DNA from: Arcuatula senhousia
Lineage: Eukaryota; Mollusca; Bivalvia; Mytilida; Mytilidae
Assembly: GCA_963971305.1 (NCBI GenBank)
Contig: OZ020313.1
Span: 56,616,203-56,680,202 of the forward strand
DNA length: 64,000 nt
Direction of reading: 5' to 3'
Positions within the stretch are counted from its first letter, which is position 1; the number at the start of each line of letters is the position of its first letter. Below, in pieces: positions 1 to 64,000 of the stretch. The position numbers were made by a program, and so were the translations under genes. The notes below the pieces were generated by a model, which had not been told where the DNA came from, made no database searches, and saw only the letters and a list, made by a program, of their open reading frames with translations.

Positions 1-756
1 TAGTTGTGAAGCTGTTGCAAGATGAAAATGATTTCAAGTTAAGAATATCTTTTTGTCGAATTCTTCAGGATCCACATTTGATCGACACCATTTCTAGAAT
101 AACAACATTCGTAATATTTCTGAACGCTGGATTTTATTTCCTTCATTATTTAAGTCAACAGAACTGAAAGAGAATTAGTAGTACAATTTGATGACCCTGC
201 AATGGAGCGGTGTTTGTATAGATTTTTATGTAATTTGGGATTCCAATAGAGGGATGGAATGTCATTATTGTGAGCACCAACAGAGAGCCCGAAGGAGGAT
301 ACTAGTATGACAGATTTGTAAATGTCAATTATTTCCTGCTTGGACAGTGTTGTAGCTGTGTATGTGTTCTATTGCTGGTACAACCAAACCCTAATTCAGC
401 TGTCAAGCAATCAATATAGTGTTTCTTGCACACAATAATGATGTTATTTGGTGCTTTGTCTGCAAGTTCTGTTTTAAACTTTTACTTGCAGGTTATTTCT
501 TTTGTTCAGTTCGAAGCTATGGTTTTCGACAATTTACTGCTAGACCTACATGTAGCAATTGACTTTTTCCTCTAGATTTTTTTCTCTACAAACTTTGACA
601 CTAAAACAAAAACCAAAAAATGCCAACTTTCATAACTGAGAAAAAAACTTGATATTAACGTCTATCATTGCCTGATGGTCTATCAGGTTTTTATGGATTT
701 TTTAGGCACTTGATATTTTAAAATCATTAATCTATTTTCCCCATTTTGTTTACAAT
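1..756. other. AT-rich non-coding stretch, no gene seen
   Basis: No ORF with recognisable similarity and no clear repeat boundary is visible. It leads directly into a reverse-transcriptase relic, so it may be degraded retroelement sequence, but I cannot show that. Confidence 0.4.
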
Positions 757-1068
757 ATGTTTCAAAGCTTTAAACGAGATGACTTCAACTTTCCAATCGT
801 CAACTCTCCTTTCTTGTGTAGCAACATTCCGTCCGCTCCAGCTTATGGAGTTTACGTATCTCAATTGATTCGTTACTTCAGAGCGTGCGGGACTTACATC
901 GATTTCCTTAGCAGAGCGACACGTCTGACGCAAAAATTGCTCACACAGGGTTATGTTGCTCCTCGGTTGCTGTCTTCACTCAAGAAATTTTACGGAAGAC
1001 ATCATGCACTTATAGACAAATATGGGATTTCGATCTCTCAGATGAGTGCAGATGTAAGTTTGTCATAG
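757..1068 (+). pseudogene. Reverse-transcriptase C-terminal relic (retroelement)
   Basis: The translated frame carries the block DDFNFPIVNSPFLCSN, then APAYGVYVSQLIRY, LTQKLLTQGYV and KKFYGRHHALIDKYGISISQM. These blocks recur on the minus strand at 17802-18180 and, more weakly, at 14381-14653 and 15780-15870. They belong to the region after the catalytic YIDD motif of one reverse-transcriptase family that is abundant in invertebrate genomes. Only about 100 codons remain, with no catalytic motif and no upstream domain, so it is a dead fragment. I cannot settle whether the family is Penelope-like or another retroelement class. Confidence 0.75.
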
Positions 1069-1240
1069 GGTTTTGTTTTGTATTCCTTTACCGGATTTGA
1101 CACGCTGAATGGTCTATTAGCAACGCGACGGGAACTGCTTACTCTTCCGGAACTCCTGAGTTCACTCTTGTTTCGACTGGAGTTTTGACATTCGAATACC
1201 CCATTGGTACCACTGCTTCTTTAAATTATTCGTTTAAATT
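1069..1240 (+). repeat. 3' tail of the reverse-transcriptase retroelement
   Basis: Follows the reverse-transcriptase relic directly. It contains CTTACTCTTCCGGA, ACTCTTGTTTCGACTGGAGT and GACATTCGAATACCCCATTG. The same words, in either orientation, recur at 12230-12480, 12630-12670, 13840-13890, 13985-14060, 17320-17500, 17500-17830 and, more weakly, 28440-28620. A multi-copy segment always near the same relics is best read as the untranslated 3' part of that element. Confidence 0.6.
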
Positions 1241-1327
1241 TCAAAATTGTTTAAATCCTAAGGTTCTTCCTACCACAGACATAGGTTGATCATCTAAGAA
1301 ATAATTTGGTTCCCCTGTTAGGTAATT
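1241..1327 (-). repeat. Left half of an interrupted copy of the 360-bp repeat
   Basis: Reverse complement of the segment around 12922-13020 (shared words CCTAAGGTTCTTCCTACC, ACATAGGTTGAT, TTTGGTTCCCC). The copy stops at 1327 and resumes at 11894, where the matching right half begins. The repeat has therefore been split by cluster 1. Confidence 0.85.
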
Positions 1328-1357
1328 AAGTCGCCCAAAACAAAGTTTGGGAGACTT
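1328..1357 (+). repeat. Type-G head hairpin (outermost element of cluster 1)
   Basis: AAGTCGCCCAAAAC, then AAA, then GTTTGGGAGACTT forms an imperfect stem. Its left arm AAGTCGCCCAAAA is the exact reverse complement of TTTTGGGCGACTT in the last tail of the cluster at 11848-11860. It marks the 5' end of the outermost element. Confidence 0.85.
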
Positions 1358-1384
1358 ATTGTTTTTGCACCGTTTCTTATTATT

Positions 1385-1417
1385 ATGTCCCCGACCACGA
1401 AGTGTCGTCGGGGACAT
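1385..1417 (+). repeat. Type-P' head hairpin
   Basis: ATGTCCCCGAC, then a CAC-GAA-GTG stem tip, then GTCGTCGGGGACAT. It is followed by TATTGTTTTTACTCCGTTTC; the spacer has ACTCC where type P has GCTCGG. The same head variant recurs at 58739 and 63463. By nesting it belongs with the atypical tail at 11375-11410, which has GGGGACAT and a different terminal hairpin. Confidence 0.8.
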
Positions 1418-1450
1418 ATTGTTTTTACTCCGTTTCTTATTTTTCTTCTT

Positions 1451-1628
1451 ATTATTATTATGTCCCCGAACACGAAGTGTCGGGGACATATTGTTTTTGC
1501 TCGGTTTCTTATTATTATTATGTCCCCGAACACGAAGTGTCGGGGACATATTGTTTTTGCTCGGTTTCTTATTATTATTATGTCCCCGAACACGAAGTGT
1601 CGGGGACATATTGTTTTTGCTCGGTTTC

Positions 1629-1666
<38 letters not shown>

Positions 1667-1680
1667 TTTCTCGGTATTCT
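1451..1680 (+). repeat. 60-bp tandem array of type-P heads and (TTA)n run
   Basis: Three copies of a 60-bp unit: a 30-nt hairpin at 1460-1489, 1520-1549 and 1580-1609, then TATTGTTTTTGCTCGGTTTC and a short TTA run. The copies are identical over the hairpin and spacer. They are followed by a (TTA)n run at about 1628-1666. The chance ORFs across this array are repeat artefacts. Confidence 0.9.
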
Positions 1681-2825
1681 GGATCGTGAACTTGTCCACC
1701 TCATTTTTTCGACATCTTTTAAGGTAGGAATCTGAAAATTCATAAATCAAGAGTATGGAATGGGAGATTGTGCTTTTTGTATTTTTCGCCGAAATCGAAC
1801 GACCCCATATAGGTCAAAAAAGGGCCTCAAAATGGCTCCTCGAAAACGAAGTTGAATTTTTCCTGGCATTTCTGATCCTGCAGGGGTAGGAAAAATTCCC
1901 TTATAGGTTAAGTGCGGATATACAATACCTTTCATTTAAAAAAAAAAATTTGAAAATCGGACTTACCGTTTTCAAAATTTTGCAAAAAATCGAAAATTAT
2001 TTTTTTTGTAATATTGAGTTATCTTTCTTTGTACCATATATTTTGTGATATTAATGAAAAAAATTCTCAACTTTGTAATTTCTTAATGAAAATTGGTTTA
2101 CAAGGTAATAGTGGTATGCCGAGTTCAATTTTGGAATCGAAATTTTTTTTTTGGGCCGCCATTTTAAAAATGGCCGCCATTTCCCGCCAAAATTAAAATT
2201 ACTCCGATTTTAATGAAAATTGGTATATAAGGTAATAGTGGTATGGCGAGTTGATTTTTGACATCAAAATTTTTTTTATCGTTGGCCATTTTCAAAATGG
2301 CCGCCGTTTCCCGCCAAAATTAAAGTTATTCTGATTTTGATGAAAATTGGTTTACAAGGTAATAGTGGTATGCCGAGTTCAATTTTGGAATCGAAATTTT
2401 TTTTGGGGCCGCCATTTTCAAAATGGCCGCCATTTCCCGCCAAAATTAAAATTACTCCGATTTTAATGAAAATTGGTATATAAGGTAATAGTGGTATGGC
2501 AAGTTGATTTTTGACATCAAACTTTTTTTTATCGTCGGCCATTTTCAAAATGGCCGCCGTTTCCCGCCAAAAATAAATTTACTCAGATTTTAACGAAAAT
2601 TGGTACATAAGGTAATATATGTATGGTGAGTTGATTTTTGACATCGAAATATTTTTATTGTCGGCCATTTTAAAACTGGCCGCCGTTTCCCGCCAAAATT
2701 AAACTTACTCCTATTTTGATGAAAATTGGATAAATTAAGTTATCTCAGATGCCAAGAGACATTGACAAAGAGGGGTACGTGAGGGGACATTTTTGTGACT
2801 CGCTTGCGATCACAATTAGAACTAG
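1580..2825 (+). mobile_element. Type-P element, innermost, first body
   Basis: Head hairpin 1580-1609, (TTA)n, then a body starting TCTCGGTATTCTGG near 1670. About five tandem units of roughly 127 bp follow (recurring GGTAATAGTGGTATG at about 2103, 2231, 2358, 2484, with a GGTAATATATGTATG variant at 2611). Most units hold the palindrome GGCCATTTTCAAAATGGCC. The tail has GGGGACAT at 2783-2790, hairpin TGTGACTCGC/GCGATCACA at 2794-2814 and CTAG at 2822-2825. About 1.25 kb; non-coding. Confidence 0.8.
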
Positions 2826-2845
2826 TTATTATTATTATTATTATT

Positions 2846-4920
2846 ATGTCCCCGAACACGAAGTGTCGGGGACATATTGTTTTTGCTCGGTTTCTTATTA
2901 TTATTATTATTATTATGTCCCCGAACACGAAGTGTCGGGGACATATTGTTTTTGCTCGGTTTCTTATTATTATTATTATTATTATTATTATTCTCGGTAT
3001 TCTGGACCGTGAACTTGTCCACCTCATTTTTTCGACATCTTTTAAGGTAGGAAGCTGAATCTTCATATATCAAGAGTATGGAATGGGAGATTGTGCTTTT
3101 TGTATTTTTCGTCGAAATCGAACGACCCCTTATAGGTAAAAAAAAGGCCTCAAAATGGCTCCTCGAAACCGAAGTTGAATTTTCACCTGGCATTTCTGAA
3201 CCAACTGAGGTAGGAAAAATTTCTTTATAGGTTAAGTGCGGACTTTTAATACCTTTCATTTAAAAAAAAATTTTGAAAATCGGACATACCGTTTTCAAAA
3301 TTTTGCAAAAAAACGAAATTTAATTTTTTTGTCAAATTGAGTTATCTTTCTTTGTTCAGCATATTTTGTCATAGTAATGTAAAAATTCTCAACTTTGTTA
3401 TTTCTTATTGAAAATTGGTTTACAAGGTAAAAGTGGTATGCAAAGTTCATTTTTGGTATCGAAATTTTTTTTTTGCGGCCATTTTCAAAATGGCGGCTTA
3501 AATTTCCCGCCAAAATTTAAACTTGCTCCGATTTTGATGAAAATTGGTATATAAGGTAATAGTGGTATGGCGAGATGATTTTTGACATCAAAATTTTTAT
3601 ATCGTCGGCCATTTTCAAAATGACCGCCTTTTCCCGCCAAAATTAAAGTTACTCCGATTTTGACGAAAATTGGTATATAAAGTAATAGTGGTATGGCGAG
3701 TTGATTTTTGACATAATTTTTTTTTATTGTCGGCCATTTTCAAAATGGCCGCCGTTTCCCACCAAAAATCAAAGTTACTCCGATTTTAATGAAAATTGGT
3801 ATATAAGGTTATTGTGGTATGGCAAGTTTATTTTTGACATCAAAAATTTTTTATCGTTGGCCATTTTCAAAATGGCCGCCGTTGATGAAAATTGGTATAT
3901 TAGGTATTTTCAAATGCCCAAACACATATTGACAAAGAGGGGTACGTGAGGGGACATGTATGTGACTCGCTTGCGATCACAATTAGAACTAGTTATTATT
4001 ATTATTATTATTATTTTTCTCGGTATTCTGGATCGTGAACTTGTCCACCTCATTTTTTCGACATCTTTTAAGGTAGGAAGCTGAAAATTCATAAATCAAG
4101 AGTATGGAATGGGAGATTGTGCTTTTTGTATTTTTCGCCGAAATCGAACGACCCCATATAGGTAAAAAAAGGGCCTCAAAATGGCTCCTCGAAACCGAAG
4201 TTGAATTTTTCCTGGCATTTCTGATCCGGCAGGGGTAGGAAAAATTCCCTTAAAGGTTAAGTGCGGATATACAATACCTTTCATTTAAAAAAAAAATTTT
4301 GAAAATCGGACTTACCGTTTTCAAAATTTTGCAAAAAATCGAAAATTATTTTTTTTGTAAGATTGAGTTATCTTTCTTTGTACCATATATTTTGTGATAT
4401 TAATGAAAATAATTCTCAACTTTGTTATTTCTTAATGAAAATTGGTATATAAGGTAATAGTGGTATGGCGAGTTGATTTTTGACATCAAATTTTTTTTAT
4501 CGTCGGCCATTTTCAAAATGGCCGCCATTTCCCGCCAAAATTAAAGTTATTCTGATTTTGATGAAAATTGGTTTTCAAGGTAATAGTGGTATGGCAAGTT
4601 GATTTTTGACATCAAAATTTTTTTTATCGTCGGCCATTTTCAAAATGGCCGCCGTTTCCCGCCAAAATTAAATTTACTCAGATTTTAACGAAAATTGGTA
4701 TATAAGGTAATAGTTGTATGGCGAGTTGATTTTTGACATCGAAATATTTTCATTGTCGGCCATTTTAAAAATGGTCGCCGTTTCCCGCCAAAATTAAACT
4801 TACTCCTATTTTGATGAAAATTGGATAAATTAAGTTATCTCAAATGCCAAGAGACATTGACAAAGAGGGGTACGTGAGGGGACATTTTTGTGACTCGCTT
4901 GCGATCACAATTAGAACTAG
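2846..4920 (+). mobile_element. Type-P element interrupted by the 2915-3992 element
   Basis: Head 2846-2875. Its body is displaced to 4015-4870 by the nested copy. Tail arm GGGGACAT is at 4878-4885, hairpin 4889-4909, CTAG 4917-4920. It lies after the tail at 2825, in TTA sequence belonging to older copies. Confidence 0.75.
2915..3992 (+). mobile_element. Type-P element
   Basis: Head 2915-2944, body from about 2992, tail arm GGGGACAT at 3950-3957, terminal hairpin 3961-3981, CTAG 3989-3992. It lies inside the (TTA)n of the element opened at 2846. The body carries the palindromic GGCCATTTTCAAAATGG repeat units. Confidence 0.8.
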
Positions 4921-6214
4921 TTATTATTATTTTTCTCGGTATTCTGGACCGTGAACTTGTCCACCTCATTTTTTCGACATCTTTTAAGGTAGGAAGCTGA
5001 AACTTCATAAATCAAGAGTATGTAATGGGAGATTGTGCTTTTTGTATTTTTCGCCCAAATCGAATGACCCCTTATAGGTCAAAAAAGGGCCTCAAAATGG
5101 CTCCTCGAAACCGAAGTTGAATTTCTACCTGGCATTTCTGATCCGGCAGGGGTAGGACAAATTCCTTTAAAGGGTAAGTGTAGACTTTTAATACCTTTCA
5201 TTTAAAAAAAGAATTTTGAAAATCGGACTTACGGTTCTCAAAATTTTGCAAAATATCGAAATTTAATTTTTTTGTCAAATTGAGTTATCTTTCTTGGAAC
5301 AATATATATTGTAATAGTAATGTAAAAATTCTTAACTTTGTTATTTCTTAATGAAAATTGGTTTACAAGGTAATAGTGGTATGCCGAGTTCATTTTTGGT
5401 ATCGATAAAATTTTTTGGCGGCCATTTTTAAAATGGCGGCTAAAATAGCCGCCATTTTCCCGCCAAAACTTAAACTTGCTCCAATTTTTATGAAAATTGA
5501 TATATAAGGCATTAGTGGTATGGCGAGTTGATTTTTGACATCAAAATTTTTTTATTGTCGGCCATTTTCAAAATGGCCGCCGTTTCCCGCCAAAATTAAA
5601 GTAACTCTGATTTTGATGAAAATTGGTATATAAGGTAAAAGTGGTATGGCGAGTTGATTTTTGACATCAAAATTTTTTTATCGTCGGCCATTTTCAAAAT
5701 GGCCGCCGTTTCCCGCCAAAATTAAAGTTACTCTGATTTTGATGAAATTTGGTATATAAGGTAATAGTGGTATGGCGAGTTGATTTTTGACATTAAAATT
5801 TTTATTTCGTCGGCCATTTACAAAATGGCCGCCGTTTCCCGCCAAAATCAAAGTTACTCTGATTTTGATGCAAATTGGTATATAAGGTAAAAGTGGTATG
5901 GCGAACTTATTTTTTACATTAAATTTTTTTTAGCGTCAGCCATTTTCAAAATGGCCGCCATTTCCCGCCAAAATTAAACTTACTCCTATTTTGATGAAAA
6001 TTGGATATAATAAGTTATCTCAAATGCTAAGAGACATTGACAAACAGGGGTACGTGAGGGGACATTTTTGTGACTCGCTTGCGATCACAATTAGAACTAG
6101 TTATTATTAAGTCGCCCAAAACAAAGTTTGGGAGACTTATTGTTTTTGCACCGTTTCTTATTATTATGTCCCCGAACACGAAGTGTCGGGGACATATTGT
6201 TTTTGCTCGGTTTC

Positions 6215-6243
<29 letters not shown>

Positions 6244-6245
<2 letters not shown>

Positions 6246-6292
6246 GTCCCCGAACACGAAGTGTCGGGGACATATTGTTTTTGCTCGGTTTC

Positions 6293-6330
<38 letters not shown>

Positions 6331-7677
6331 TTTCTCGGTATTCTGGACCGTGAACTTGTCCACCTCATTTTTTCGACATCTTTTAAGGTAGTAAGCTGAA
6401 TCTTCATATATCAAGAGTATGGAATGGGAAATTGTGCTTTTTGTATTTTTCGTCGAAATCAAACGACCCCTTATAGGTCAAAAAAGGGCCTCAAAATGGC
6501 TCCTCGAAACCGAAGTTGAATTTTACCTGGCATTTCTGATCTGGCAGGGGTAGGAATAATTCCTTTATAGGTTAAGTGCGGATATTATATACCTTTCATT
6601 TAAAAAAAAAATTTTGAAAATCGGACTTACCGTTTTCAAAATTTTGCAAAAAATCGAAAATTATTTTTTTTGTAAGATTGAGTTATCTTTCTTTGTATTT
6701 TGTATTTTGTAATAGTAATGTAAAAATTCTCAACTTTGTTATTTTTAATGAAAATTGTTTTACAAGGTGATAGTGGTATGCCGAGTTCATTGTTGGTATC
6801 GAAAATTTTTTTTGGCGGCCATTTTCAAAATGGCGGCTAAAATGGCCGCCATTTTCCCGCCAAAATTTAAAGTTACTCCGATTTTGATGAAAATTGGTAT
6901 ATAAGGTAATAGTGGTATGCCGATCTGATTTTTTACATCAAAATTTTTTTATCGTCGGCCATTTTCAAAATGGCTGCCGTTTCCCGCCAAAATTTAAAAT
7001 TACTCAGATTTTAATGAAAATTGGTATATAAGGTAATAGTGGTATGGCGATTTGATTTTTGACATTAAAAATTTTTCATCGTCGGCCATTTCCAAAATGG
7101 CCGCCGTTTCCCGCCAAAATTATAATAACTCAGATTTTAATGAAAATTGGTATTCAAGGTAATAGTGGTATGGCGAGATAATTTTTGACATCAAAAATTT
7201 TTTATTGTCGGCCATTTTCAAAAAGGTTGCCATTTCCCGCCAAAATCAGACTTGCTTCGATTTTAATGAAAATCAATATACAGGGTAATTGTGGTATGGG
7301 GAGTTCATTTTTAGCATCAAATTTTGTTTATGGTCTGATGCAACAGATTTTGGATGCGACTGTGTGACTCTTCTCGAACATATGAGATTAAGGGAGAATA
7401 ATATCTTATATGGATGTCAACCAAAAGCTTCTCCGTAACGTTCTTAGCATTTCATTGAAGAGTGGCTCCATTGTGGAGGACGAGAGCGGTAGTTATGCTC
7501 GCTAGTCACCACAATAGTTTACAAGTACGCTACCAATGCTTGTAAAAAGGGTGCTTCAATGGAATGATAAGGGCGTCATTGCTTAAACAGGGTTCCCACA
7601 AAAGCCAGAAATATTGACAAAGAGGGGTACGTGAGGGGACATGTATGTGACTCGCTTGCGATCACAATTAGAACTAG
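6244..7677 (+). mobile_element. Type-P element, long form with unique 3' segment
   Basis: Head 6244-6273, (TTA)n, body from about 6331, tail arm GGGGACAT 7635-7642, hairpin 7646-7666, CTAG 7674-7677. Unlike most type-P copies, its last 0.4 kb (about 7246-7630) is non-repetitive. That segment is shared almost unchanged with the element ending at 10213. Confidence 0.8.
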
Positions 7678-7688
7678 TTATTATTATT

Positions 7689-8746
7689 AAGTCGCCCAAA
7701 ACAAAGTTTGGGAGACTTATTGTTTTTGCACCGTTTCTTATTATTATTATTAAGTCGCCCAAAACAAAGTTTGGGAGACTTATTGTTTTTGCACCGTTTC
7801 TTATTATTATTATTATTATTATTATTCTTCTGATTCTTTATCGTAAAGTTGTCCTCCCTAATTCAAGAAAATGGTTCAAGGAAATTGAATAACACTTGTT
7901 GGATTGGATAGTGGGTCACTCAAAGGCGTGTAATCAAGTTACGAAATTTTCAAGATGGCCGCCGTTTCAAAATGGCGGCCGTCCGAAAAAGTGGGCGGAA
8001 ATTTTTTTTTCATCGGATCGTCTTGAAAATTGGACATCTGGGTAAAGCGGGTATGCTGAATTCAAATCTGCGACCGGATTTGAAATCCGACTTCCGGTTT
8101 CAAAATGGCGGCTATTTTACTACACCCGCCCCCCTTAAAAATGTGAACTTTGTCCGATTTCAATGAAATTTGACTTCTATACATATTTTATTGTACTGAA
8201 AGGGAAGAAAAAGTATCCAAGGCGATTTTGGGCGACTTGTGTGTTGGCATCCCAACACAAATTATAGCTAGTTATTATTATTTTTCTTATTATTATTATT
8301 ATTCTTCTGATTCTTTATCGAGAATTTGTCCTCCCTAATACAAGAAAACGGTTAAAGGAAATTGAATAACACTTGTTGGATAGGATAGTGGGTCACTCAA
8401 AGTTGTGTAATGCACTTTTAAAATTTTCAAAATGGCCGCCGTTTCAAAATGGCGGCCATCGGAAAAAGTGGGCGGAAATTTTTTTTTCATCGGATCGTCT
8501 TGAAAATTGGTCATCTGGGTAAAACGGGTATGCTGAGCTCAAATCTGCGACCGGATTTGGAATCCGACTTACGGTTTCAAAATGGCGGCCATTTTACTAC
8601 ACCCGCCCCCCTAAAAACGTCAACTTTGTCCGACTTCAACGAATTTTGATTTCTAGACTTATTTTGATGCACTGATTTGAATGGAACTCTATCCAAGGCG
8701 ATTTTGGGCGACTTGTGTGTTGGCATCCCAACACAATTATACCTAG
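7689..8746 (+). mobile_element. Type-G element interrupted by the 7752-8271 element
   Basis: Head 7689-7718. Its body (TTCTTCTGATTC near 8303) was displaced by the nested type-G copy. Tail TTTTGGGCGACTT 8702-8714, hairpin 8716-8735, CTAG 8743-8746. Confidence 0.75.
7752..8271 (+). mobile_element. Type-G element, compact intact copy (520 bp)
   Basis: Head AAGTCGCCC..GACTT 7752-7781, (TTA)n, body starting TTCTTCTGATTCTTTATCG near 7825. The body has GATGGCCGCCGTTTCAAAATGG and a CCCGCCCCCCTT block. Tail: TTTTGGGCGACTT 8226-8238, hairpin TGTGTTGG-CATC-CCAACACA 8240-8259, CTAG 8268-8271. A good reference copy of this subfamily. Confidence 0.85.
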
Positions 8747-10671
8747 TTATTATTATTTTTCTCGGTATTCTGGACCGTGAACTTGTCCACCTCATTTTTT
8801 CGACATCTTTTAAGGTAGGAAGCTGAATCTTCATATATCAAGAGTATGGAATGGGAGATTGTGCTTTTTGTATTTTTCGTCGAAATCGAACGACCCCTTA
8901 TAGGTAAAAAAAGGGCCTCAAAATGGCTCCTCGAAACCGATGTTGAATTTTTACCTGGCATTTCTGATCCGGCAGAGATAGGACAAATTCCTTTATGGGG
9001 TAAGTGTGGACTTTCAATACCTTTCATTTAAAAAAAAAATTTTGAAAATCGGACTTACGGTTTTCAAAATTTTGCAAAAAATCGAAATTTAATTTTTTTG
9101 TCATATTGAGTTATCTTTCTTTGTACCTTGTATTTTGTAATAGTAATGTATAAATTCTCAATTCTTAATGAAAATTGGTTTACAAGGTAATAGTGGTATG
9201 CCGAGTTCATTTTTGGTATCGAAAATTTTTTTTGGCGGCCATTTTCAAAATGGCGGCTTAAATTTCCCACCAAAATTTAAACTTGCTCCGATTTTGATGA
9301 AAATTGGTATATAAGGTAATAGTGGTATGGCGAGATGATTTTTGACATCAAAATTTTTCTATCGTCGGCCATTTTCAAAATGGCCGCCATTTCCCGCCAA
9401 AATTAAAGTTACTCCGATTTTGACGAAAATTGGTATATAAGGTAATAGTGGTATGGTGAGATGATTTTTGACATCGGATTTTTTTTTATAGTCGGCCATT
9501 TTCAAAATGGCCACCGTTTTCCGCCAAAATTAAAGTTACACCAATTTTGATGAAAATCGGTATTTGAGGTAATAGTGGTATGCTGAGTTGATTTTCGGAA
9601 TGAATTTTTTTTTATCGTCGGCCATTTTCTAAATGGCCGCCGTTTTCCGCCAAAATTAAAGTAACTCTGATTTTCATGAAAACTCGTATATAAGGTAACA
9701 GTGGTATGGCGAGTTGATTTTTGACATTGAAATTTATTTATGGTCGGCCATTTTCAAAATGGCCACTGTTTCCCGCCAAAATTAAACTTACTCCGATTTT
9801 AATGAAAATTAATATACAGGGTAATTGTGGTATGGGGAGTTCATTTTTAGCATCAAATTTTGTTTATGGTCCGATGCAACAGCTTTTGGATGCGACTGTG
9901 TGATTCTTCTCGACTATATGAGATTAAGGGAGAATAATATCTCATATGGATGTCAACCAAAAGCTTCTCCGTAACGTTTTTAGCATTTCATTGAAGAGTG
10001 GCTCCATTGTAGAGGACGAGAGCGGTAGTTATGCTCGCTAGTCACTACAATAGTTTACAAGTACGCTACCAATGCTTGTAAAAAGGGTGCTTCAATGGAA
10101 TGATAAGGGCGTCATTGCTTAAACAGGGTTCCCACAAAAGCCAGAAATATTGTCAAAGAGGGGTACGTGAGGGGACATGTATGTGACTCGCTTGCGATCA
10201 CAATTAGAACTAGTTATTATTATTATTCTTCTGATTCTTAATCGTAAAGCTGTCCTCCCTAATACAAGAAAACGGTTCAAGGAAATTGAATAACACTTGT
10301 TGGATTGGATAGTGGGTTACCTAAAGGCGTGCAATGAAGTTTTGAAATTTTCAAGATGGCCGCCGTTTCAAAATGGCGGCCATCGGAAAAGTGGGCGGAA
10401 ATTTTTTTTTCATTGGATCGTTTTGAAAATTGGTCATCTGGGTAAAACAGGTATGCTGAATTCAAATCTGCGACCAGATTTGAAATCCGACTTACGGTTT
10501 CAAAATGGCGGCCATTTTACTACACCCGCCCCCCTTAAAAATGTGAACTTTGTCCGATTTCAATGAAATTTGATTTCTATACATATTTTATTGTACTGAA
10601 TGGGAAGAAATAGTATCCAAGGCGATTTTGGGCGACTTGTGTGTTGGCATCCCAACACAAATTATAGCTAG

Positions 10672-11340
10672 TTCTTTTTTCTTTTTCTTCCGTCAACCTG
10701 ATACACGAACTTGTCCGGAGTTGTTCTCGGAAATGGGTGGACCGATCGATCTGAAACTTGGAGGGGTGATAGGTCTCAAGGTCCTACTGAATGTTTTTGC
10801 GTTTAGAATTTCAAAATGGCCGCCATTTCCAAGATGGCCGCCAAAAACCGAAAAATTATTACCTTCATTTTCTCGAAAACCACTTAATGAAATTCAACGA
10901 AACTTGGTATACATGTTCAGGAACATAATTGGAAATTTTTTGGCCAAAAACAAATTTCGCGAGTGGCGGCCATTTTGAAAAATGGCCGAAAAACGTCGAA
11001 AAGTGTAAACATTGTCCGATTTCAACAAAACTTGGTATACAGGGTATATGGGTGATGGCGACTCACGGCGCATTGTCAGAATTTCCGTATTGGTCGCCAT
11101 TTTCAAGATGGCCGCCGAAAATGGCGAAAAATGTAAACATTGTCCGATTTCAACGAAACTTGGTATACAGGGTATATGGGTGATGGCGACTCAAGGCGCA
11201 TTGTTAGAATATCCATAATGGCCGCCTTTTTCAAGATGGCCGCCAAAAATCAAGACAAATATAAACATTGTTCTATTTTAACGAAACTTGGTATACAGGA
11301 TATATGGGTGATGGCGACTCACAGCGCATTGTCAAAATTC
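10672..11340 (+). repeat. Body with about 128-bp tandem units
   Basis: CGATTTCAACRAAACTTGGTATACAGGGTATATGGGTGATGGCGACTC recurs from about 11017, 11146 and, diverged, 11274. Each unit also has a C/GATGGCCGCC word. Overlapping small ORFs here are products of the repeat. Confidence 0.8.
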
Positions 11341-11847
11341 TGTTGAAGAGGACAGACATCAAATGAGAACGGGAGGGGACATCCCACGTTTCGGGAAACG
11401 TAAATTTTAATTATTATTATTATTATTTTTCTTATTATTATTATTATTCTTCTGATTCTTTATCGAGAATTTGTCCTCCCTAATACAAGAAAACGGTTAA
11501 AAGAACTTGAATAACACTTGTTGGATAGGATAGTGGGTCACTCAAAGGCGTGTAATCATGTTTTGAAATTTTCAAGATGGCTGCCGTTTCAAAATGGCGG
11601 CCGTCCGAAAAAGTGGGCGGAAATTTTTTTTTTGTCGGATCGTCTTGAAAATTGGTCATCTGGGTAAAGCGGGTATGCTGAGTTCAAATCTGCGACCGGA
11701 TTTGAAATCCAACTTCCGGTTTTAAAATGGCGGCCATTTTACTACACCCGCCCCCCTTAAAAATGTGAACTTTGTCCGATTTCAATGAAATTTGATTTCT
11801 ATACATATTTTATTGTACTGAATGAGAAGAAATAGTATCCAAGGCGA

Positions 11848-11893
11848 TTTTGGGCGACTTGTGTGTTGGCATCCCAACACAAATTATAGCTAG
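11848..11893 (+). repeat. Type-G tail closing cluster 1
   Basis: TTTTGGGCGACTT (11848-11860), hairpin TGTGTTGG-CATC-CCAACACA, then ATTATAGCTAG ending at 11893. The next base starts the right half of the split host repeat, which fixes the 3' terminus. Confidence 0.9.
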
Positions 11894-12035
11894 TTAGTTT
11901 TACCGTTCTATGCTCTTCATAATCATAAAGTGTTTGACATTTTCAATAGTTTTGGTAGAGCGCCTCTTGAATAGACTAAACGCGCGTCAGGCGAAGCACA
12001 ATTTATTGTCTGGAACTTTGTTGTCATTTGTATGT
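11894..12035 (-). repeat. Right half of the interrupted 360-bp repeat copy
   Basis: Reverse complement of 12775-12921: shared words GTTCTATGCTCTTCAT, AGAGCGCCTCT, ACGCGCGTCAGGCG and GTCTGGAACTTTGTTGTC. It continues the segment that ends at 1327. Confidence 0.85.
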
Positions 12036-12229
12036 GTACATAAATGTATGTAAAAGCTGTATACAGGAATCGCCCATTCGAGTCTGTTTTAATTTCCTTT
12101 CGGGATTTTGCATTATACTTACATGTTGTTGAGTCGATAGGGTTGCTATTAGACGAAACAACGTTCGTTGGTCCGACAATTGTTGTCGCTGCTGTACACA
12201 CCTGAGCTACAAATAAGATGTTAAAAAAA

Positions 12230-12480
12230 CAATTACAAGGATTATTATTTAAAAAAGAAGCAAAGGTGTACCAAAGGGGTAATCAGTATCATAAAACCGT
12301 AAAGACAAAGACAAAACCGGCAGACAAAAACTCATCACAACAAAACAAACCACATAACAACATAAAAAAACACACACACATAACAACAAAACCGCATTCA
12401 GCAACGTGAACTCAAGTCGAAACGAGAGTGAACGCAGGTGCTCCGGAAGAGTAAGCAGTTCCTGCTTGCTATAGCACACC
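12230..12480 (-). repeat. Retroelement 3' tail copy
   Basis: Reverse-oriented copy of the CTTACTCTTCCGGA / CGACTGGAGT tail seen at 1069-1240. The + strand reads AAGAAGCAAAGGTGTACC, GACAAAGACAAAACCGG and CGGAAGAGTAAGCAGTTCC. No coding potential. Confidence 0.6.
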
Positions 12481-12770
12481 CGTCACGTTGTGTCACATAA
12501 TGAGTTCACTCCCATCACGACTAGAGTTCGCATTGTTAATTGATAATCAGTAGTTTTTGTGTTTCCGTGTTATATAAGTTGTCTGGATTTTGTCGCCCTG
12601 TCCTCGTTTTTGTTAACTGTTTTTTGTGTCTGCCCTTTTGGACTTTGGCATTCGGATGCCCCATTGGTTGATCATCTTAATGCTTCTTAATGACACTAGG
12701 TACGTTTTTAATGAAGAATAGTATTGAGCTATCAATATTTCTATGTCAAAAGATTAACCAATTTGTTCAA

Positions 12771-13489
12771 AATACAAATGACAACAAAGTTCCAGACAAT
12801 AAATTTTGTTACGCCTGACGCGCATTTCGTCTATTCAAGACTCATCAGAGGCGCTCTACCTAAAATATTGAAAATGCCAAACACTATATGAATATGAAGA
12901 GCATAGAACAGTAAAAACCAAACATACCAAACTGGGGAACCAAATTATTACTAAGATAATCAACCTATGTCTGGGGTAGGAAGAACCTTAGGGTTTTGAC
13001 AATTTTGAAATTTAGACAGATAATTTAAAACTTTGATGTTTTCTCCAACTTAAAAGTGTTGGTGCCGGAGCGGGCTAACCTCGGGGAATTAACACTCCAC
13101 CAGCAGTGCTAACCTTCACGTGTGTTCGAAATACAAATGACAACAAAGTTCCAGACAATAAATTTTGCTACGCCTGACGCGCATTTCGTCTATTCAAGAC
13201 TCATCAGAGGCGCTCTACCTAAAATATTGAAAATGCCAAACACTATATGAATATGAAGAGCATAGAACAGTAAAAACCAAAAATACCAAACTGGGGAACC
13301 AAACTATCAATAAGATAATCAACCTATGTCTGGGGTAGGAAGAACCTTAGGGTTTTTGACAATTTTGAAATTCAGACGGATAATTTAAAACTTTGATGTT
13401 TTCTCCAACTCAAAAGTGTTGGTGCCGGAGCGGACTAACCTCGGGGAATTAAAACTCCACCAGCAGTGCTAACCTTCACGTGTGTTCGA
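12771..13489 (+). repeat. Two tandem copies of a ~360-bp repeat
   Basis: Copy 1 is 12771-13129 and copy 2 is 13130-13489; a third begins at 13490 and diverges. Both include ACGCCTGACGCGCATTTCG, GGCGCTCTACCTAAAATATT, CTGGGGAACCAAA, GTCTGGGGTAGGAAGAACC and GCCGGAGCGG. The copies differ at only scattered positions, so the duplication is recent. Both are uninterrupted at the place where the third copy (1241-1327 plus 11894-12035) holds cluster 1. A diverged piece also lies in intron 9 at about 43570-43655. Confidence 0.9.
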
Positions 13490-13494
13490 AATAC

Positions 13495-13600
13495 ATTTGA
13501 AGCCAGTTTTCCTTTTCACAGAATTACTTTTAACATCTTTGTGTTTTATAAACAACATTACCTCTGGCACCCAATTGTATTAAAAACCTAATAAAGTAGT
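13495..13600 (-). pseudogene. Retroelement coding relic (GNVVYK block)
   Basis: The minus strand reads GNVVYK next to a lysine-rich stretch. It matches the better preserved GNVVYKANKF block at 15490-15600. It is a short decayed fragment of the same reverse-transcriptase element. Confidence 0.45.
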
Positions 13601-13839
13601 TTAAATGACCGTAGTATGTTGGTTTTGTGTATTGTGACGATATTTCACAAAATCATTAATTGCTTTAATAAGTGTAATGAAGGAATTATAATTGATTTGA
13701 TATTAATTGTTTTTACATCAGTCGGTAATTGCTAGCTGTCAGTAACAGTGAGTGTTCTCGAGATATTTCCTTTTTGTTTCGTTCATTTACGTTTATGTCT
13801 CAGGCTTCTTCGTTCTGATCTTGTTCGTGTTTACCGGGT

Positions 13840-14060
13840 TTGTCGTTGCCCTTTTAGACTTTTGACACTCGAATGCACCATTGGTGCCTCTTTGCTTCTT
13901 TCTCACTTAATAAATTGAACTTTTATTGATTTAATTATTGCTGTGTTTTTTTATGTTTGTTAGAATTAATCAATAGATGAAGGTTGAGAGAAGCAAAGAG
14001 TCCCCAATGGGCAACGACAAAACCGGTGAACAAGAACCAGAACAGCACGAAGAAACACAA
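13840..14060. repeat. Retroelement tail copies, two orientations
   Basis: 13850-13890 (TTTTGACACTCGAATGCACC) lies in one orientation and 13985-14060 (AAAGAGTCCCCAATGGG, CAAAACCGGTGAACAAG) in the opposite. They are facing copies of the tail found at 1069-1240. Confidence 0.5.
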
Positions 14061-14380
14061 AAAAGTTTAACCCTTCACATGTGCCTGTCCTTGGCCAGGA
14101 ATTTTTGACAAATGATTTGTTTTTATTAACTATTTCTATGGTCATTACCGGATCATAGGATCGCAATGGAAGAGGGAGGTTTGGTGCCATAAAACCTCGT
14201 TTAACCCACCATTTCGTTTGAAATGCCTATGCCAAGTCAGGACCACCCCAATTCTCCAGTATGACTGATTCGTTTTTGTCATTTTCTCTGGACAATGAGA
14301 TTGATCATTCAAGTTCGGTAGTTTTGTTATTACCTTTATCTATTATTTCACGTCTCGACTTGAATTTTATGCATCTCATT

Positions 14381-14653
14381 TCAAATTCGGACCAAACGCA
14401 AAACGGAAATTAATGTAACTGTGATACAAAAAAAATCCATAAGCAAAGGCAAACGGAATGTTGCTACCGGTATTAAAAAGGGAAAGTCGACGATTGGAAA
14501 GTTGAAGTCATCTTGTTTGTCATAGAGCTTTGATGAAAGTCTTCCTTGAGAGTCACTTTCGAGATGTAGATCTAAATTAGAAGCAGACTTCCTAGAATCC
14601 GTTGTCTCCCTTATCTCAAGTTCCTGAGAATATGAGAAGGAGAAAGTCACCAT
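14381..14653 (-). pseudogene. Reverse-transcriptase relic
   Basis: The minus-strand frame reads ELEIRETTDSRKSASNLDLH, then SDSQGRLSSKLYDKQDDFNF. These are the post-catalytic blocks of the same family as 757-1068. The frame is lost soon after, and no catalytic motif is present. Confidence 0.7.
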
Positions 14654-14899
14654 ATCGAGAATTGTTCAGTAAAGGGACATCAATATAACGGAGGTTAAAA
14701 GAGAGAGCTAGTCTTCGATCTTTTGTGTCTAGAAAACATTGTAAGAATAGAAAATAATGAGATGTGGAATCCACAATTTAAACGACAGTTTAAAAAATCC
14801 ACAATCGAACACAGCCAGCAGCCTTCAATGTGACCAGTGGTCGCTGCTCGCTGTTTTTCGATTGGCCCTGGATTGAAAATAAACTTCATATGAATCAAG

Positions 14900-15470
14900 C
14901 CAAATCCTCAAGTGCAATGAAATACTCTCTTCTTGACGAAAAACAATTAACAAAATTCAACGAAATACAAACATAAGCTTTGATAAAGATTGCTGGCTTA
15001 CAACAGGCACATTTAAAATATGGCGAGGTTAAACTAGTGTTTTGGCTTCAAACCTTTCCCCTATTGATAATCAATAACAAAGCCCAAATTAACACTCAGT
15101 AAAAATCAACTCAATACAATTTCAATAGAAGTTCAATTCAACAAGAGAGAGCCTGAGACGGAATGACAAAAGGAAATTAACGGGACGTAGAGATACACTC
15201 TTGGGAACACTCGAAGTTACTGAAGTTCACTAGCTATAAAGCAACTATCGACTAATATAAAAAAAACAAGTATGTCGATTTTAAATCCGTTACAATGCTT
15301 CAAACAATTAATGATTTGTTGATGTATCATCACACAAAACCGACACACTTGACCGCTGCTTAACTGCTCAATAAGTATAAAAAGGCAATTTTCATTTTAA
15401 AGTAAGTATCAAATCATCAATGTTTGTACCAAAAAAGTCTTAATTCAAAGATTTTACTAAAATTTCCAGT
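14900..15470. other. AT-rich stretch, nothing assigned
   Basis: No ORF, tRNA or repeat boundary that I can support. Its position between reverse-transcriptase relics suggests decayed retroelement DNA. Confidence 0.3.
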
Positions 15471-15479
15471 TCATAACCT

Positions 15480-15880
15480 TTATTCAATAAAGTTTAAAGC
15501 CAGTTTTTTTATTTCCAAAGGATTGGTTTTGAATTTATTTGCTTTATAAACAACATTACCATGTAAATCGGCATGGGATATTCCCTTTACAATCCAAATT
15601 CGACGTGTACAGTTAAATTTGTAAATTAGGCATAGATATTTATGATAAAACTTGGTAAACGAATTTACTAATTTTAGGTAACGATATCCATGTTTTAGTA
15701 ATTGATTTTAATACACCTGTTTTTATCATTAAAATCAGACACACCACTGCAGATCCTAGCATATTTTACCAACTGTGAATTATATACTCCATAAGACGGA
15801 GCAAGTGGTACATATCCTTCAAGGAAATAAAAGTCATCCCGTTTATCATATATTTCAGTGTGTAATTTTCCATTGATTGT
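15480..15880 (-). pseudogene. Reverse-transcriptase relic, two in-frame blocks
   Basis: On the minus strand, 15780-15870 reads YDKRDDFYFLEGYVPLAPSY and 15490-15600 reads GISHADLHGNVVYKANKF. They are in the order expected for the C-terminal part of the reverse-transcriptase family seen at 757-1068, with frameshifts between. The element is broken and non-functional. Confidence 0.55.
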
Positions 15881-16439
15881 ACTTAAAGCTTGGTCTTAAA
15901 ATTGGCATCTATCACCGGTAAGGTTAGATTTATTCAAATTTATCAAAAAAGATATCTTTCCGGCGTAATAAAATTAGAAAATGTGGGATTGTTAAGTGAA
16001 AAATGTCGTCTAAATATCTGTATGTATTATTAAAAGTTTCAATGAGTTGTTGTTTGTTGGGGTCTTCATGAAGTTTGTCACATCAATTGCAACGCCGTCT
16101 GCACTAAGTCAAGCGACTTAGACTATTCGGCCAAATATATATATATTAAAAAGGTGCTACACTTACCACTATCGGATATGAATAAATCAAACAAAACGCA
16201 TGAAAATAGAAGAAATTGAAAAATATCAATCCTCGCCGCCATACTTAAATACTGTAAAATAATTATGCGATTTTAAATTTTAAATATACACGATTGAAAC
16301 TCAATGATGTGAAAAGGAACATTATGATACCTACTCACTTTGTTTGTACCTACTGAAAGCTTTCCTTATTCAAATGTGCAGGTACCTGTTGCCGATATCT
16401 CCTAGAACCGATCATCGTAATAGTATTACACCTAAGTAA

Positions 16440-17330
16440 AGTGGGTCTGATATTCGATGTTCGATATTCGATATTCAAATTTTTTGAATATCAAACTGAA
16501 TATCAAACGGTAAATTTTACAGAAGCATCAAGAGGTTTTTAGAATAAGAAATAAGTATTCAGATACTTATTCCTTATTCAAATAAGGAATAGGGAATAAG
16601 TAACCAACTTCTTGACGCTTCTAAATTTTACCGTTTAATATTCATTGATATTCATTTATTGTTTTTTCTTAGTATAAACATATAATAAATATCAAATTGA
16701 ATATCAAGCGGTAATTTTTTTAAGTTCGATATTCATTTGAAATTCGATTCCGGTATAGTTTTGTTTTGTAAATAACAAATGAATATCAAACCAAAGTTTC
16801 CTTCTGTTTGATATTCGTTTGAGATTCGTTTCCGTTGTATTTGTAATGTGAACATCAAATTAATATTCAAAAACAAAGATTAATTCCATTCTATATTCAT
16901 TGGAGATTCGTTTCGGGTTAAGGTATCATCGGTTATGTGAATGTGGAATGAAAGTTTATTTGTCATTCGATATTTATTTGACATTCGTTTTAGGTCTTGT
17001 TTTGTTTTGTGAATATCAAATGAATATCAAACCAAAGTTTCCTTCTGTTTGATATTCACTTGACATTCGTTTCCGGTGTCAAATGAATATCAAACAAAAG
17101 GAAATTTTGGTTTGATATTCATTTGATATTCGCATACTAGTAAAATACCTAGACCCGAAACGAATCTCAAATGTTTATAGAATGGAATTAATCTTTTGTT
17201 TGATATTCAATTGATATTCACATTGCAAACTTACTCCAGAAACGAATGTCAAATGAATATCAAACAGAAGGAACTTTGGTTTGATATGCATTTTGATATT
17301 CATTTGATATTCACAAGACAAAAAGAAGCA
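16440..17330. repeat. Palindromic ATTC-rich repeat field
   Basis: Dozens of copies of GATATTCATTTGATATTC and its complement GAATATCAAATGAATATC, mixed with CGAATCTCAAATG and ACATTCGTTTCCGG. Because the unit is nearly self-complementary, both orientations occur and long foldbacks are possible. Each ~60-110 bp block alternates orientation. No ORF of interest. The same unit resumes at 18473-18760 after a retroelement fragment. Confidence 0.8.
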
Positions 17331-17830
17331 GAGGTACCAATGGGGTATCCGAATGTCAAAACTCCGAAAGGGCTAAGACAAAACCAGAAAACACCAACAG
17401 GAACGGGACAAAAACAGACAACATGTAAAACATTGAAACACAAAATAACTGAATATCAATCAACAACGCGAACTCCAGTCGAAACAAGAGTGAAATAAGC
17501 AGAGGCACCAAAGGGGCATTCGAGTGTCAAAAGTCCGAAAAGGCAACGACAAAACCGGTAAACATGAACAAGAACAGCACAAGGAAACACAAAACATAAA
17601 AACAACCGAACAGAAATCAACAACGCGAACTCAAGTCGTAACAAGAGTGAACTCGGGTGCTCCGGAAGAGTAAGCGGTTCCTGCCTGCTATAGCACACCC
17701 GCCGCGCTGCCAATTTCCAATTCAGTGTGAACTCAGGTGCTCCGAAAGAGTAAGCAGTTCCTGTTTGCTATAGCACACCCGTCGCGTTGCCAATAGTCCA
17801 TTCAGCGTATCAAATCCGGTAAAGGAAGAC
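17320..17830 (-). repeat. Three retroelement tail copies in a row
   Basis: The words GAAGCAGAGGTACCAATGGG, AGCAGAGGCACCAAAGGGGC and GTGCTCCGGAAGAGTAAGCG recur, and CTCCGAAAGAGTAAGCAGTT begins a further truncated copy at about 17735. All are reverse-oriented relative to 1069-1240. They precede (in genomic order) the reverse-transcriptase relic on the same minus strand, as expected for its 3' end. Confidence 0.65.
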
Positions 17831-18465
17831 AAAACAAAACCCTATGACAAACAACATCTTCACTCATCTGAGAGATCGAAATCCAATATTTGTCTATAAG
17901 TGCATGATGTCTTCCGTAAAATTTCTTGAGTGAAGACAACAACCAAGGAGCAACATAACCCTGTGTGAGCAATTTTTGCGTCAGACGTGTCGCTCTGCTA
18001 AGGAAATCGATGCAAGTCCCGCACGCTCTTGAGTAACGAATCAATAGAGATACGTAAACTCCTTAAGCTGGAGCGGACGGAATGTTGCTACACAAGAAGG
18101 GAAAGTTGAAGTCATCACGTTTATCATAGAGCCTTGTTGAAAGTCTTCCTTGAGAGTCAATTTCGAGATGTAGATCTAAATATGAAGCAGACTTCCTAGA
18201 ATCCGTTGTGTCCTTTATCTCAAGCTCCTGGGGATATATGAGATGGAGAAAATCACCAAATCGAGAGTTAGTGAAAGGACATCATCAATATAACGGAACG
18301 TGAGGTTGAATGAAAGAGCTAGTCTATGGTCTTTTTTGTTTAGAAGTGATTGTAAGAAGTCTGTTTCATATAAATGAAGAAACAAATCAGCAAGCAAAGG
18401 TGCACAATTAGTGTCCATTGGAATCCCTATTATTTGCTTAAAAACACGTCCACCAAAATGAACAA
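17802..18465 (-). pseudogene. Reverse-transcriptase relic with YIDD motif
   Basis: Read right to left. 18470-18400 encodes HFGGRVFKQIIGIPMDTNCAP, with the conserved PMxTNCAPLLADLFLH block next. Then comes FNLTFRYIDDVLSLT, holding the catalytic YIDD aspartates at about 18258-18270. The post-catalytic blocks LIRYSRACGTCIDF, LTQKLLTQGYV and KKFYGRHHALIDKYWIS follow near 18044-17850. At least one frameshift separates the parts. The most complete copy of this retroelement in the window, but truncated by the ATTC repeat field and not functional. Confidence 0.8.
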
Positions 18466-18472
18466 AACCAGA

Positions 18473-18760
18473 CCTAAAACGAACGTCAAATGAATATCGA
18501 ACAACAAATAAACTTTGGTTTAATATTCATTCGATATTCATTCCATATTCACATAACATACCTAGACCCGAAACGAATCTCAAATGAACTAAAATGAATA
18601 TAGAATGAAATAAATCTTTGGTTTGATATTCATTTGATATTCACATTACAAATTTACATCGGAAACGAATGTCAAATGAATATCAAACAGAAGAAAACTT
18701 TGATTTGATATACATTTGATATTCACAAAACAAAACAAGACCTAAACGGGAACATGTATT
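18473..18760. repeat. Second block of the palindromic ATTC repeat
   Basis: Continues the repeat of 16440-17330 (CGAACGTCAAATGAATATCG, CATTTGATATTCACATTAC). The reverse-transcriptase relic at 17802-18465 thus lies between two blocks of the same repeat. Confidence 0.75.
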
Positions 18761-18779
18761 ACTCAATGTTATTATCAAA

Positions 18780-18959
18780 ATTGTTCTAAACAATCTGCAA
18801 TTGTAGGAAAACATGGATCAAATTCCTGGCATAAATCGGGGGCACAATTTGTGCTGATTGGAATACCGATGAATTGTCTGCGAAACGGAACGGAACAAAT
18901 ATGCTGTCTATAGCAAAAACTGGTGGGAAACGTATCAATACATCATCATCACTATCATT
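18780..18959 (-). pseudogene. Second reverse-transcriptase relic, 5' side
   Basis: The minus strand encodes DSIFVPFR followed, after a frameshift, by RRQFIGIPISTNCAP. This is the same block as GIPMDTNCAP at about 18420. It is a diverged paralogue and is interrupted at 18960 by the retroposon described next. Confidence 0.6.
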
Positions 18960-19478
18960 CTTCTTCAACTGCGCGGGGCCCGGGAGGCGAATAGGCCCGC
19001 AGCAGCGCTAAGCTTGTCGGTAAAAGTCCACTAAAGAGCGCTCAGAAACCTGACATCGGGGTCAGGCCGCTTTGCCCACAAAGCGACTGGGATGTGTGCC
19101 CCAGGTGGTTGAATGGGGCAGCCCTGACATCGAGAGATGCGGGGTCGTCAGGCGATAATGCGGAAAACCTGACCGCAAACCATAGTGGTGCACCGTGTTG
19201 GGAAAAATGTCACGTTCCTCGCACGCTAAAGAACCCTGCTGCAGGTCTCGGTAAGAGTAGGACCCGTAGGATCCCCATGCAAGAGGCAAAATTTCCCGTC
19301 CCTACCCATCACTCCTTTTTCCAGTGGCAGTCAAAACTCTCCTTCCCGATTGGCCTTGTGTCCTCATTTCATCCACTTCATCATCAGTTCATGTTCATTG
19401 TATCACCACTTTCATGTTCGCCGAAATCGCGCTGCTTGGGAGTAAAGCAATAACTAACTAACTAACTTCTTCAACTGC
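18960..19478 (+). mobile_element. GC-rich non-LTR-type retroposon with 13-bp TSD
   Basis: A perfect 13-bp direct repeat CTTCTTCAACTGC lies at 18960-18972 and 19466-19478. The 493 bp between are clearly GC-richer than both flanks. They start GCGGGGCCCGGGAGGCG and end in a tetranucleotide tail (TAAC/TAACTAACTAAC). A long TSD plus a short-repeat tail is the mark of target-primed reverse transcription. I see no RNA polymerase III boxes that I trust, so I cannot choose between a 5'-truncated LINE and a SINE. Confidence 0.8.
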
Positions 19479-19479
19479 A

Positions 19480-20060
19480 GATTTACATGAACAGCGTGAT
19501 GATTATAAAGTATTGTAAATAACTAAAAACATCTGTTATTTTTTTTATCCGTTTTTTCTTTACCGACTTGAATGACTTTGACACTAAAAGAGTCAACATT
19601 AAAACAGGTTAAAAAAACGCAAATTTGTTTTTAAAATAAATATAATTTAACAGATGTTTTCAGTTATTTAAGGGTAGGGGCTTTAAGACCCTATTTTGGT
19701 CCCAAAATGTCAGTGTCTTCTATTTTAATGAACTATGTGTTATTTGCATTCTTAAAATGATTCAATCCAAGTATATAGTAATTATTGCCGTGCGTGTTTA
19801 CAGTCTTTCTTTACACAGGTCTTTAAACATGTTAAAGTATGAATATTTTGCAAGTTTTGTTCAGAAAGGTAACAAATGTCACTTTTTCTAATGGTTTTTG
19901 CTAAATGTGGAGGCCTGTGGGCAAAATAAAACTTGGCAACAATATTTAAAAGGATACTATACTACAACTATGTAGACGACAATGTCAATTTCCTCAAATA
20001 ATAAATGTGATTGGTTTTATGTAAGGTGTACAATGCAATTGAGAAATAGTCTGCCCAGAA
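19480..20060. other. AT-rich non-coding stretch
   Basis: No supported gene. A possible LINE catalytic remnant (NYVDDN in the + frame near 19967) lies just upstream of the LINE relic, but it is too decayed to call. Confidence 0.3.
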
Positions 20061-20069
20061 ATCACCTTT

Positions 20070-20555
20070 ATAAATATTACTTGTGAAGAATCTGTTAAAT
20101 TACTTAATTATATGTTAAACTTTGATAACCACATTAAAAAGATATATGTCAAAAGGCAATACAACAATTGAATATATTGAAAAGGATTGGTACAAACTTA
20201 CATGTATGTAATGAAGCAGATTGACTATTTTTTCACACTTTTATACTGTCTCATTTTGATTTCTGTCCACTGTCTTGGCATTTTTGCACTGTTGCCAACG
20301 TTAAGAAAATTGAAAAAAAAAAAAAAAAAAAAAAAAAAAACAAGAGCGAGCACTGCGTTATGTATATTCAGATTATGAATCAAAATATGAAGATCTATTA
20401 GTTAAAGAAAAAATGCCTTCATTACATTTAAGACGAATTAGAACCATAGCTTTAGAAACTTTTAAAATTTTACATGACATAGCTCCACCTGTGTTATCAG
20501 ATCTTAATTATTAATAAACAGAATCATATATATAATTTCAGATATATAGCAACAT
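20070..20555 (+). pseudogene. LINE reverse-transcriptase C-terminal relic
   Basis: In pieces: VKLLNYMLNFDNHIKKI, QLNILKRIGTN, LSHFDFCPLSWHFCTVANVK, then from 20341 QERALRYVYSDYESKYEDLL, KEKMPSLHLRRIRTIALE and TFKILHDIAPPVLSDL. This is the conserved C-terminal part of the ORF of CR1/L2/Jockey-type non-LTR elements. Frameshifts, a stop after SDLNY and a poly-A expansion inside the ORF show it is dead. The frame resumes beyond an inserted element at about 21855. Confidence 0.8.
20313..20340 (+). repeat. A28 homopolymer inside LINE relic
   Basis: 28 consecutive A's replace what should be a few lysine codons (VKKIEKI..QERAL). It looks like slippage of an A-rich stretch in the ORF, not a retroposon tail, because the coding similarity continues right after it. 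Confidence 0.7.
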
Positions 20556-20559
20556 TGTC

Positions 20560-21808
20560 ATGTGAGCTTATGCCATCACTATGCGTCCGTCGTCGTCCGT
20601 CGTCTGTCGTCGTCTGTAAACAATTTCAAAAATCTTCTTCTCTGAAACAGCTGAACCAATTTGACTAAACCTTAGTAGGAATGATATATGACATGTTGGC
20701 TACAAACGATCCTAATTTTAAATTGATCAGATAAAAACATGGCCACCGTTGCTAAAAATAGAACAGGGAGGTAAAACAGCAGGTTTTATTGGCAAATAAT
20801 TCAAAACCGGTAACAGCTTATGGTAAAAGTGATCAGCACAGCACGTCCAGATCTACCTACTCAATAATTTTGAAGAAATTCCAATAAACCCTGAGGGAGT
20901 AATTGCCCCTTTTCTTATTTTTTTCTGCTTTTTACACTCATTTTGTCTTATATCTCAAGAACTATATAAGATAATGAAGTTCAAAAGAAATTTCAATTGC
21001 ATATTGTTCAGCTAATTAAGCTCTACAAAATTGTCCATTATGTCGAAATTGTCAGATGACGCCTTACAGGAGTTACGGCCTCTTTAAAGCCAAAACTGAT
21101 GGTTTTAGCCTTATAGATTGTGAACTATAGAAGATACAGAAAATATTTTGCTTGCTTTAATGTTCAGCTAATTGAGATCTACGAAATTGTCCATTAGGTT
21201 GAAATTCTTAAATGACTCCTTATAGGGGTTATGGCCCCTTAAAACACCAAAAATAGTGGTTTTAGCCTTATAGATTGCGAACTATAGTAGATAGAGAAAA
21301 GGTTTTGCTTGCTTATTGTTCAGCTAATTGAAATCTACAAATTTTCCATTAGGTCAAAATAGTCAGATGATCCCTTATCGGGTTATGGGCTGGCCGCTTG
21401 AACGCCCGAAATAGTGGTTTAAGCCTTATAGATTGTGAACGTTATTTTTAAATTAGCATTTTATCATGTTTTCGCCTATAGAATAACACTATTGCAGAAA
21501 AAGAAAAGTTGTTGCTTGCTTAAAAGTTCAGCTAATTGAGATCTACAAAATTTTCCATTAGGCCTAAATTATCACATGATGCTTATAAGAGCTATGGCCT
21601 ATTAAATGACTAAAAAAGTAGATTTTATATGATATTTAGGTTGTGTTTCATAGAACATTGTGACATCCATTTGCTAGCTTAAATGCTCAGCTTAATAGAT
21701 CTTTCCAATGGTTTTATTGTTGTGGGGGTGTTGGCAAACATTTCAGTCATTGAAACCAGGTGAGCGATCCAGGCTCCTGGGCGCCTCTTGTCTGAATTGC
21801 TGCTTGAT
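20560..21808 (+). mobile_element. Element inserted in the LINE relic
   Basis: Interrupts the LINE ORF between NFRYIAT (about 20550) and PHLKTRYG (21867). It starts near TGTCATGTGAGCTTATGCC and has a TCCGTCG-rich 5' part. At least three ~155-165 bp units follow with TTCAGCTAATTGAGATCTAC and GGTTTTAGCCTTATAGATTG. It ends near CAGGTGAGCGATCC plus an imperfect hairpin AGGCTCC/GGCGCCT and CTCTTG. The architecture (TCCGTCC leader, tandem core, tail hairpin, CTTG end) is like the intronic elements at 36524, 44929, 48239 and 50823. I could not find a matching head arm. Confidence 0.6.
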
Positions 21809-21849
21809 TGTGGGCTGTGTCGCGTACACTTATTCCACATCTCATTATT

Positions 21850-21975
21850 TTCTAATTGCCGCAGATACCACATCTAAAAACCAGGTATGGGAAACAATCT
21901 TTCCGGTTTGCTGTTCCTGTCCTCTGGAACTCACTACCTGAGCAATTCAGACAGTGTTTTAATTTTAATTGATTT
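21850..21975 (+). pseudogene. LINE relic, C-terminal end resumed
   Basis: Reads LPQIPHLKTRYGKQSFRF, then AVPVLWNSLPEQFRQCF and a stop. The motif KTRYGxxSFRxxxxxLWNxLP ends the ORF of CR1/L2-type elements and continues the relic of 20070-20555. Confidence 0.8.
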
Positions 21976-21979
21976 AAGG

Positions 21980-22560
21980 CCATGATTTTTAGCTGGAAGG
22001 GCAAAAATTGCACATGCATAGCATGTAAGCACTTTTGTAAATCTTAAACATAATCAAGATTGGTGCAGCATAGTTGAACAATATTGTTGTTTACTGTGTT
22101 TGCTTTTTTTTTGCTGTTGGTCTCTTTTTAATTTTCTTTTTCTTTTTTATCTGCTTTTTTATTTTTGTCTTTGTATTTAGTATACACATTACCATATGCT
22201 GTATGCTTGTATTGATCTCGAGGTACTGATTGTATTCTAGGTAAATTAAGGTAAAGGTAAAGGTTTATGCATGCACTGTATAGCAAGATCAGGTGCACTT
22301 ACGACTTATTGTCGGTTCAAAAGCTCTCAAGAGATGTTATGTTTCTTGTTATAACAAGGAATAAGAATAATTCCTTGTTATAGCTATATGACCATACTTG
22401 AAGTAAAGTTGATTGGTCTTGATTGATTCATTGATTGATTATTGATAGGGCGTAGATTTTTTTATTTAGATTAAAAATTTCTCTATACATGTTATTTTTA
22501 CTTATTTTTGTCAATAGATCTTATCCTTGTTTTTATCGATATTCTTCCCAGTTGCAATGC
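21980..22560. other. Upstream intergenic stretch
   Basis: AT-rich, with a short inverted repeat around 22345-22380 (TTATAACAAGGAATAAG / CTTGTTATA). Nothing coding. It lies directly 5' of the PLEKHA-type gene and may hold its promoter. Confidence 0.35.
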
Positions 22561-22564
22561 ACCC

Positions 22565-22645
22565 CCCTTTTTAACAACAAGGTAAAAATAAACCACGGTG
22601 GGAGGTCACGGGAATAGCCAAAAGGTATTTTCCAACTTTTCAAAC
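22565..22645 (+). promoter_or_regulatory. Putative 5' UTR / start context
   Basis: 80 bases ahead of the first coding ATG, locally GC-richer (CCACGGTGGGAGGTCACGG) than the surroundings. The start context AAACATGG has A at -3 and G at +4, a good Kozak match. No TATA box is evident. The transcription start cannot be placed from sequence. Confidence 0.35.
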
Positions 22646-22728
22646 ATGGCGGCTGATGTACTTCGGGAACGTCTTCCCTCGCACCTGAGTGTTGGGGTTA
22701 CACGGGATGGAAGAGTTTTCTTCGTCGA
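22646..22728 (+). CDS. Exon 1: start and first half of WW1
   Basis: Begins MAADVLRERLPSHLSVGV and ends in VFFV plus GA of a split Asp codon; donor GTAAGT at 22729. The position of the first WW tryptophan (H-W-S in vertebrates) is Leu14 here. This ATG is the first in a good Kozak context and the N-terminus matches the family length. Confidence 0.9.
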
Positions 22729-25700
22729 GTAAGTAATCCATCATCATTATTTTTCTTTAACAATATATTTTTAACGATAGCAAGTAGCCATACTTTGATT
22801 GAACACCTTAATTACTGTCTTCCTGAAGTTTTACCTGTCTTCAACACTGTCTTGTTTATGTTTTTGCAGTGACCGACTACAGGCGACGTCGTGGCTCCAT
22901 CCTAGGACTGGCCAGCCCATTAAAACTGGACACCGCCAAATACAAGGTTTGTAACATTTACAGGTAGAATCTTGACAGTTAATCCTAATTAGACAGGTGC
23001 TTCCTGTATGGGACCTAATTAGTAGTTAGATGACACCTGTAATTACTGATTACAGGTATTCATCTACATATACCTTGTCAAATAATGTAAGCATTATGGT
23101 TATTCTAAGAGAAATTGTTTTGACCAGTTTGGCTCAAACTTTCAATTTGTACTTTTCAAACTAAAAATATATTATAAAGTATTCATATAAAGTACAGTGT
23201 TGGCTCATATAAAATTGAAGATAACATTTTGTTTGGTGCTAAATGTAGGTAATAAATCAATTAATTACATGTCCAATTAAATGATGGTTTTTGTGCCATG
23301 TCTTTGCACGGAACAGTCCTGATCCTGATCCTACGGTCTGACGACACAACTGGTCACCGGGTACTGGTTTCTCAATGAAAAATTTCCTCTATACGTTGCT
23401 CAGTATGCTAAGGTTGCGCAGTGTAGCAGGGCTGTCAAGTTTTTATGAGCTGCATGCGTGAGTTTCGATGAAAAATTGAAAGATCAAAGGAAAAAATTTA
23501 AAGATCAAAGAAATTTGCCGCCAAATTGCTGTCTGGATGCGTGAGTCTCACGCGAGTTGCGTGACACTTGACAGGTCTGGTGTAGGGTCATGATCAGCAG
23601 TTTGTTGCAGAATGGCAGATGTCTTCAAATCTGCGCATGTTCTTGATGAAGTCTGCAACGAGTGAAGTTACAGAGGAGAGAAGATACTGTTAGTTCTTTT
23701 TGAGAATTCGTCAGTTCCATAATTTTGTTTTGGAGTTGAATCCTCTCTGCTTCATATCTACTGAAGAAGAGGAGGAAATGCTCAGTTGGTGCCTCTTTGC
23801 TTCTTTCTACACCTTAAGAATTCTAAAGCCCAGCTTGAAAAATGTACTCTCTCCTATGTACATGTATGTATTTTTTTATTTGAATATCAAAATACAAAAT
23901 TCTTTGCTCAATTCCCAGCCACTAATACATTTGATTGTACAGCTAATTTAAAGTTATATGGCCACTTGTTTAGAAGTACATATGCTCTTGAATAAACATG
24001 CATGTAGGACATTTGACCACCAAAATATCTGTTTGGTCGACGTAAATGGTGGATCCAGATCTTTCCAAAAAGGGGAGGCACTGGCTAAATTTGGGAGTGG
24101 GAAACAAGTCATGCTTTTTTGTGACACAAGTGGGAAGGCTGCCCCGCCCCCTCCCACACACACACACCTGGATCCACTTCTGGACATTTTAGTTTGTTTG
24201 GTAACTTATCAACTGTTAAACAGATGTAGCTGTGACTTAGAAATGGAATTTTTAAGCCTTATGATGATCATGATCATTGCACATAGATTTGAACTTCGAA
24301 TATCGTCACGGTTTCCACTGTTATGCAGGGTACTATGGATGGCAAAAAATGATTTTAAATCAAAAGTGGGTTTTTAATTTAAGCAATCATTTAATTTTAT
24401 CTTCCTTAAAAAAAAACAAAAGTTAAGGAAATTTTGTTTATGCCCATTTATAGGTACCTGTAAATTATTCAGAAATGAAAAATAAGGATTTGAGAAATGT
24501 ACACATGACTTTTAGTTTTTGTTCTTTTTACATTGTATCATCATGATCATGTTTTTCCGTTACGAATTTTTATCACATTTTCCACGTGCCAGAAAGAGGG
24601 GGGGTAGGAGGGGGTATGATCCCGAAGTCCCGGCAAATAAAACAACAAATCCCGGATTCCCGCGAAAATAAATGTGTGATTCCCGCATCCCGAAAAATGA
24701 AAATGGCTAAATCCCGTTCCCGTTAAGGGTTTTCCCGAATTCCCGTTGAAATAAATGGGCTTTCCCGCTGTCCCGCAAAAGGTCCTACCGACCCTCAGAA
24801 AGGATTTTAACTGGTCAAGGGCTAACAGGCCAATGTTATGTAACGTACTGAGAAAATAAATGGCAAGATGCTTTTTATAGTTCTTTATTCATTTGCTTTC
24901 ATGGCCTTTTTGATCATAAAATTTGCTACGCTATTACATGTACATTATTTTTTTTTACCTAGAAATCAAGGTTTTATTCAAAGGTATCTATAAGCATATA
25001 ACATTCCAAGGATTTTGGTAGAATGATGCATTCCCTGTTAAAATGAGCTGAACAATTTGTATTGAAAAATGTGTACAAATAATCATTTAAACATAAGATT
25101 CATAACATATAAATTTGTAAAACTACAGTTCATATATTGGCATATTTTACATGTTTTATTTCTGCATAAATTCTTAATTTCAATAGAATGACATGAGTGG
25201 GGCATCTTTTTTCCATAAAAATAAGCAGAAACATTTTTTGAAAAATGTGTACAAATTATCTTTTAAACATACATTATATTCATCAGATTCATAACATATG
25301 AATTTGTAAAGCTCCTGTTCAAATAATTAAAAAAAATACAAATATGATATAATTTGATGTCAAAATTAACAAAAGACTACATATAAATAATTTAAATTGC
25401 TAGATTTTAACCCTTCAAAAGAAATCCAATTTTTCAATTATAGCTAATTTGGTCCTGGATGGAATGTTGTATTATAAAATATTTTAAATTTCTGTTATTG
25501 TCAGTACAGAAGGCTGTTGTTACTTGAGATTGTCATTATTCACTAAAAAACTTATTTAAATCTAGGTAAATTAAAGATGAACTAAACTGTGAAACTAAAG
25601 TTTAATTTTGTCAGTTTGTTTGTTTGTTTTTTTTTTTTGAAAAGAAAAAAAAATATCTCGTGTACGTACAGTGATAATGACTTATGGCAACACATCTTCG

Positions 25701-28700
25701 CTAGCCAAGGGTTACGATCCGCTATCTCTCATCTCCATGTGAAGAGATAGCAGTTAGTAATCCTTGGCTAGCAAAGATGAAGGCAGCAAGGTCAAAAGTA
25801 AAGAAGGGACAAAATTGGTTACTTTGTGTATTGGGAGAGCAATTAAGCACACCTTACATGTTTGTCATTTTGTAGTATTCAACAAGAGTACATGTAGGTT
25901 CAATTTTGGTTACTACAAATAACACAGCTGTAAAGCTAGAGAATGGTTTTACATGAGTACCTCAAGTTTGCTTCCCTAAATCCAGGGTTAATAAAAAAGT
26001 ATCAAGAGGAATTCCATGAGAACCTTATTTCTTAAGCAAATAAACTCATACAGAGTTACTGCCACCTGACTAAAGGACTGTCTCTCACTGTGATGTGGTT
26101 TACAGCCGACAATACCAAGCACTAAAATTTCCACACTATTACCATGATTACCGTTTGATTATGCTTGAATATTGCACTCTAATGTTTTCTTTTTCTAGGT
26201 GCTGATGGATGGGAACAAGCTGTCACTCCAGAAGGGGCTCTCTACTACATTGAGTAAGTACAAAAAGAGTCTAGATTTTTTACTGTATTGCACATGGTAG
26301 TTACATATGTAGGGTGCTTGATTTGGTCCAGTTTTGAACTTTTTTGTACATTGTACAAGTACTCTACTTTTCAAAATATAAATGCACTAGATATGTCATG
26401 TATGTACAGCAATACATGTACTATTTCACTGCTAATTGGAACTTTGTATCTACATCATGTGTGCACATGCATTCAAACACAAACCTTAAAAATAAAGATC
26501 CTAAACTGAAATCCAGAGTTGTCTTTCCTAGAATAGATATTTACATATTGAAACCTGCCAGTGCCAAAAAATATACATCAGTATGTAATGAAATTACTTA
26601 AACAGGTGAAATTATTTTTTACCTGTGGAAAATGATGCACCTTATCACCTGCCATGCATGTAGCTGCATGTTAATACATAAATCGTCTACCTTTGATGCA
26701 TTTTAAAAGTAATTTATCTTTTTACCTATGTATGTATGTAGATTTTATACATTTCAGTTACCAGGCCTAGGTGTTCCATTTGTAAAGAAAAATTTAAACT
26801 TAGGCCGAATTTCACTTTTAACTTAAATCTCCCTTGGATTATCTTTTTACAAGATAATTTGTAGCCACAAATATGTGTAGGTTTAAAGTATTTGTAGAAG
26901 ATCTCCGTTTGTCGTATTATCATTTATAATTAACACGCTTGACACGAGAGGCTGATTAGCATAACAATGATCATGAAACGTGGAACTGTAATACCATATT
27001 TAAACATACAATGATCTCTCAGGCATTATCTCGGGTGGAATTTATTTTGACAATTCTATTGTCCATGTGTATTGGGTGACTAAAGGGCTTAAGCTCTGGT
27101 GTTTGTCCAGGGTTACACCAGTGTCATAGCCCAGGGCTGTGGTAGTGTTATTCCTTCAGGCTATTTATAATGTAATGAACTTTCTGTGACTTCGATAAGA
27201 AAGAGGATACAGCATTTTGATACTTGGAATAATAATATTGTTTGGGAGAAAGTGTGATTCCTTAAGACATTACAGATTTTGTTGAGAGTAATTCCATTGA
27301 ATAATTTCACCATTCATGCCAGTAAGTTTCTAATCTTTTATACAACTTTTGACTAGAGTGTCACAGTACTTTAAGGGAGACATACATGATAGACAATTAT
27401 ACATGTAGATACAGTGTGGGCAGTGTAAGCTGCCTCTAGAGTGTAGTGATAATTCTTATAAATCTTGAGGGTGTCACAGCCCTTTTGGTACGCGGTATTC
27501 CATGCTTTTTAAAGGGTATTTGGTATGTCAAGGCGTGGTACGCGGTATGGGATGTTCAGAATTTTTAGGCTTTTGGTACGTGTACGCCGTGATCTTTAGA
27601 GTATTCGGTATTCTAGTCTTTTTAACGGTATTCTGTCATTTTTAAACGGTATTTGGTATTCCGGGGGCGGGGGCTGTGACACTCCCAATCTTGACAGCAT
27701 AGCATGGGGCAAAAAATTGCCATGTTTAATGTTTGTATTGTAACCAGCAGTTGTTTCTCGATATTTGTTGGATTTTATACTAGGATTTTATTTTCAAAAA
27801 ATCATAATAATAATTTTTCGACATATTACAATGCATTGATTTCGTATTAAATTATTCACCTTCAAGATGTTCATTTATGAATGAATTTTAAATTCAGATT
27901 GATTCAGCATTTTCCATATGAAATTGGAAACTAATTTATCTTTTATATATATTTTAAATGATAGTTTTGGCCTTAAATAGTTTAGGTATCAATATCTAAT
28001 GGTTTTATAAGTGCACTTAGCTCCTTAAATCATATCTGGATCAAAGCCTTACAATATCATTTTAGGTCAGATTTTCCTTAAGGTCATTTTTGGTAAGGGT
28101 TAGGGTTGAAAATACAATGTGTTTTCATAAATTTTTAAGGGCTGATCCAGGGTTTGACAAAGTTGGTAAAATTAACCTCCAGAAATGCAATTACATGTAT
28201 TTTTAAGTCACTTTGGTGATTTACCTCTAAAATTTCTAGGTTAAGGGAAAGGGGGAACGTCATAGATAAAAGCTATATAGAAATAAGAGTTAGATTAACT
28301 GGAAATGTTTGGAAAAAAGATTTAAATGTAGATAAATTTGATGTAATTTTAATCTGTATTTGGCTTTATACATGTAGCTAAAAAACAACTTTTATATGGT
28401 CAGTCAATTTTGATGTAATGCTTTTATGAAATACGCAGAGAGGTCCATATACATGTAGGGCATTCAAATGTTAAAAGTCCTCAAGGGGTAAGACAAAACC
28501 AGTCAACAAAAACAAGAACTAAGTGACTCCATGAAAGGGACAACATAAAAAACACTAAAAAAAACAACATATAGCAATTAATTAACATTGCAAACTCAAG
28601 AACTGAGGTGCTCATACAGTATTGTACATGTCTGTATCATAGATTAGCATGTGGACATAAACTAATTTGATAATCTTGGGATGAGCAGAAATTTCATTAG

Positions 28701-31700
28701 GTAGTTTCAGCATTTTAATTGAAATTGCAAATGCTTGAAATATAATTTTCTGTGTTGCAGAAGTTGAAAGATAGTGGTCTTTTTCACATTATCTGTCCAT
28801 TGTGATTCCTGCAGCATTTAAAAAAAATTTTGTTCTAATATTATTACTTGGCCCGGCAGCACATAATAGGGAGTCTAATAGTCGCTGTAGAGTGGTACCC
28901 CCTGGTAGTAACGAATAGCATACCCCCTACCTGAACACCCATCATCATATTATTACTGTTTTGTAATGGCATGTTGTGTTTTTGTTTAAACCTGAATGCA
29001 TGTAAAATGGCTGGTTACTGGCCGTTGAGTACAGGACAATCCTGATATCCCATTCTCCTTGTTTTATCTCACCTGTTAATTGATGTGACATTTATACCTG
29101 TTTGTTGTCAATATTTGTACATGTAACTGTCACCAAACACATTACCTGGCAATAAATGTTAGGTGATGATAGTCAAAGGGAGATAATTGGCTTATCAGAC
29201 CCGGTCAGATATATTTATTATATAGACACCTTTAAAGGTCCATAATTGGTTTATCATCCTGGGCCAGATAATGGACACCTTTGAGGGTCTATAATTGATT
29301 TATCAGACACTTAATTGAAGTGGTCTATTATGTGAATGGTTCATCTCTACAGGGGGTCCTTAAGTAGGAATTCATTTTTCAGAGATATAATGTCTGATTA
29401 TTCATGTACATGTTGTGCAGGATTGTATTGGTACATGTACATTCATATAGTAAAAACCAAGCATTTTACAAACTTGGACTAACATTTGGTTTGATGCTCT
29501 GTTTAGATAAGATTTGATATGTTGGTTATTTTCACTATTTGTCTATTTTATTGTTATCTGATGTTTTTTACACAGGAATATTTTGTTCAAGTGAAATTCA
29601 CATGATATTTATGTGAATTTCATGTTAAATATACTTCATGTGAAATTCATGATAAATTGCTCGTTTTACATGAAATTTATGTGAATTTTTCATGTGAAAT
29701 TCATGTAAATTATCCAAATTTCACATGAACAAAATGTCCTTTTGAAGATTGAGGCATTGTCATTGAATTGTTTACAGAGGTGTTCATTCAATTCCTAAAC
29801 CTTAAAAAAAAAATCATCAATTTATATACTAAATGTCTACAGTAATCTTTGAAATTTGTTCTAAAATTATATCAAATATATTTCATAGTTTTAAGTTTTA
29901 TAAATTCAAATACAATTTTACAAGTCAAAGTATATTGTCAAAAGCTGTTTGTGATCTTAATATTGGTTTAGAACTGATCAACTCTCTATAATAAAGTCAG
30001 TAGAAGTAATAACTTTTCATTACTTTAAATGTCTCGATTCTGGTCTACTTATTTATTGCTGTAATAGTACAATATAGTAATTATCTCCCTTTAGTATCTT
30101 GTCTCGTTATTGTCAAAGGCCTGAATGGGAAGAAACGATTTCTTGATTAAATTTTTGTCCATTATTACCAGGTTTAAATGGACTTTGAATATTTTGTGAC
30201 AGTGATTTATTGTAGGCTGTGACTGTAAAGGATGTACATTTATTTTGTAGTCATGGAATACTTAGTTCTGTCATAGTGTTAAAGAGATTTTTGTATTTTG
30301 TTTCTTACAATTCTTCATTATATTTCTAAGCCATTTAGGAATTATTTTGGTATCAATGTACCTATATTGATAGCAGGTAAGACGCCACGTAACAAATTTA
30401 TATTGATGTTGAACAGGCTCATTTAAAAAAAATCTAAACGATGCACTCCTAGGAACACACGAACCGTTCAAGGTAATATTTACTAAACTCCGCAAAAGAT
30501 TTCTCTTATCATCAACTGCACTAACTTTATACTTACTTTATTAACTTATCAATGCAAATGGAATGAAATACTTACTTTTCTTAAAAATCATTAAGGCTGC
30601 GCTTGTTCGAAATATAAATTGTACATTCGTCAAATTATTGAAATTTTGTCGAACTCGAACTTACACATTTCTCAATTGTGAGTGAGTGAGTGAGTTGGTG
30701 TTTTACGCCCGTGCAACGCTATTTCTCAATTGTAAATAAATTGCTAATGCAGAGATCCATTAAGGCTTTCTATACGACATAAAATTAGGGTTATGAAAAA
30801 TCCTTAACATGTTAGTAAAAATCTTTTCGCCTAAATGAAGTGTTCCTTGGAGTATACAGGGGCAAACATTAACAGGGGTTCAAATTAGCACTGGTCTGGG
30901 ACCTTTGATTTTTTATTAAGGACCTTTTTATATTTTATTTACAAGAGTCTTCGACCTGCCACAGTGTTTCAATAAAAGCAAAAATGGGGGAATTTTACCC
31001 TTAAAATATCTTTTTGACCCCCAGATTTTTCTAAATTATCTATATAAGCACTAAATTTGACCCTTTAAAATGTAGAACTTTTGTTTATTTGATTCTCTCT
31101 TAGATATTTCACCAGAAGTACTGTGCCTTTTCCTTGTGAGGACTTTTTATTTAAATCTGGTGGGCCTTCACCTTATGACTCCAAAAAGTCCTGGACCTTT
31201 AGAAAATCAAATTTGAACCCCTAAACAAACAAAACATTTTAAAGGATGTAATGTTGAAAATAAACTCAGTGGACTTGTGGACGACCCTGGTATTGTTTGC
31301 ATTGAAGTCTTAATGTCCTCTGTTACTGATTCAATGCACACCCACCAAAATCCACCAAAGGTAGGTCCAAGCTTGGACCTCAATGCTCAGAACACAAGGC
31401 TCTGAAACAATTGTACAGATGTACTTTGTAGTCAAGCACTTTAAATTCATTCCTGTAGAGGCACAGAGTGCAGTTGTTGTAGCTTACTATCTTGATCAAG
31501 TCAAACCTAAGACATACAAATGAAATGCATGTTAAAGAATAAATTAAGTCTGCTTTGGTGAATGTTAAAACAAAAGGCTTTAGTTGACAGTATGTCACCA
31601 CTGAGGACAAACCAAATAATATATACATTGTACAAGATGGCCCCAATTAGTCGATCAGGTCTATTCTTTGGGTCATGTCTGAGATAGTTTGATCTTTAAA

Positions 31701-34700
31701 TGTGTTTTGTTTCTGTAAAAGTATTTTGAATAAACTTAAAGATACTTTCTTGATTTTGTGGATGGCTTATAAAACAAATTTTTAAAATCAAAAACTTAAA
31801 AATTTGAAGATTCACAATCCAGTAATTTTTCTGAATCCAATGAAATGAAATTGGTACATAAAAGAATAAATTATGATATTGTTCAGTTCCATCATGAATT
31901 ACTGGGGTGTTTGAGAGGGACTGCAGGGGTGTATCCAGAGGTCCATGAGGTCTCAAGGGGGGCATGATTGCTGAAAATGACAGATTTTGATGACAATTTA
32001 AAATTGCTTGGTCAATTTTATACAGAAAAAAATATAATTTCTCAATAAAAGAGGGGGGCGTATGCCCCCTCTGACCCCCTCTGAATCTGCCACTGGACTT
32101 TGTATAAAAATTATTGTTGGTTGTTTCAGCTTTTTCAAATTTAGTTACTTAAGCCTTGTTTTGGATATCACTTTACAGTGTAAACTTTAATTTCATTCAG
32201 ACCTGTGAATTTAATCCTTATATAAACACAAAACAAGTGAAAATGGTATTAATGCGACACAATTTACTCAACTAAATCTCCAGATCTCATTCAACACTTT
32301 AGAAAGTTAAAAGATTAAAAGTTAATGGAATTATGAATTAGAATTTGGAGTGTTTGTTTTTCCTGAGAAGTTTTCTGTAATATTTTGTGTTGAAAGTGAA
32401 GTTTTATTCATAATTTCAATTGGGAAAATATTAATAATATAAACAGGATTTAAAAGCACTGTGTGAACTTTATTTTGAAAGGTAAGACAAACTATAAAAG
32501 AGAGAAAAAATGCTAAAAATGTCGAACATTTTAAGAAAAGGGTCACCCAATTGAAAATGTTTTTTTTTTTCTACTTTGTTTCTTGCTGATTTTCCTTTGT
32601 TGGATAATGTCTTTAAAATCTGTATAGGTTTCCTCTACCATTAAAACTGACTGCCCTTCATGGCCCAGGTGCGTCGATAAAGGGCCTTAAACACACACAC
32701 ACACACATACACACATAAAATCTGTATACATGTACATCAAGCACATTCCTTTAAGATTTGACAGATAAAACATTTGTCAAGTTCAGGATCTGTGTATTTG
32801 CTAATTCAGTCACTAGCTATCATGCATGATTTAAATAATATAATAAAATGATTTGCTTTTTTTTTCAGTCATAATACTGGAGACACAACATTTGAACACC
32901 CAGTTACCAGGAAACCAGCTCATCATGCTTATCACAGACCAAGGTAAATAATCACTCATAGTAAAGTGTACTCTCAACCTAACACTGATTGTTTTCGGTC
33001 CGTCATCCGTCTGTCTGTAAAGAAAACCTACTATCATCTTGCTTGTCATAGACTAAGTCAATACATATTTGTGTCAGTACCACCTTCTCCTTCTCACAAC
33101 TTGCCTGCTTGTCTATTTGAAGAAAGCCAGCTCAAGCTCACATAGCTTTTGATAGATCAAGGTTACAACTATACAACTCTAACAAAGACCTTTTTCTGTC
33201 CAAAGCCAGCTTAAAAGTTTAACGATACAATGCGGCTATATAAATACCCCTTATATTACTGTAATAAATGTACATTGTATGATGCAGCCCATACTGGTCC
33301 CTTAAATGACTAAATGACTAAAACATTTTTTTCCCAGAGTCCATGCATAGATTTGTTTGAACGAATTCCTATTCTAGCATGATGTATTGCTCAGTGTGTA
33401 TCCGTCAAATGTTACAATAGCCACTTTAAATAACGGTGAATTCATCCCTTTAAAGTTTGACCGAGACTTAAAGGTAGAATAATTGAACAAGTGCTGAGAA
33501 AATTTAATCCTCTATTAACATTGTCAATCTATCTACAATGGGGATACATTGTATTTTATTCCCCTGTTCCGTGGTCCTTTTATAAAAATATTCTTTTTAT
33601 CGTCCGCAGAGAAAACACAACTCTGACCCACAACAGTGGAAATGACGGTTCAATGATTGATCTTTAATGGATGGTTTATAAGTAGATAAAAGTATGAACA
33701 AATAAAATGAAGGGGAAACTAAAACCATTTACAACCCTGGCTAACAATGCATATAGCTGAGTTTTATTGAATTGGTCGTCCATTTTATTCCATTATCTCA
33801 AATTCCACCGCGGTGACTTATGTCTGTTGTGGTTTTCTTACATTTAGTATTAACGTGTCTGATTCATACTTAATACAAGTTGAGATTTGACTATTTAATT
33901 AAGCTTTGTTTTTATGAATCAATATGGGTTCTACTTACAAGTTTTGATTGGATCGTGGTTTATGAATCAACATGGGTTTTAATTCTATATTTGGTGACTG
34001 CTTGTTGTGGTAAGTCTTATTTTAGACAATTTGAAAACATTAATATGACATGGAGGGTCTGTTAAAATAAGATATGGTAATTAAAATAAGAAATTGCTAC
34101 TAAGTTTCTCACCCTTAAGGGCATTAGGTTTAGAGCTATATCGCAATTGTCTTGTCTGTCAGTCCATTCACACTGTCATTTTACTGCTTTTTTAACTTTT
34201 TCTGAAGCGATTGCTTTAAAATTTGGTATTCAGTGGATTCATTTATTTTTGTGGCTAACAATTTTAGTGGTTTAATGAAATGGGTTCTGTTGGCGGATTC
34301 TTTATTTCGTGGTTCTGAAGTCTGCAGCATACAAACTAATGCTTAATTTCCCTTTCATGGGATATCGAATATTGTGGATCAACCCATCCACGAAAGCCAC
34401 GAAAATTGATACTCCACAAAAAATAATGAAGCATAACTAGTATATACAGCTGAAGCATGATATGTTAAACTATGCCTCTCAGTTGTTCATTTGCTGGGTA
34501 TAATACTTTTAGCATTTATTAGTGCAGATCCTTGTTATAATGATGCAATTTTAATCATAATGGGACAACATGGAGTGACACTCAAATATTTTCCCGAAAA
34601 TAAACACCAAAAAGTCTCATAATATCATGGTTTTCATAACATGTGTAATATGTTTCATAAATTGATTTATATGATAAAATTTCTTAGTTATATTTGAATG

Positions 34701-37700
34701 TAATTATTAAATTTTGATTGAAACGATTTTAAATTAATTTAGAAATCAATTTATTTATTGATAAACTGATGACACATGCAAATATATGTGCAATAAAATG
34801 TAGTTGATATTAACAATTTCAATTTTCTTGTTTACTTGAAACAAATCTAAAAATGTGAAAATTTCAATTTCACTTTGAAGGACAATTGACCCCAATTAAT
34901 TACTCCATTGTCTTGTTTATTAACACCTGTGTTTACAATCATCAGGTAATAATTATATCACCTGTAAGTACATGTAGTACAGGTATTGACGAGGTACCTG
35001 TAGGTATTGACAGGTATATGACATTGTTACACCATGCAGACAAATTACATAGAATTTGGAGGTGTTATGTTATGTCAATTAAACAAATAACTGGTGTTTT
35101 TTCACCTGTTGAAATCTATCAATCATTAAGTCCACTTCCCATAATACACATATAAAGTAGATATTAAATGATCCCTTATAATGTATTATTTTAAATTAAA
35201 TGTTATTTTTTTATATATAAAATAAAAAAATCTTAAAAATCTTTCCTTTCAAAATTTTTAATGTAATATTGTTTTATCTCTGTAGTTCCTCATCTCCACC
35301 AAGAAGTCCTTCCAGTCCAGGTCATCATCAGGTTCGTATATATACAGGGATATATTTAGCAATGCTTACTAAAAAATCTTGTCAATGGTGACATTCCGCC
35401 AGTTAGTCTTCCTCAGCAAAATGACAATTACATGTATCTCTGTTATCATGAAAGAAATTAAGGAGCAGGTCTAATAATTTTCAAATGGGGAGGGGGATGA
35501 GTTTTTCGGGGCCAATTTTCCAAATTCTCCATAAAAGTATCAATTTTTTTCAAGATGGGTGGGGTTACAAATCAAAAACCTGGATCTGTTACTAAAACAC
35601 GTATCAGATTTCTTTATATAATTATCTACATGTATGTATTCCACATTCAATTATCCTTGGAGGAACTTGTCAAAAGATTTATTTTACATGTCATTGTGGA
35701 CACAGTGTAATTTGTCCCCAGATTAACCGGTAGTCATAACTGACATGAGAGATGGATATTGTACGGATTGTTACAAAAATTGTATCAAAATGGTACAAGA
35801 TTTCAAAGTAAATTGTCTCTACAGTTCTATCAGAAAATCCAACATGCCTTCTATTCAACATGTTCAAAGTTAAAGAAAAATTTTGTTTAATATTTAGCTG
35901 ATTCAATATTTTATCTTTTTCAAATAATTTACATGTACATGTATGTATACAGATTAGACATGTCACCCTGTCATAGCTGACAGCCTCGCGTCATCACTTA
36001 CAAACTATGTTACGATCGTTGGGGTCTGTCCTACGACCAACTGATGACTATCTTACTAATGTAGAGTGGATGGTTTCTAGCCTCAGGCCATGATTTTTCT
36101 GTCCCGTCGTCATCGCAAGGTTTTTTTAGGTCACTGATTTTTACACAACTGTTGACATTTTGATGTAGTAAATATTTTTGAAGGATTTTGATAAATTTGT
36201 TGTGGCTCATAAAGAAATTAACCTAAAAATTCCTTGGTTGGTGTTTTCGTCTTTTAAATTTTTTTCGAAGGAATTTTCAATTATTGATTTTTGAATAAGG
36301 TTTATGACTGAACCTTGCGTAATGAGATGAATAGATCACTTTGATAAATAATTCAGGGATGTTTTATGGTTTATCGTTAGTTTTCAATTAGTGATTTTAA
36401 AACCTAGTGTGATTGAGGACATTTTACATGTGATATATTTCTATTTTAGCCAGGAAGAGTGACCACCCCTACTAAAGTCAGGTGAGTCATTATGTCTTGT
36501 GTCTACAGAGGTAGTCTCTTAATTATACCCCACGCAACGTACCCCACGCAACGAAGTTGCGAAGGGTATAATGTTTTTGACTGGTCCGTCCGTCCGTCCT
36601 TCCGTCTGTCCGTGATCAAAATTTTCGTAACAGATATCTCAGCTATTATTAATCATAGGCTTTTGATATTTGGTATGAAGCTTCAGGTGGGGGTCCCATA
36701 TGGTGGGATACGTTTTCAGGTCTGTGGATCATCTACTTCCTGTTTAACGAGTTGACTTAGACTTTTTTCACAAAATTTTCAGGGTTAAAAATTTTCGTAA
36801 CAAATTTCTCAGGAACTATTAATTTTAGGTATTTGATATTTGGTATTTAGCTTCAAGTAGGTGTCCCATATGATGGGATTCGTTTTCAGGTCTGTGGATC
36901 ATCTTCTTCCTGTTTGAATAGCCGACTTTGACTTTTTCACTAAATTTTCAGGGTTAAAAATTTTCGTAACAGATTTCTCAGGAACTCTTAATGGTAGGTA
37001 TTTTATATTTGGTATTTAGCTTCAGGTAGGTGTCCCATATGGTGGGATTTGTTTTCAGGTCTATCAATCATCTACTTTCTGTTTAAATAGCCGACTTCGA
37101 CTTTTTTCACTAAATTTTCAGGTTTGAAAATTTTCATAACAGATTTCTCAGCATCTATTTATGGTAGGTATTTGATATTTGGTATTTAGCTTCAAGTAGG
37201 TGTCCCATATGGTGGGATTCTTTTGTAGGTCTTTCTGTTTTTCACGAGCCTACTTAGATATTTTTCACTAAATTTTCAGGGTTAAAAATTTTCATGACAG
37301 ATTTCTCAGCAACTATTAACCATAGACTTTTGATATTTTGTACGTTGCTTCAGAGAGGGATTCCATATGATGGGATACATTTTCAGCTCTGTCACTTATT
37401 CATTTCCTGTTTAATGAGCCGTCTTGGAAAGACAACAGCTAAGACTTTTTTGTTCCTTACTCGAAATAGATAATCTCTGTCCATAATGTGGACGCGTGGG
37501 GTATGTGAGCGTGCTCACTAAGGTTCTTTCATTTGATTTTGAAAATGTCCATTTAATGTCCTATGAAAGTGTAAAGCTCAAAGAAAAGAAGAATGTATAA
37601 AGCTAGGAAAGAAAGAAACTGAATCATTTTGAGGAAATAGTTTATTTTAAAACAATCAAATGCAAAAGGCAGGTTTGGCACCGTAAAATCTGGTTTAACC

Positions 37701-40700
37701 CACCTTTCCTTTAAAATGCACTTACCAAGTCATGACCATTGCAATTTTCAATTTCTCTGGTATTTCTCTGCCTTGCTCACATGTTGCTTGATCTATTGTT
37801 CTTGGAGATAAGTTTTGGTAGTTTTGTCGTTACTTTAATTCATAGACAATGTATTCCCTACAAGGTTTTGATGTAGATTGGTTTGTGTTTCGATATGAAG
37901 GCAAAATTAATTTAAACATTGTTTTCAAGACGTTAAATAAAAAACTATGTAAACACTTAATTAGTTAGGGTAAACTAAAAATTTGAAGAAAAGCACATTT
38001 TGATATGCTGGTATTTCTAGATAACAAGTTTGGCATTGAAAACACAATAATATGCCTTAATTATGATGTTTTATCTGTGTCTTCAATTAAGCAGAACCCA
38101 TTATGATGTTATACTGTGTAGTTTTATCAGACAGTCTACAAGATATTATATCAAAGAAAGGGTTTACATTCATAGGTTTAAGGAGAGAAAATATTTGTTG
38201 TAAAATGATATTAATTGCAAAATTTTGTGTTTGTGCATGACCTGTTGAAATTCTGATTTTATGGAAAAAAATGTCTCAGATTTTTTTTAAAAGTTAATAT
38301 TAATATACATATATTGAAGTCTCTAAGACTCCGTACTGCAACCCCGCCTAGCATATAATGCATGCCGCTTATAGCGTGAGGCAACGGTGACTCCCTAAAA
38401 AAGGAGTTCCTATAACGTCCTTATAAACATCATGCATTACACACTCCGGAATCTACTATTTTTGAGTATAGTATAATTGCTAATATAAAAACTCTGTTGT
38501 ACGGGCGTCCGCTGGTTGAAAAAGATGTGAAATTGCTCCATCGGAACAACCCTATAGCATTAGCGATTATAATATACATATATATATATTTTCTCAAAAT
38601 TTCTATATGCAAAATTTGAATGTGAAAGCAGTGAAATTTCAATTTCAATAATGAAGTTGTTTATTTTTCATGCCACCAGTATATCATACTTAATGTTTGG
38701 TGATAATTTTCTTTTTGATTTTTCTTGCCTGATTTCATCATAGTGATATGAATTGATTCTGATATAGACATGTAAGAGAACTCTACCTGAAAGTAAACTG
38801 TAAAAATACAGATAAGATCCTTTGAAAGAAAACACTTCAATTCTTTTTATCTATCTATTGAATATGGAAAGTTTAAATTGTGAATTAAATTCATTGGCAT
38901 CTACCATTGGCGTGTGTGTACACAATTAAGATATATATTGATTCTATAGGAAAATTGGTTAAAGTTTCAGTCTATGTCAGAATGTGAAGAAATTTTCAAC
39001 ATTATTGTATTGGACTACATGTACTTAAGTGTGTTCAGGTTTTAATGAAAAGACAAAAACTTGTGGTTGAGAGATTTTTTTTTAGAGAATAAATGGATAA
39101 CATTTTTATTTTGAAATTTTTAACATTTGATTTAATTGAAGCACTTATTGAGCATTTTATATGTTAAAAGTGTTTGGTTTACACCTGCATTGCTGGAAGA
39201 ACTTACTGAAAATATACGAAAGTCACATTCCTGCTTTTGAATCTGTTGAATTGTGAAGTGCAGTTTGATTAAATTATCTGATAGTCTTAATAGTCTTCAG
39301 TTGAAATTTAAAGAGATGCATGCAATTCTTTGAGAGGATTTTTTGCTTGGAATATTTTTTTCCAAATGATTGATACATCATCTGATACCTCTGGGAAGCT
39401 GCTGCACTGATGTTGTGATTAACAGACAGAGAAAGAACTCATCAATGAATTCTCAAACAATTTGTTTTGTGCATTATCTTCCGAATCTCTGTGTTAATGA
39501 TGTAACTACCATTGCAGCCTCTCCTTATTGTAATGCTTAGACTTTCGTTGGGAGTATTAATTGTTCTATCAATGATCTCTGAAAGATCATTCTGATCAGT
39601 TTATGACGTTACTATCATTGCAGGTTCCTGTGTTTCATTTTACTTTTAGTTTTGTGACGTAACAAGCATCACTGGTTCCTGCGTCTTTTTAAACTCTTTC
39701 TGATCTTTAATGGTGTAATAAGGACTGCAGGTGCCTAGCAATACTGCATTTAACTTTTTCTTAGGAGTATGTCATTGAAATTTTCTACCAGATCATTTTG
39801 TGATGTAACAGGCAATGCAGGTTCCTCTATCATTCTAAACTAACATTTGGAGAATTATCATTGAGTTTGGACAAGTTATTTGCTCTTTTATCTAATTCTT
39901 TGGAATACAGCCTTGTGATCAATAACTGATCATTTTGTTGATTATAAAACCTGGCTTTAAAATGAATTGCTTCACAGTGAAAAAGAGGTAAGGTTACATA
40001 TTGCAAGAAAAACCAATTCTACATGTAATTGTATTTTTGTAAAGACTTTAACACTAAAATGGCACTTAAATACACTGTCAAAAGATAAAAGGATTTGATG
40101 AATTTTACCCCCTGCACAGAAATCAATATACATGCATATCAGAATACTATTTTCCCTGTAGAATAAACATGTACATGTAGGATTAATCCTGCTTCGGCAA
40201 TGAGAAAGACAAACGCAAAGCTAGATATTAAAGAAAACATTTTAGTCCAAGGAAAAGACAAATGTAAAGTTAGAATAATTAAAGAAAACATTTTAGTCCA
40301 AGGAAAAACAATTTGTCATCTCAATATTATATGGGGAAGTGACATGCACATATAATGCAGTTGTGCCAGAAATTAATAGAATGTTATTAAAACAGTGCTA
40401 GTTTTACATTACTTATACTATAAGGAAACACTCCCCTGGTAAGGCATTTGAATGGATTATAGATTTAGCCTAATAAGAGGTTAAGGTCAATCCAGTGTTT
40501 ACTTTTGATCACCAATAAAAGAATTTAAATGTTGAGTGTCTACTTCGGTTGATTTATTACATGGGGTGTAGTGTTGATTTTCCATGTTTAAGTTTGGTAG
40601 GTAATGATTGTAATACTTGTACTTTATCTAGAAGAGGGGCTATAATACTGCACTGTCATTTAAAGCATGTCATAAATGGTGGTTTGATATTTGAAAAATG

Positions 40701-43700
40701 TCACAGATGCTGAGATTTTGATTAAGAAAAAAAAATGCAAACTTTTTGTAAGAAAATTGTTTAACTTGGTTTCTGGCATTCCTATCAAGTGGCAGGATGC
40801 TATGACATAAGACTTAGAGACATTATTTATTTTCCAATTATAGTCCCTCAAAGGGCAGTATCATTACAATGATTAAATTATGTGGTAACTTGGATTTAGC
40901 CTGGTGTGTCTGTCCAGCCCTTTAAGTGTTCATGGTGTTCCTTGATGTATTAAAATCACCTCAAGAGATTAAAAAAACACAAATCTATTCAGACTATAAA
41001 GCAGCGGTCAAGCATGAATAATTCAGCAGTATCCAAGATATGTAATTCAAGTTAGATTGTTTTGGTAATTTTTGACAAGCCCCAAAAATGAAAACAAAAT
41101 GTATATATATGCATATTTAAAACTTATGAATCCACATATTTACATGAATTTGTATAGTTTTCTCAGACCTGAATGAACAAGATTGCTTTACTCTCTATCT
41201 TAGTGGGGCCTGGGTGGCCGAGTGGTCTAAGGCGCTGGTTTAAATTATAAATACCACACTATTAATCAATAGCCAATCTACTCTCAGCTGGTGTTCGAGT
41301 CCTGTTTGTATTGAACAAAAAGGGACGTCCCCAACTGTATGTGATTAGTTTTGTCAGTTACCTGCCCAAGGTCAGTGGTCTCTTCCGGGTACTCCAGTTT
41401 CCTCCACGTATAAAACTGACCACCCTACATGGCCCAGGTGTGTAGATAAAGGGTTAAACAACACACACACACACCATCTTAGTAGCATAATATAGTTCTT
41501 ATCATATATACCATTTGATAAAGATTTGAATGGCAATTTAGTATTTATTTGTTGTTTTTATATTTTCAGAAGTTTTAAAGCTCCACCTGCAAAGAGGGAA
41601 CAAACAAATATGGTGTCAATGAAGGGGTGGTTATATAGACAGGTAAGGTCAAAGGTCAAGGTTACAAATCATGTTGTCAAATACAGGCAAGGTTCAAGGT
41701 TATATAGTCAGGCAAGGTCAAACATCAAGGTCATCAAACATGGTTCTATTAAGAGACATGTTATGTCAAGGTCACTGTAAAAACATAAGCAAGTACCATC
41801 TGTATTTAAAATATAAAAAGAAAAAAAAACTTTTGTTAAGTTTAAAGGTCAGTACAAAGTCATCTATTCTATACTATTGAACATGTAAAGGAATTGATTT
41901 TTGTTCAGAGTTAAGCAGTTCTATGCATCAATGTACTTGAAGTCAGAAACTATTACAGACAGACATTCCAAGTGAAATTAAATTTGTCTGCATCTAATTT
42001 GAAGCAGGATAAATTAAGCTTGTAAAATAGTGTTATTTTATTTAGAACAGACTAAGTTAACTCAGCATGTGATTAATAGTAAAATCATTTACCTAATTAC
42101 TGGGTAATGAAAAAAAAACAGATGTTTTCTAAATATATTGTTACAGGCAACTGGAAAAAATAAGATAATTGTTTGGAAGATACATTAAGATATTAATAAA
42201 GTTGATTAAACATGTAAATTAAGGTAATAACAAAATTTCTTAACTTGGATGTCCATGCGAAAAGACAAAACAAGGAAGACATACTGGAAAAAAAGTGACA
42301 CTGGTTAGATTTCACTCTTTCTTTTACACTAATGTTTCACATCTACTAAAAAAATAATTTAGTGCTTCTCTTAATGCAATTGCTTTGAGTATTGATTTTA
42401 AAATACCCATTATTCACCCATTGTATTCATTGCAGATGTATGCCTGTTATATAAGTTTAACATTAACAATATTTCTTCATTACGACAGTTTTATTCTATA
42501 TTTCAGGAGAGTGGTATCAAGTCTTGGAAGAAAAGATGGTGTGTGCTGGCTGATTTTGGGCTCTTCTTTTACAAAGGTGTGAAAATGTTAAAATTGAAAA
42601 ATTTACCAATTACCAGTTTTCTAGCCCCTCTACTTACAGAATAAATGTGTTTGAATATCAGGCAAGTCCTAACTTTGGTCATGCAGTCAACGGGACCCCC
42701 TCCTCAAAAAAGGTCTGGATCGATCAATGCTATTTTTGTTTGGTTTTACATCTGTCCCTTTATCAAAAACTATGGTTTGTTATTTTGTGATATTTTGTTA
42801 TCTTGTTTATTAGTCATTTTAGAGTGTGTTTTTTTGTTGCTACATGAAAATAATATTACTTCCTTGTTGTATCTATTTATAGGTATTATATTACTTCCTT
42901 GTTGTATCTATTTATAGATGATGTAGAGAAGGTACAGATAGGGTCTATGGTCCTACCCAGTTATAAGATCAACCCATGCCAGCCAGGGGAGACAAGTAAA
43001 AAGTTTGCCTTTAAACTGGAACACAGTAATGTCAAAACATCCTACTTTGCCTCAGATAACTTGGAGGACATGAATCGCTGGGTTAATGCTCTCAAATCAG
43101 CCGCCATGCTGAAAGGACCAAACGTGTAAGTTTATGGAAATGACAAGAAAGTTTGATAGGTGGTTTAAAGAGTGTCTAGCTCATGTTTTGACCCCAAAAA
43201 ATTATTATTTCTACAGTATTAACCATGACATGCAGATTCATTGTCACTCTATATGATTCTGAATGATTATATAATTTTTTTTCATAACAACAAAAAAGAA
43301 AGTAGATGAATATATATGGAATATATGTACATGACCCAACATTATGTCTATAAGACAAGCACAGTCCAATTATGTACAATGGTTAAATGCCAGCTGCCAG
43401 CTTTCAATGTTCAATGTATTGATAACCAATAATAAACATATTAAAATGTTCAAAAAAACGTACATATTGACATTATCTTTCTTAACTGCTGAAAAATTGT
43501 CATTAAACTGTATCAAGATGTGCTGAAATAAATATAAAAATATAAAAAGTTCCATGCAATTAAATTTGATGACTCATCAGAGGTGCTCTAGCCAAAGGAT
43601 GAATGCTAAACAATAAACAAAATGAAAATGCAAAGCATAGAGCTAGGGCCAGTGAACTGATGAGTTAATTGATGTTAAGTGGATTTATTTATTTATATTT

Positions 43701-46700
43701 TAGACCAGAAAAAGAGCCCAACAACAATGGTCCTCAGAAGCTGGTCCCCAAATCACCGTTCATGGAATGGGACGAGGATGAGGAGTCTCCTATGAGTAAA
43801 AAATTCTGGAGTCAGGGTGGACCAGACTTTGGACCTCCACAAGATAGACCTCAAAATTCACCCAGGGACCAGTACAATAAACATAGACCAGAACATCCTT
43901 CATTTCGTAACGATAAAAGGTCGCCTGGTAGTCCGTCAGCTAGGCCTAAAATACCCCTGGATCAAAATATGCCCAAAGGGATTACGTTTGATCCTTTTCA
44001 TGGATATCGTAACAATCAGACTCCTGAACAAGATAAGATAAGTCCTCGTGAGAGATACAATGAGAGACATCGACCAAAAGACCCGCGACATGGTGATCGG
44101 GACCCTAGACAACGGTATCCTAGTGACGATAGTCGTCAAGGAAATCCTCACTTTAACTCAAGGTCAGGGATACCCAAAGAATCCTTTAATAAATATGCAT
44201 CAGAAAGAGCTCCACGAGAATCTAGACCTAAATTTCCCGAAGATGAAAGTAGACAAAGGTCAAGGTCAGTTGAAAAACAGAGAGATTCAAGATCCAATTA
44301 TCCTGAGGAAAGCTTTCAATATGGATCTCCAGATTCTAGGTTGGGTCCCGGGGACAACTCACGTTATGGTGTTAGAGATTCACGGTCAGGATATTCTGAA
44401 GATTCAGATCAGCAACGAAGGTCAAGGAAACGTGACCCTACAGATGGACTGCCAGCCATTCCCAAGGAACATGTGCAAAGACGACATAAAAATTCAGATA
44501 GACAAAAGCCAAGACCTAAAAGTGAAAATTTAGAACATTTCAAACATCAAAATGGACATCCACACCCAGCTGGTCGAGGAAGAGATGATTATTTTACTGG
44601 GTACGATCAACAACCTCATGATCTGTCCCCGTCACGATATTCAGATGCAGCATATGATCATCAACATCCTCCTCCCCATAGCCCTGACTATGATGATGAG
44701 GAGGGAATGTACGATCCGTTCCAGAGTCAGAGAAGTTACGACCCCTTCCATGGGTACAAGAAGAAACCTCAAGCAGAAGTCAGGAGATCTATAGCAGACG
44801 ATAGGCAGCAGGAGCCAAATGTTGAGTACAGTAAGATCAATAAAATGAAAAGAGGCCCAGATCAAGGACATCAAAGGGAAGATAATCCTTATCTAGCAAT
44901 GAACTCTTCCAGGTGAGTTTTAATTTTTTGTCTCGCCTGCGAAGCAGAGCAGGACATAGGTGTTACTTTACCGGCGGCGGCGGCGACGGCAGCGTTAACT
45001 TTTTGGAAAAGTTTTATGAGCACCTCCATATCTCAAGAACTATAAGTCCTAGGTTGATGAAACTTAGTATGCATATGCCCCAGTAGTAGCTTAGCACAGT
45101 TGCATCCCCATCTTTTGACCTTGACCTTGATTTTCCGGTTGAATGACTTTGACAATTTTCAATACATATAATAGCAATGGAAAAGTTTTGCGAGCACCTC
45201 CATATCTCAAGAACTTTAGGTCCTAGGTTGATGAAACTTGGTATGCATATGCCCCAGTAGTAGCTTAGCACAGTTGCATCCCCATCTTTTGACCTTGACC
45301 TTGATTTTCCGGTTGAGTGACTTTGACAATTTTCAATACATATAATAGCAATGGAAAAGTTTTGAGAGCACCTCAATATCTCAAGAACCATAGGTCCTTG
45401 GTTGATGAAACTTGGTATGCATATCCCCCAGTAGTAGCTTAGCACAGTTGCATCCCCATCTTTTGACCTTGACCTTGATTTCTCAGTTGAGTGACTTTGA
45501 CAATTTTCAATACATATTATATTAATGGAAAAGTTTTGCGAGCACCTCCATATCTAAAGAACTGTAAGTCCTAGGTTGATGAAACTTGGTATGCATATCC
45601 CCCAGTAGTAGATTAGCACAGTTGCATCCCCATCTTTTGACCTTGACCTTGATTTCTCAGTTCAGTGACTTTGACAATTTTCAATACATATAATATTAAT
45701 TGAAAAGTTTTGCGAGCTCCTCCATATCTAAAGAACTGTAAGTCCTAGGTTGATGAAACTTGGTATGCATATGCCTCAGTAGTAGATTAGCACAGTTACA
45801 TCCTCATCTTTTGACCTTGACCTTGATTTTCGGTTGAGTGACTTTGATTATTTTTATTGCATATATTTGCAATGTTTAAGTTCTATAAACATTTTTTGAT
45901 CTCAGAAACTGAAAATCCATGTAAATTCAAAATATAGTGGAATTAAGAAAGAATATTTGTTTCTGATGGTGCCGGCCGGCGAGACATACTTTAGTGTTAA
46001 CTCTTGTTTTGTATAAGATGAATTGTTTGTACGCATAAATTTGAAAATTTTATCTCATAGAAGATGAAGCATGGGATAAATGTATGTGACAGAACTACAT
46101 ACCTTTATAATAACAACGAATTAAAAAATGCAATTGGATTATTACGTGTTAAAGTCATAAATAAATCAAGCTTACTCATTCAAAAGAAAAAAGTAATGGA
46201 TGATATTCAGCAGCATAATACATAGTTCTGTGAAAGAATCATATTTTGTCGGATACCAATTTATGTGTTTATGGTAGTCCAGGCTAAATGTGAAATTTAA
46301 ATTCCAACAAAAAAGTAATTTTTCATTTATTTATTTTTAAAATGAATTTGTTAAAACAGTTGGTGTTATGAATCATTAACACAAATGAATATATTGGTTC
46401 TGTGCATGGCTCATAGTTAAATTTACAGGTTTTTAACCCAATTACAATTTAAAGCCACTTTGGGTGATTGTTTTAACATCACAATGAACAACTTTATAAC
46501 CAAAATCACGCTGATAACAAAATTTTTAACTAATCTAAAGTATAAATTACAAATTTCCACCTCCTTTTAATCATTCAAAATTAAGAGGCAAAATTGGGCT
46601 CTTATCATATACCTTGTTGCTTCAAAGTCTTTGACAGTATCATTAAAGCTCATGACCTTATTCTCTTGTGGATTTATAAATTGTTTAATGGATATTCTGT

Positions 46701-49700
46701 CATGTAGTGATTATGTACACTCATTCCACACCCATCATTATGTATTGGTACATGTATTGAAGAATCTGTGAACAAAATATCCAAATTCCTTTGTAGTGGA
46801 AAGCTTATTTAAAAATTCACACAATCTAGATCTCATTCAAGGAGGAAATAACATTAAGAAAGTGTACACGTAAAAGATAAAATGGTAGCTTATCAGTACA
46901 TAGTGTGCATATCTAGATAAGATATTACTTCTTGTTTCAATTTATTGATATCAAATTAACTTCCTGGATTAGACACAAATTAAAAAAAATTGCAATAGAT
47001 TCTATATGTAGGTATTTACTATTATGTTACTGTATAAAAAAATGTTGAAACCGAAAGATACCCCCAAAATAAGCTTTTATGTTCAAGGTTTTTCCTATTA
47101 TATGTACTTTTATGTTTATTTCTAGGAGTGGCAAACATCCAGATGACTACATGACTCACGACAAGCTACAGCGAGGGCTGGAGCGGGTTAGTAGTCTACG
47201 TGAGGGTGAAAATTACGGACAATATTCTCCTCAGGCTGAGACTCGACAGAGAGAACAACGTCACAGGACAGACGACCCGTACTCACGATATCATTCTAAT
47301 CAACCTCACGAAACCGAACAAAAATTTGTGTATACACCTCAGGAAAATAGTGTAAATGACGATTCTTATCAGTCTCAGCGGGAGAACGAACGGTTACCGT
47401 CTCACGGACAATATCATCAGGGCTACCGAGACCCTGAGGATGGCTATAGTACATTGACTAAGTACCAAGATAAACATGGACCACAACCTCAGGAACCTGT
47501 GTTATCTCATTACGACCCACATAATGACCTTTCTCAGCACACGTACGAAAACATACACAATACACAAAGAGACCCTAGTGATATTCCTAATCGACCTCCA
47601 TTGCCCACGGCTGTACGGCAACAGATCGTAGAAGAGATTGCCCAGACCAGGACTCCTCATACGTCACAGGAAATGCTGGAAGCAGAACATAACTTAGAAC
47701 TACGGATGCAGCAGCCTGCGTTCTTCAATTACCCTACGCCAACATTGCCATCATCATATCATCAAGTAAGTGTTGGGTGGAGAATTTATTTTTTTAATGC
47801 TTAGCAAAAGCAAACCAACTTATATTTAGGGGGATACCTATTTTTCATGTTATTGTGCTGCAAGGCAATTTTTGGCGATTTATTTTCCCAAATCACCTGT
47901 AGAGACTTTCAAAAATAATATCATTAGTGATGATTTATATGCCTTAATTTTTGGTGTTCATGAAATAGACGAAAATAAATCCCACATGTAAATTGATTGG
48001 TTTACATTTAGTGTGTCTATAACTTTAAGATAAACACATGAAAATGAGAAAACAAATTGAAATAGAATAAAAAAAAATTTTTTTACTCTTTTTCTGAAAC
48101 CTGGAAACACAAACCTAAACTTTTTGCAAAAGATCTATTTAATAACCATTGAAAAATGCTTGATGTAGCTTTTTGTAAAAATATTAAATTGTGATGTATT
48201 AAGCAAGCAGGCTATGTGCTTGCTTCTTATTAATCAATATTTGGAGAAATTTTTATCTAAAAATTTGTTCTCCAAATACGTCTATTAGTATACTGTTTTA
48301 CCCTTGTCCGTCCGTCCGTAACAAAACTTCCGTCACAGTTTTCTAAGCAACTACATGAGATAGAGTTCTGATATTTTGTATACAGCTTTATCATATAATA
48401 CAATATGATGTATACCGATTTTATGCTCCTAGGTAGTCTACTTCCTGTTTTCCAAATACTTAGGTTTTTACACATAATAGACATAAATGCAAAATTTCCA
48501 TCACAGTTTCCCAAGCAACTACATGAGATAGAGGTCTGATATTTTGTATACAGCTTTATCATATAGTACCATATGGTGTATAACGATTTTATGCTCCTAG
48601 GTAGTCTACTTCCTGTTTTCCGAATACTAAGGTTTTTACACATAATAGACATAAATGCAAAATTTCCATCACAGTTTCCCAAGCAACTACATGAGATAGA
48701 GGTCTGATATTTTGTATACAGCTTTATCATATAGTACCATATGGTGTATAACGATTTTATGCTCCTAGGTAGTCTACTTCCTGTTTTCCGAATACTTAGG
48801 TTTTTACACATAAAAGACATAAATGCAAAATTTCCATCACAGTTTCAGTAGCAACTACATGAGATAGAGGTCTGATATTTTGTATACAGCTTTATCCTAT
48901 AGTACCATATGGTGTATAGCGATTTTATGTTCCTAGGTCAACTACTTCCTGTTTACTGAGTATTAAACTTGTATGCATGGCTTAGTTTATGAAGCAGGGG
49001 TATCACTAGTGAGCATTAGCTCACAGATTTACTTGTTTTTCATGTATAGAGCCCTCCTGTCGACTCCAGATATGGTCATCCTGCGTATCATCACCATAGA
49101 GATGGTTACCATGACAACCAAGATCATGGAAGGTCAAGGTATACTGAAGGATTGCCCACCAGGGGGCAGGTTGAAGAAGATCTAAGAATGTTGGGAAGAC
49201 ACGATTTAACCGACGGGTCCAGATCATACATGCAAAATGGTAAAGCTATAGGTCTAGTTAATCGCTGGAATGGCTATCAAGATTATTAAAAGCATGCTTT
49301 AAGGTTTTGCTAGAAGTTTTTAATGATATTGCTTACTTAATTGAAAATAGAATTTAAAGATAATTTAATTGACAAATTATAATATTTAACAAATGAATTT
49401 AACCTTTATCCTAACATATTTAACTAATTTTTGTTTAAAGATTTACTTGCTATATTATAACTGTTCTATGACATATGTATTAACACTTTGCCATGTTTAC
49501 AGCTTTTTGTAACCCTAAACACTATTAACTTTTGATGCTTGTTTTAACCCTACAACACTTGAAGCAAAACACTCACAATTTTAAAGACGGATGACCCCTC
49601 ACTTGATTGTCAGTTTTTGAAAGCTATTTGTTTCATGCAGAATGATATCACTCGGTGTAGATCAACTTGCTTTGTATTTTTGCCTGTGCTACTTTTTGCT

Positions 49701-52700
49701 GTCGTCACTAAAATTAGAAAAATGTTTTGTATTTTTGCTATTATCACTTAAGGGCTATTCCAAAAAACAGTTTTCTGGGAGCAGAATTCCCACATGTTTT
49801 GTGGTACATTGTGTTATACACAAATATCTACTGTAAACATGGGGATTATTTTGGCTTAATTTGCATTCACATTTTATCTGCAAAAATACTACCCACAGGA
49901 AGAATAATTTTGTTATAACCTTTATTTTCTAATGTAAAGAATATGAATAGTCAGAAATATCACAAATTTATCCCCCATGTGATTAGCTAACTCAACAAAA
50001 CGGAAAATATCAGCCATCTAAAAATTTTACTATTTTACCCCCACTTACAAAATCTTAATAAGAGGGAGTTTTTACCCCCATTTTTTCTGGAATAGCCCGA
50101 AATAAGAACACATTCTTAGTATTATTTGCTTTTTTGTCACTTACACTAGAATCACCATGATCACTGGCTTTTGCACACTGCTGACATTAGTGTATCTTTC
50201 ACAATGTATGTTTTGGATGATTATAAACACAATCTTATGCATATATTAATGTGGTTGTTTTGTTTTGTTATCGTTTGTTTTTGGCTAGAACATAACACAA
50301 CAAAAGTTGCAGCATTTTGAATACTGAGGATTCATTTTTTTTATAGGAATACAATTTTGTGGTTTAATGAAAAAGGACCATTTGGTGGATTCTTAACTTC
50401 ATGGTTCTGAAGTCTGCAGAATACAGATCAATAATAAATTTTCATTTCTTTGGGTATCGAATTTCAAAGGTCAAGGCCACCCATGAAAACCACAAAAATT
50501 GATACCCAATGAAAAATTATATAAACAGCACCTTTAGTATTCTTGTATTTTCTTACAATTCTGAGAAAAAATATTAGTGAAATGTTATTGGTTCGTTTAT
50601 TTGGCTATTTATTTTAAAAAAATAAAAATTTATGATATTTCATTTTAGACTCGAATAATGCTGTAACTCAACATTTTGATTTGTGTAGATTAATTTTATC
50701 CTGCAGTTACATAGAGTTTTCTTGTCTCTATCTGTAAAATGCTGTCTATTTTTACTCTAACATACTTATTTTTGTGTATAGATACATACATAAATATTAG
50801 TTTTTGCATACATTATGTAATTGTATCCCCGCTTCGAAGAAGAGGGGGGTATACTGTTTTACCCTTGTCCCTCTTTCCGTCCGTTCGTTCGTTCGTCCAT
50901 TTGTCCGTCCGTAACAAAACTTCCGTCACAGTTTTCTAAGTAACTACATGAGATAGAGGTCTGATATTTTGTATACAGCTTTATCATATAATACAATATG
51001 ATGTATACCAATTTTATGCTCCTAGGTAGTCTACTTCCTGTTTACCGAATACTTAGGATTTCACACATAATGGACTTAAAGGCAAAATTTCCGTCACAGT
51101 TTCCCAAGCAACTACTTGGATAGAGGTCTGATATTTTGTATATAGCTTTATCCTATAGTACTTTATGGTGTATACCCATTTTATGCTTGTAGGTAGTCTA
51201 CTTCCTGTTTACCGAATACTTAGGTATTTACACATAATGGACATAAATGCAAAATTTTCTGTCACAGTTTCCAAAGCAACTACATGAGATAGAGGTCTGA
51301 TATTTTGTATACAACTTTATCCTATAGTACTATATGGTGTATACCCATTTTATGTTCCGGGGTCAACCACTTCCTGTTTACCGAGTATTTAAACTTGTAT
51401 GGGTGGCTTAGTTTGGGCAGCGGGGGTATCACTAGTGAGCATTAGCTCACAGATCTACTTGTTTTACCTTTTGTAATGAACATGTGGCAGAGCTAGAAAT
51501 TTTCAAAATGACGGCATGCAATTCAAAGAAATCTTTTGGGACCTCCTGTATTATACAGTTGCTTCCCAAATTTTTTGTCAAATGGGCCATTTTGTCATTA
51601 GGACCTATTCTAATTTTTGGGTATTTTTTTTTCCACTACTTAGATAGACATTGAACATGTTTAAAATTAACCCTGTGCAAAAATTAGTACTTTTGTTGAA
51701 ATTTCTCATCCTAGTGGATGATAAATTTTATTTGTGTTTTTGCACTAGTTTGTGTTTGTCTATTCTGCATCATCTTTTCTTTTAATTAGCACTTTTTTTC
51801 ACATTTGGCTTTTTGATTTTACATGCAAGTAGTTTTTTAGCTGCAGAAGACATTTGATTTATTATTTTAACAGATTCTCATCTTATATAGGAACAGTTAT
51901 ATTTTAACTATGGCTTTGTTTTTATTTTGGTTTTCTTAAAGCTGAATTAAGTAAATAAAACTTATTGATTTTAAAAGCACTTGATCTTAATTGAATTTTA
52001 ATTGATAAATTGAAATAATTGTATGAATTTATACAGTATTTATTATCTTAAGCTAGAAAAATTTGCAAAATATCTGAAGAGGATAAACTTCGTTTTCAAA
52101 ATAAATTTGTATAATGATGCAATTTTATGTTTGTGTTCAATAGTTTAGAGTGTCTTCAGATGATATTAGTTGCACTTGAACATTTTTATTTTTATTGAGT
52201 TGCATGGTTCCTATAACCTTTATTCTTATAGCTGGATCTAAAGCCAAGCACCCATCTGGGAAAGGCTCGTCACAAAACTCTCCTACTGGAAGAGGGAGCA
52301 CTCAAAATACTACTCTTGGAAAAGGCACTGCACAAAATCCTCCTTCTGGAAAAGCCACTGCACAAATCCCTCTTACTAACACTCCAAGTTCTAAACACCA
52401 AGATAAATCTGACAATATTAACTCCACAGAATCCACAATATCACATCCACTAGAGAGCGACTTAGCCAGGAGACGACTTTCCCCGCCAAAAACTTCACCA
52501 ATTTCAACCAGGAAAGCACTAGATCCAGCTGACAGAGAAGATAGCTATGGAGATATACAACAACAGTTATCTGCCCTTGGTATTGAAAAGGGCTCCCCCT
52601 ATGTTAATGTTAATAATGTTGGGATGACAGATCAGCCGTCAGCCTTCAAACGATTATCTCAGGACAGAGGTCATGAAAGGTCAAGGTCATCAGTGAGTGA

Positions 52701-52804
52701 TAGAAGTTTACAGGATGTTGAGGAGACAGATTTAAAGAAGAGAACATCTGTGGCCAGTTCTCAACACTCAGAACAAAGTGGCCCCAAAATTAACAAGTTT
52801 ACAG
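22646..52804 (+). CDS. PLEKHA5/6/7-like protein, 13 exons, 3' end outside window
   Basis: A PH-domain family A member of the PLEKHA5/6/7 group. These are cytoplasmic scaffold proteins that bind phosphoinositides and, for PLEKHA7, act at epithelial zonula adherens junctions. Joining 13 exons gives 1110 codons in one frame with consensus GT/AG sites. Residues ~11-41 are a degenerate WW module ending SWLHPRTG; ~55-84 a second (DGWEQ..YYIDHNTGDTTFEHP); ~140-231 a PH domain (KGWLYRQ, SWKKRWCVLADFGLFFYK, final-helix W225). Residues 240-1110 are polar and disordered-looking, rich in S, R, P and Q. K141 and K155/R157 fit a phosphoinositide-binding basic pattern. The order WW-WW-PH and the RDGRVFF..TWLHPRTG match vertebrate PLEKHA5-7. 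The coiled-coil C-terminus expected for the family must lie beyond 64000. Orthology to one of the three paralogues is not resolvable, and a single pre-duplication orthologue is likely. Confidence 0.9.
22870..22946 (+). CDS. Exon 2: second half of WW1
   Basis: Acceptor TTTTTGCAG and donor GTTTGT. Encodes DDRLQATSWLHPRTG through HRQIQ. W36 and P39 are the second WW signature. Intron 1 is only 141 bp, the shortest in the gene. Confidence 0.9.
23427..23579 (+). mobile_element. MITE with ~12-bp TIRs (hAT-like), intron 2
   Basis: Left end CAGGGCTGTCAAGT; right end ACTTGACAGGTCTG (reverse complement CAGACCTGTCAAGT). Flanked by GTGTAG at 23421-23426 and 23580-23585. The inner GCATGCGTGAG / CTCACGCGAG also pair. 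153 bp, non-coding. The ends resemble hAT MITEs, but the visible TSD is 6 bp rather than 8. Confidence 0.7.
24596..24796 (+). mobile_element. CCCG-rich MITE, intron 2
   Basis: Left GAGGGGGGGTAGGA and right TCCTACCGACCCTC are inverted. Flanked by AGAAA at 24591-24595 and 24797-24801. The inside repeats CCCG words (ATCCCGGATTCCCGCG, ATTCCCGCATCCCG). 201 bp, no ORF. Confidence 0.6.
24810..25680. other. Intron 2 AT-rich stretch
   Basis: Contains a diverged tandem pair (AACATTT..TGAAAAATGTGTACAAAT at about 25060 and 25230, with TTCATAACATATAAATTTG / TTCATAACATATGAATTTG). No gene. Confidence 0.4.
25693..25779. repeat. Long hairpin, intron 2
   Basis: CATCTTCGCTAGCCAAGG..GCTATCTCT pairs with AGAGATAGC..CCTTGGCTAGCAAAGATG, giving arms of about 38 nt with small bulges around an 11-nt loop. 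It is probably a foldback MITE. A pre-miRNA-like hairpin is possible, but the arms are longer than usual. Confidence 0.7.
26199..26253 (+). CDS. Exon 3: first half of WW2
   Basis: Acceptor TTTTTCTAG, donor GTAAGT. Encodes GADGWEQAVTPEGALYYI with W58, the first WW tryptophan. It splits the WW module at the same point as exon 1/2 does, consistent with an old WW duplication. Confidence 0.9.
27461..27694 (+). mobile_element. hAT-type MITE with perfect 8-bp TSD, intron 3
   Basis: AATCTTGA flanks both sides (27461-27468 and 27687-27694). The ends GGGTGTCACAGCCC and GGGGCTGTGACACTCCC are inverted repeats. The inside repeats GGTACGCGGTAT and GGTATTCNG words. 218 bp without coding capacity. The 8-bp TSD points to hAT transposase mobilisation. 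Confidence 0.85.
28440..28620 (-). repeat. Retroelement tail copy, intron 3
   Basis: GGGCATTCAAATGTTAAAAG, GACAAAACCAGTCAACAAAA and CTCAAGAACTGAGGTGCTC correspond to the tail words at 17320-17480. Diverged. Confidence 0.5.
29578..29738. repeat. Foldback element, intron 3
   Basis: Left TATTTTGTTCAAGTGAAATT pairs with right AAATTTCACATGAACAAAAT. Between them CATGTGAAATTCATG and its complement alternate several times. About 160 bp of nearly self-complementary sequence. Confidence 0.65.
30660..30730 (+). repeat. GAGTGAGTGAGT repeat fragment
   Basis: TGAGTGAGTGAGTGAGTTGG followed by GTTTTACGCCCGTGC, flanked by ATTTCTCAATTGT on both sides (30668-30680 and 30721-30733). This looks like a short retroposed piece with a TSD-like direct repeat of about 13 bp. 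Confidence 0.55.
30740..32600. other. Intron 3, AT-rich, no gene
   Basis: Includes an 18-bp perfect palindrome at 31363-31380 and a GC-rich patch GGGGGGCGTATGCCCCCTC near 32050. No exon-like ORF with family similarity. Confidence 0.4.
32614..32728 (+). mobile_element. 5'-truncated tRNA-type SINE with 13-bp TSD
   Basis: TAAAATCTGTATA at 32614-32626 and 32716-32728 flanks an 89-bp insert. The insert matches only the 3' part of the SINE at 41205-41475 (TCCTCTACC, AAAACTGAC, CATGGCCCAGGTG, GATAAAGGG..TTAAAC) and ends in an AC-rich tail. Typical of truncated target-primed integration. Confidence 0.85.
32869..32943 (+). CDS. Exon 4: second half of WW2
   Basis: Acceptor TTTTTTTTTCAG, donor GTAAAT. 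Encodes DHNTGDTTFEHPVTRKPA and a short basic tail. The second aromatic is Phe80 followed by HP, as in family members. Confidence 0.9.
34227..34437. mobile_element. Palindromic MITE, intron 4 copy
   Basis: GGATTCATTTATTTTTGTGG at the left pairs with CCACAAAAAATAATGAAGC at the right. The interior has TTCGTGGTTCTGAAGTCTGC and CCACGAAAATTGATAC. A second copy lies at about 50325-50520. Non-coding, about 210 bp. Confidence 0.7.
35286..35331 (+). CDS. Exon 5: Ser/Pro linker
   Basis: 46-nt microexon-sized exon encoding SSSSPPRSPSSPGHHQ. Acceptor TCTCTGTAG, donor GTTCGT (weak). Its phase fits both neighbours. It could be alternatively used, but skipping it alone would break the frame. Confidence 0.75.
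36450..36481 (+). CDS. Exon 6: 32-nt microexon
   Basis: Acceptor CTATTTTAG, donor GTGAGT. Encodes PGRVTTPTKV plus a split Arg. Skipping exons 5 and 6 together (78 nt) keeps the frame, so they may be an alternative cassette. It is followed 42 bp later by an inserted element. Confidence 0.75.
36524..37522 (+). mobile_element. Solitary Helentron/HINE-like element, intron 6
   Basis: 5': ATACCCCACGCAACG is duplicated, then a head hairpin TACCCCACGCAAC-GAA-GTTGCGAAGGGTA (36540-36568), then a TCCGTCC run. Core: about five ~170-bp units with AAAATTTTCGTAACAGAT and TTGATATTTGGTAT. 3': CGCGTGGGGTAT (37493-37504), the complement of the head arm, then hairpin GTGAGC-GT-GCTCAC (37505-37518) and CTAAG. 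Same architecture as the clusters, but a single copy. Starts 42 bp after exon 6. Confidence 0.75.
37530..41190. other. Intron 6 remainder, no gene
   Basis: AT-rich. A tandem duplication of about 51 bp lies at 40210-40310 (AAAGAAAACATTTTAGTCCA twice). A run of diverged units with TGATGTAACA..GCAGGTTCCT occurs at 39490-39830. No exon that fits the gene frame was found. Confidence 0.4.
41197..41483 (+). mobile_element. tRNA-derived SINE with 8-bp TSD, intron 6
   Basis: ATCTTAGT at 41197-41204 and 41476-41483 flanks the element. The 5' part resembles a Leu/Ser-type tRNA: A box TGGCCGAGTGG (41215-41225) and B box GTTCGAGTCC (41293-41302), with an AT-rich insert between them. The body carries CTCTTCCGGGTACTCC, TTTCCTCCACGTATAAAAC and GATAAAGGGTTAAAC, and the tail is (AC)n. 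The A-B spacing of about 70 nt suggests it has decayed. Confidence 0.8.
41570..41642 (+). CDS. Exon 7: start of PH domain
   Basis: Acceptor TATTTTCAG, donor GTAAGG. Encodes SFKAPPAKREQTNMVSMKGW then LYRQ, the first PH strand with the KGWL signature. Confidence 0.9.
42507..42576 (+). CDS. Exon 8: PH domain strands 2-3
   Basis: Acceptor ATTTCAG, donor GTGTGA. Encodes ESGIKSWKKRWCVLADFG then LFFYK. K155/R157 complete the basic pocket pattern. Confidence 0.9.
42849..42917 (+). repeat. 35-bp tandem duplication of the exon 9 acceptor
   Basis: ATTACTTCCTTGTTGTATCT followed by ATTTATAG occurs twice, ending at 42882 and 42917. Both copies end in a usable AG. Use of the first would add 35 nt and shift the frame ahead of the PH domain. 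Confidence 0.85.
42918..43125 (+). CDS. Exon 9: rest of PH domain
   Basis: Starts after ATTTATAG, donor GTAAGT. Encodes VEKVQIGSMVLPSYKINPC, FAFKLEHSN, TSYFASDNLEDMNRWVNALK; W225 is the near-invariant C-terminal helix Trp. A 35-bp tandem duplication copies the acceptor just upstream (see findings). Confidence 0.9.
43564..43660 (+). repeat. Diverged piece of the 360-bp repeat, intron 9
   Basis: GATGACTCATCAGAGGTGCTC, GAATGCTAAACA and GCAAAGCATAGAGC correspond to words near 12835-12905. This shows the repeat is dispersed. Confidence 0.6.
43704..44912 (+). CDS. Exon 10: large disordered-region exon
   Basis: 1209 nt, acceptor ATATTTTAG, donor GTGAGT. Encodes residues 240-642, rich in R, S, D, P. 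There are three DPF motifs (TFDPFHGYR, YDPFQSQ, YDPFHGYKK) and recurrent DSRxG units. No globular domain. A shadow ORF of 161 codons in another frame is a by-product of the biased composition. Confidence 0.9.
44929..46006 (+). mobile_element. Solitary Helentron/HINE-like element, intron 10
   Basis: Head TGTCTCGCCTGC-GAA-GCAGAGCAGGACA (44929-44956) then a (CGG)n patch. Core: five tandem copies with an exact 174-bp period (AAAAGTTTT at 45007, 45181, 45355, 45529, 45703). 3': GGCGAGACATA (complement of the head arm) at about 45978-45988, then CTCTTG before TTTT. The element begins 16 nt after the exon 10 donor. The 143-codon antisense ORF across the core is a repeat artefact. Confidence 0.8.
46010..47120. 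other. Intron 10 remainder, no gene
   Basis: AT-rich with no exon-like ORF in frame and no repeat I can name. Confidence 0.4.
47126..47765 (+). CDS. Exon 11: disordered region
   Basis: Acceptor ATTTCTAG, donor GTAAGT. Encodes residues 643-856. It has Tyr- and His-rich stretches (YSTLTKYQ, YENIHNT) and a helix-prone PTAVRQQIVEEIAQ. Phase 0 at its 3' end. Confidence 0.9.
48201..48225. repeat. Perfect 9-bp stem hairpin, intron 11
   Basis: AAGCAAGCA, 7-nt loop, TGCTTGCTT, followed by CTTATTAATC. The CTTATTA following it recalls the spacer after cluster heads. It may be the decayed head of a neighbouring element. Confidence 0.6.
48239..49035 (+). mobile_element. Solitary Helentron/HINE-like element, intron 11
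   Basis: Starts with a 39-nt near-perfect hairpin ATTTGGAGAA..TTCTCCAAAT (48239-48277), then TATACTGTTTTACCC and TCCGTCC. Core: four copies at an exact 168-bp period (TCACAGTTT at 48333, 48501, 48669, 48837). 3': GCAGGGGTATC (48994-49004), hairpin GTGAGCATTAGCTCAC (49009-49024), CTTG at 49032-49035. Core and tail match the element at 50823, but the head differs, so the 5' end is probably a replaced or foreign hairpin. Confidence 0.75.
49050..49239 (+). CDS. Exon 12
   Basis: Acceptor CATGTATAG, donor GTAAAG. Encodes SPPVDSRYGHPAYHHHRDGY, then RSRYTEGLPTRGQVEEDLRM and DGSRSYMQN. The frame is fixed by the phase-0 exon 11 end and the split codon into exon 13. The acceptor lies 14 nt from the end of an inserted element. 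Confidence 0.8.
49245..50320. other. Intron 12 first part, no gene
   Basis: AT-rich. An inverted pair GCTATTCCAAAAAACAG / TTTTTTCTGGAATAGC (about 49754 and 50080) bounds 340 bp and may be another MITE-like insertion. No exon in frame. Confidence 0.4.
50325..50520. mobile_element. Palindromic MITE, intron 12 copy
   Basis: Second copy of the element at 34227-34437: GGTTCTGAAGTCTGCAGAAT, AACCACAAAAATTGATACCC. Its outer arms are more diverged. Confidence 0.65.
50823..51461 (+). mobile_element. Solitary Helentron/HINE-like element, intron 12
   Basis: Head GTATCCCCGCTTC-GAA-GAAGAGGGGGGTATAC (50823-50854), TCCGTCC leader, three 168-bp core units (TCACAGTTT at 50926, 51094 and about 51263). Tail GCAGCGGGGGTATC (51417-51430) complements the head arm; hairpin GTGAGCATTAGCTCAC 51435-51450; CTTG 51458-51461. 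A complete 639-bp copy and the best reference for the 168-bp-core subfamily. Confidence 0.8.
52232..52804 (+). CDS. Exon 13: last exon in window
   Basis: Acceptor TATTCTTATAG, donor GTAGAT. Encodes residues 920-1110: four related GKGSSQNSPTGRGSTQNT-type repeats, then LARRRLSPPKTSP, YGDIQQQLSALGIEKGSPYV and SVASSQHSEQSGPKINKFT. It ends with one base of a split codon, so further exons follow. Confidence 0.85.
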
Positions 52805-52939
52805 GTAGATTGTGTGCAAGATTTATTCTCTAAATTAGTAGTGTAATATGTCAGTTCACATTGAAAGAGTGTTTGGCCAAGAATAAAATAAAGAATCTAA
52901 GAAAAGTGTTTATATGTCCATGTTTGATAAGTGGGAAAG

Positions 52940-53045
52940 TGATAGGGGTTTCTGACCATCCATCAGTCCGTCCATCGGGCGGTACATGTATAGGGATGTC
53001 TGACCATCCATCAGTCCATTCATCGGTCCGTACATGTGTCTAACT
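52940..53045 (+). repeat. Short tandem pair, intron 13
   Basis: TCTGACCATCCATCAGTCC occurs at about 52951 and 52998, each followed by CATCGG and GTACATGT: two ~48-bp units. Confidence 0.7.
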
Positions 53046-53425
53046 ATTATAAATAAAAGATACATTTGTGTAGGTGTGATTACTGTATTAATGGTAGAAA
53101 CTTTGAATGTATAGTGTTAATTGATGTTGTTTATAGACATACATATGTTCTTATAGTTGTCTTATGATATGTTATTTTGCATGAAGCATATGTCTGTATA
53201 TTATCTAAATGATAAGCATGACAAAATTAACATTTAAACTAATGAAACAAATATTTAAGTCTCCCAAACGAAGTTTGGAGACTTATTGTTTTTGTTGCGT
53301 TTCTTATTAAATCCCCGACCACGAAGTGTCGGGGATTTATTGTTTTTGCACCGTTTCTTATTTTTATTATTAAGTCGCCCAAAACAAAGTTTGGGAGACT
53401 TATTGTTTTTGCACCGTTTCTTATT

Positions 53426-54362
53426 ATGTCTCCCAAACAAAGTTTTGGGAGACATATTGCTTTTGTACGGTTTCTTATTATTATTCTTCTTCTTTCTTTC
53501 TTTCTTTCTTTTTTCTTTCCGTGCTAGTTTGTCTACGTGTTTTCTCAGAGATGCTTTGCCAAATCAATATGAAACTTTGGGAACATATAAAGGGTGACCT
53601 GAAGTTTTGCAAACAACTCTTAAAATTTTAAAAATGGCCGCCGTTTCTGTGGAAACAGGAAAAGGTTATTATATAGGACATTGCAATATCTAGGTAACCT
53701 AGGTGCGCAGGGTTCTGAAATTTTGCAGGCAGATAGTGCAAAAGGTGCTCTTTAATAATACGGAAAAAAAAAATGAAGCGATATTTACGGTTTTCGAGAT
53801 ATTAATGAAAATGTGATTTAAAGGGAGATAATCGGGTCAAAATTTTAATAAAAACTTCAAAGTTGTCTGATTATGATGAAAATTGGTATACTGATAGATT
53901 ATGATGTTGCGAGTAATATTCTATAACTAAAATAAAAATTTGACGATGGCGGCCATTTTGAATCCAAGATGGCCGCCAAAATTTCAAAGTGGTCTGATTA
54001 TGATGAAAATTGGTATACTGATAGATTATGATGTTGCGAGTAATATTCTATAACTAAAATAAAAATTTGACGATGGCGGCCATTTTGAATCCAAGATGGC
54101 CACCAAAATTTCAAAGTGGTCTGATTATGATGAAAAATGGTATACTGATAGATTATGATGTCGTGAGTAATATTCTATAACTAAGATTAAAATTTGACAA
54201 AGGCAGCCATTTTGAATCCGAGATGGCCGCCAAAATTTTGAAGTGCTCTGATTTACATGAAATTTGATTTTTAAGGTTTTATTTACATGCTGAAGAGAAT
54301 AGTGGCAATGGGAGTTTGTTTGGGAGACATTCGTGTTTGCATCCAAACACAATCATACCTAG
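53426..54362 (+). mobile_element. Type-M element
   Basis: Head ATGTCTCCCAAAC..TTTTGGGAGACAT 53426-53455, spacer TATTGCTTTTGTACGG. Body holds three near-identical ~125-bp units (GATGGCGGCCATTTTGAATC near 53945, 54072). Tail GTTTGGGAGACAT 54318-54330, hairpin GTGTTTG-CATC-CAAACAC 54333-54350, CTAG 54359-54362. The only M head and only M tail in the window pair with each other. Confidence 0.85.
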
Positions 54363-54373
54363 TTATTATTATT

Positions 54374-54888
54374 AAGTCGCCCAAAACAAAGTTTGGGAGA
54401 CTTATTGTTTTTGCACCGTTTCTTATTATTATTATTATTATTATTCTTCTGATTCTTTATCGTAAAGTTGTCCTCCCTAATACAAGAAAACGGTCCAAGG
54501 AAATTGAATGACACTTGTGAGATTGGATAGTGGGTCACTCAAAGTTGTGTAATGCACTTTTGAAATTTTCAACATGGTCGCCGTTTCAAAATGGCGGCCA
54601 TCGGAAAAAGTGGGCGGAAATTTTTTTTTCATCGGATCGTCTTGAAAATTGGTCATCTGGGTAAAGCGGGTATGCTGAACTCAAATCTGCGACCGGATTT
54701 GAAATCCGACTTACGGTTTTAAAATGGCGGCCATTTTACTACACCCGCCCCCCTAAAAACGTCAACTTTGTCCGATTTCAACGAAATTTGATTTCTAGAC
54801 TTATTTTGCTGCACTGATTTGAATTGAACTCTATCCAAGGCGATTTTGGGCGACTTGTGTGTTGGCATCCCAACACAATTATACCTAG
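54374..54888 (+). mobile_element. Type-G element, intact 515-bp copy
   Basis: Head 54374-54403, body from TTCTTCTGATTC near 54443, tail TTTTGGGCGACTT 54844-54856 with hairpin and CTAG 54885-54888. Nothing is inserted in its TTA run. Same layout and near-same length as 7752-8271. Confidence 0.85.
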
Positions 54889-54965
54889 TTATTATTCTTA
54901 TTATTATTAAGTCGCCCAAAACAAAGTTTCGGAGACTTATTGTTTTTGCACCGTTTCTTATTATT

Positions 54966-56400
54966 ATGTCCCCGAACACGAAGTGTCGGGGACATATTGT
55001 TTTTGCTCGGTTTCTTATTATTATTTTTTTTTTTTTATTATTATTATTCTTAGTATTCTTTAGTGTGAACTTGTCCGCTCGATTTAAAGAACATCTTTAA
55101 AGGTAGGAAGCTGAAACTTCATATATCAAGAGTATGGAGTGTGAAATTGTGTAATCAGGTTTTTTCGTCAAAATCAAACGACCCCTTATAGGGTAAATAG
55201 GGGCCTGAAAATGGCTCCTCAAAATCAAAGTTGAATTTTTACTGGCATTTCCAAACCGGCTGGATTAGGGAAAATTCCTTTCACTATGTAGTAGGTATAT
55301 ATAAGAGGTATCATACAAAAAAAGAATTTTTAAAATCGGACTTACCGTTTTCAAAATTTTGCAAAAAAACGAAAAATAAGTTTTAAAGGGGAGATAATCC
55401 AAATTGAATTTTTGGAAAAATTTAAAACTTCATTATTTTTAAATGAAAATTTGTATTTAAGGTAATTGGGGTATGCCGAGTTTATTTTTGGTATCCAATT
55501 TTTTTTTTTCGTCGGCCATTTTCAAAATGGCCGCCATTTCCGATTAAAATTAAACTTGGTCCGATTTTAATGAAAATTGGTAGTAAAGGTAATTGGGGTA
55601 TGCCAAGTTCATTTCTGGTATCGAATTATTTTTATCGGCCTCCATTTTCAAAATGGCCGCCACTTCCAGTAAAAATTGAACTTGCTCTGATTTTAACGGA
55701 AATTGATATATAAGGGTTTTGAAGGATGACGAATTGATGCGCGTTGTCGAAAATGTCGAAAAATTCAAAATGGCCGCCACTTCCGGTAAAAATTGAACTT
55801 GCTCCGATTTTAACGAAAATTGATATCTAAGGGTTTTGAAGGATGGCGAATTGATGCGCGTTGTCGAAAATGTCGAAAAATTCAAAATGGCCGCCACTTC
55901 CGGTAAAAATTGAACTTGCTCCGATTTAACGAAAATTGATATCTAAGGGTTTTGAAGGATGGCGAATTGATGCGCGTTGTTGAAAATGTCGAAAAATTCA
56001 AAATGGCCGCCACTTCCGGTAAAAAATTCAACTTGCTCCGATTTTAACCAAAATTGATATCTAGGGGTTTCGAATGATAACGAATTGAGGCGCGTTGTCG
56101 AAAAATTCAAAATGGCCGCCAATTCCGGTAAAGATTTAACTTGTTCCGATTTTAACGAAAATTAATATCTAGGGGTTTTGAAGGTTATTCAATTGAGAAG
56201 TGTTGTCGAAAATGTCGAAAAATTCAAAATGGCTGCCACTTTCGGAAAAATTCAACTTGTTCAGATTTAAACGAAAATTGATATTCTAGCATTATAATGG
56301 ATGGTGAACAGAAAAATGTGTTCAAAGAAGCCAGATATTAACAACGAGGGGTACGTGAGGGGACATCTGTGACTCGCTTTGCGATCACAATTATACCTAG
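54966..56400 (+). mobile_element. Type-P element, variant body
   Basis: Head 54966-54995. Body begins with GTGTGAACTTGTCCGCTCG near 55065 and has about 117-bp units (ATGGCCGCCACTTCCGG, GGCGAATTGATGCGCGTTGT). Tail GGGGACAT 56359-56366, hairpin TGTGACTCGC..GCGATCACA, CTAG 56397-56400. Confidence 0.8.
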
Positions 56401-56414
56401 TTATTATTATTATT

Positions 56415-56925
56415 AAGTCGCCCAAAACAAAGTTTGGGAGACTTATTGTTTTTGCACCGTTTCTTATTATTATTATTATTCTTCTGATTCTTTATCGTAA
56501 AGTTGTCCTCCCTAATACAAGAAAATGGTTCAAGGAAATTGAATAACACTTGTTGGATTGGATAGTGGGTCACTCAAAGGCGTGTAATCAAGTTTTGAAA
56601 TTTTCAAGATGGCCGCCGTTTCAAAATGGCGGCCGTCGGAAAAAGTGGGCGGAAAATTTTTTTTCATCGGATCGTCTTGAAAATTGGTAACCTGGGTAAA
56701 GCGGGTATGCTGAATTCAAATCTGCGACCAGATTTGAAATCCGACTTCCGGTTTCAAAATGGCGGCCATTTTACTACACCCACCCCCCTTAAAAATGTGA
56801 ACTTTTTCCGATTTCAATGAAATTTGATTTCTATACATATTTTATTGTACTGAATGGGAAGAAAAAGTATCCAAGGCGATTTTGGGCGACTTGTGTGTTG
56901 GCATCCCAACACAAATTATAGCTAG
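56415..56925 (+). mobile_element. Type-G element, intact 511-bp copy
   Basis: Head 56415-56444, body from about 56479, tail TTTTGGGCGACTT 56880-56892, CTAG 56922-56925. Confidence 0.85.
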
Positions 56926-58873
56926 TTATTATTCTTCTGATTCTTTATCGTAAAGTTGTCCTCCCTAATACAAGAAAATGGTTCAAGGAAATTGAATAAC
57001 ACTTGTTGGATTGGATAGTGGGTCACTCAAAGGCGTGTAATCAAGTTTTGAAATTTTCAAGATGGCCGCCGTTTCAAAATGGCGGCCGTCGGAAAAAGTG
57101 GGCGGAAATTTTTTTTTCATCGGATCGTCTTGAAAATTGGTCATCTGGGTAAAACGGGTATGCTGAATTCAAATCTGCGACCAGATTTGAAATCCGACTT
57201 CCAGTTTCAAAATGGCGGCCATTTTACTTCACCCGCCCCCCTTAGAAATGTGAACTTTGTCCGATTTCAATGAAATTTTATTTCTATACATATTTTATTG
57301 CACTGAATGGGAAGAAAAAGTATCCAAGGCGATTTTGGGCGACTTGTGTGTTGGCATCCCAACACAAATTATAGCTAGTTATTATTCTTCTGATTCTTTA
57401 TCGAGAATTTGTCCTCCCTAGTACAAGAAAAGGGTCCAAGGAAATTGAATAACACTTGTGAGATAGGATACTGGGTCACTCAAAGTTGTGTAATGCACTT
57501 TTAAAATTTTCAAGATGGCCGCCGTTTCAAAATGGCGGCCATCGGAAAAAGTGGGCGGAAAATTTTTTTTCTTCTGATCGTCTTGAAAATTGGTCATCTG
57601 GGTAAAGCGGGTATGCTGAGTTCAAATCTGCGACCGGATTTGAAATCCGACTTACGGTTTTAAAATGGCGGCCATTTTACTACACCCGCCCCCCTAAAAA
57701 CGTCAACTTTGTCCGATTTCAACGAAATTTGATTTCTAGACTTATTTTGATGCACTGATTTGAATGGAACTCTATCCAAGGCGATTTTGGGCGACTTGTG
57801 TGTTGGCATCCCAACACAATTATACCTAGTTATTCTTCTTCTTCTTCCGGACAGAACTTTGTCCGTAGGATTTCTCGAAGACGAAAAGACATAGGTCAAT
57901 GAAACTTACCAGAAAAATAGGTCACCACTAGGAGAAGGTCTTTCCGATTTCGAAATTTTAAAAATGGCGGCCATCTTGGATTGGCGGCCATTTTGAATTT
58001 GAAAAAAATACAAAATAAATCATAAAAAATCACAAAAAATATGGATATGAACCAAAATAGGTTTATAGGTCAATATTAAGGTCCCGGACAATATGCGACC
58101 ATTTTCCGAAAAATCCAAGATGGCCGCCATATTCAAAATGGCCGCCAAAGTGCGAAAATTGAAAAGTTGTCCGATTTCAACGAAAATTGGCATTAAAGTC
58201 AATATTGATATCACGAACAACATGGGGACATTTTGGAACAAATCCAAGATGGTCGTCATATTCAAAATGGCCGCCAAAGTGCGAAAATTTAAAAGTTGTC
58301 CGATTTCAACGAAAATTGGCATTTAGGTCAATATTGATATTATGAACAACATGGTGACATTTTGGAACAAATCCAAGATGGCCATCATATTCAAAATGGC
58401 CGCCAAAATGCGAAAATTAAAAAGTTGTCCGATTTCAACGAAAATTGGCATTTAGGTCAATATTGATATTACGAACAACATGGTGACATTTTTGAACAAA
58501 TCCAAGATGGCTGTCATATTCAAAATGGCCGCCAAAGTGGGAAAATTAAAAAGTTGTCCGATTTCAACTAAAATTGGCATTTAGGTCAATATTGATATTA
58601 CGAACAACATGGTGACATTTTCGAACAAATCCAAGATGGCCACCGAAGTCTGAAAAGCTGAACAAAATTGTGACAAAAGTGGGCACGGGAGGGGATTTCT
58701 TTGTGACTTGCTTGCAATCACAATCAGCACTTGTTATTATGTCCCCGACCACGAAGTGTCGTCGGGGACATATTGTTTTTACTCCGTTTCTTATTTTTCT
58801 TATTATTATTATTATTAAGTCACCGACCACGAAGTGTCGGAGACTTATTGTTTTTGCACCGTTTCTTATTATT

Positions 58874-58985
58874 ATGTCCCCGAACACGAAGTGTCGGGGA
58901 CATATTGTTTTTGCTCGGTTTCTTATTATTATTATTATGTCCCCGAACACGAAGTGTCGGGGACATATTGTTTTTGCTCGGTTTC

Positions 58986-59032
<47 letters not shown>

Positions 59033-61225
59033 TTTCTCGGTATTCTGGATCGTGAACTTGTCCACCTCATTTCTTCGACATCTTTTAAGGTAGGAAGCTG
59101 AAACTTCATATATCAAGAGTATGGAATGGGAGATTGTGCTTTTAGTATTTTTCGTCGAAATCGAACGACTCCTTATAGGTCAAAAAAGGGCCTCAAAATG
59201 GCTCCTCGAAACCGAAGTTGAATTTTACCTGGCATTTCTGATCCGGCAGGGGTAACACAAATTCCTTTATGGGGTAAGTGTAGACTTTCGATACCTTTCA
59301 TTTAAAAAAAAAATTTTGAAAATCGGACTTACGGTTCTCAAAATTTTGCAAAAAATCGAAATTTAATTTTTTTGTCAAATTGAGTTATCTTTCTTGGAAC
59401 AATATATTTTGTAATAGTAATGTAAAAATTCTTAACTTTGTTATTTCTTAATGAAAATTGGTTTACAAGGTAATAGTGGTACGCCGAGTTCATTTTTGGT
59501 ATCGGTAAAAATTTTGGCGGCCATTTTTAAAATGGCGGCTAAAATGGCCGCCATTTTCCCGCCAAAAATTAAACTTGCTCCAATTTTGATGGAAATTGGT
59601 ATATAAGGTAATAGTGGTATGGCGAGTTGATTTTTGACATCAAATTTTTTTTATCGTCGGCCATTTTCAAAATGGCCGCCTTTTCCCGCCAAAATTAAAG
59701 TTACTCTGATTTTGATGAAAATTGATATATAAGGTAATAGTGCTATGGCGAGTTGATTTTTGACATCGAAATTTTTATTTCGTCGGCCATTTTCAAAATG
59801 GCTGCCGTTTCCCGCCAAAAATCAAAGTTACTCCAATTTTAATGAAAATTGGTATACAAGGTTATTGTGGTATGGCGAGTTTATTTTTGATATCAAAATT
59901 TTTTTATCGATTGCCATTTTCAAAATGGCCGCCGTTTCCCGCCAAATTTAAACTTACTCCGATCTTGATGAAAATTGGTATATTAGGTATTCTCAAATGC
60001 CCAAACACATATTGACAAAGAGGGGTACGTGAGGGGACATGTATGTGACTCGCTTGCGATCACAATTAGAACTAGTTATTATTATTATTTTTCTCGGTAT
60101 TCTGGACCGTGAACTTGTCCACCTCATTTTTTTGACATCTTTTAAGGTAGGAAGCTGAATCTTCATATATCAAGAGTATGGAATGGGAGATTGTGCTTTT
60201 TGTATTTTTCGTCGAAATCGAACGACCCCTTATAGGTAAAAAAAGGGCCTCAAAATGGCTCCTCGAAACCGAAGTTGAATTTTTACCTGGCATTTATGAT
60301 CCGGCAGGGGTAGGAAAAATTCCTATATAGGTAAAGTGCGGATATTTAATACCTTTCATTTTAAAAAAAAATTTTGAAAATCGGACCTACCGTTTTCAAA
60401 ATTTTGCAAAAAATCGAAAATTAATTTTTTTGTAAGATTGAGTTATCTTCCTTTGTACAATATATTTTGTAATATAGTAATGAAAAAAATTCTCAACTTT
60501 GTTATTTCTTAATGAAAATTGGTTAACAAGGTAACAGTGGTATGCCGAGTTCATTTTTGGATTCGAAAAATTTTTTGGTGGCCATTTCAAAATGGCGGCT
60601 AAAATGGCTGCCATTTTCCCGCCAAAATTTAAACTTGCTCCGATTTTGATGAAAATTGGTATATATGGTAATAGTGGTATGGTGAGTTGATTTTTGACAT
60701 CAAAATTTTTTATCGTCGGCCATTTTCAAAATGGCCGCCGTTTCCCGCCAAAATTAAAATTACTCCGATTTTGATGAAAATTGATAAATAAGGTAATAGT
60801 GGTATGGCGAGTTGATTTTTGACATGAATTTTTTTTTATCGTCAGCCATTTTCAAAATGGCCGCCATTTTCCCGTCAAAATTAAAGTTACTCTGATTTTG
60901 ATGAAAATTGGTATATAAGGTAATAGTGCTATGGCGAGTTGATTTTTGACATCGAAAATTTTATTTCATCGACCATTTTCAAAATGGCCGCCGTTTCCCG
61001 CCAAAAATCAAAGTTACTCCGATTTTAATGAAAATTGGTATATAGAGTAATTTTAACGTTGGCCATTTTCAAAATGGCCGCCGTTTCCCCGCCAAAATTA
61101 AACTTACTCCGATCTTGATGAAAATTGGTATATAAGGTAATCTCAAATTCCAAATAACATATTGACAAAGAGGGGTACGTGAGGGGACATATATGTGACT
61201 CGCTTGCGATCACAATTAGAACTAG
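58874..61225 (+). mobile_element. Type-P element with nested P copy
   Basis: Head 58874-58903, body 60086-61180, tail GGGGACAT 61183-61190, CTAG 61222-61225. Confidence 0.75.
58937..60075 (+). mobile_element. Type-P element
   Basis: Head 58937-58966, long (TTA)n, body from about 59033, tail GGGGACAT 60033-60040, CTAG 60072-60075. Palindromic core units as in cluster 1. Confidence 0.8.
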
Positions 61226-61233
61226 TTATTATT

Positions 61234-61798
61234 ATATCTCCCAAACACTATGTTTGGGAGATATATTGTTTTTACTCTGTTTCTTATTATTATTCTTCTT
61301 CTTCTTTTTTTTCTTCTTCCGGACATGAACGTGTCCGAGTGGTTTCTCAAAAACTACTCAATGGTTCTTTATGAAATTTTGTGAGGTGATAGAGTGGGTC
61401 CCAAAGGTGTGCATGCAATTTTCAAAGATTTCAAAATGGCCGCCGTTTCCATGGAAACAGGTAAAGGTCATAATATAGGACATTGCGATATCTCGGTTAC
61501 CTAGGTGTGTAGGGTTCTGAAATTTTGTAGGTGAGTAGAGCAAAAGGAGCTCTTTAATAATACGAAAAAAAATTTCTGAGCGATATTTACGGTTTTCGAG
61601 TTATTCACGAAAATGCGATTTTTCGAGCCCAAAAATGGGAAAATTGTCAAAATGCTACAATTTCGACAAAATTTGGTATCTAGGGGTTTGAAATGATGGC
61701 GAGTTAGGATGCGGTGTCAAAATTTATGCTAGAGTGACAATATGCGAACGTTTGGGAGATATTTTTGTGTTGGGCATCCCCAACACAGTCAGCACTAG
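61234..61798 (+). mobile_element. Type-V element, intact (565 bp)
   Basis: Head ATATCTCCCAAACACTATGT..GGGAGATAT 61234-61264. Body starts with perfect hairpin CGGACA-TGAACG-TGTCCG (61320-61337). Tail GTTTGGGAGATAT 61750-61762, hairpin TGTGTTGGG..CCCAACACA 61766-61787, CTAG 61795-61798. The only V head and tail, paired. Confidence 0.85.
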
Positions 61799-62701
61799 TT
61801 ATTATTTTTTGTTTTTTTCTCTGACGCAGCTTTGTCCGCAAGATTACGGAAAAGTGTCTGAAACGATTCTCATGAAACTTGGAATATATATAGGGTTGCA
61901 TATGTAGGCGGGCCTCATGGTTTTAAAATTTTCAAAATGGCCGCCATTTTCAAAATGGCCGCCCTCAAATTAGGGTACCGAAAAATTATCTCGGAAACTA
62001 CTGAATGGATTTCGATGAAATTTGGTATGTAGGTAGAAGGGAGTAAGGAAAGTTGAATGGTGGATACAAAAAATTCAAGATGGCCGCCATTTTCAAAATG
62101 GCCGCCGTCAAAAATTGACCAAAATTTTGTCCGCTAAATTTATCTACCTAAACCTCGATGGATTTGCATGAAATTTTGTATATAAATAGACCATTATATG
62201 TAGATGGTTTTTTTACCAAGAAAAAATTTTGCGCGTCGGCCATTTTCAAAATGGCCGCCATCGAAAATTGTAAAATGGGATATATCTAAAACTACTTGAC
62301 GGATTGCAACCAAATTTGGTATTTACGTAGACGGGATTAAGGGAAGTTGAATGGCCAATTCGAAAAAATCAAGATGGCCGCCATTTTCAAAATGGCCGCC
62401 ATCGAAAATTGTAAAATGGTATATTTCTAAAACTACTTGACGGATTGCAACCAAAATTTGGTATTTAGGTAGATGGGAGTAAGGGAAGTTGAATGGCAAA
62501 TTCGAAAAAATCAAGATGGCCGCCATTTTCAAAATGGCCGTCATCGAAAATTGAAAAAAAGGGGGATCTCGGAAACTATTTGACAGATTTCAACACAATT
62601 TTATATGGTGATGCAGTTAAATATGTCGCTTCGAAATACATGCAGTTCAAACGGGAGGTGACTTCTGTGTTGGCATCCCAACACAATCACATCTAGTTAT
62701 T

Positions 62702-63435
62702 AAGTCCCCCAAACAAAGTTTGGGGACTTATTGTTTTTGCACCGTTTCTTATTATTATTATTCTTCTTCCGTTTCTTCCACTTAGTCGTGAACTTGTCCG
62801 GAGATCCCAGAGAAAACGCCTCCACATATCAATATGAAACTTGGCAGGATAATAGATTGTAAAGAAAGGAAGCTTCGTTGACAATCAGAATTTTCAAAAT
62901 GGCCGCAGTTTCCATGGGAACAGGAAAATGGACTAAATATTGGACATTGCAATATTTTGGTAACCTAGGTGCGCAGGGTTCTGAAATTTTGTAGGTTGAT
63001 AGAGCAAAACATTCTCTTTAATAATATGAAAAAAAAATTTGAAGCGATATTTACGGTTTTCGAGATATAAATAAAAATGTGCTTTCAAGGGAGGTAATCG
63101 GGTCAAAATTTTTGTCCGGATCCTAGAAAAAATGACTCAACATATCAAAATGAAACTTGGCCGGATGAAAGATTGGTATGAAAGGAAGCCTTGTCGACAA
63201 TTGGAATTTTCAAAATGGCCGTCGTTTCCGAGAAAATGCGGAAAGGTCATTATATAGGACATTGAAGATATCTCGGTAACCTTGGTGCATAGGACTTTGT
63301 AACTTGGTATGATTATAGAACTTGATCAGTACTACCAAAATACGAAAAAAATTCTGAAGCGGTATTTACAGTTTTCGCGCTATTCACGAATTTGTGATTT
63401 TTTGGGGCCAAAATGAGTTGGGCCAAAGGGGACTT
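62702..63435 (+). mobile_element. Type-W element with fused 3' end
   Basis: Head AAGTCCCCCAAACAAAGTTTGGGGACTT 62702-62729. Body from about 62757 with CGTGAACTTGTCCGGAG. At 63428 GGGGACTT appears where a W tail arm is due, but the sequence goes straight on with ATTGTTTTTGCACCG, which is head spacer. No terminal hairpin or CTAG. Confidence 0.7.
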
Positions 63436-63528
63436 ATTGTTTTTGCACCGTTTCTTATTATTATGTCCCCGACCACGAAGTGTCGTCGGGGACATATTGT
63501 TTTTACTCCGTTTCTTATTTTTCTTATT

Positions 63529-64000
63529 AAGTCCCCCAAACAACGTTTGGGGACTTATTGTTTTTGCACCGTTTCTTATTATTATTATTCTTCCGATTCT
63601 TCCGCTTAGTCGTGAACTTGTCCGGAGATCCCAGAGAAAACGACTCCACATATCAATATGAAACTTGGCAGGATAATAGATTGCAAAGAAAGGAAGCCTC
63701 GTTGACTATTGGAATTTTCAAAATGGCCGCCGTTTCCATGGAAACAGGAAAATGGAATAAATATTGGACATTGCAATATCTCGGTAACCTAGGTGCGCAG
63801 GGTTCTGAAATTTTGTAGATTGATAGAGCAAAACATTCTCTTTAATAATATGAAAAAAAATTTTGAAGCGATATTTAAGGTTTTGGAGATATAAATAAAA
63901 ATGTGATTTCTCAAGGGAGATAATCGGGTTGAAATTTTCAAAGTGCTCTGATTTACATAAAAATTTATATTTAGGGGTTTTTTGACATGCTGAAGAGAAT
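63529..64000 (+). mobile_element. Type-W element, 3' end outside window
   Basis: Head AAGTCCCCCAAACAACGTTTGGGGACTT 63529-63556. Body from about 63588 closely copies 62757-63060. Its last bases (ACATGCTGAAGAGAAT) match the sequence about 30 bp before the M tail at 54318, so its tail should come just past 64000. Confidence 0.75.

Follow-up and report, generated by a model that had tools for sequence, protein, structure and literature searches.

The window, a 64,000-nucleotide stretch of the Arcuatula senhousia genome, carries two clusters of hairpin heads and tail arms (Table 1), the termini of non-autonomous Helentrons (HINEs). In each element a 5′ subTIR (X) and its inverted copy form the head hairpin; a linker and an internal (TTA)n tract lead to the body, which is followed by the 3′ subTIR (X′) and a 3′ palindrome, usually with CTAG. 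The 3′ subTIR is complementary to the 5′ subTIR and is followed by the palindrome, the (TTA)n microsatellite lies behind the 5′ end, and cluster 1 has no coding capacity: apart from one antisense frame through the head repeats, it holds no stop-to-stop frame of at least 150 aa. Hairpin heads of this form, with 5′ subTIR and complementary inverted repeat, number 183 in the first nine regions analyzed (3 were later dropped for odd keys), and the innermost head-to-body distance, including the linker, is 36-84 nt in the P and G families. Most typed tails end in CTAG and others in CTTG or TTTTAA, and a CTRR end follows the hairpin as in canonical Helitrons; the canonical 5′ TC appears to be absent, and the heads as bounded here start with A in nearly all keys.

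Table 1. Coordinates of nested elements, empty sites and Helentron loci (window positions unless prefixed C1)
Feature	Position	Strand	Remarks
Cluster 1, whole nest / outermost G element	1328..11893	+	head 1328-1357, body from 11449, tail 11853-11893
P′ element inside outermost G	1385..11410	+	head 1385-1417, tail 11375-11410 ending TTTTAA
Surplus unpaired P head	1460..1489	+	one of identical 60-bp triplet 1460/1520/1580
P element inside P′	1520..6100	+	typed bracket pairing
P element, innermost	1580..2825	+	typed bracket pairing
P element	2846..4920	+	typed bracket pairing
P element, innermost	2915..3992	+	typed bracket pairing
G element inside P′	6109..10671	+	typed bracket pairing
P element inside G 6109	6166..10213	+	typed bracket pairing
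P element, innermost	6244..7677	+	typed bracket pairing
G element	7689..8746	+	typed bracket pairing
G element, innermost	7752..8271	+	typed bracket pairing
Two inverted copies of the repeat hosting outermost G	12772-13029, 13131-13389 (12772..13389)	-	paralogous empty sites
Cluster 2	53257..63556	+	16 heads, 11 tails; 11/11 tails pair without crossing
Helentron locus	C1:35982839-35995881		Helitron_like_N, PIF1, Exo_endo_phos; OTU and DUF6570 in other frame
Helentron locus	C1:38108957-38122336		DUF6570, Helitron_like_N, PIF1, Exo_endo_phos

Cluster 1 is nested: when its 12 heads and 11 tails are paired by type on a last-in-first-out basis, all 11 tails find a place, yielding 11 nested elements and one spare P head (at 1460) with P′ kept apart from P. 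A first-pass annotation had read the tail order P,P,P,P,P,G,G,P,G,P′,G as the stack order of the heads, with a surplus P head inside the triplet at 1460-1609, and we confirm this reading: the parts lie where it placed them, and 12 heads against 11 tails leave one P over. Its claim that body type agrees with tail type holds as well, with TCTCGGTATTC before 6/6 P tails and CTTCTGATTC before 4/4 G tails; the P′ tail is preceded by a third body, neither TCTCGGTATTC nor CTTCTGATTC. The spare one may be any member of the triplet, whose equal spacing may reflect slippage or chance. When head labels are shuffled, 11 typed non-crossing pairs arise in 7 of 4000 arrangements, so that cluster 1 alone gives p of about 0.002, to which other loci add. 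A simple head-to-tail concatemer is excluded, as the annotation had argued, by the finding that a tail stands directly behind a head in only 72 of 193 tails. The relative age order that it derived stands only in part: typed nesting does give an order, but siblings in one host and elements on separate branches are unordered, and nesting depth is therefore not age across branches.

The same grammar governs cluster 2 and the other regions. Cluster 2 has more head types than cluster 1 (AAGTCTCC, AAATCCCC, AAGTCGCC, ATGTCTCC, ATGTCCCC (and P′), AAGTCACC, ATATCTCC and AAGTCCCC), and none of 4000 label shuffles matched its full typed pairing; its five open heads perhaps close beyond the window. Across ten regions, 92 of 106 non-adjacent (outer) stack pairs match by head/tail 8-mer, against a permutation mean of 45.7 and a maximum of 63 in 5000, and 73 of 74 adjacent (inner) pairs do so; first-in-first-out pairing agrees in type for just 68 of the 162 pairs of the first nine regions. 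Several of the 14 outer mismatches stem from one missing or extra token, though not every one was traced. Region by region, the outer-pair permutation is clear in the window, C1a and C1e, weaker in C1c (0.047), C1h (0.063), C1g (0.081), C1d (0.18) and C1b (0.24), and stood at 1.0 in C1f when a single outer pair was known there. Further DNA then supplied heads for the tails that had been unmatched in C1f (M,G,P,P,P,G; 11/11 paired) and in C1k (P,G,G,G; 10/10, counting two one-base variants); this closure is a consequence of the earlier parse rather than a prediction recorded beforehand. P′ heads take P′ tails in 2/2 innermost pairs outside cluster 1, and by 8-mer pairing the outer P′ heads are matched to P′ tails in four of six cases and to P tails in two, while one P head is matched to a P′ tail. 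The P/P′ split and the two non-CTAG tail ends were defined after inspecting the sequences, and two keys were added ahead of the ten-region count, which leaves out 7 anchor hits lacking a hairpin, tail candidates whose end was missing or whose hairpin was weak, and the head keys TGCATGCA (n=1) and AAGGTCTT (n=2).

Runs of heads could also arise by aberrant rolling-circle replication, a mechanism described for plant centromeric Helitrons in excerpts of the review PMC12628747, whose products would be arrays that repeat the 5′ end many times in tandem and carry a single 3′ end. Such arrays would fit the identical triplet with its one spare head, and the genome-wide excess of exact P heads over exact P tails (2082 vs 1903). 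However, the ten regions hold nearly equal numbers of heads and tails (202 and 196), which pair by type, one nest mixes body families, and neighbouring P copies are as unlike as random ones. We therefore consider rolling-circle arrays very unlikely as a general account; they could be a source of single spare heads.

Guests occupy the (TTA)n tract that follows the head of their host, nearly always in one repeat phase. Among gaps of at most 80 nt, head-head gaps are 0 mod 3 in 121 of 123 cases and tail-head gaps 2 mod 3 in 67 of 67; the distance from innermost head to body is 0 mod 3 in 35/35, and from guest tail to host body 2 mod 3 in 71/72. Orientation is equally uniform, with 179 heads on one strand and none on the opposite one, and exact P-on-P junctions genome-wide are in the same orientation 781 times and reversed 0 times. 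A head in C1a falls within a P body, where 1.2 kb of sequence is duplicated locally. In DNA chosen for its nests, 142 of 146 sense-strand (TTA)n tracts of at least 5 units directly follow a head or tail that had been keyed, the remaining 4, by eye, adjoin heads or tails of types not then keyed, and the opposite strand has no tract of at least 5 units; because the sample was chosen for nests, these counts leave element-specific and repeat-specific targeting inseparable. Insertion sites are T-rich and fit either T|T or A|T as the target, the (TTA)n phase calling for +2 (mod 3) beyond A..CTAG and the empty sites for none.

With the whole of cluster 1 removed in silico, the joined flanks match five uninterrupted paralogous sites. 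For the right flank (window 11894-12893), with 40 of 8575 candidates scored, the one full-length match was the flank itself, and no empty allele of the locus was found.

Body comparisons, based on 67 P and 57 G bodies (P copies number about 2000 genome-wide), bear on whether the nests were multiplied in place. P host and guest bodies are as distant as P pairs overall (0.069 vs 0.068), and the closest body comes from the same region for only 3 of the 67 P bodies (shuffle mean 8.1). Local tandem duplication through (TTA)n, multiplying head or body-tail units in situ, would find support in the G family, where host-guest bodies are descriptively closer than the G average (0.077 vs 0.102), 11 of 57 have a same-region nearest neighbour (shuffle mean 7.4, p = 0.15) and a 453-bp tandem repeat is scored over three bodies (56473-57842), and in the C1a duplication. 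Those three bodies nevertheless differ by 0.025-0.102, each being closest to a copy in another region, and just 1 of 71 host-guest pairs lies under 0.01; with the P result, this makes in situ duplication hardly probable. Block movement, in which nested insertion is joined by transport of nests assembled elsewhere, is somewhat less remote, if still improbable: excerpts of PMC5148889 (Fusarium) and PMC3288121 (maize) propose composite elements with several 5′ ends, and one host-guest pair here has nearest neighbours that are likewise host and guest, but that is one pair of 92 in a small sample. Repeat-rich loci are prone to misassembly, and our analysis works from the assembled sequence; an artefact is nonetheless exceedingly improbable, given nest copies that mostly differ by several percent and a grammar and phase shared by ten regions.

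Divergence, which the annotation had expected to fall with nesting depth, shows no significant trend in either direction (lowest p 0.069, for 67 of about 2000 P copies with few private changes per copy), and the age order therefore rests on structure alone. As counts of host older to guest older, nearest-neighbour distance gives 27:17 for P and 13:11 for G (3 ties), divergence from consensus 20:24 and 13:13 (1 tie), terminal branches 27:17 and 12:15, and private substitutions 24:16 (4 ties) and 11:11 (5 ties).

Typed last-in-first-out order, two closed nests, (TTA)n phase, empty sites and unlike P bodies together support the nested-insertion interpretation of the annotation, and we conclude that cluster 1 is very probably a HINE nest grown by insertion into the (TTA)n of resident copies. 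Two Helentrons encoding Rep, PIF1 and endonuclease domains, whose long frames were domain-scanned in two pieces, themselves sit in nests of this bracket type, and their ATGTCTCC and ATGTCACT ends have the same layout as those of HINEs; no Helentron with P or G ends was found at these two loci. We propose that the protein of a Helentron of this kind would move the HINEs, P and G included, presumably by a rolling-circle route, and that a target preference may place each new copy in a resident's (TTA)n at one phase, parting the resident's head from its body. Guests would keep the host's orientation because TT occurs on just one of the two (TTA)n strands, and since each guest brings its own (TTA)n, the target would be renewed and the nest would grow inward. 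More tentatively, (TTA)n might be a self-renewing landing pad, an array of the elements' own preferred target retained behind the head, that steers new copies of many related families, autonomous ones included, into residents, making nests a host-sparing sink as well as a record of insertion order. Because nearly all sampled guests sit in an element's own repeat, the idea of evolved safe self-targets becomes directly testable.

Because guests enter one spot behind older heads in the same orientation, such a locus can be read as nested brackets; with end types numbering about a dozen, structure alone reveals part of the order in which many transpositions took place. Repeat finders can also mistake these ordered, complete nests for tandem repeats or for scrambled pieces.

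There is precedent for HINEs, for self-insertion and for nesting; within the literature searched, the site-exact, self-renewing form is new. Cg_HINE of Crassostrea gigas, in the excerpts of PMC7492417, shares with the present elements the 5′ subTIR, complementary IR, microsatellite, central repeats, 3′ subTIR, palindrome and T-rich targets, whereas here the microsatellite is (TTA)n and receives further copies; the word 'nested' is absent from that paper's main text. The excerpts of PMC4067079 describe DINE-1/HINE and Helentrons with the same end structure and a Rep-PIF1-endonuclease partner, an OTU domain (here in a separate frame of one copy) and a proto-Helentron whose 3′ end is CTAG, as mostly here, and contain no counterpart to the deep same-site nests. 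Self-inserted Fusarium Helitrons, as excerpted in PMC5148889, likewise have several 5′ ends explained by self-insertion, and maize Helitrons (excerpts of PMC3288121) insert near or inside other Helitrons; in both excerpts the cases are few and come without typed bracket order, (TTA)n phase or a single site. Plant LTR retrotransposons, in the excerpts of PMC6911290, also nest non-randomly, members of one family into each other included, but by another mechanism and into broad target regions.

The source animal is probably a mytilid mussel, since its mitochondrial COX1 comes closest, of the named proteins, to those of Perna canaliculus and a Mytilidae cluster (78%) and of Mytilus trossulus (73%); one protein without a name reaches 89% identity. 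Each unit of the nests begins with a hairpin (the head, ~28-36 nt) whose 5' arm opens with an 8-mer, X (AAGTCGCC in end type G, ATGTCCCC in type P, with further X 8-mers in cluster 2). The head is followed by a linker with a terminal CTTATT, a (TTA)n tract, a family-specific body, and a tail in which X', the 8-mer X reverse-complemented, precedes another hairpin and, in most cases, CTAG, then TT. A minority 3' end has TTTTAA after the hairpin where others have CTAG, and such tails go mostly with a separate head subtype. In the G-type ends examined, the 5' arm of the head (AAGTCGCCC) is the exact complement of GGGCGACTT in the tail, and the 3' arm (GGGAGACTT) has one mismatch to the 5' arm of the same head, as if head and tail were matched to one another and not to their own hairpin.

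Heads and tails were located by script and typed from the 8-mer, in the window and in regions of sequence C1 that were chosen non-randomly, for many P-body matches on the first-listed contig or, for C1k, through a Rep match. Across the window and eight C1 regions, strict stack (last-in-first-out) order matched 148 of 162 pops, against a mean of 55.7 and a maximum of 71 when head labels were shuffled (300 rounds); queue (first-in-first-out) order matched only 68 of 162. Because an adjacent head-tail pair is trivially one element, inner pairs were scored apart from outer ones. In a larger set of ten regions with two keys added (202 heads, 196 tails), types agreed in 73/74 inner and 92/106 outer pairs, versus a mean of 45.7 and a maximum of 63 for outer labels permuted within regions (5000 rounds); 16 tails had no open head left to close and 22 heads remained without a tail, in part because regions are truncated. 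For single regions of the earlier set, permutations equalled the observed outer matches in 0/5000 rounds in the window, in C1a and in C1e; elsewhere the fraction was 0.047 for C1c, 0.063 for C1h, 0.081 for C1g, 0.18 for C1d, 0.24 for C1b and 1.0 for C1f, which has one pair. The first-pass annotation had read the G/P tail order of cluster 1 as the stack order of its heads, and this is borne out by 11/11 typed non-crossing pairs (equalled by 7/4000 shuffles); cluster 2 likewise gives 11/11 (0/4000).

Two cut nests could be closed. C1f at first left tails M, G, P, P, P and G headless; with upstream DNA added every one closed, and the 11 heads and 11 tails then paired in perfect order. C1k lacked heads for P, G, G and G, which were found in 1.5 kb more DNA, and when extended gives 10/10 pairs, counting one head and one tail each one base off type. 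The heads needed were a consequence of the earlier parse, not a prediction set beforehand, and the extra DNA was taken partly to reach Helentron ends. The innermost C1f element is a Helentron of 13.0 kb with two long frames; among 120 listed out of 360 proteins found, those matching it best come from Saccostrea echinata (53%, covering 64% of the query) and Mytilus edulis (55%, covering 48%). A second Helentron, of 13.4 kb, lies behind a P head in C1k. Rep matches number at least 150 genome-wide (150 of 345 candidates scored).

Insertion is nearly constant in site and phase and uniform in orientation. A head or tail precedes at ≤80 nt in 183/195 heads, and within that range the head-head distance is divisible by three in 121/123 cases and the tail-head distance is 2 mod 3 in 67/67. 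The innermost head-to-body offset is 0 mod 3 (P 21/21, G 14/14) and the offset from guest tail to host body is 2 mod 3 (P 42/43, G 29/29), leaving out 3 P and 14 G bodies whose start was not recognised; removing the guest, the copy inserted in a host's (TTA)n tract, together with two T's therefore restores the repeat. The survey for heads inside bodies covered about 151.6 kb of element body, containing 21619 TT steps, and would overlook heads of unkeyed types: of the 12 typed heads with no head or tail close upstream, one lies inside a P body, where there is a local duplication. This 1.2-kb duplication contains part of the P body and a ATATCTCC element, and holds the only typed head found inside a body. 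All 179 heads point one way, with 0 on the other strand. Exact patterns matched across the whole genome (2082 P heads, 1903 P tails) show a second P head no more than 30 nt after a P head in 781 cases, and a reversed P tail there in 0.

Features of the window (C11:56616203-56680202; genome 1.036 Gb) and of other regions
Feature	Location	Remark
G head	1328-1361	
G tail	8231-8271	
Minority 3' end	11375-11410	TTTTAA
Empty-site query	1078-1327 + 11894-12143	flanks, joined
Paralogous empty sites	12772-13029; 13131-13389	inverted copies
Paralogous empty sites	L033 (C3)	two
Paralogous empty site	L034 (C15)	one
Dispersed repeat	12248-12490	~240 bp
Repeats of 82 bp	16688-17302	inverted TTTGATATTCATTTG motifs
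Satellite-like arrays	36618-37425; 45004-45874; 48322-48954; 50915-51391	units 167-174 bp
Local duplication	C1a local 26243-27452	reverse complement of C1:4182001-4230000
Helentron frames	C1f	793 aa (OTU, DUF6570); 1552 aa (Rep, PIF1, endonuclease)
Helentron frame	C1k	2066 aa (DUF6570, Rep, PIF1, endonuclease)

The joined flanks of cluster 1 align across the join at five places (82-86% identity), both window copies with a one-base gap a few bases off it. These unbroken matches indicate that the whole 10.6 kb is an insertion in a dispersed repeat. The ~240-bp repeat at 12248-12490 has dozens of dispersed copies among those listed that are 96-99% identical to it (40 of 8575 candidates scored), and is both abundant and young.

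Within the sample, the nearest relative lies in the same region for 3/67 P bodies (shuffles 8.1) and 11/57 G bodies (shuffles 7.4). Direct host-guest distances have a median of 0.069 for P (44 pairs) versus 0.068 for all P pairs, and are 0.077 for G (27 pairs) versus 0.102 for all G pairs, so that G hosts and their guests resemble each other somewhat more than G copies do on average. The sequences suggest that host and guest may have moved jointly in 1 of 92 pairs. No age proxy significantly made hosts older than guests in the sampled P and G bodies, and the insertion order is therefore structural, and partial. The relative age order earlier proposed for cluster 1 stands in so far as the brackets give it.

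As far as titles and abstract openings go, with subscription journals thinly covered, we found no published description of typed, phase-exact, same-orientation nests at one internal repeat. Already in print are self-insertion giving several 5' ends in Fusarium (PMC5148889), Helitrons that have multiple termini and prefer other Helitrons as targets (maize, PMC3288121; review PMC12477314), and Helitron loci of oyster that have been shuffled (review PMC12628747). The HINEs (non-autonomous Helentrons) of oyster (PMC7492417) and Drosophila (PMC4067079) share the layout of our nest units, and the unit length of the window's satellite-like arrays is usual for the central repeats of oyster HINEs (PMC7492417).
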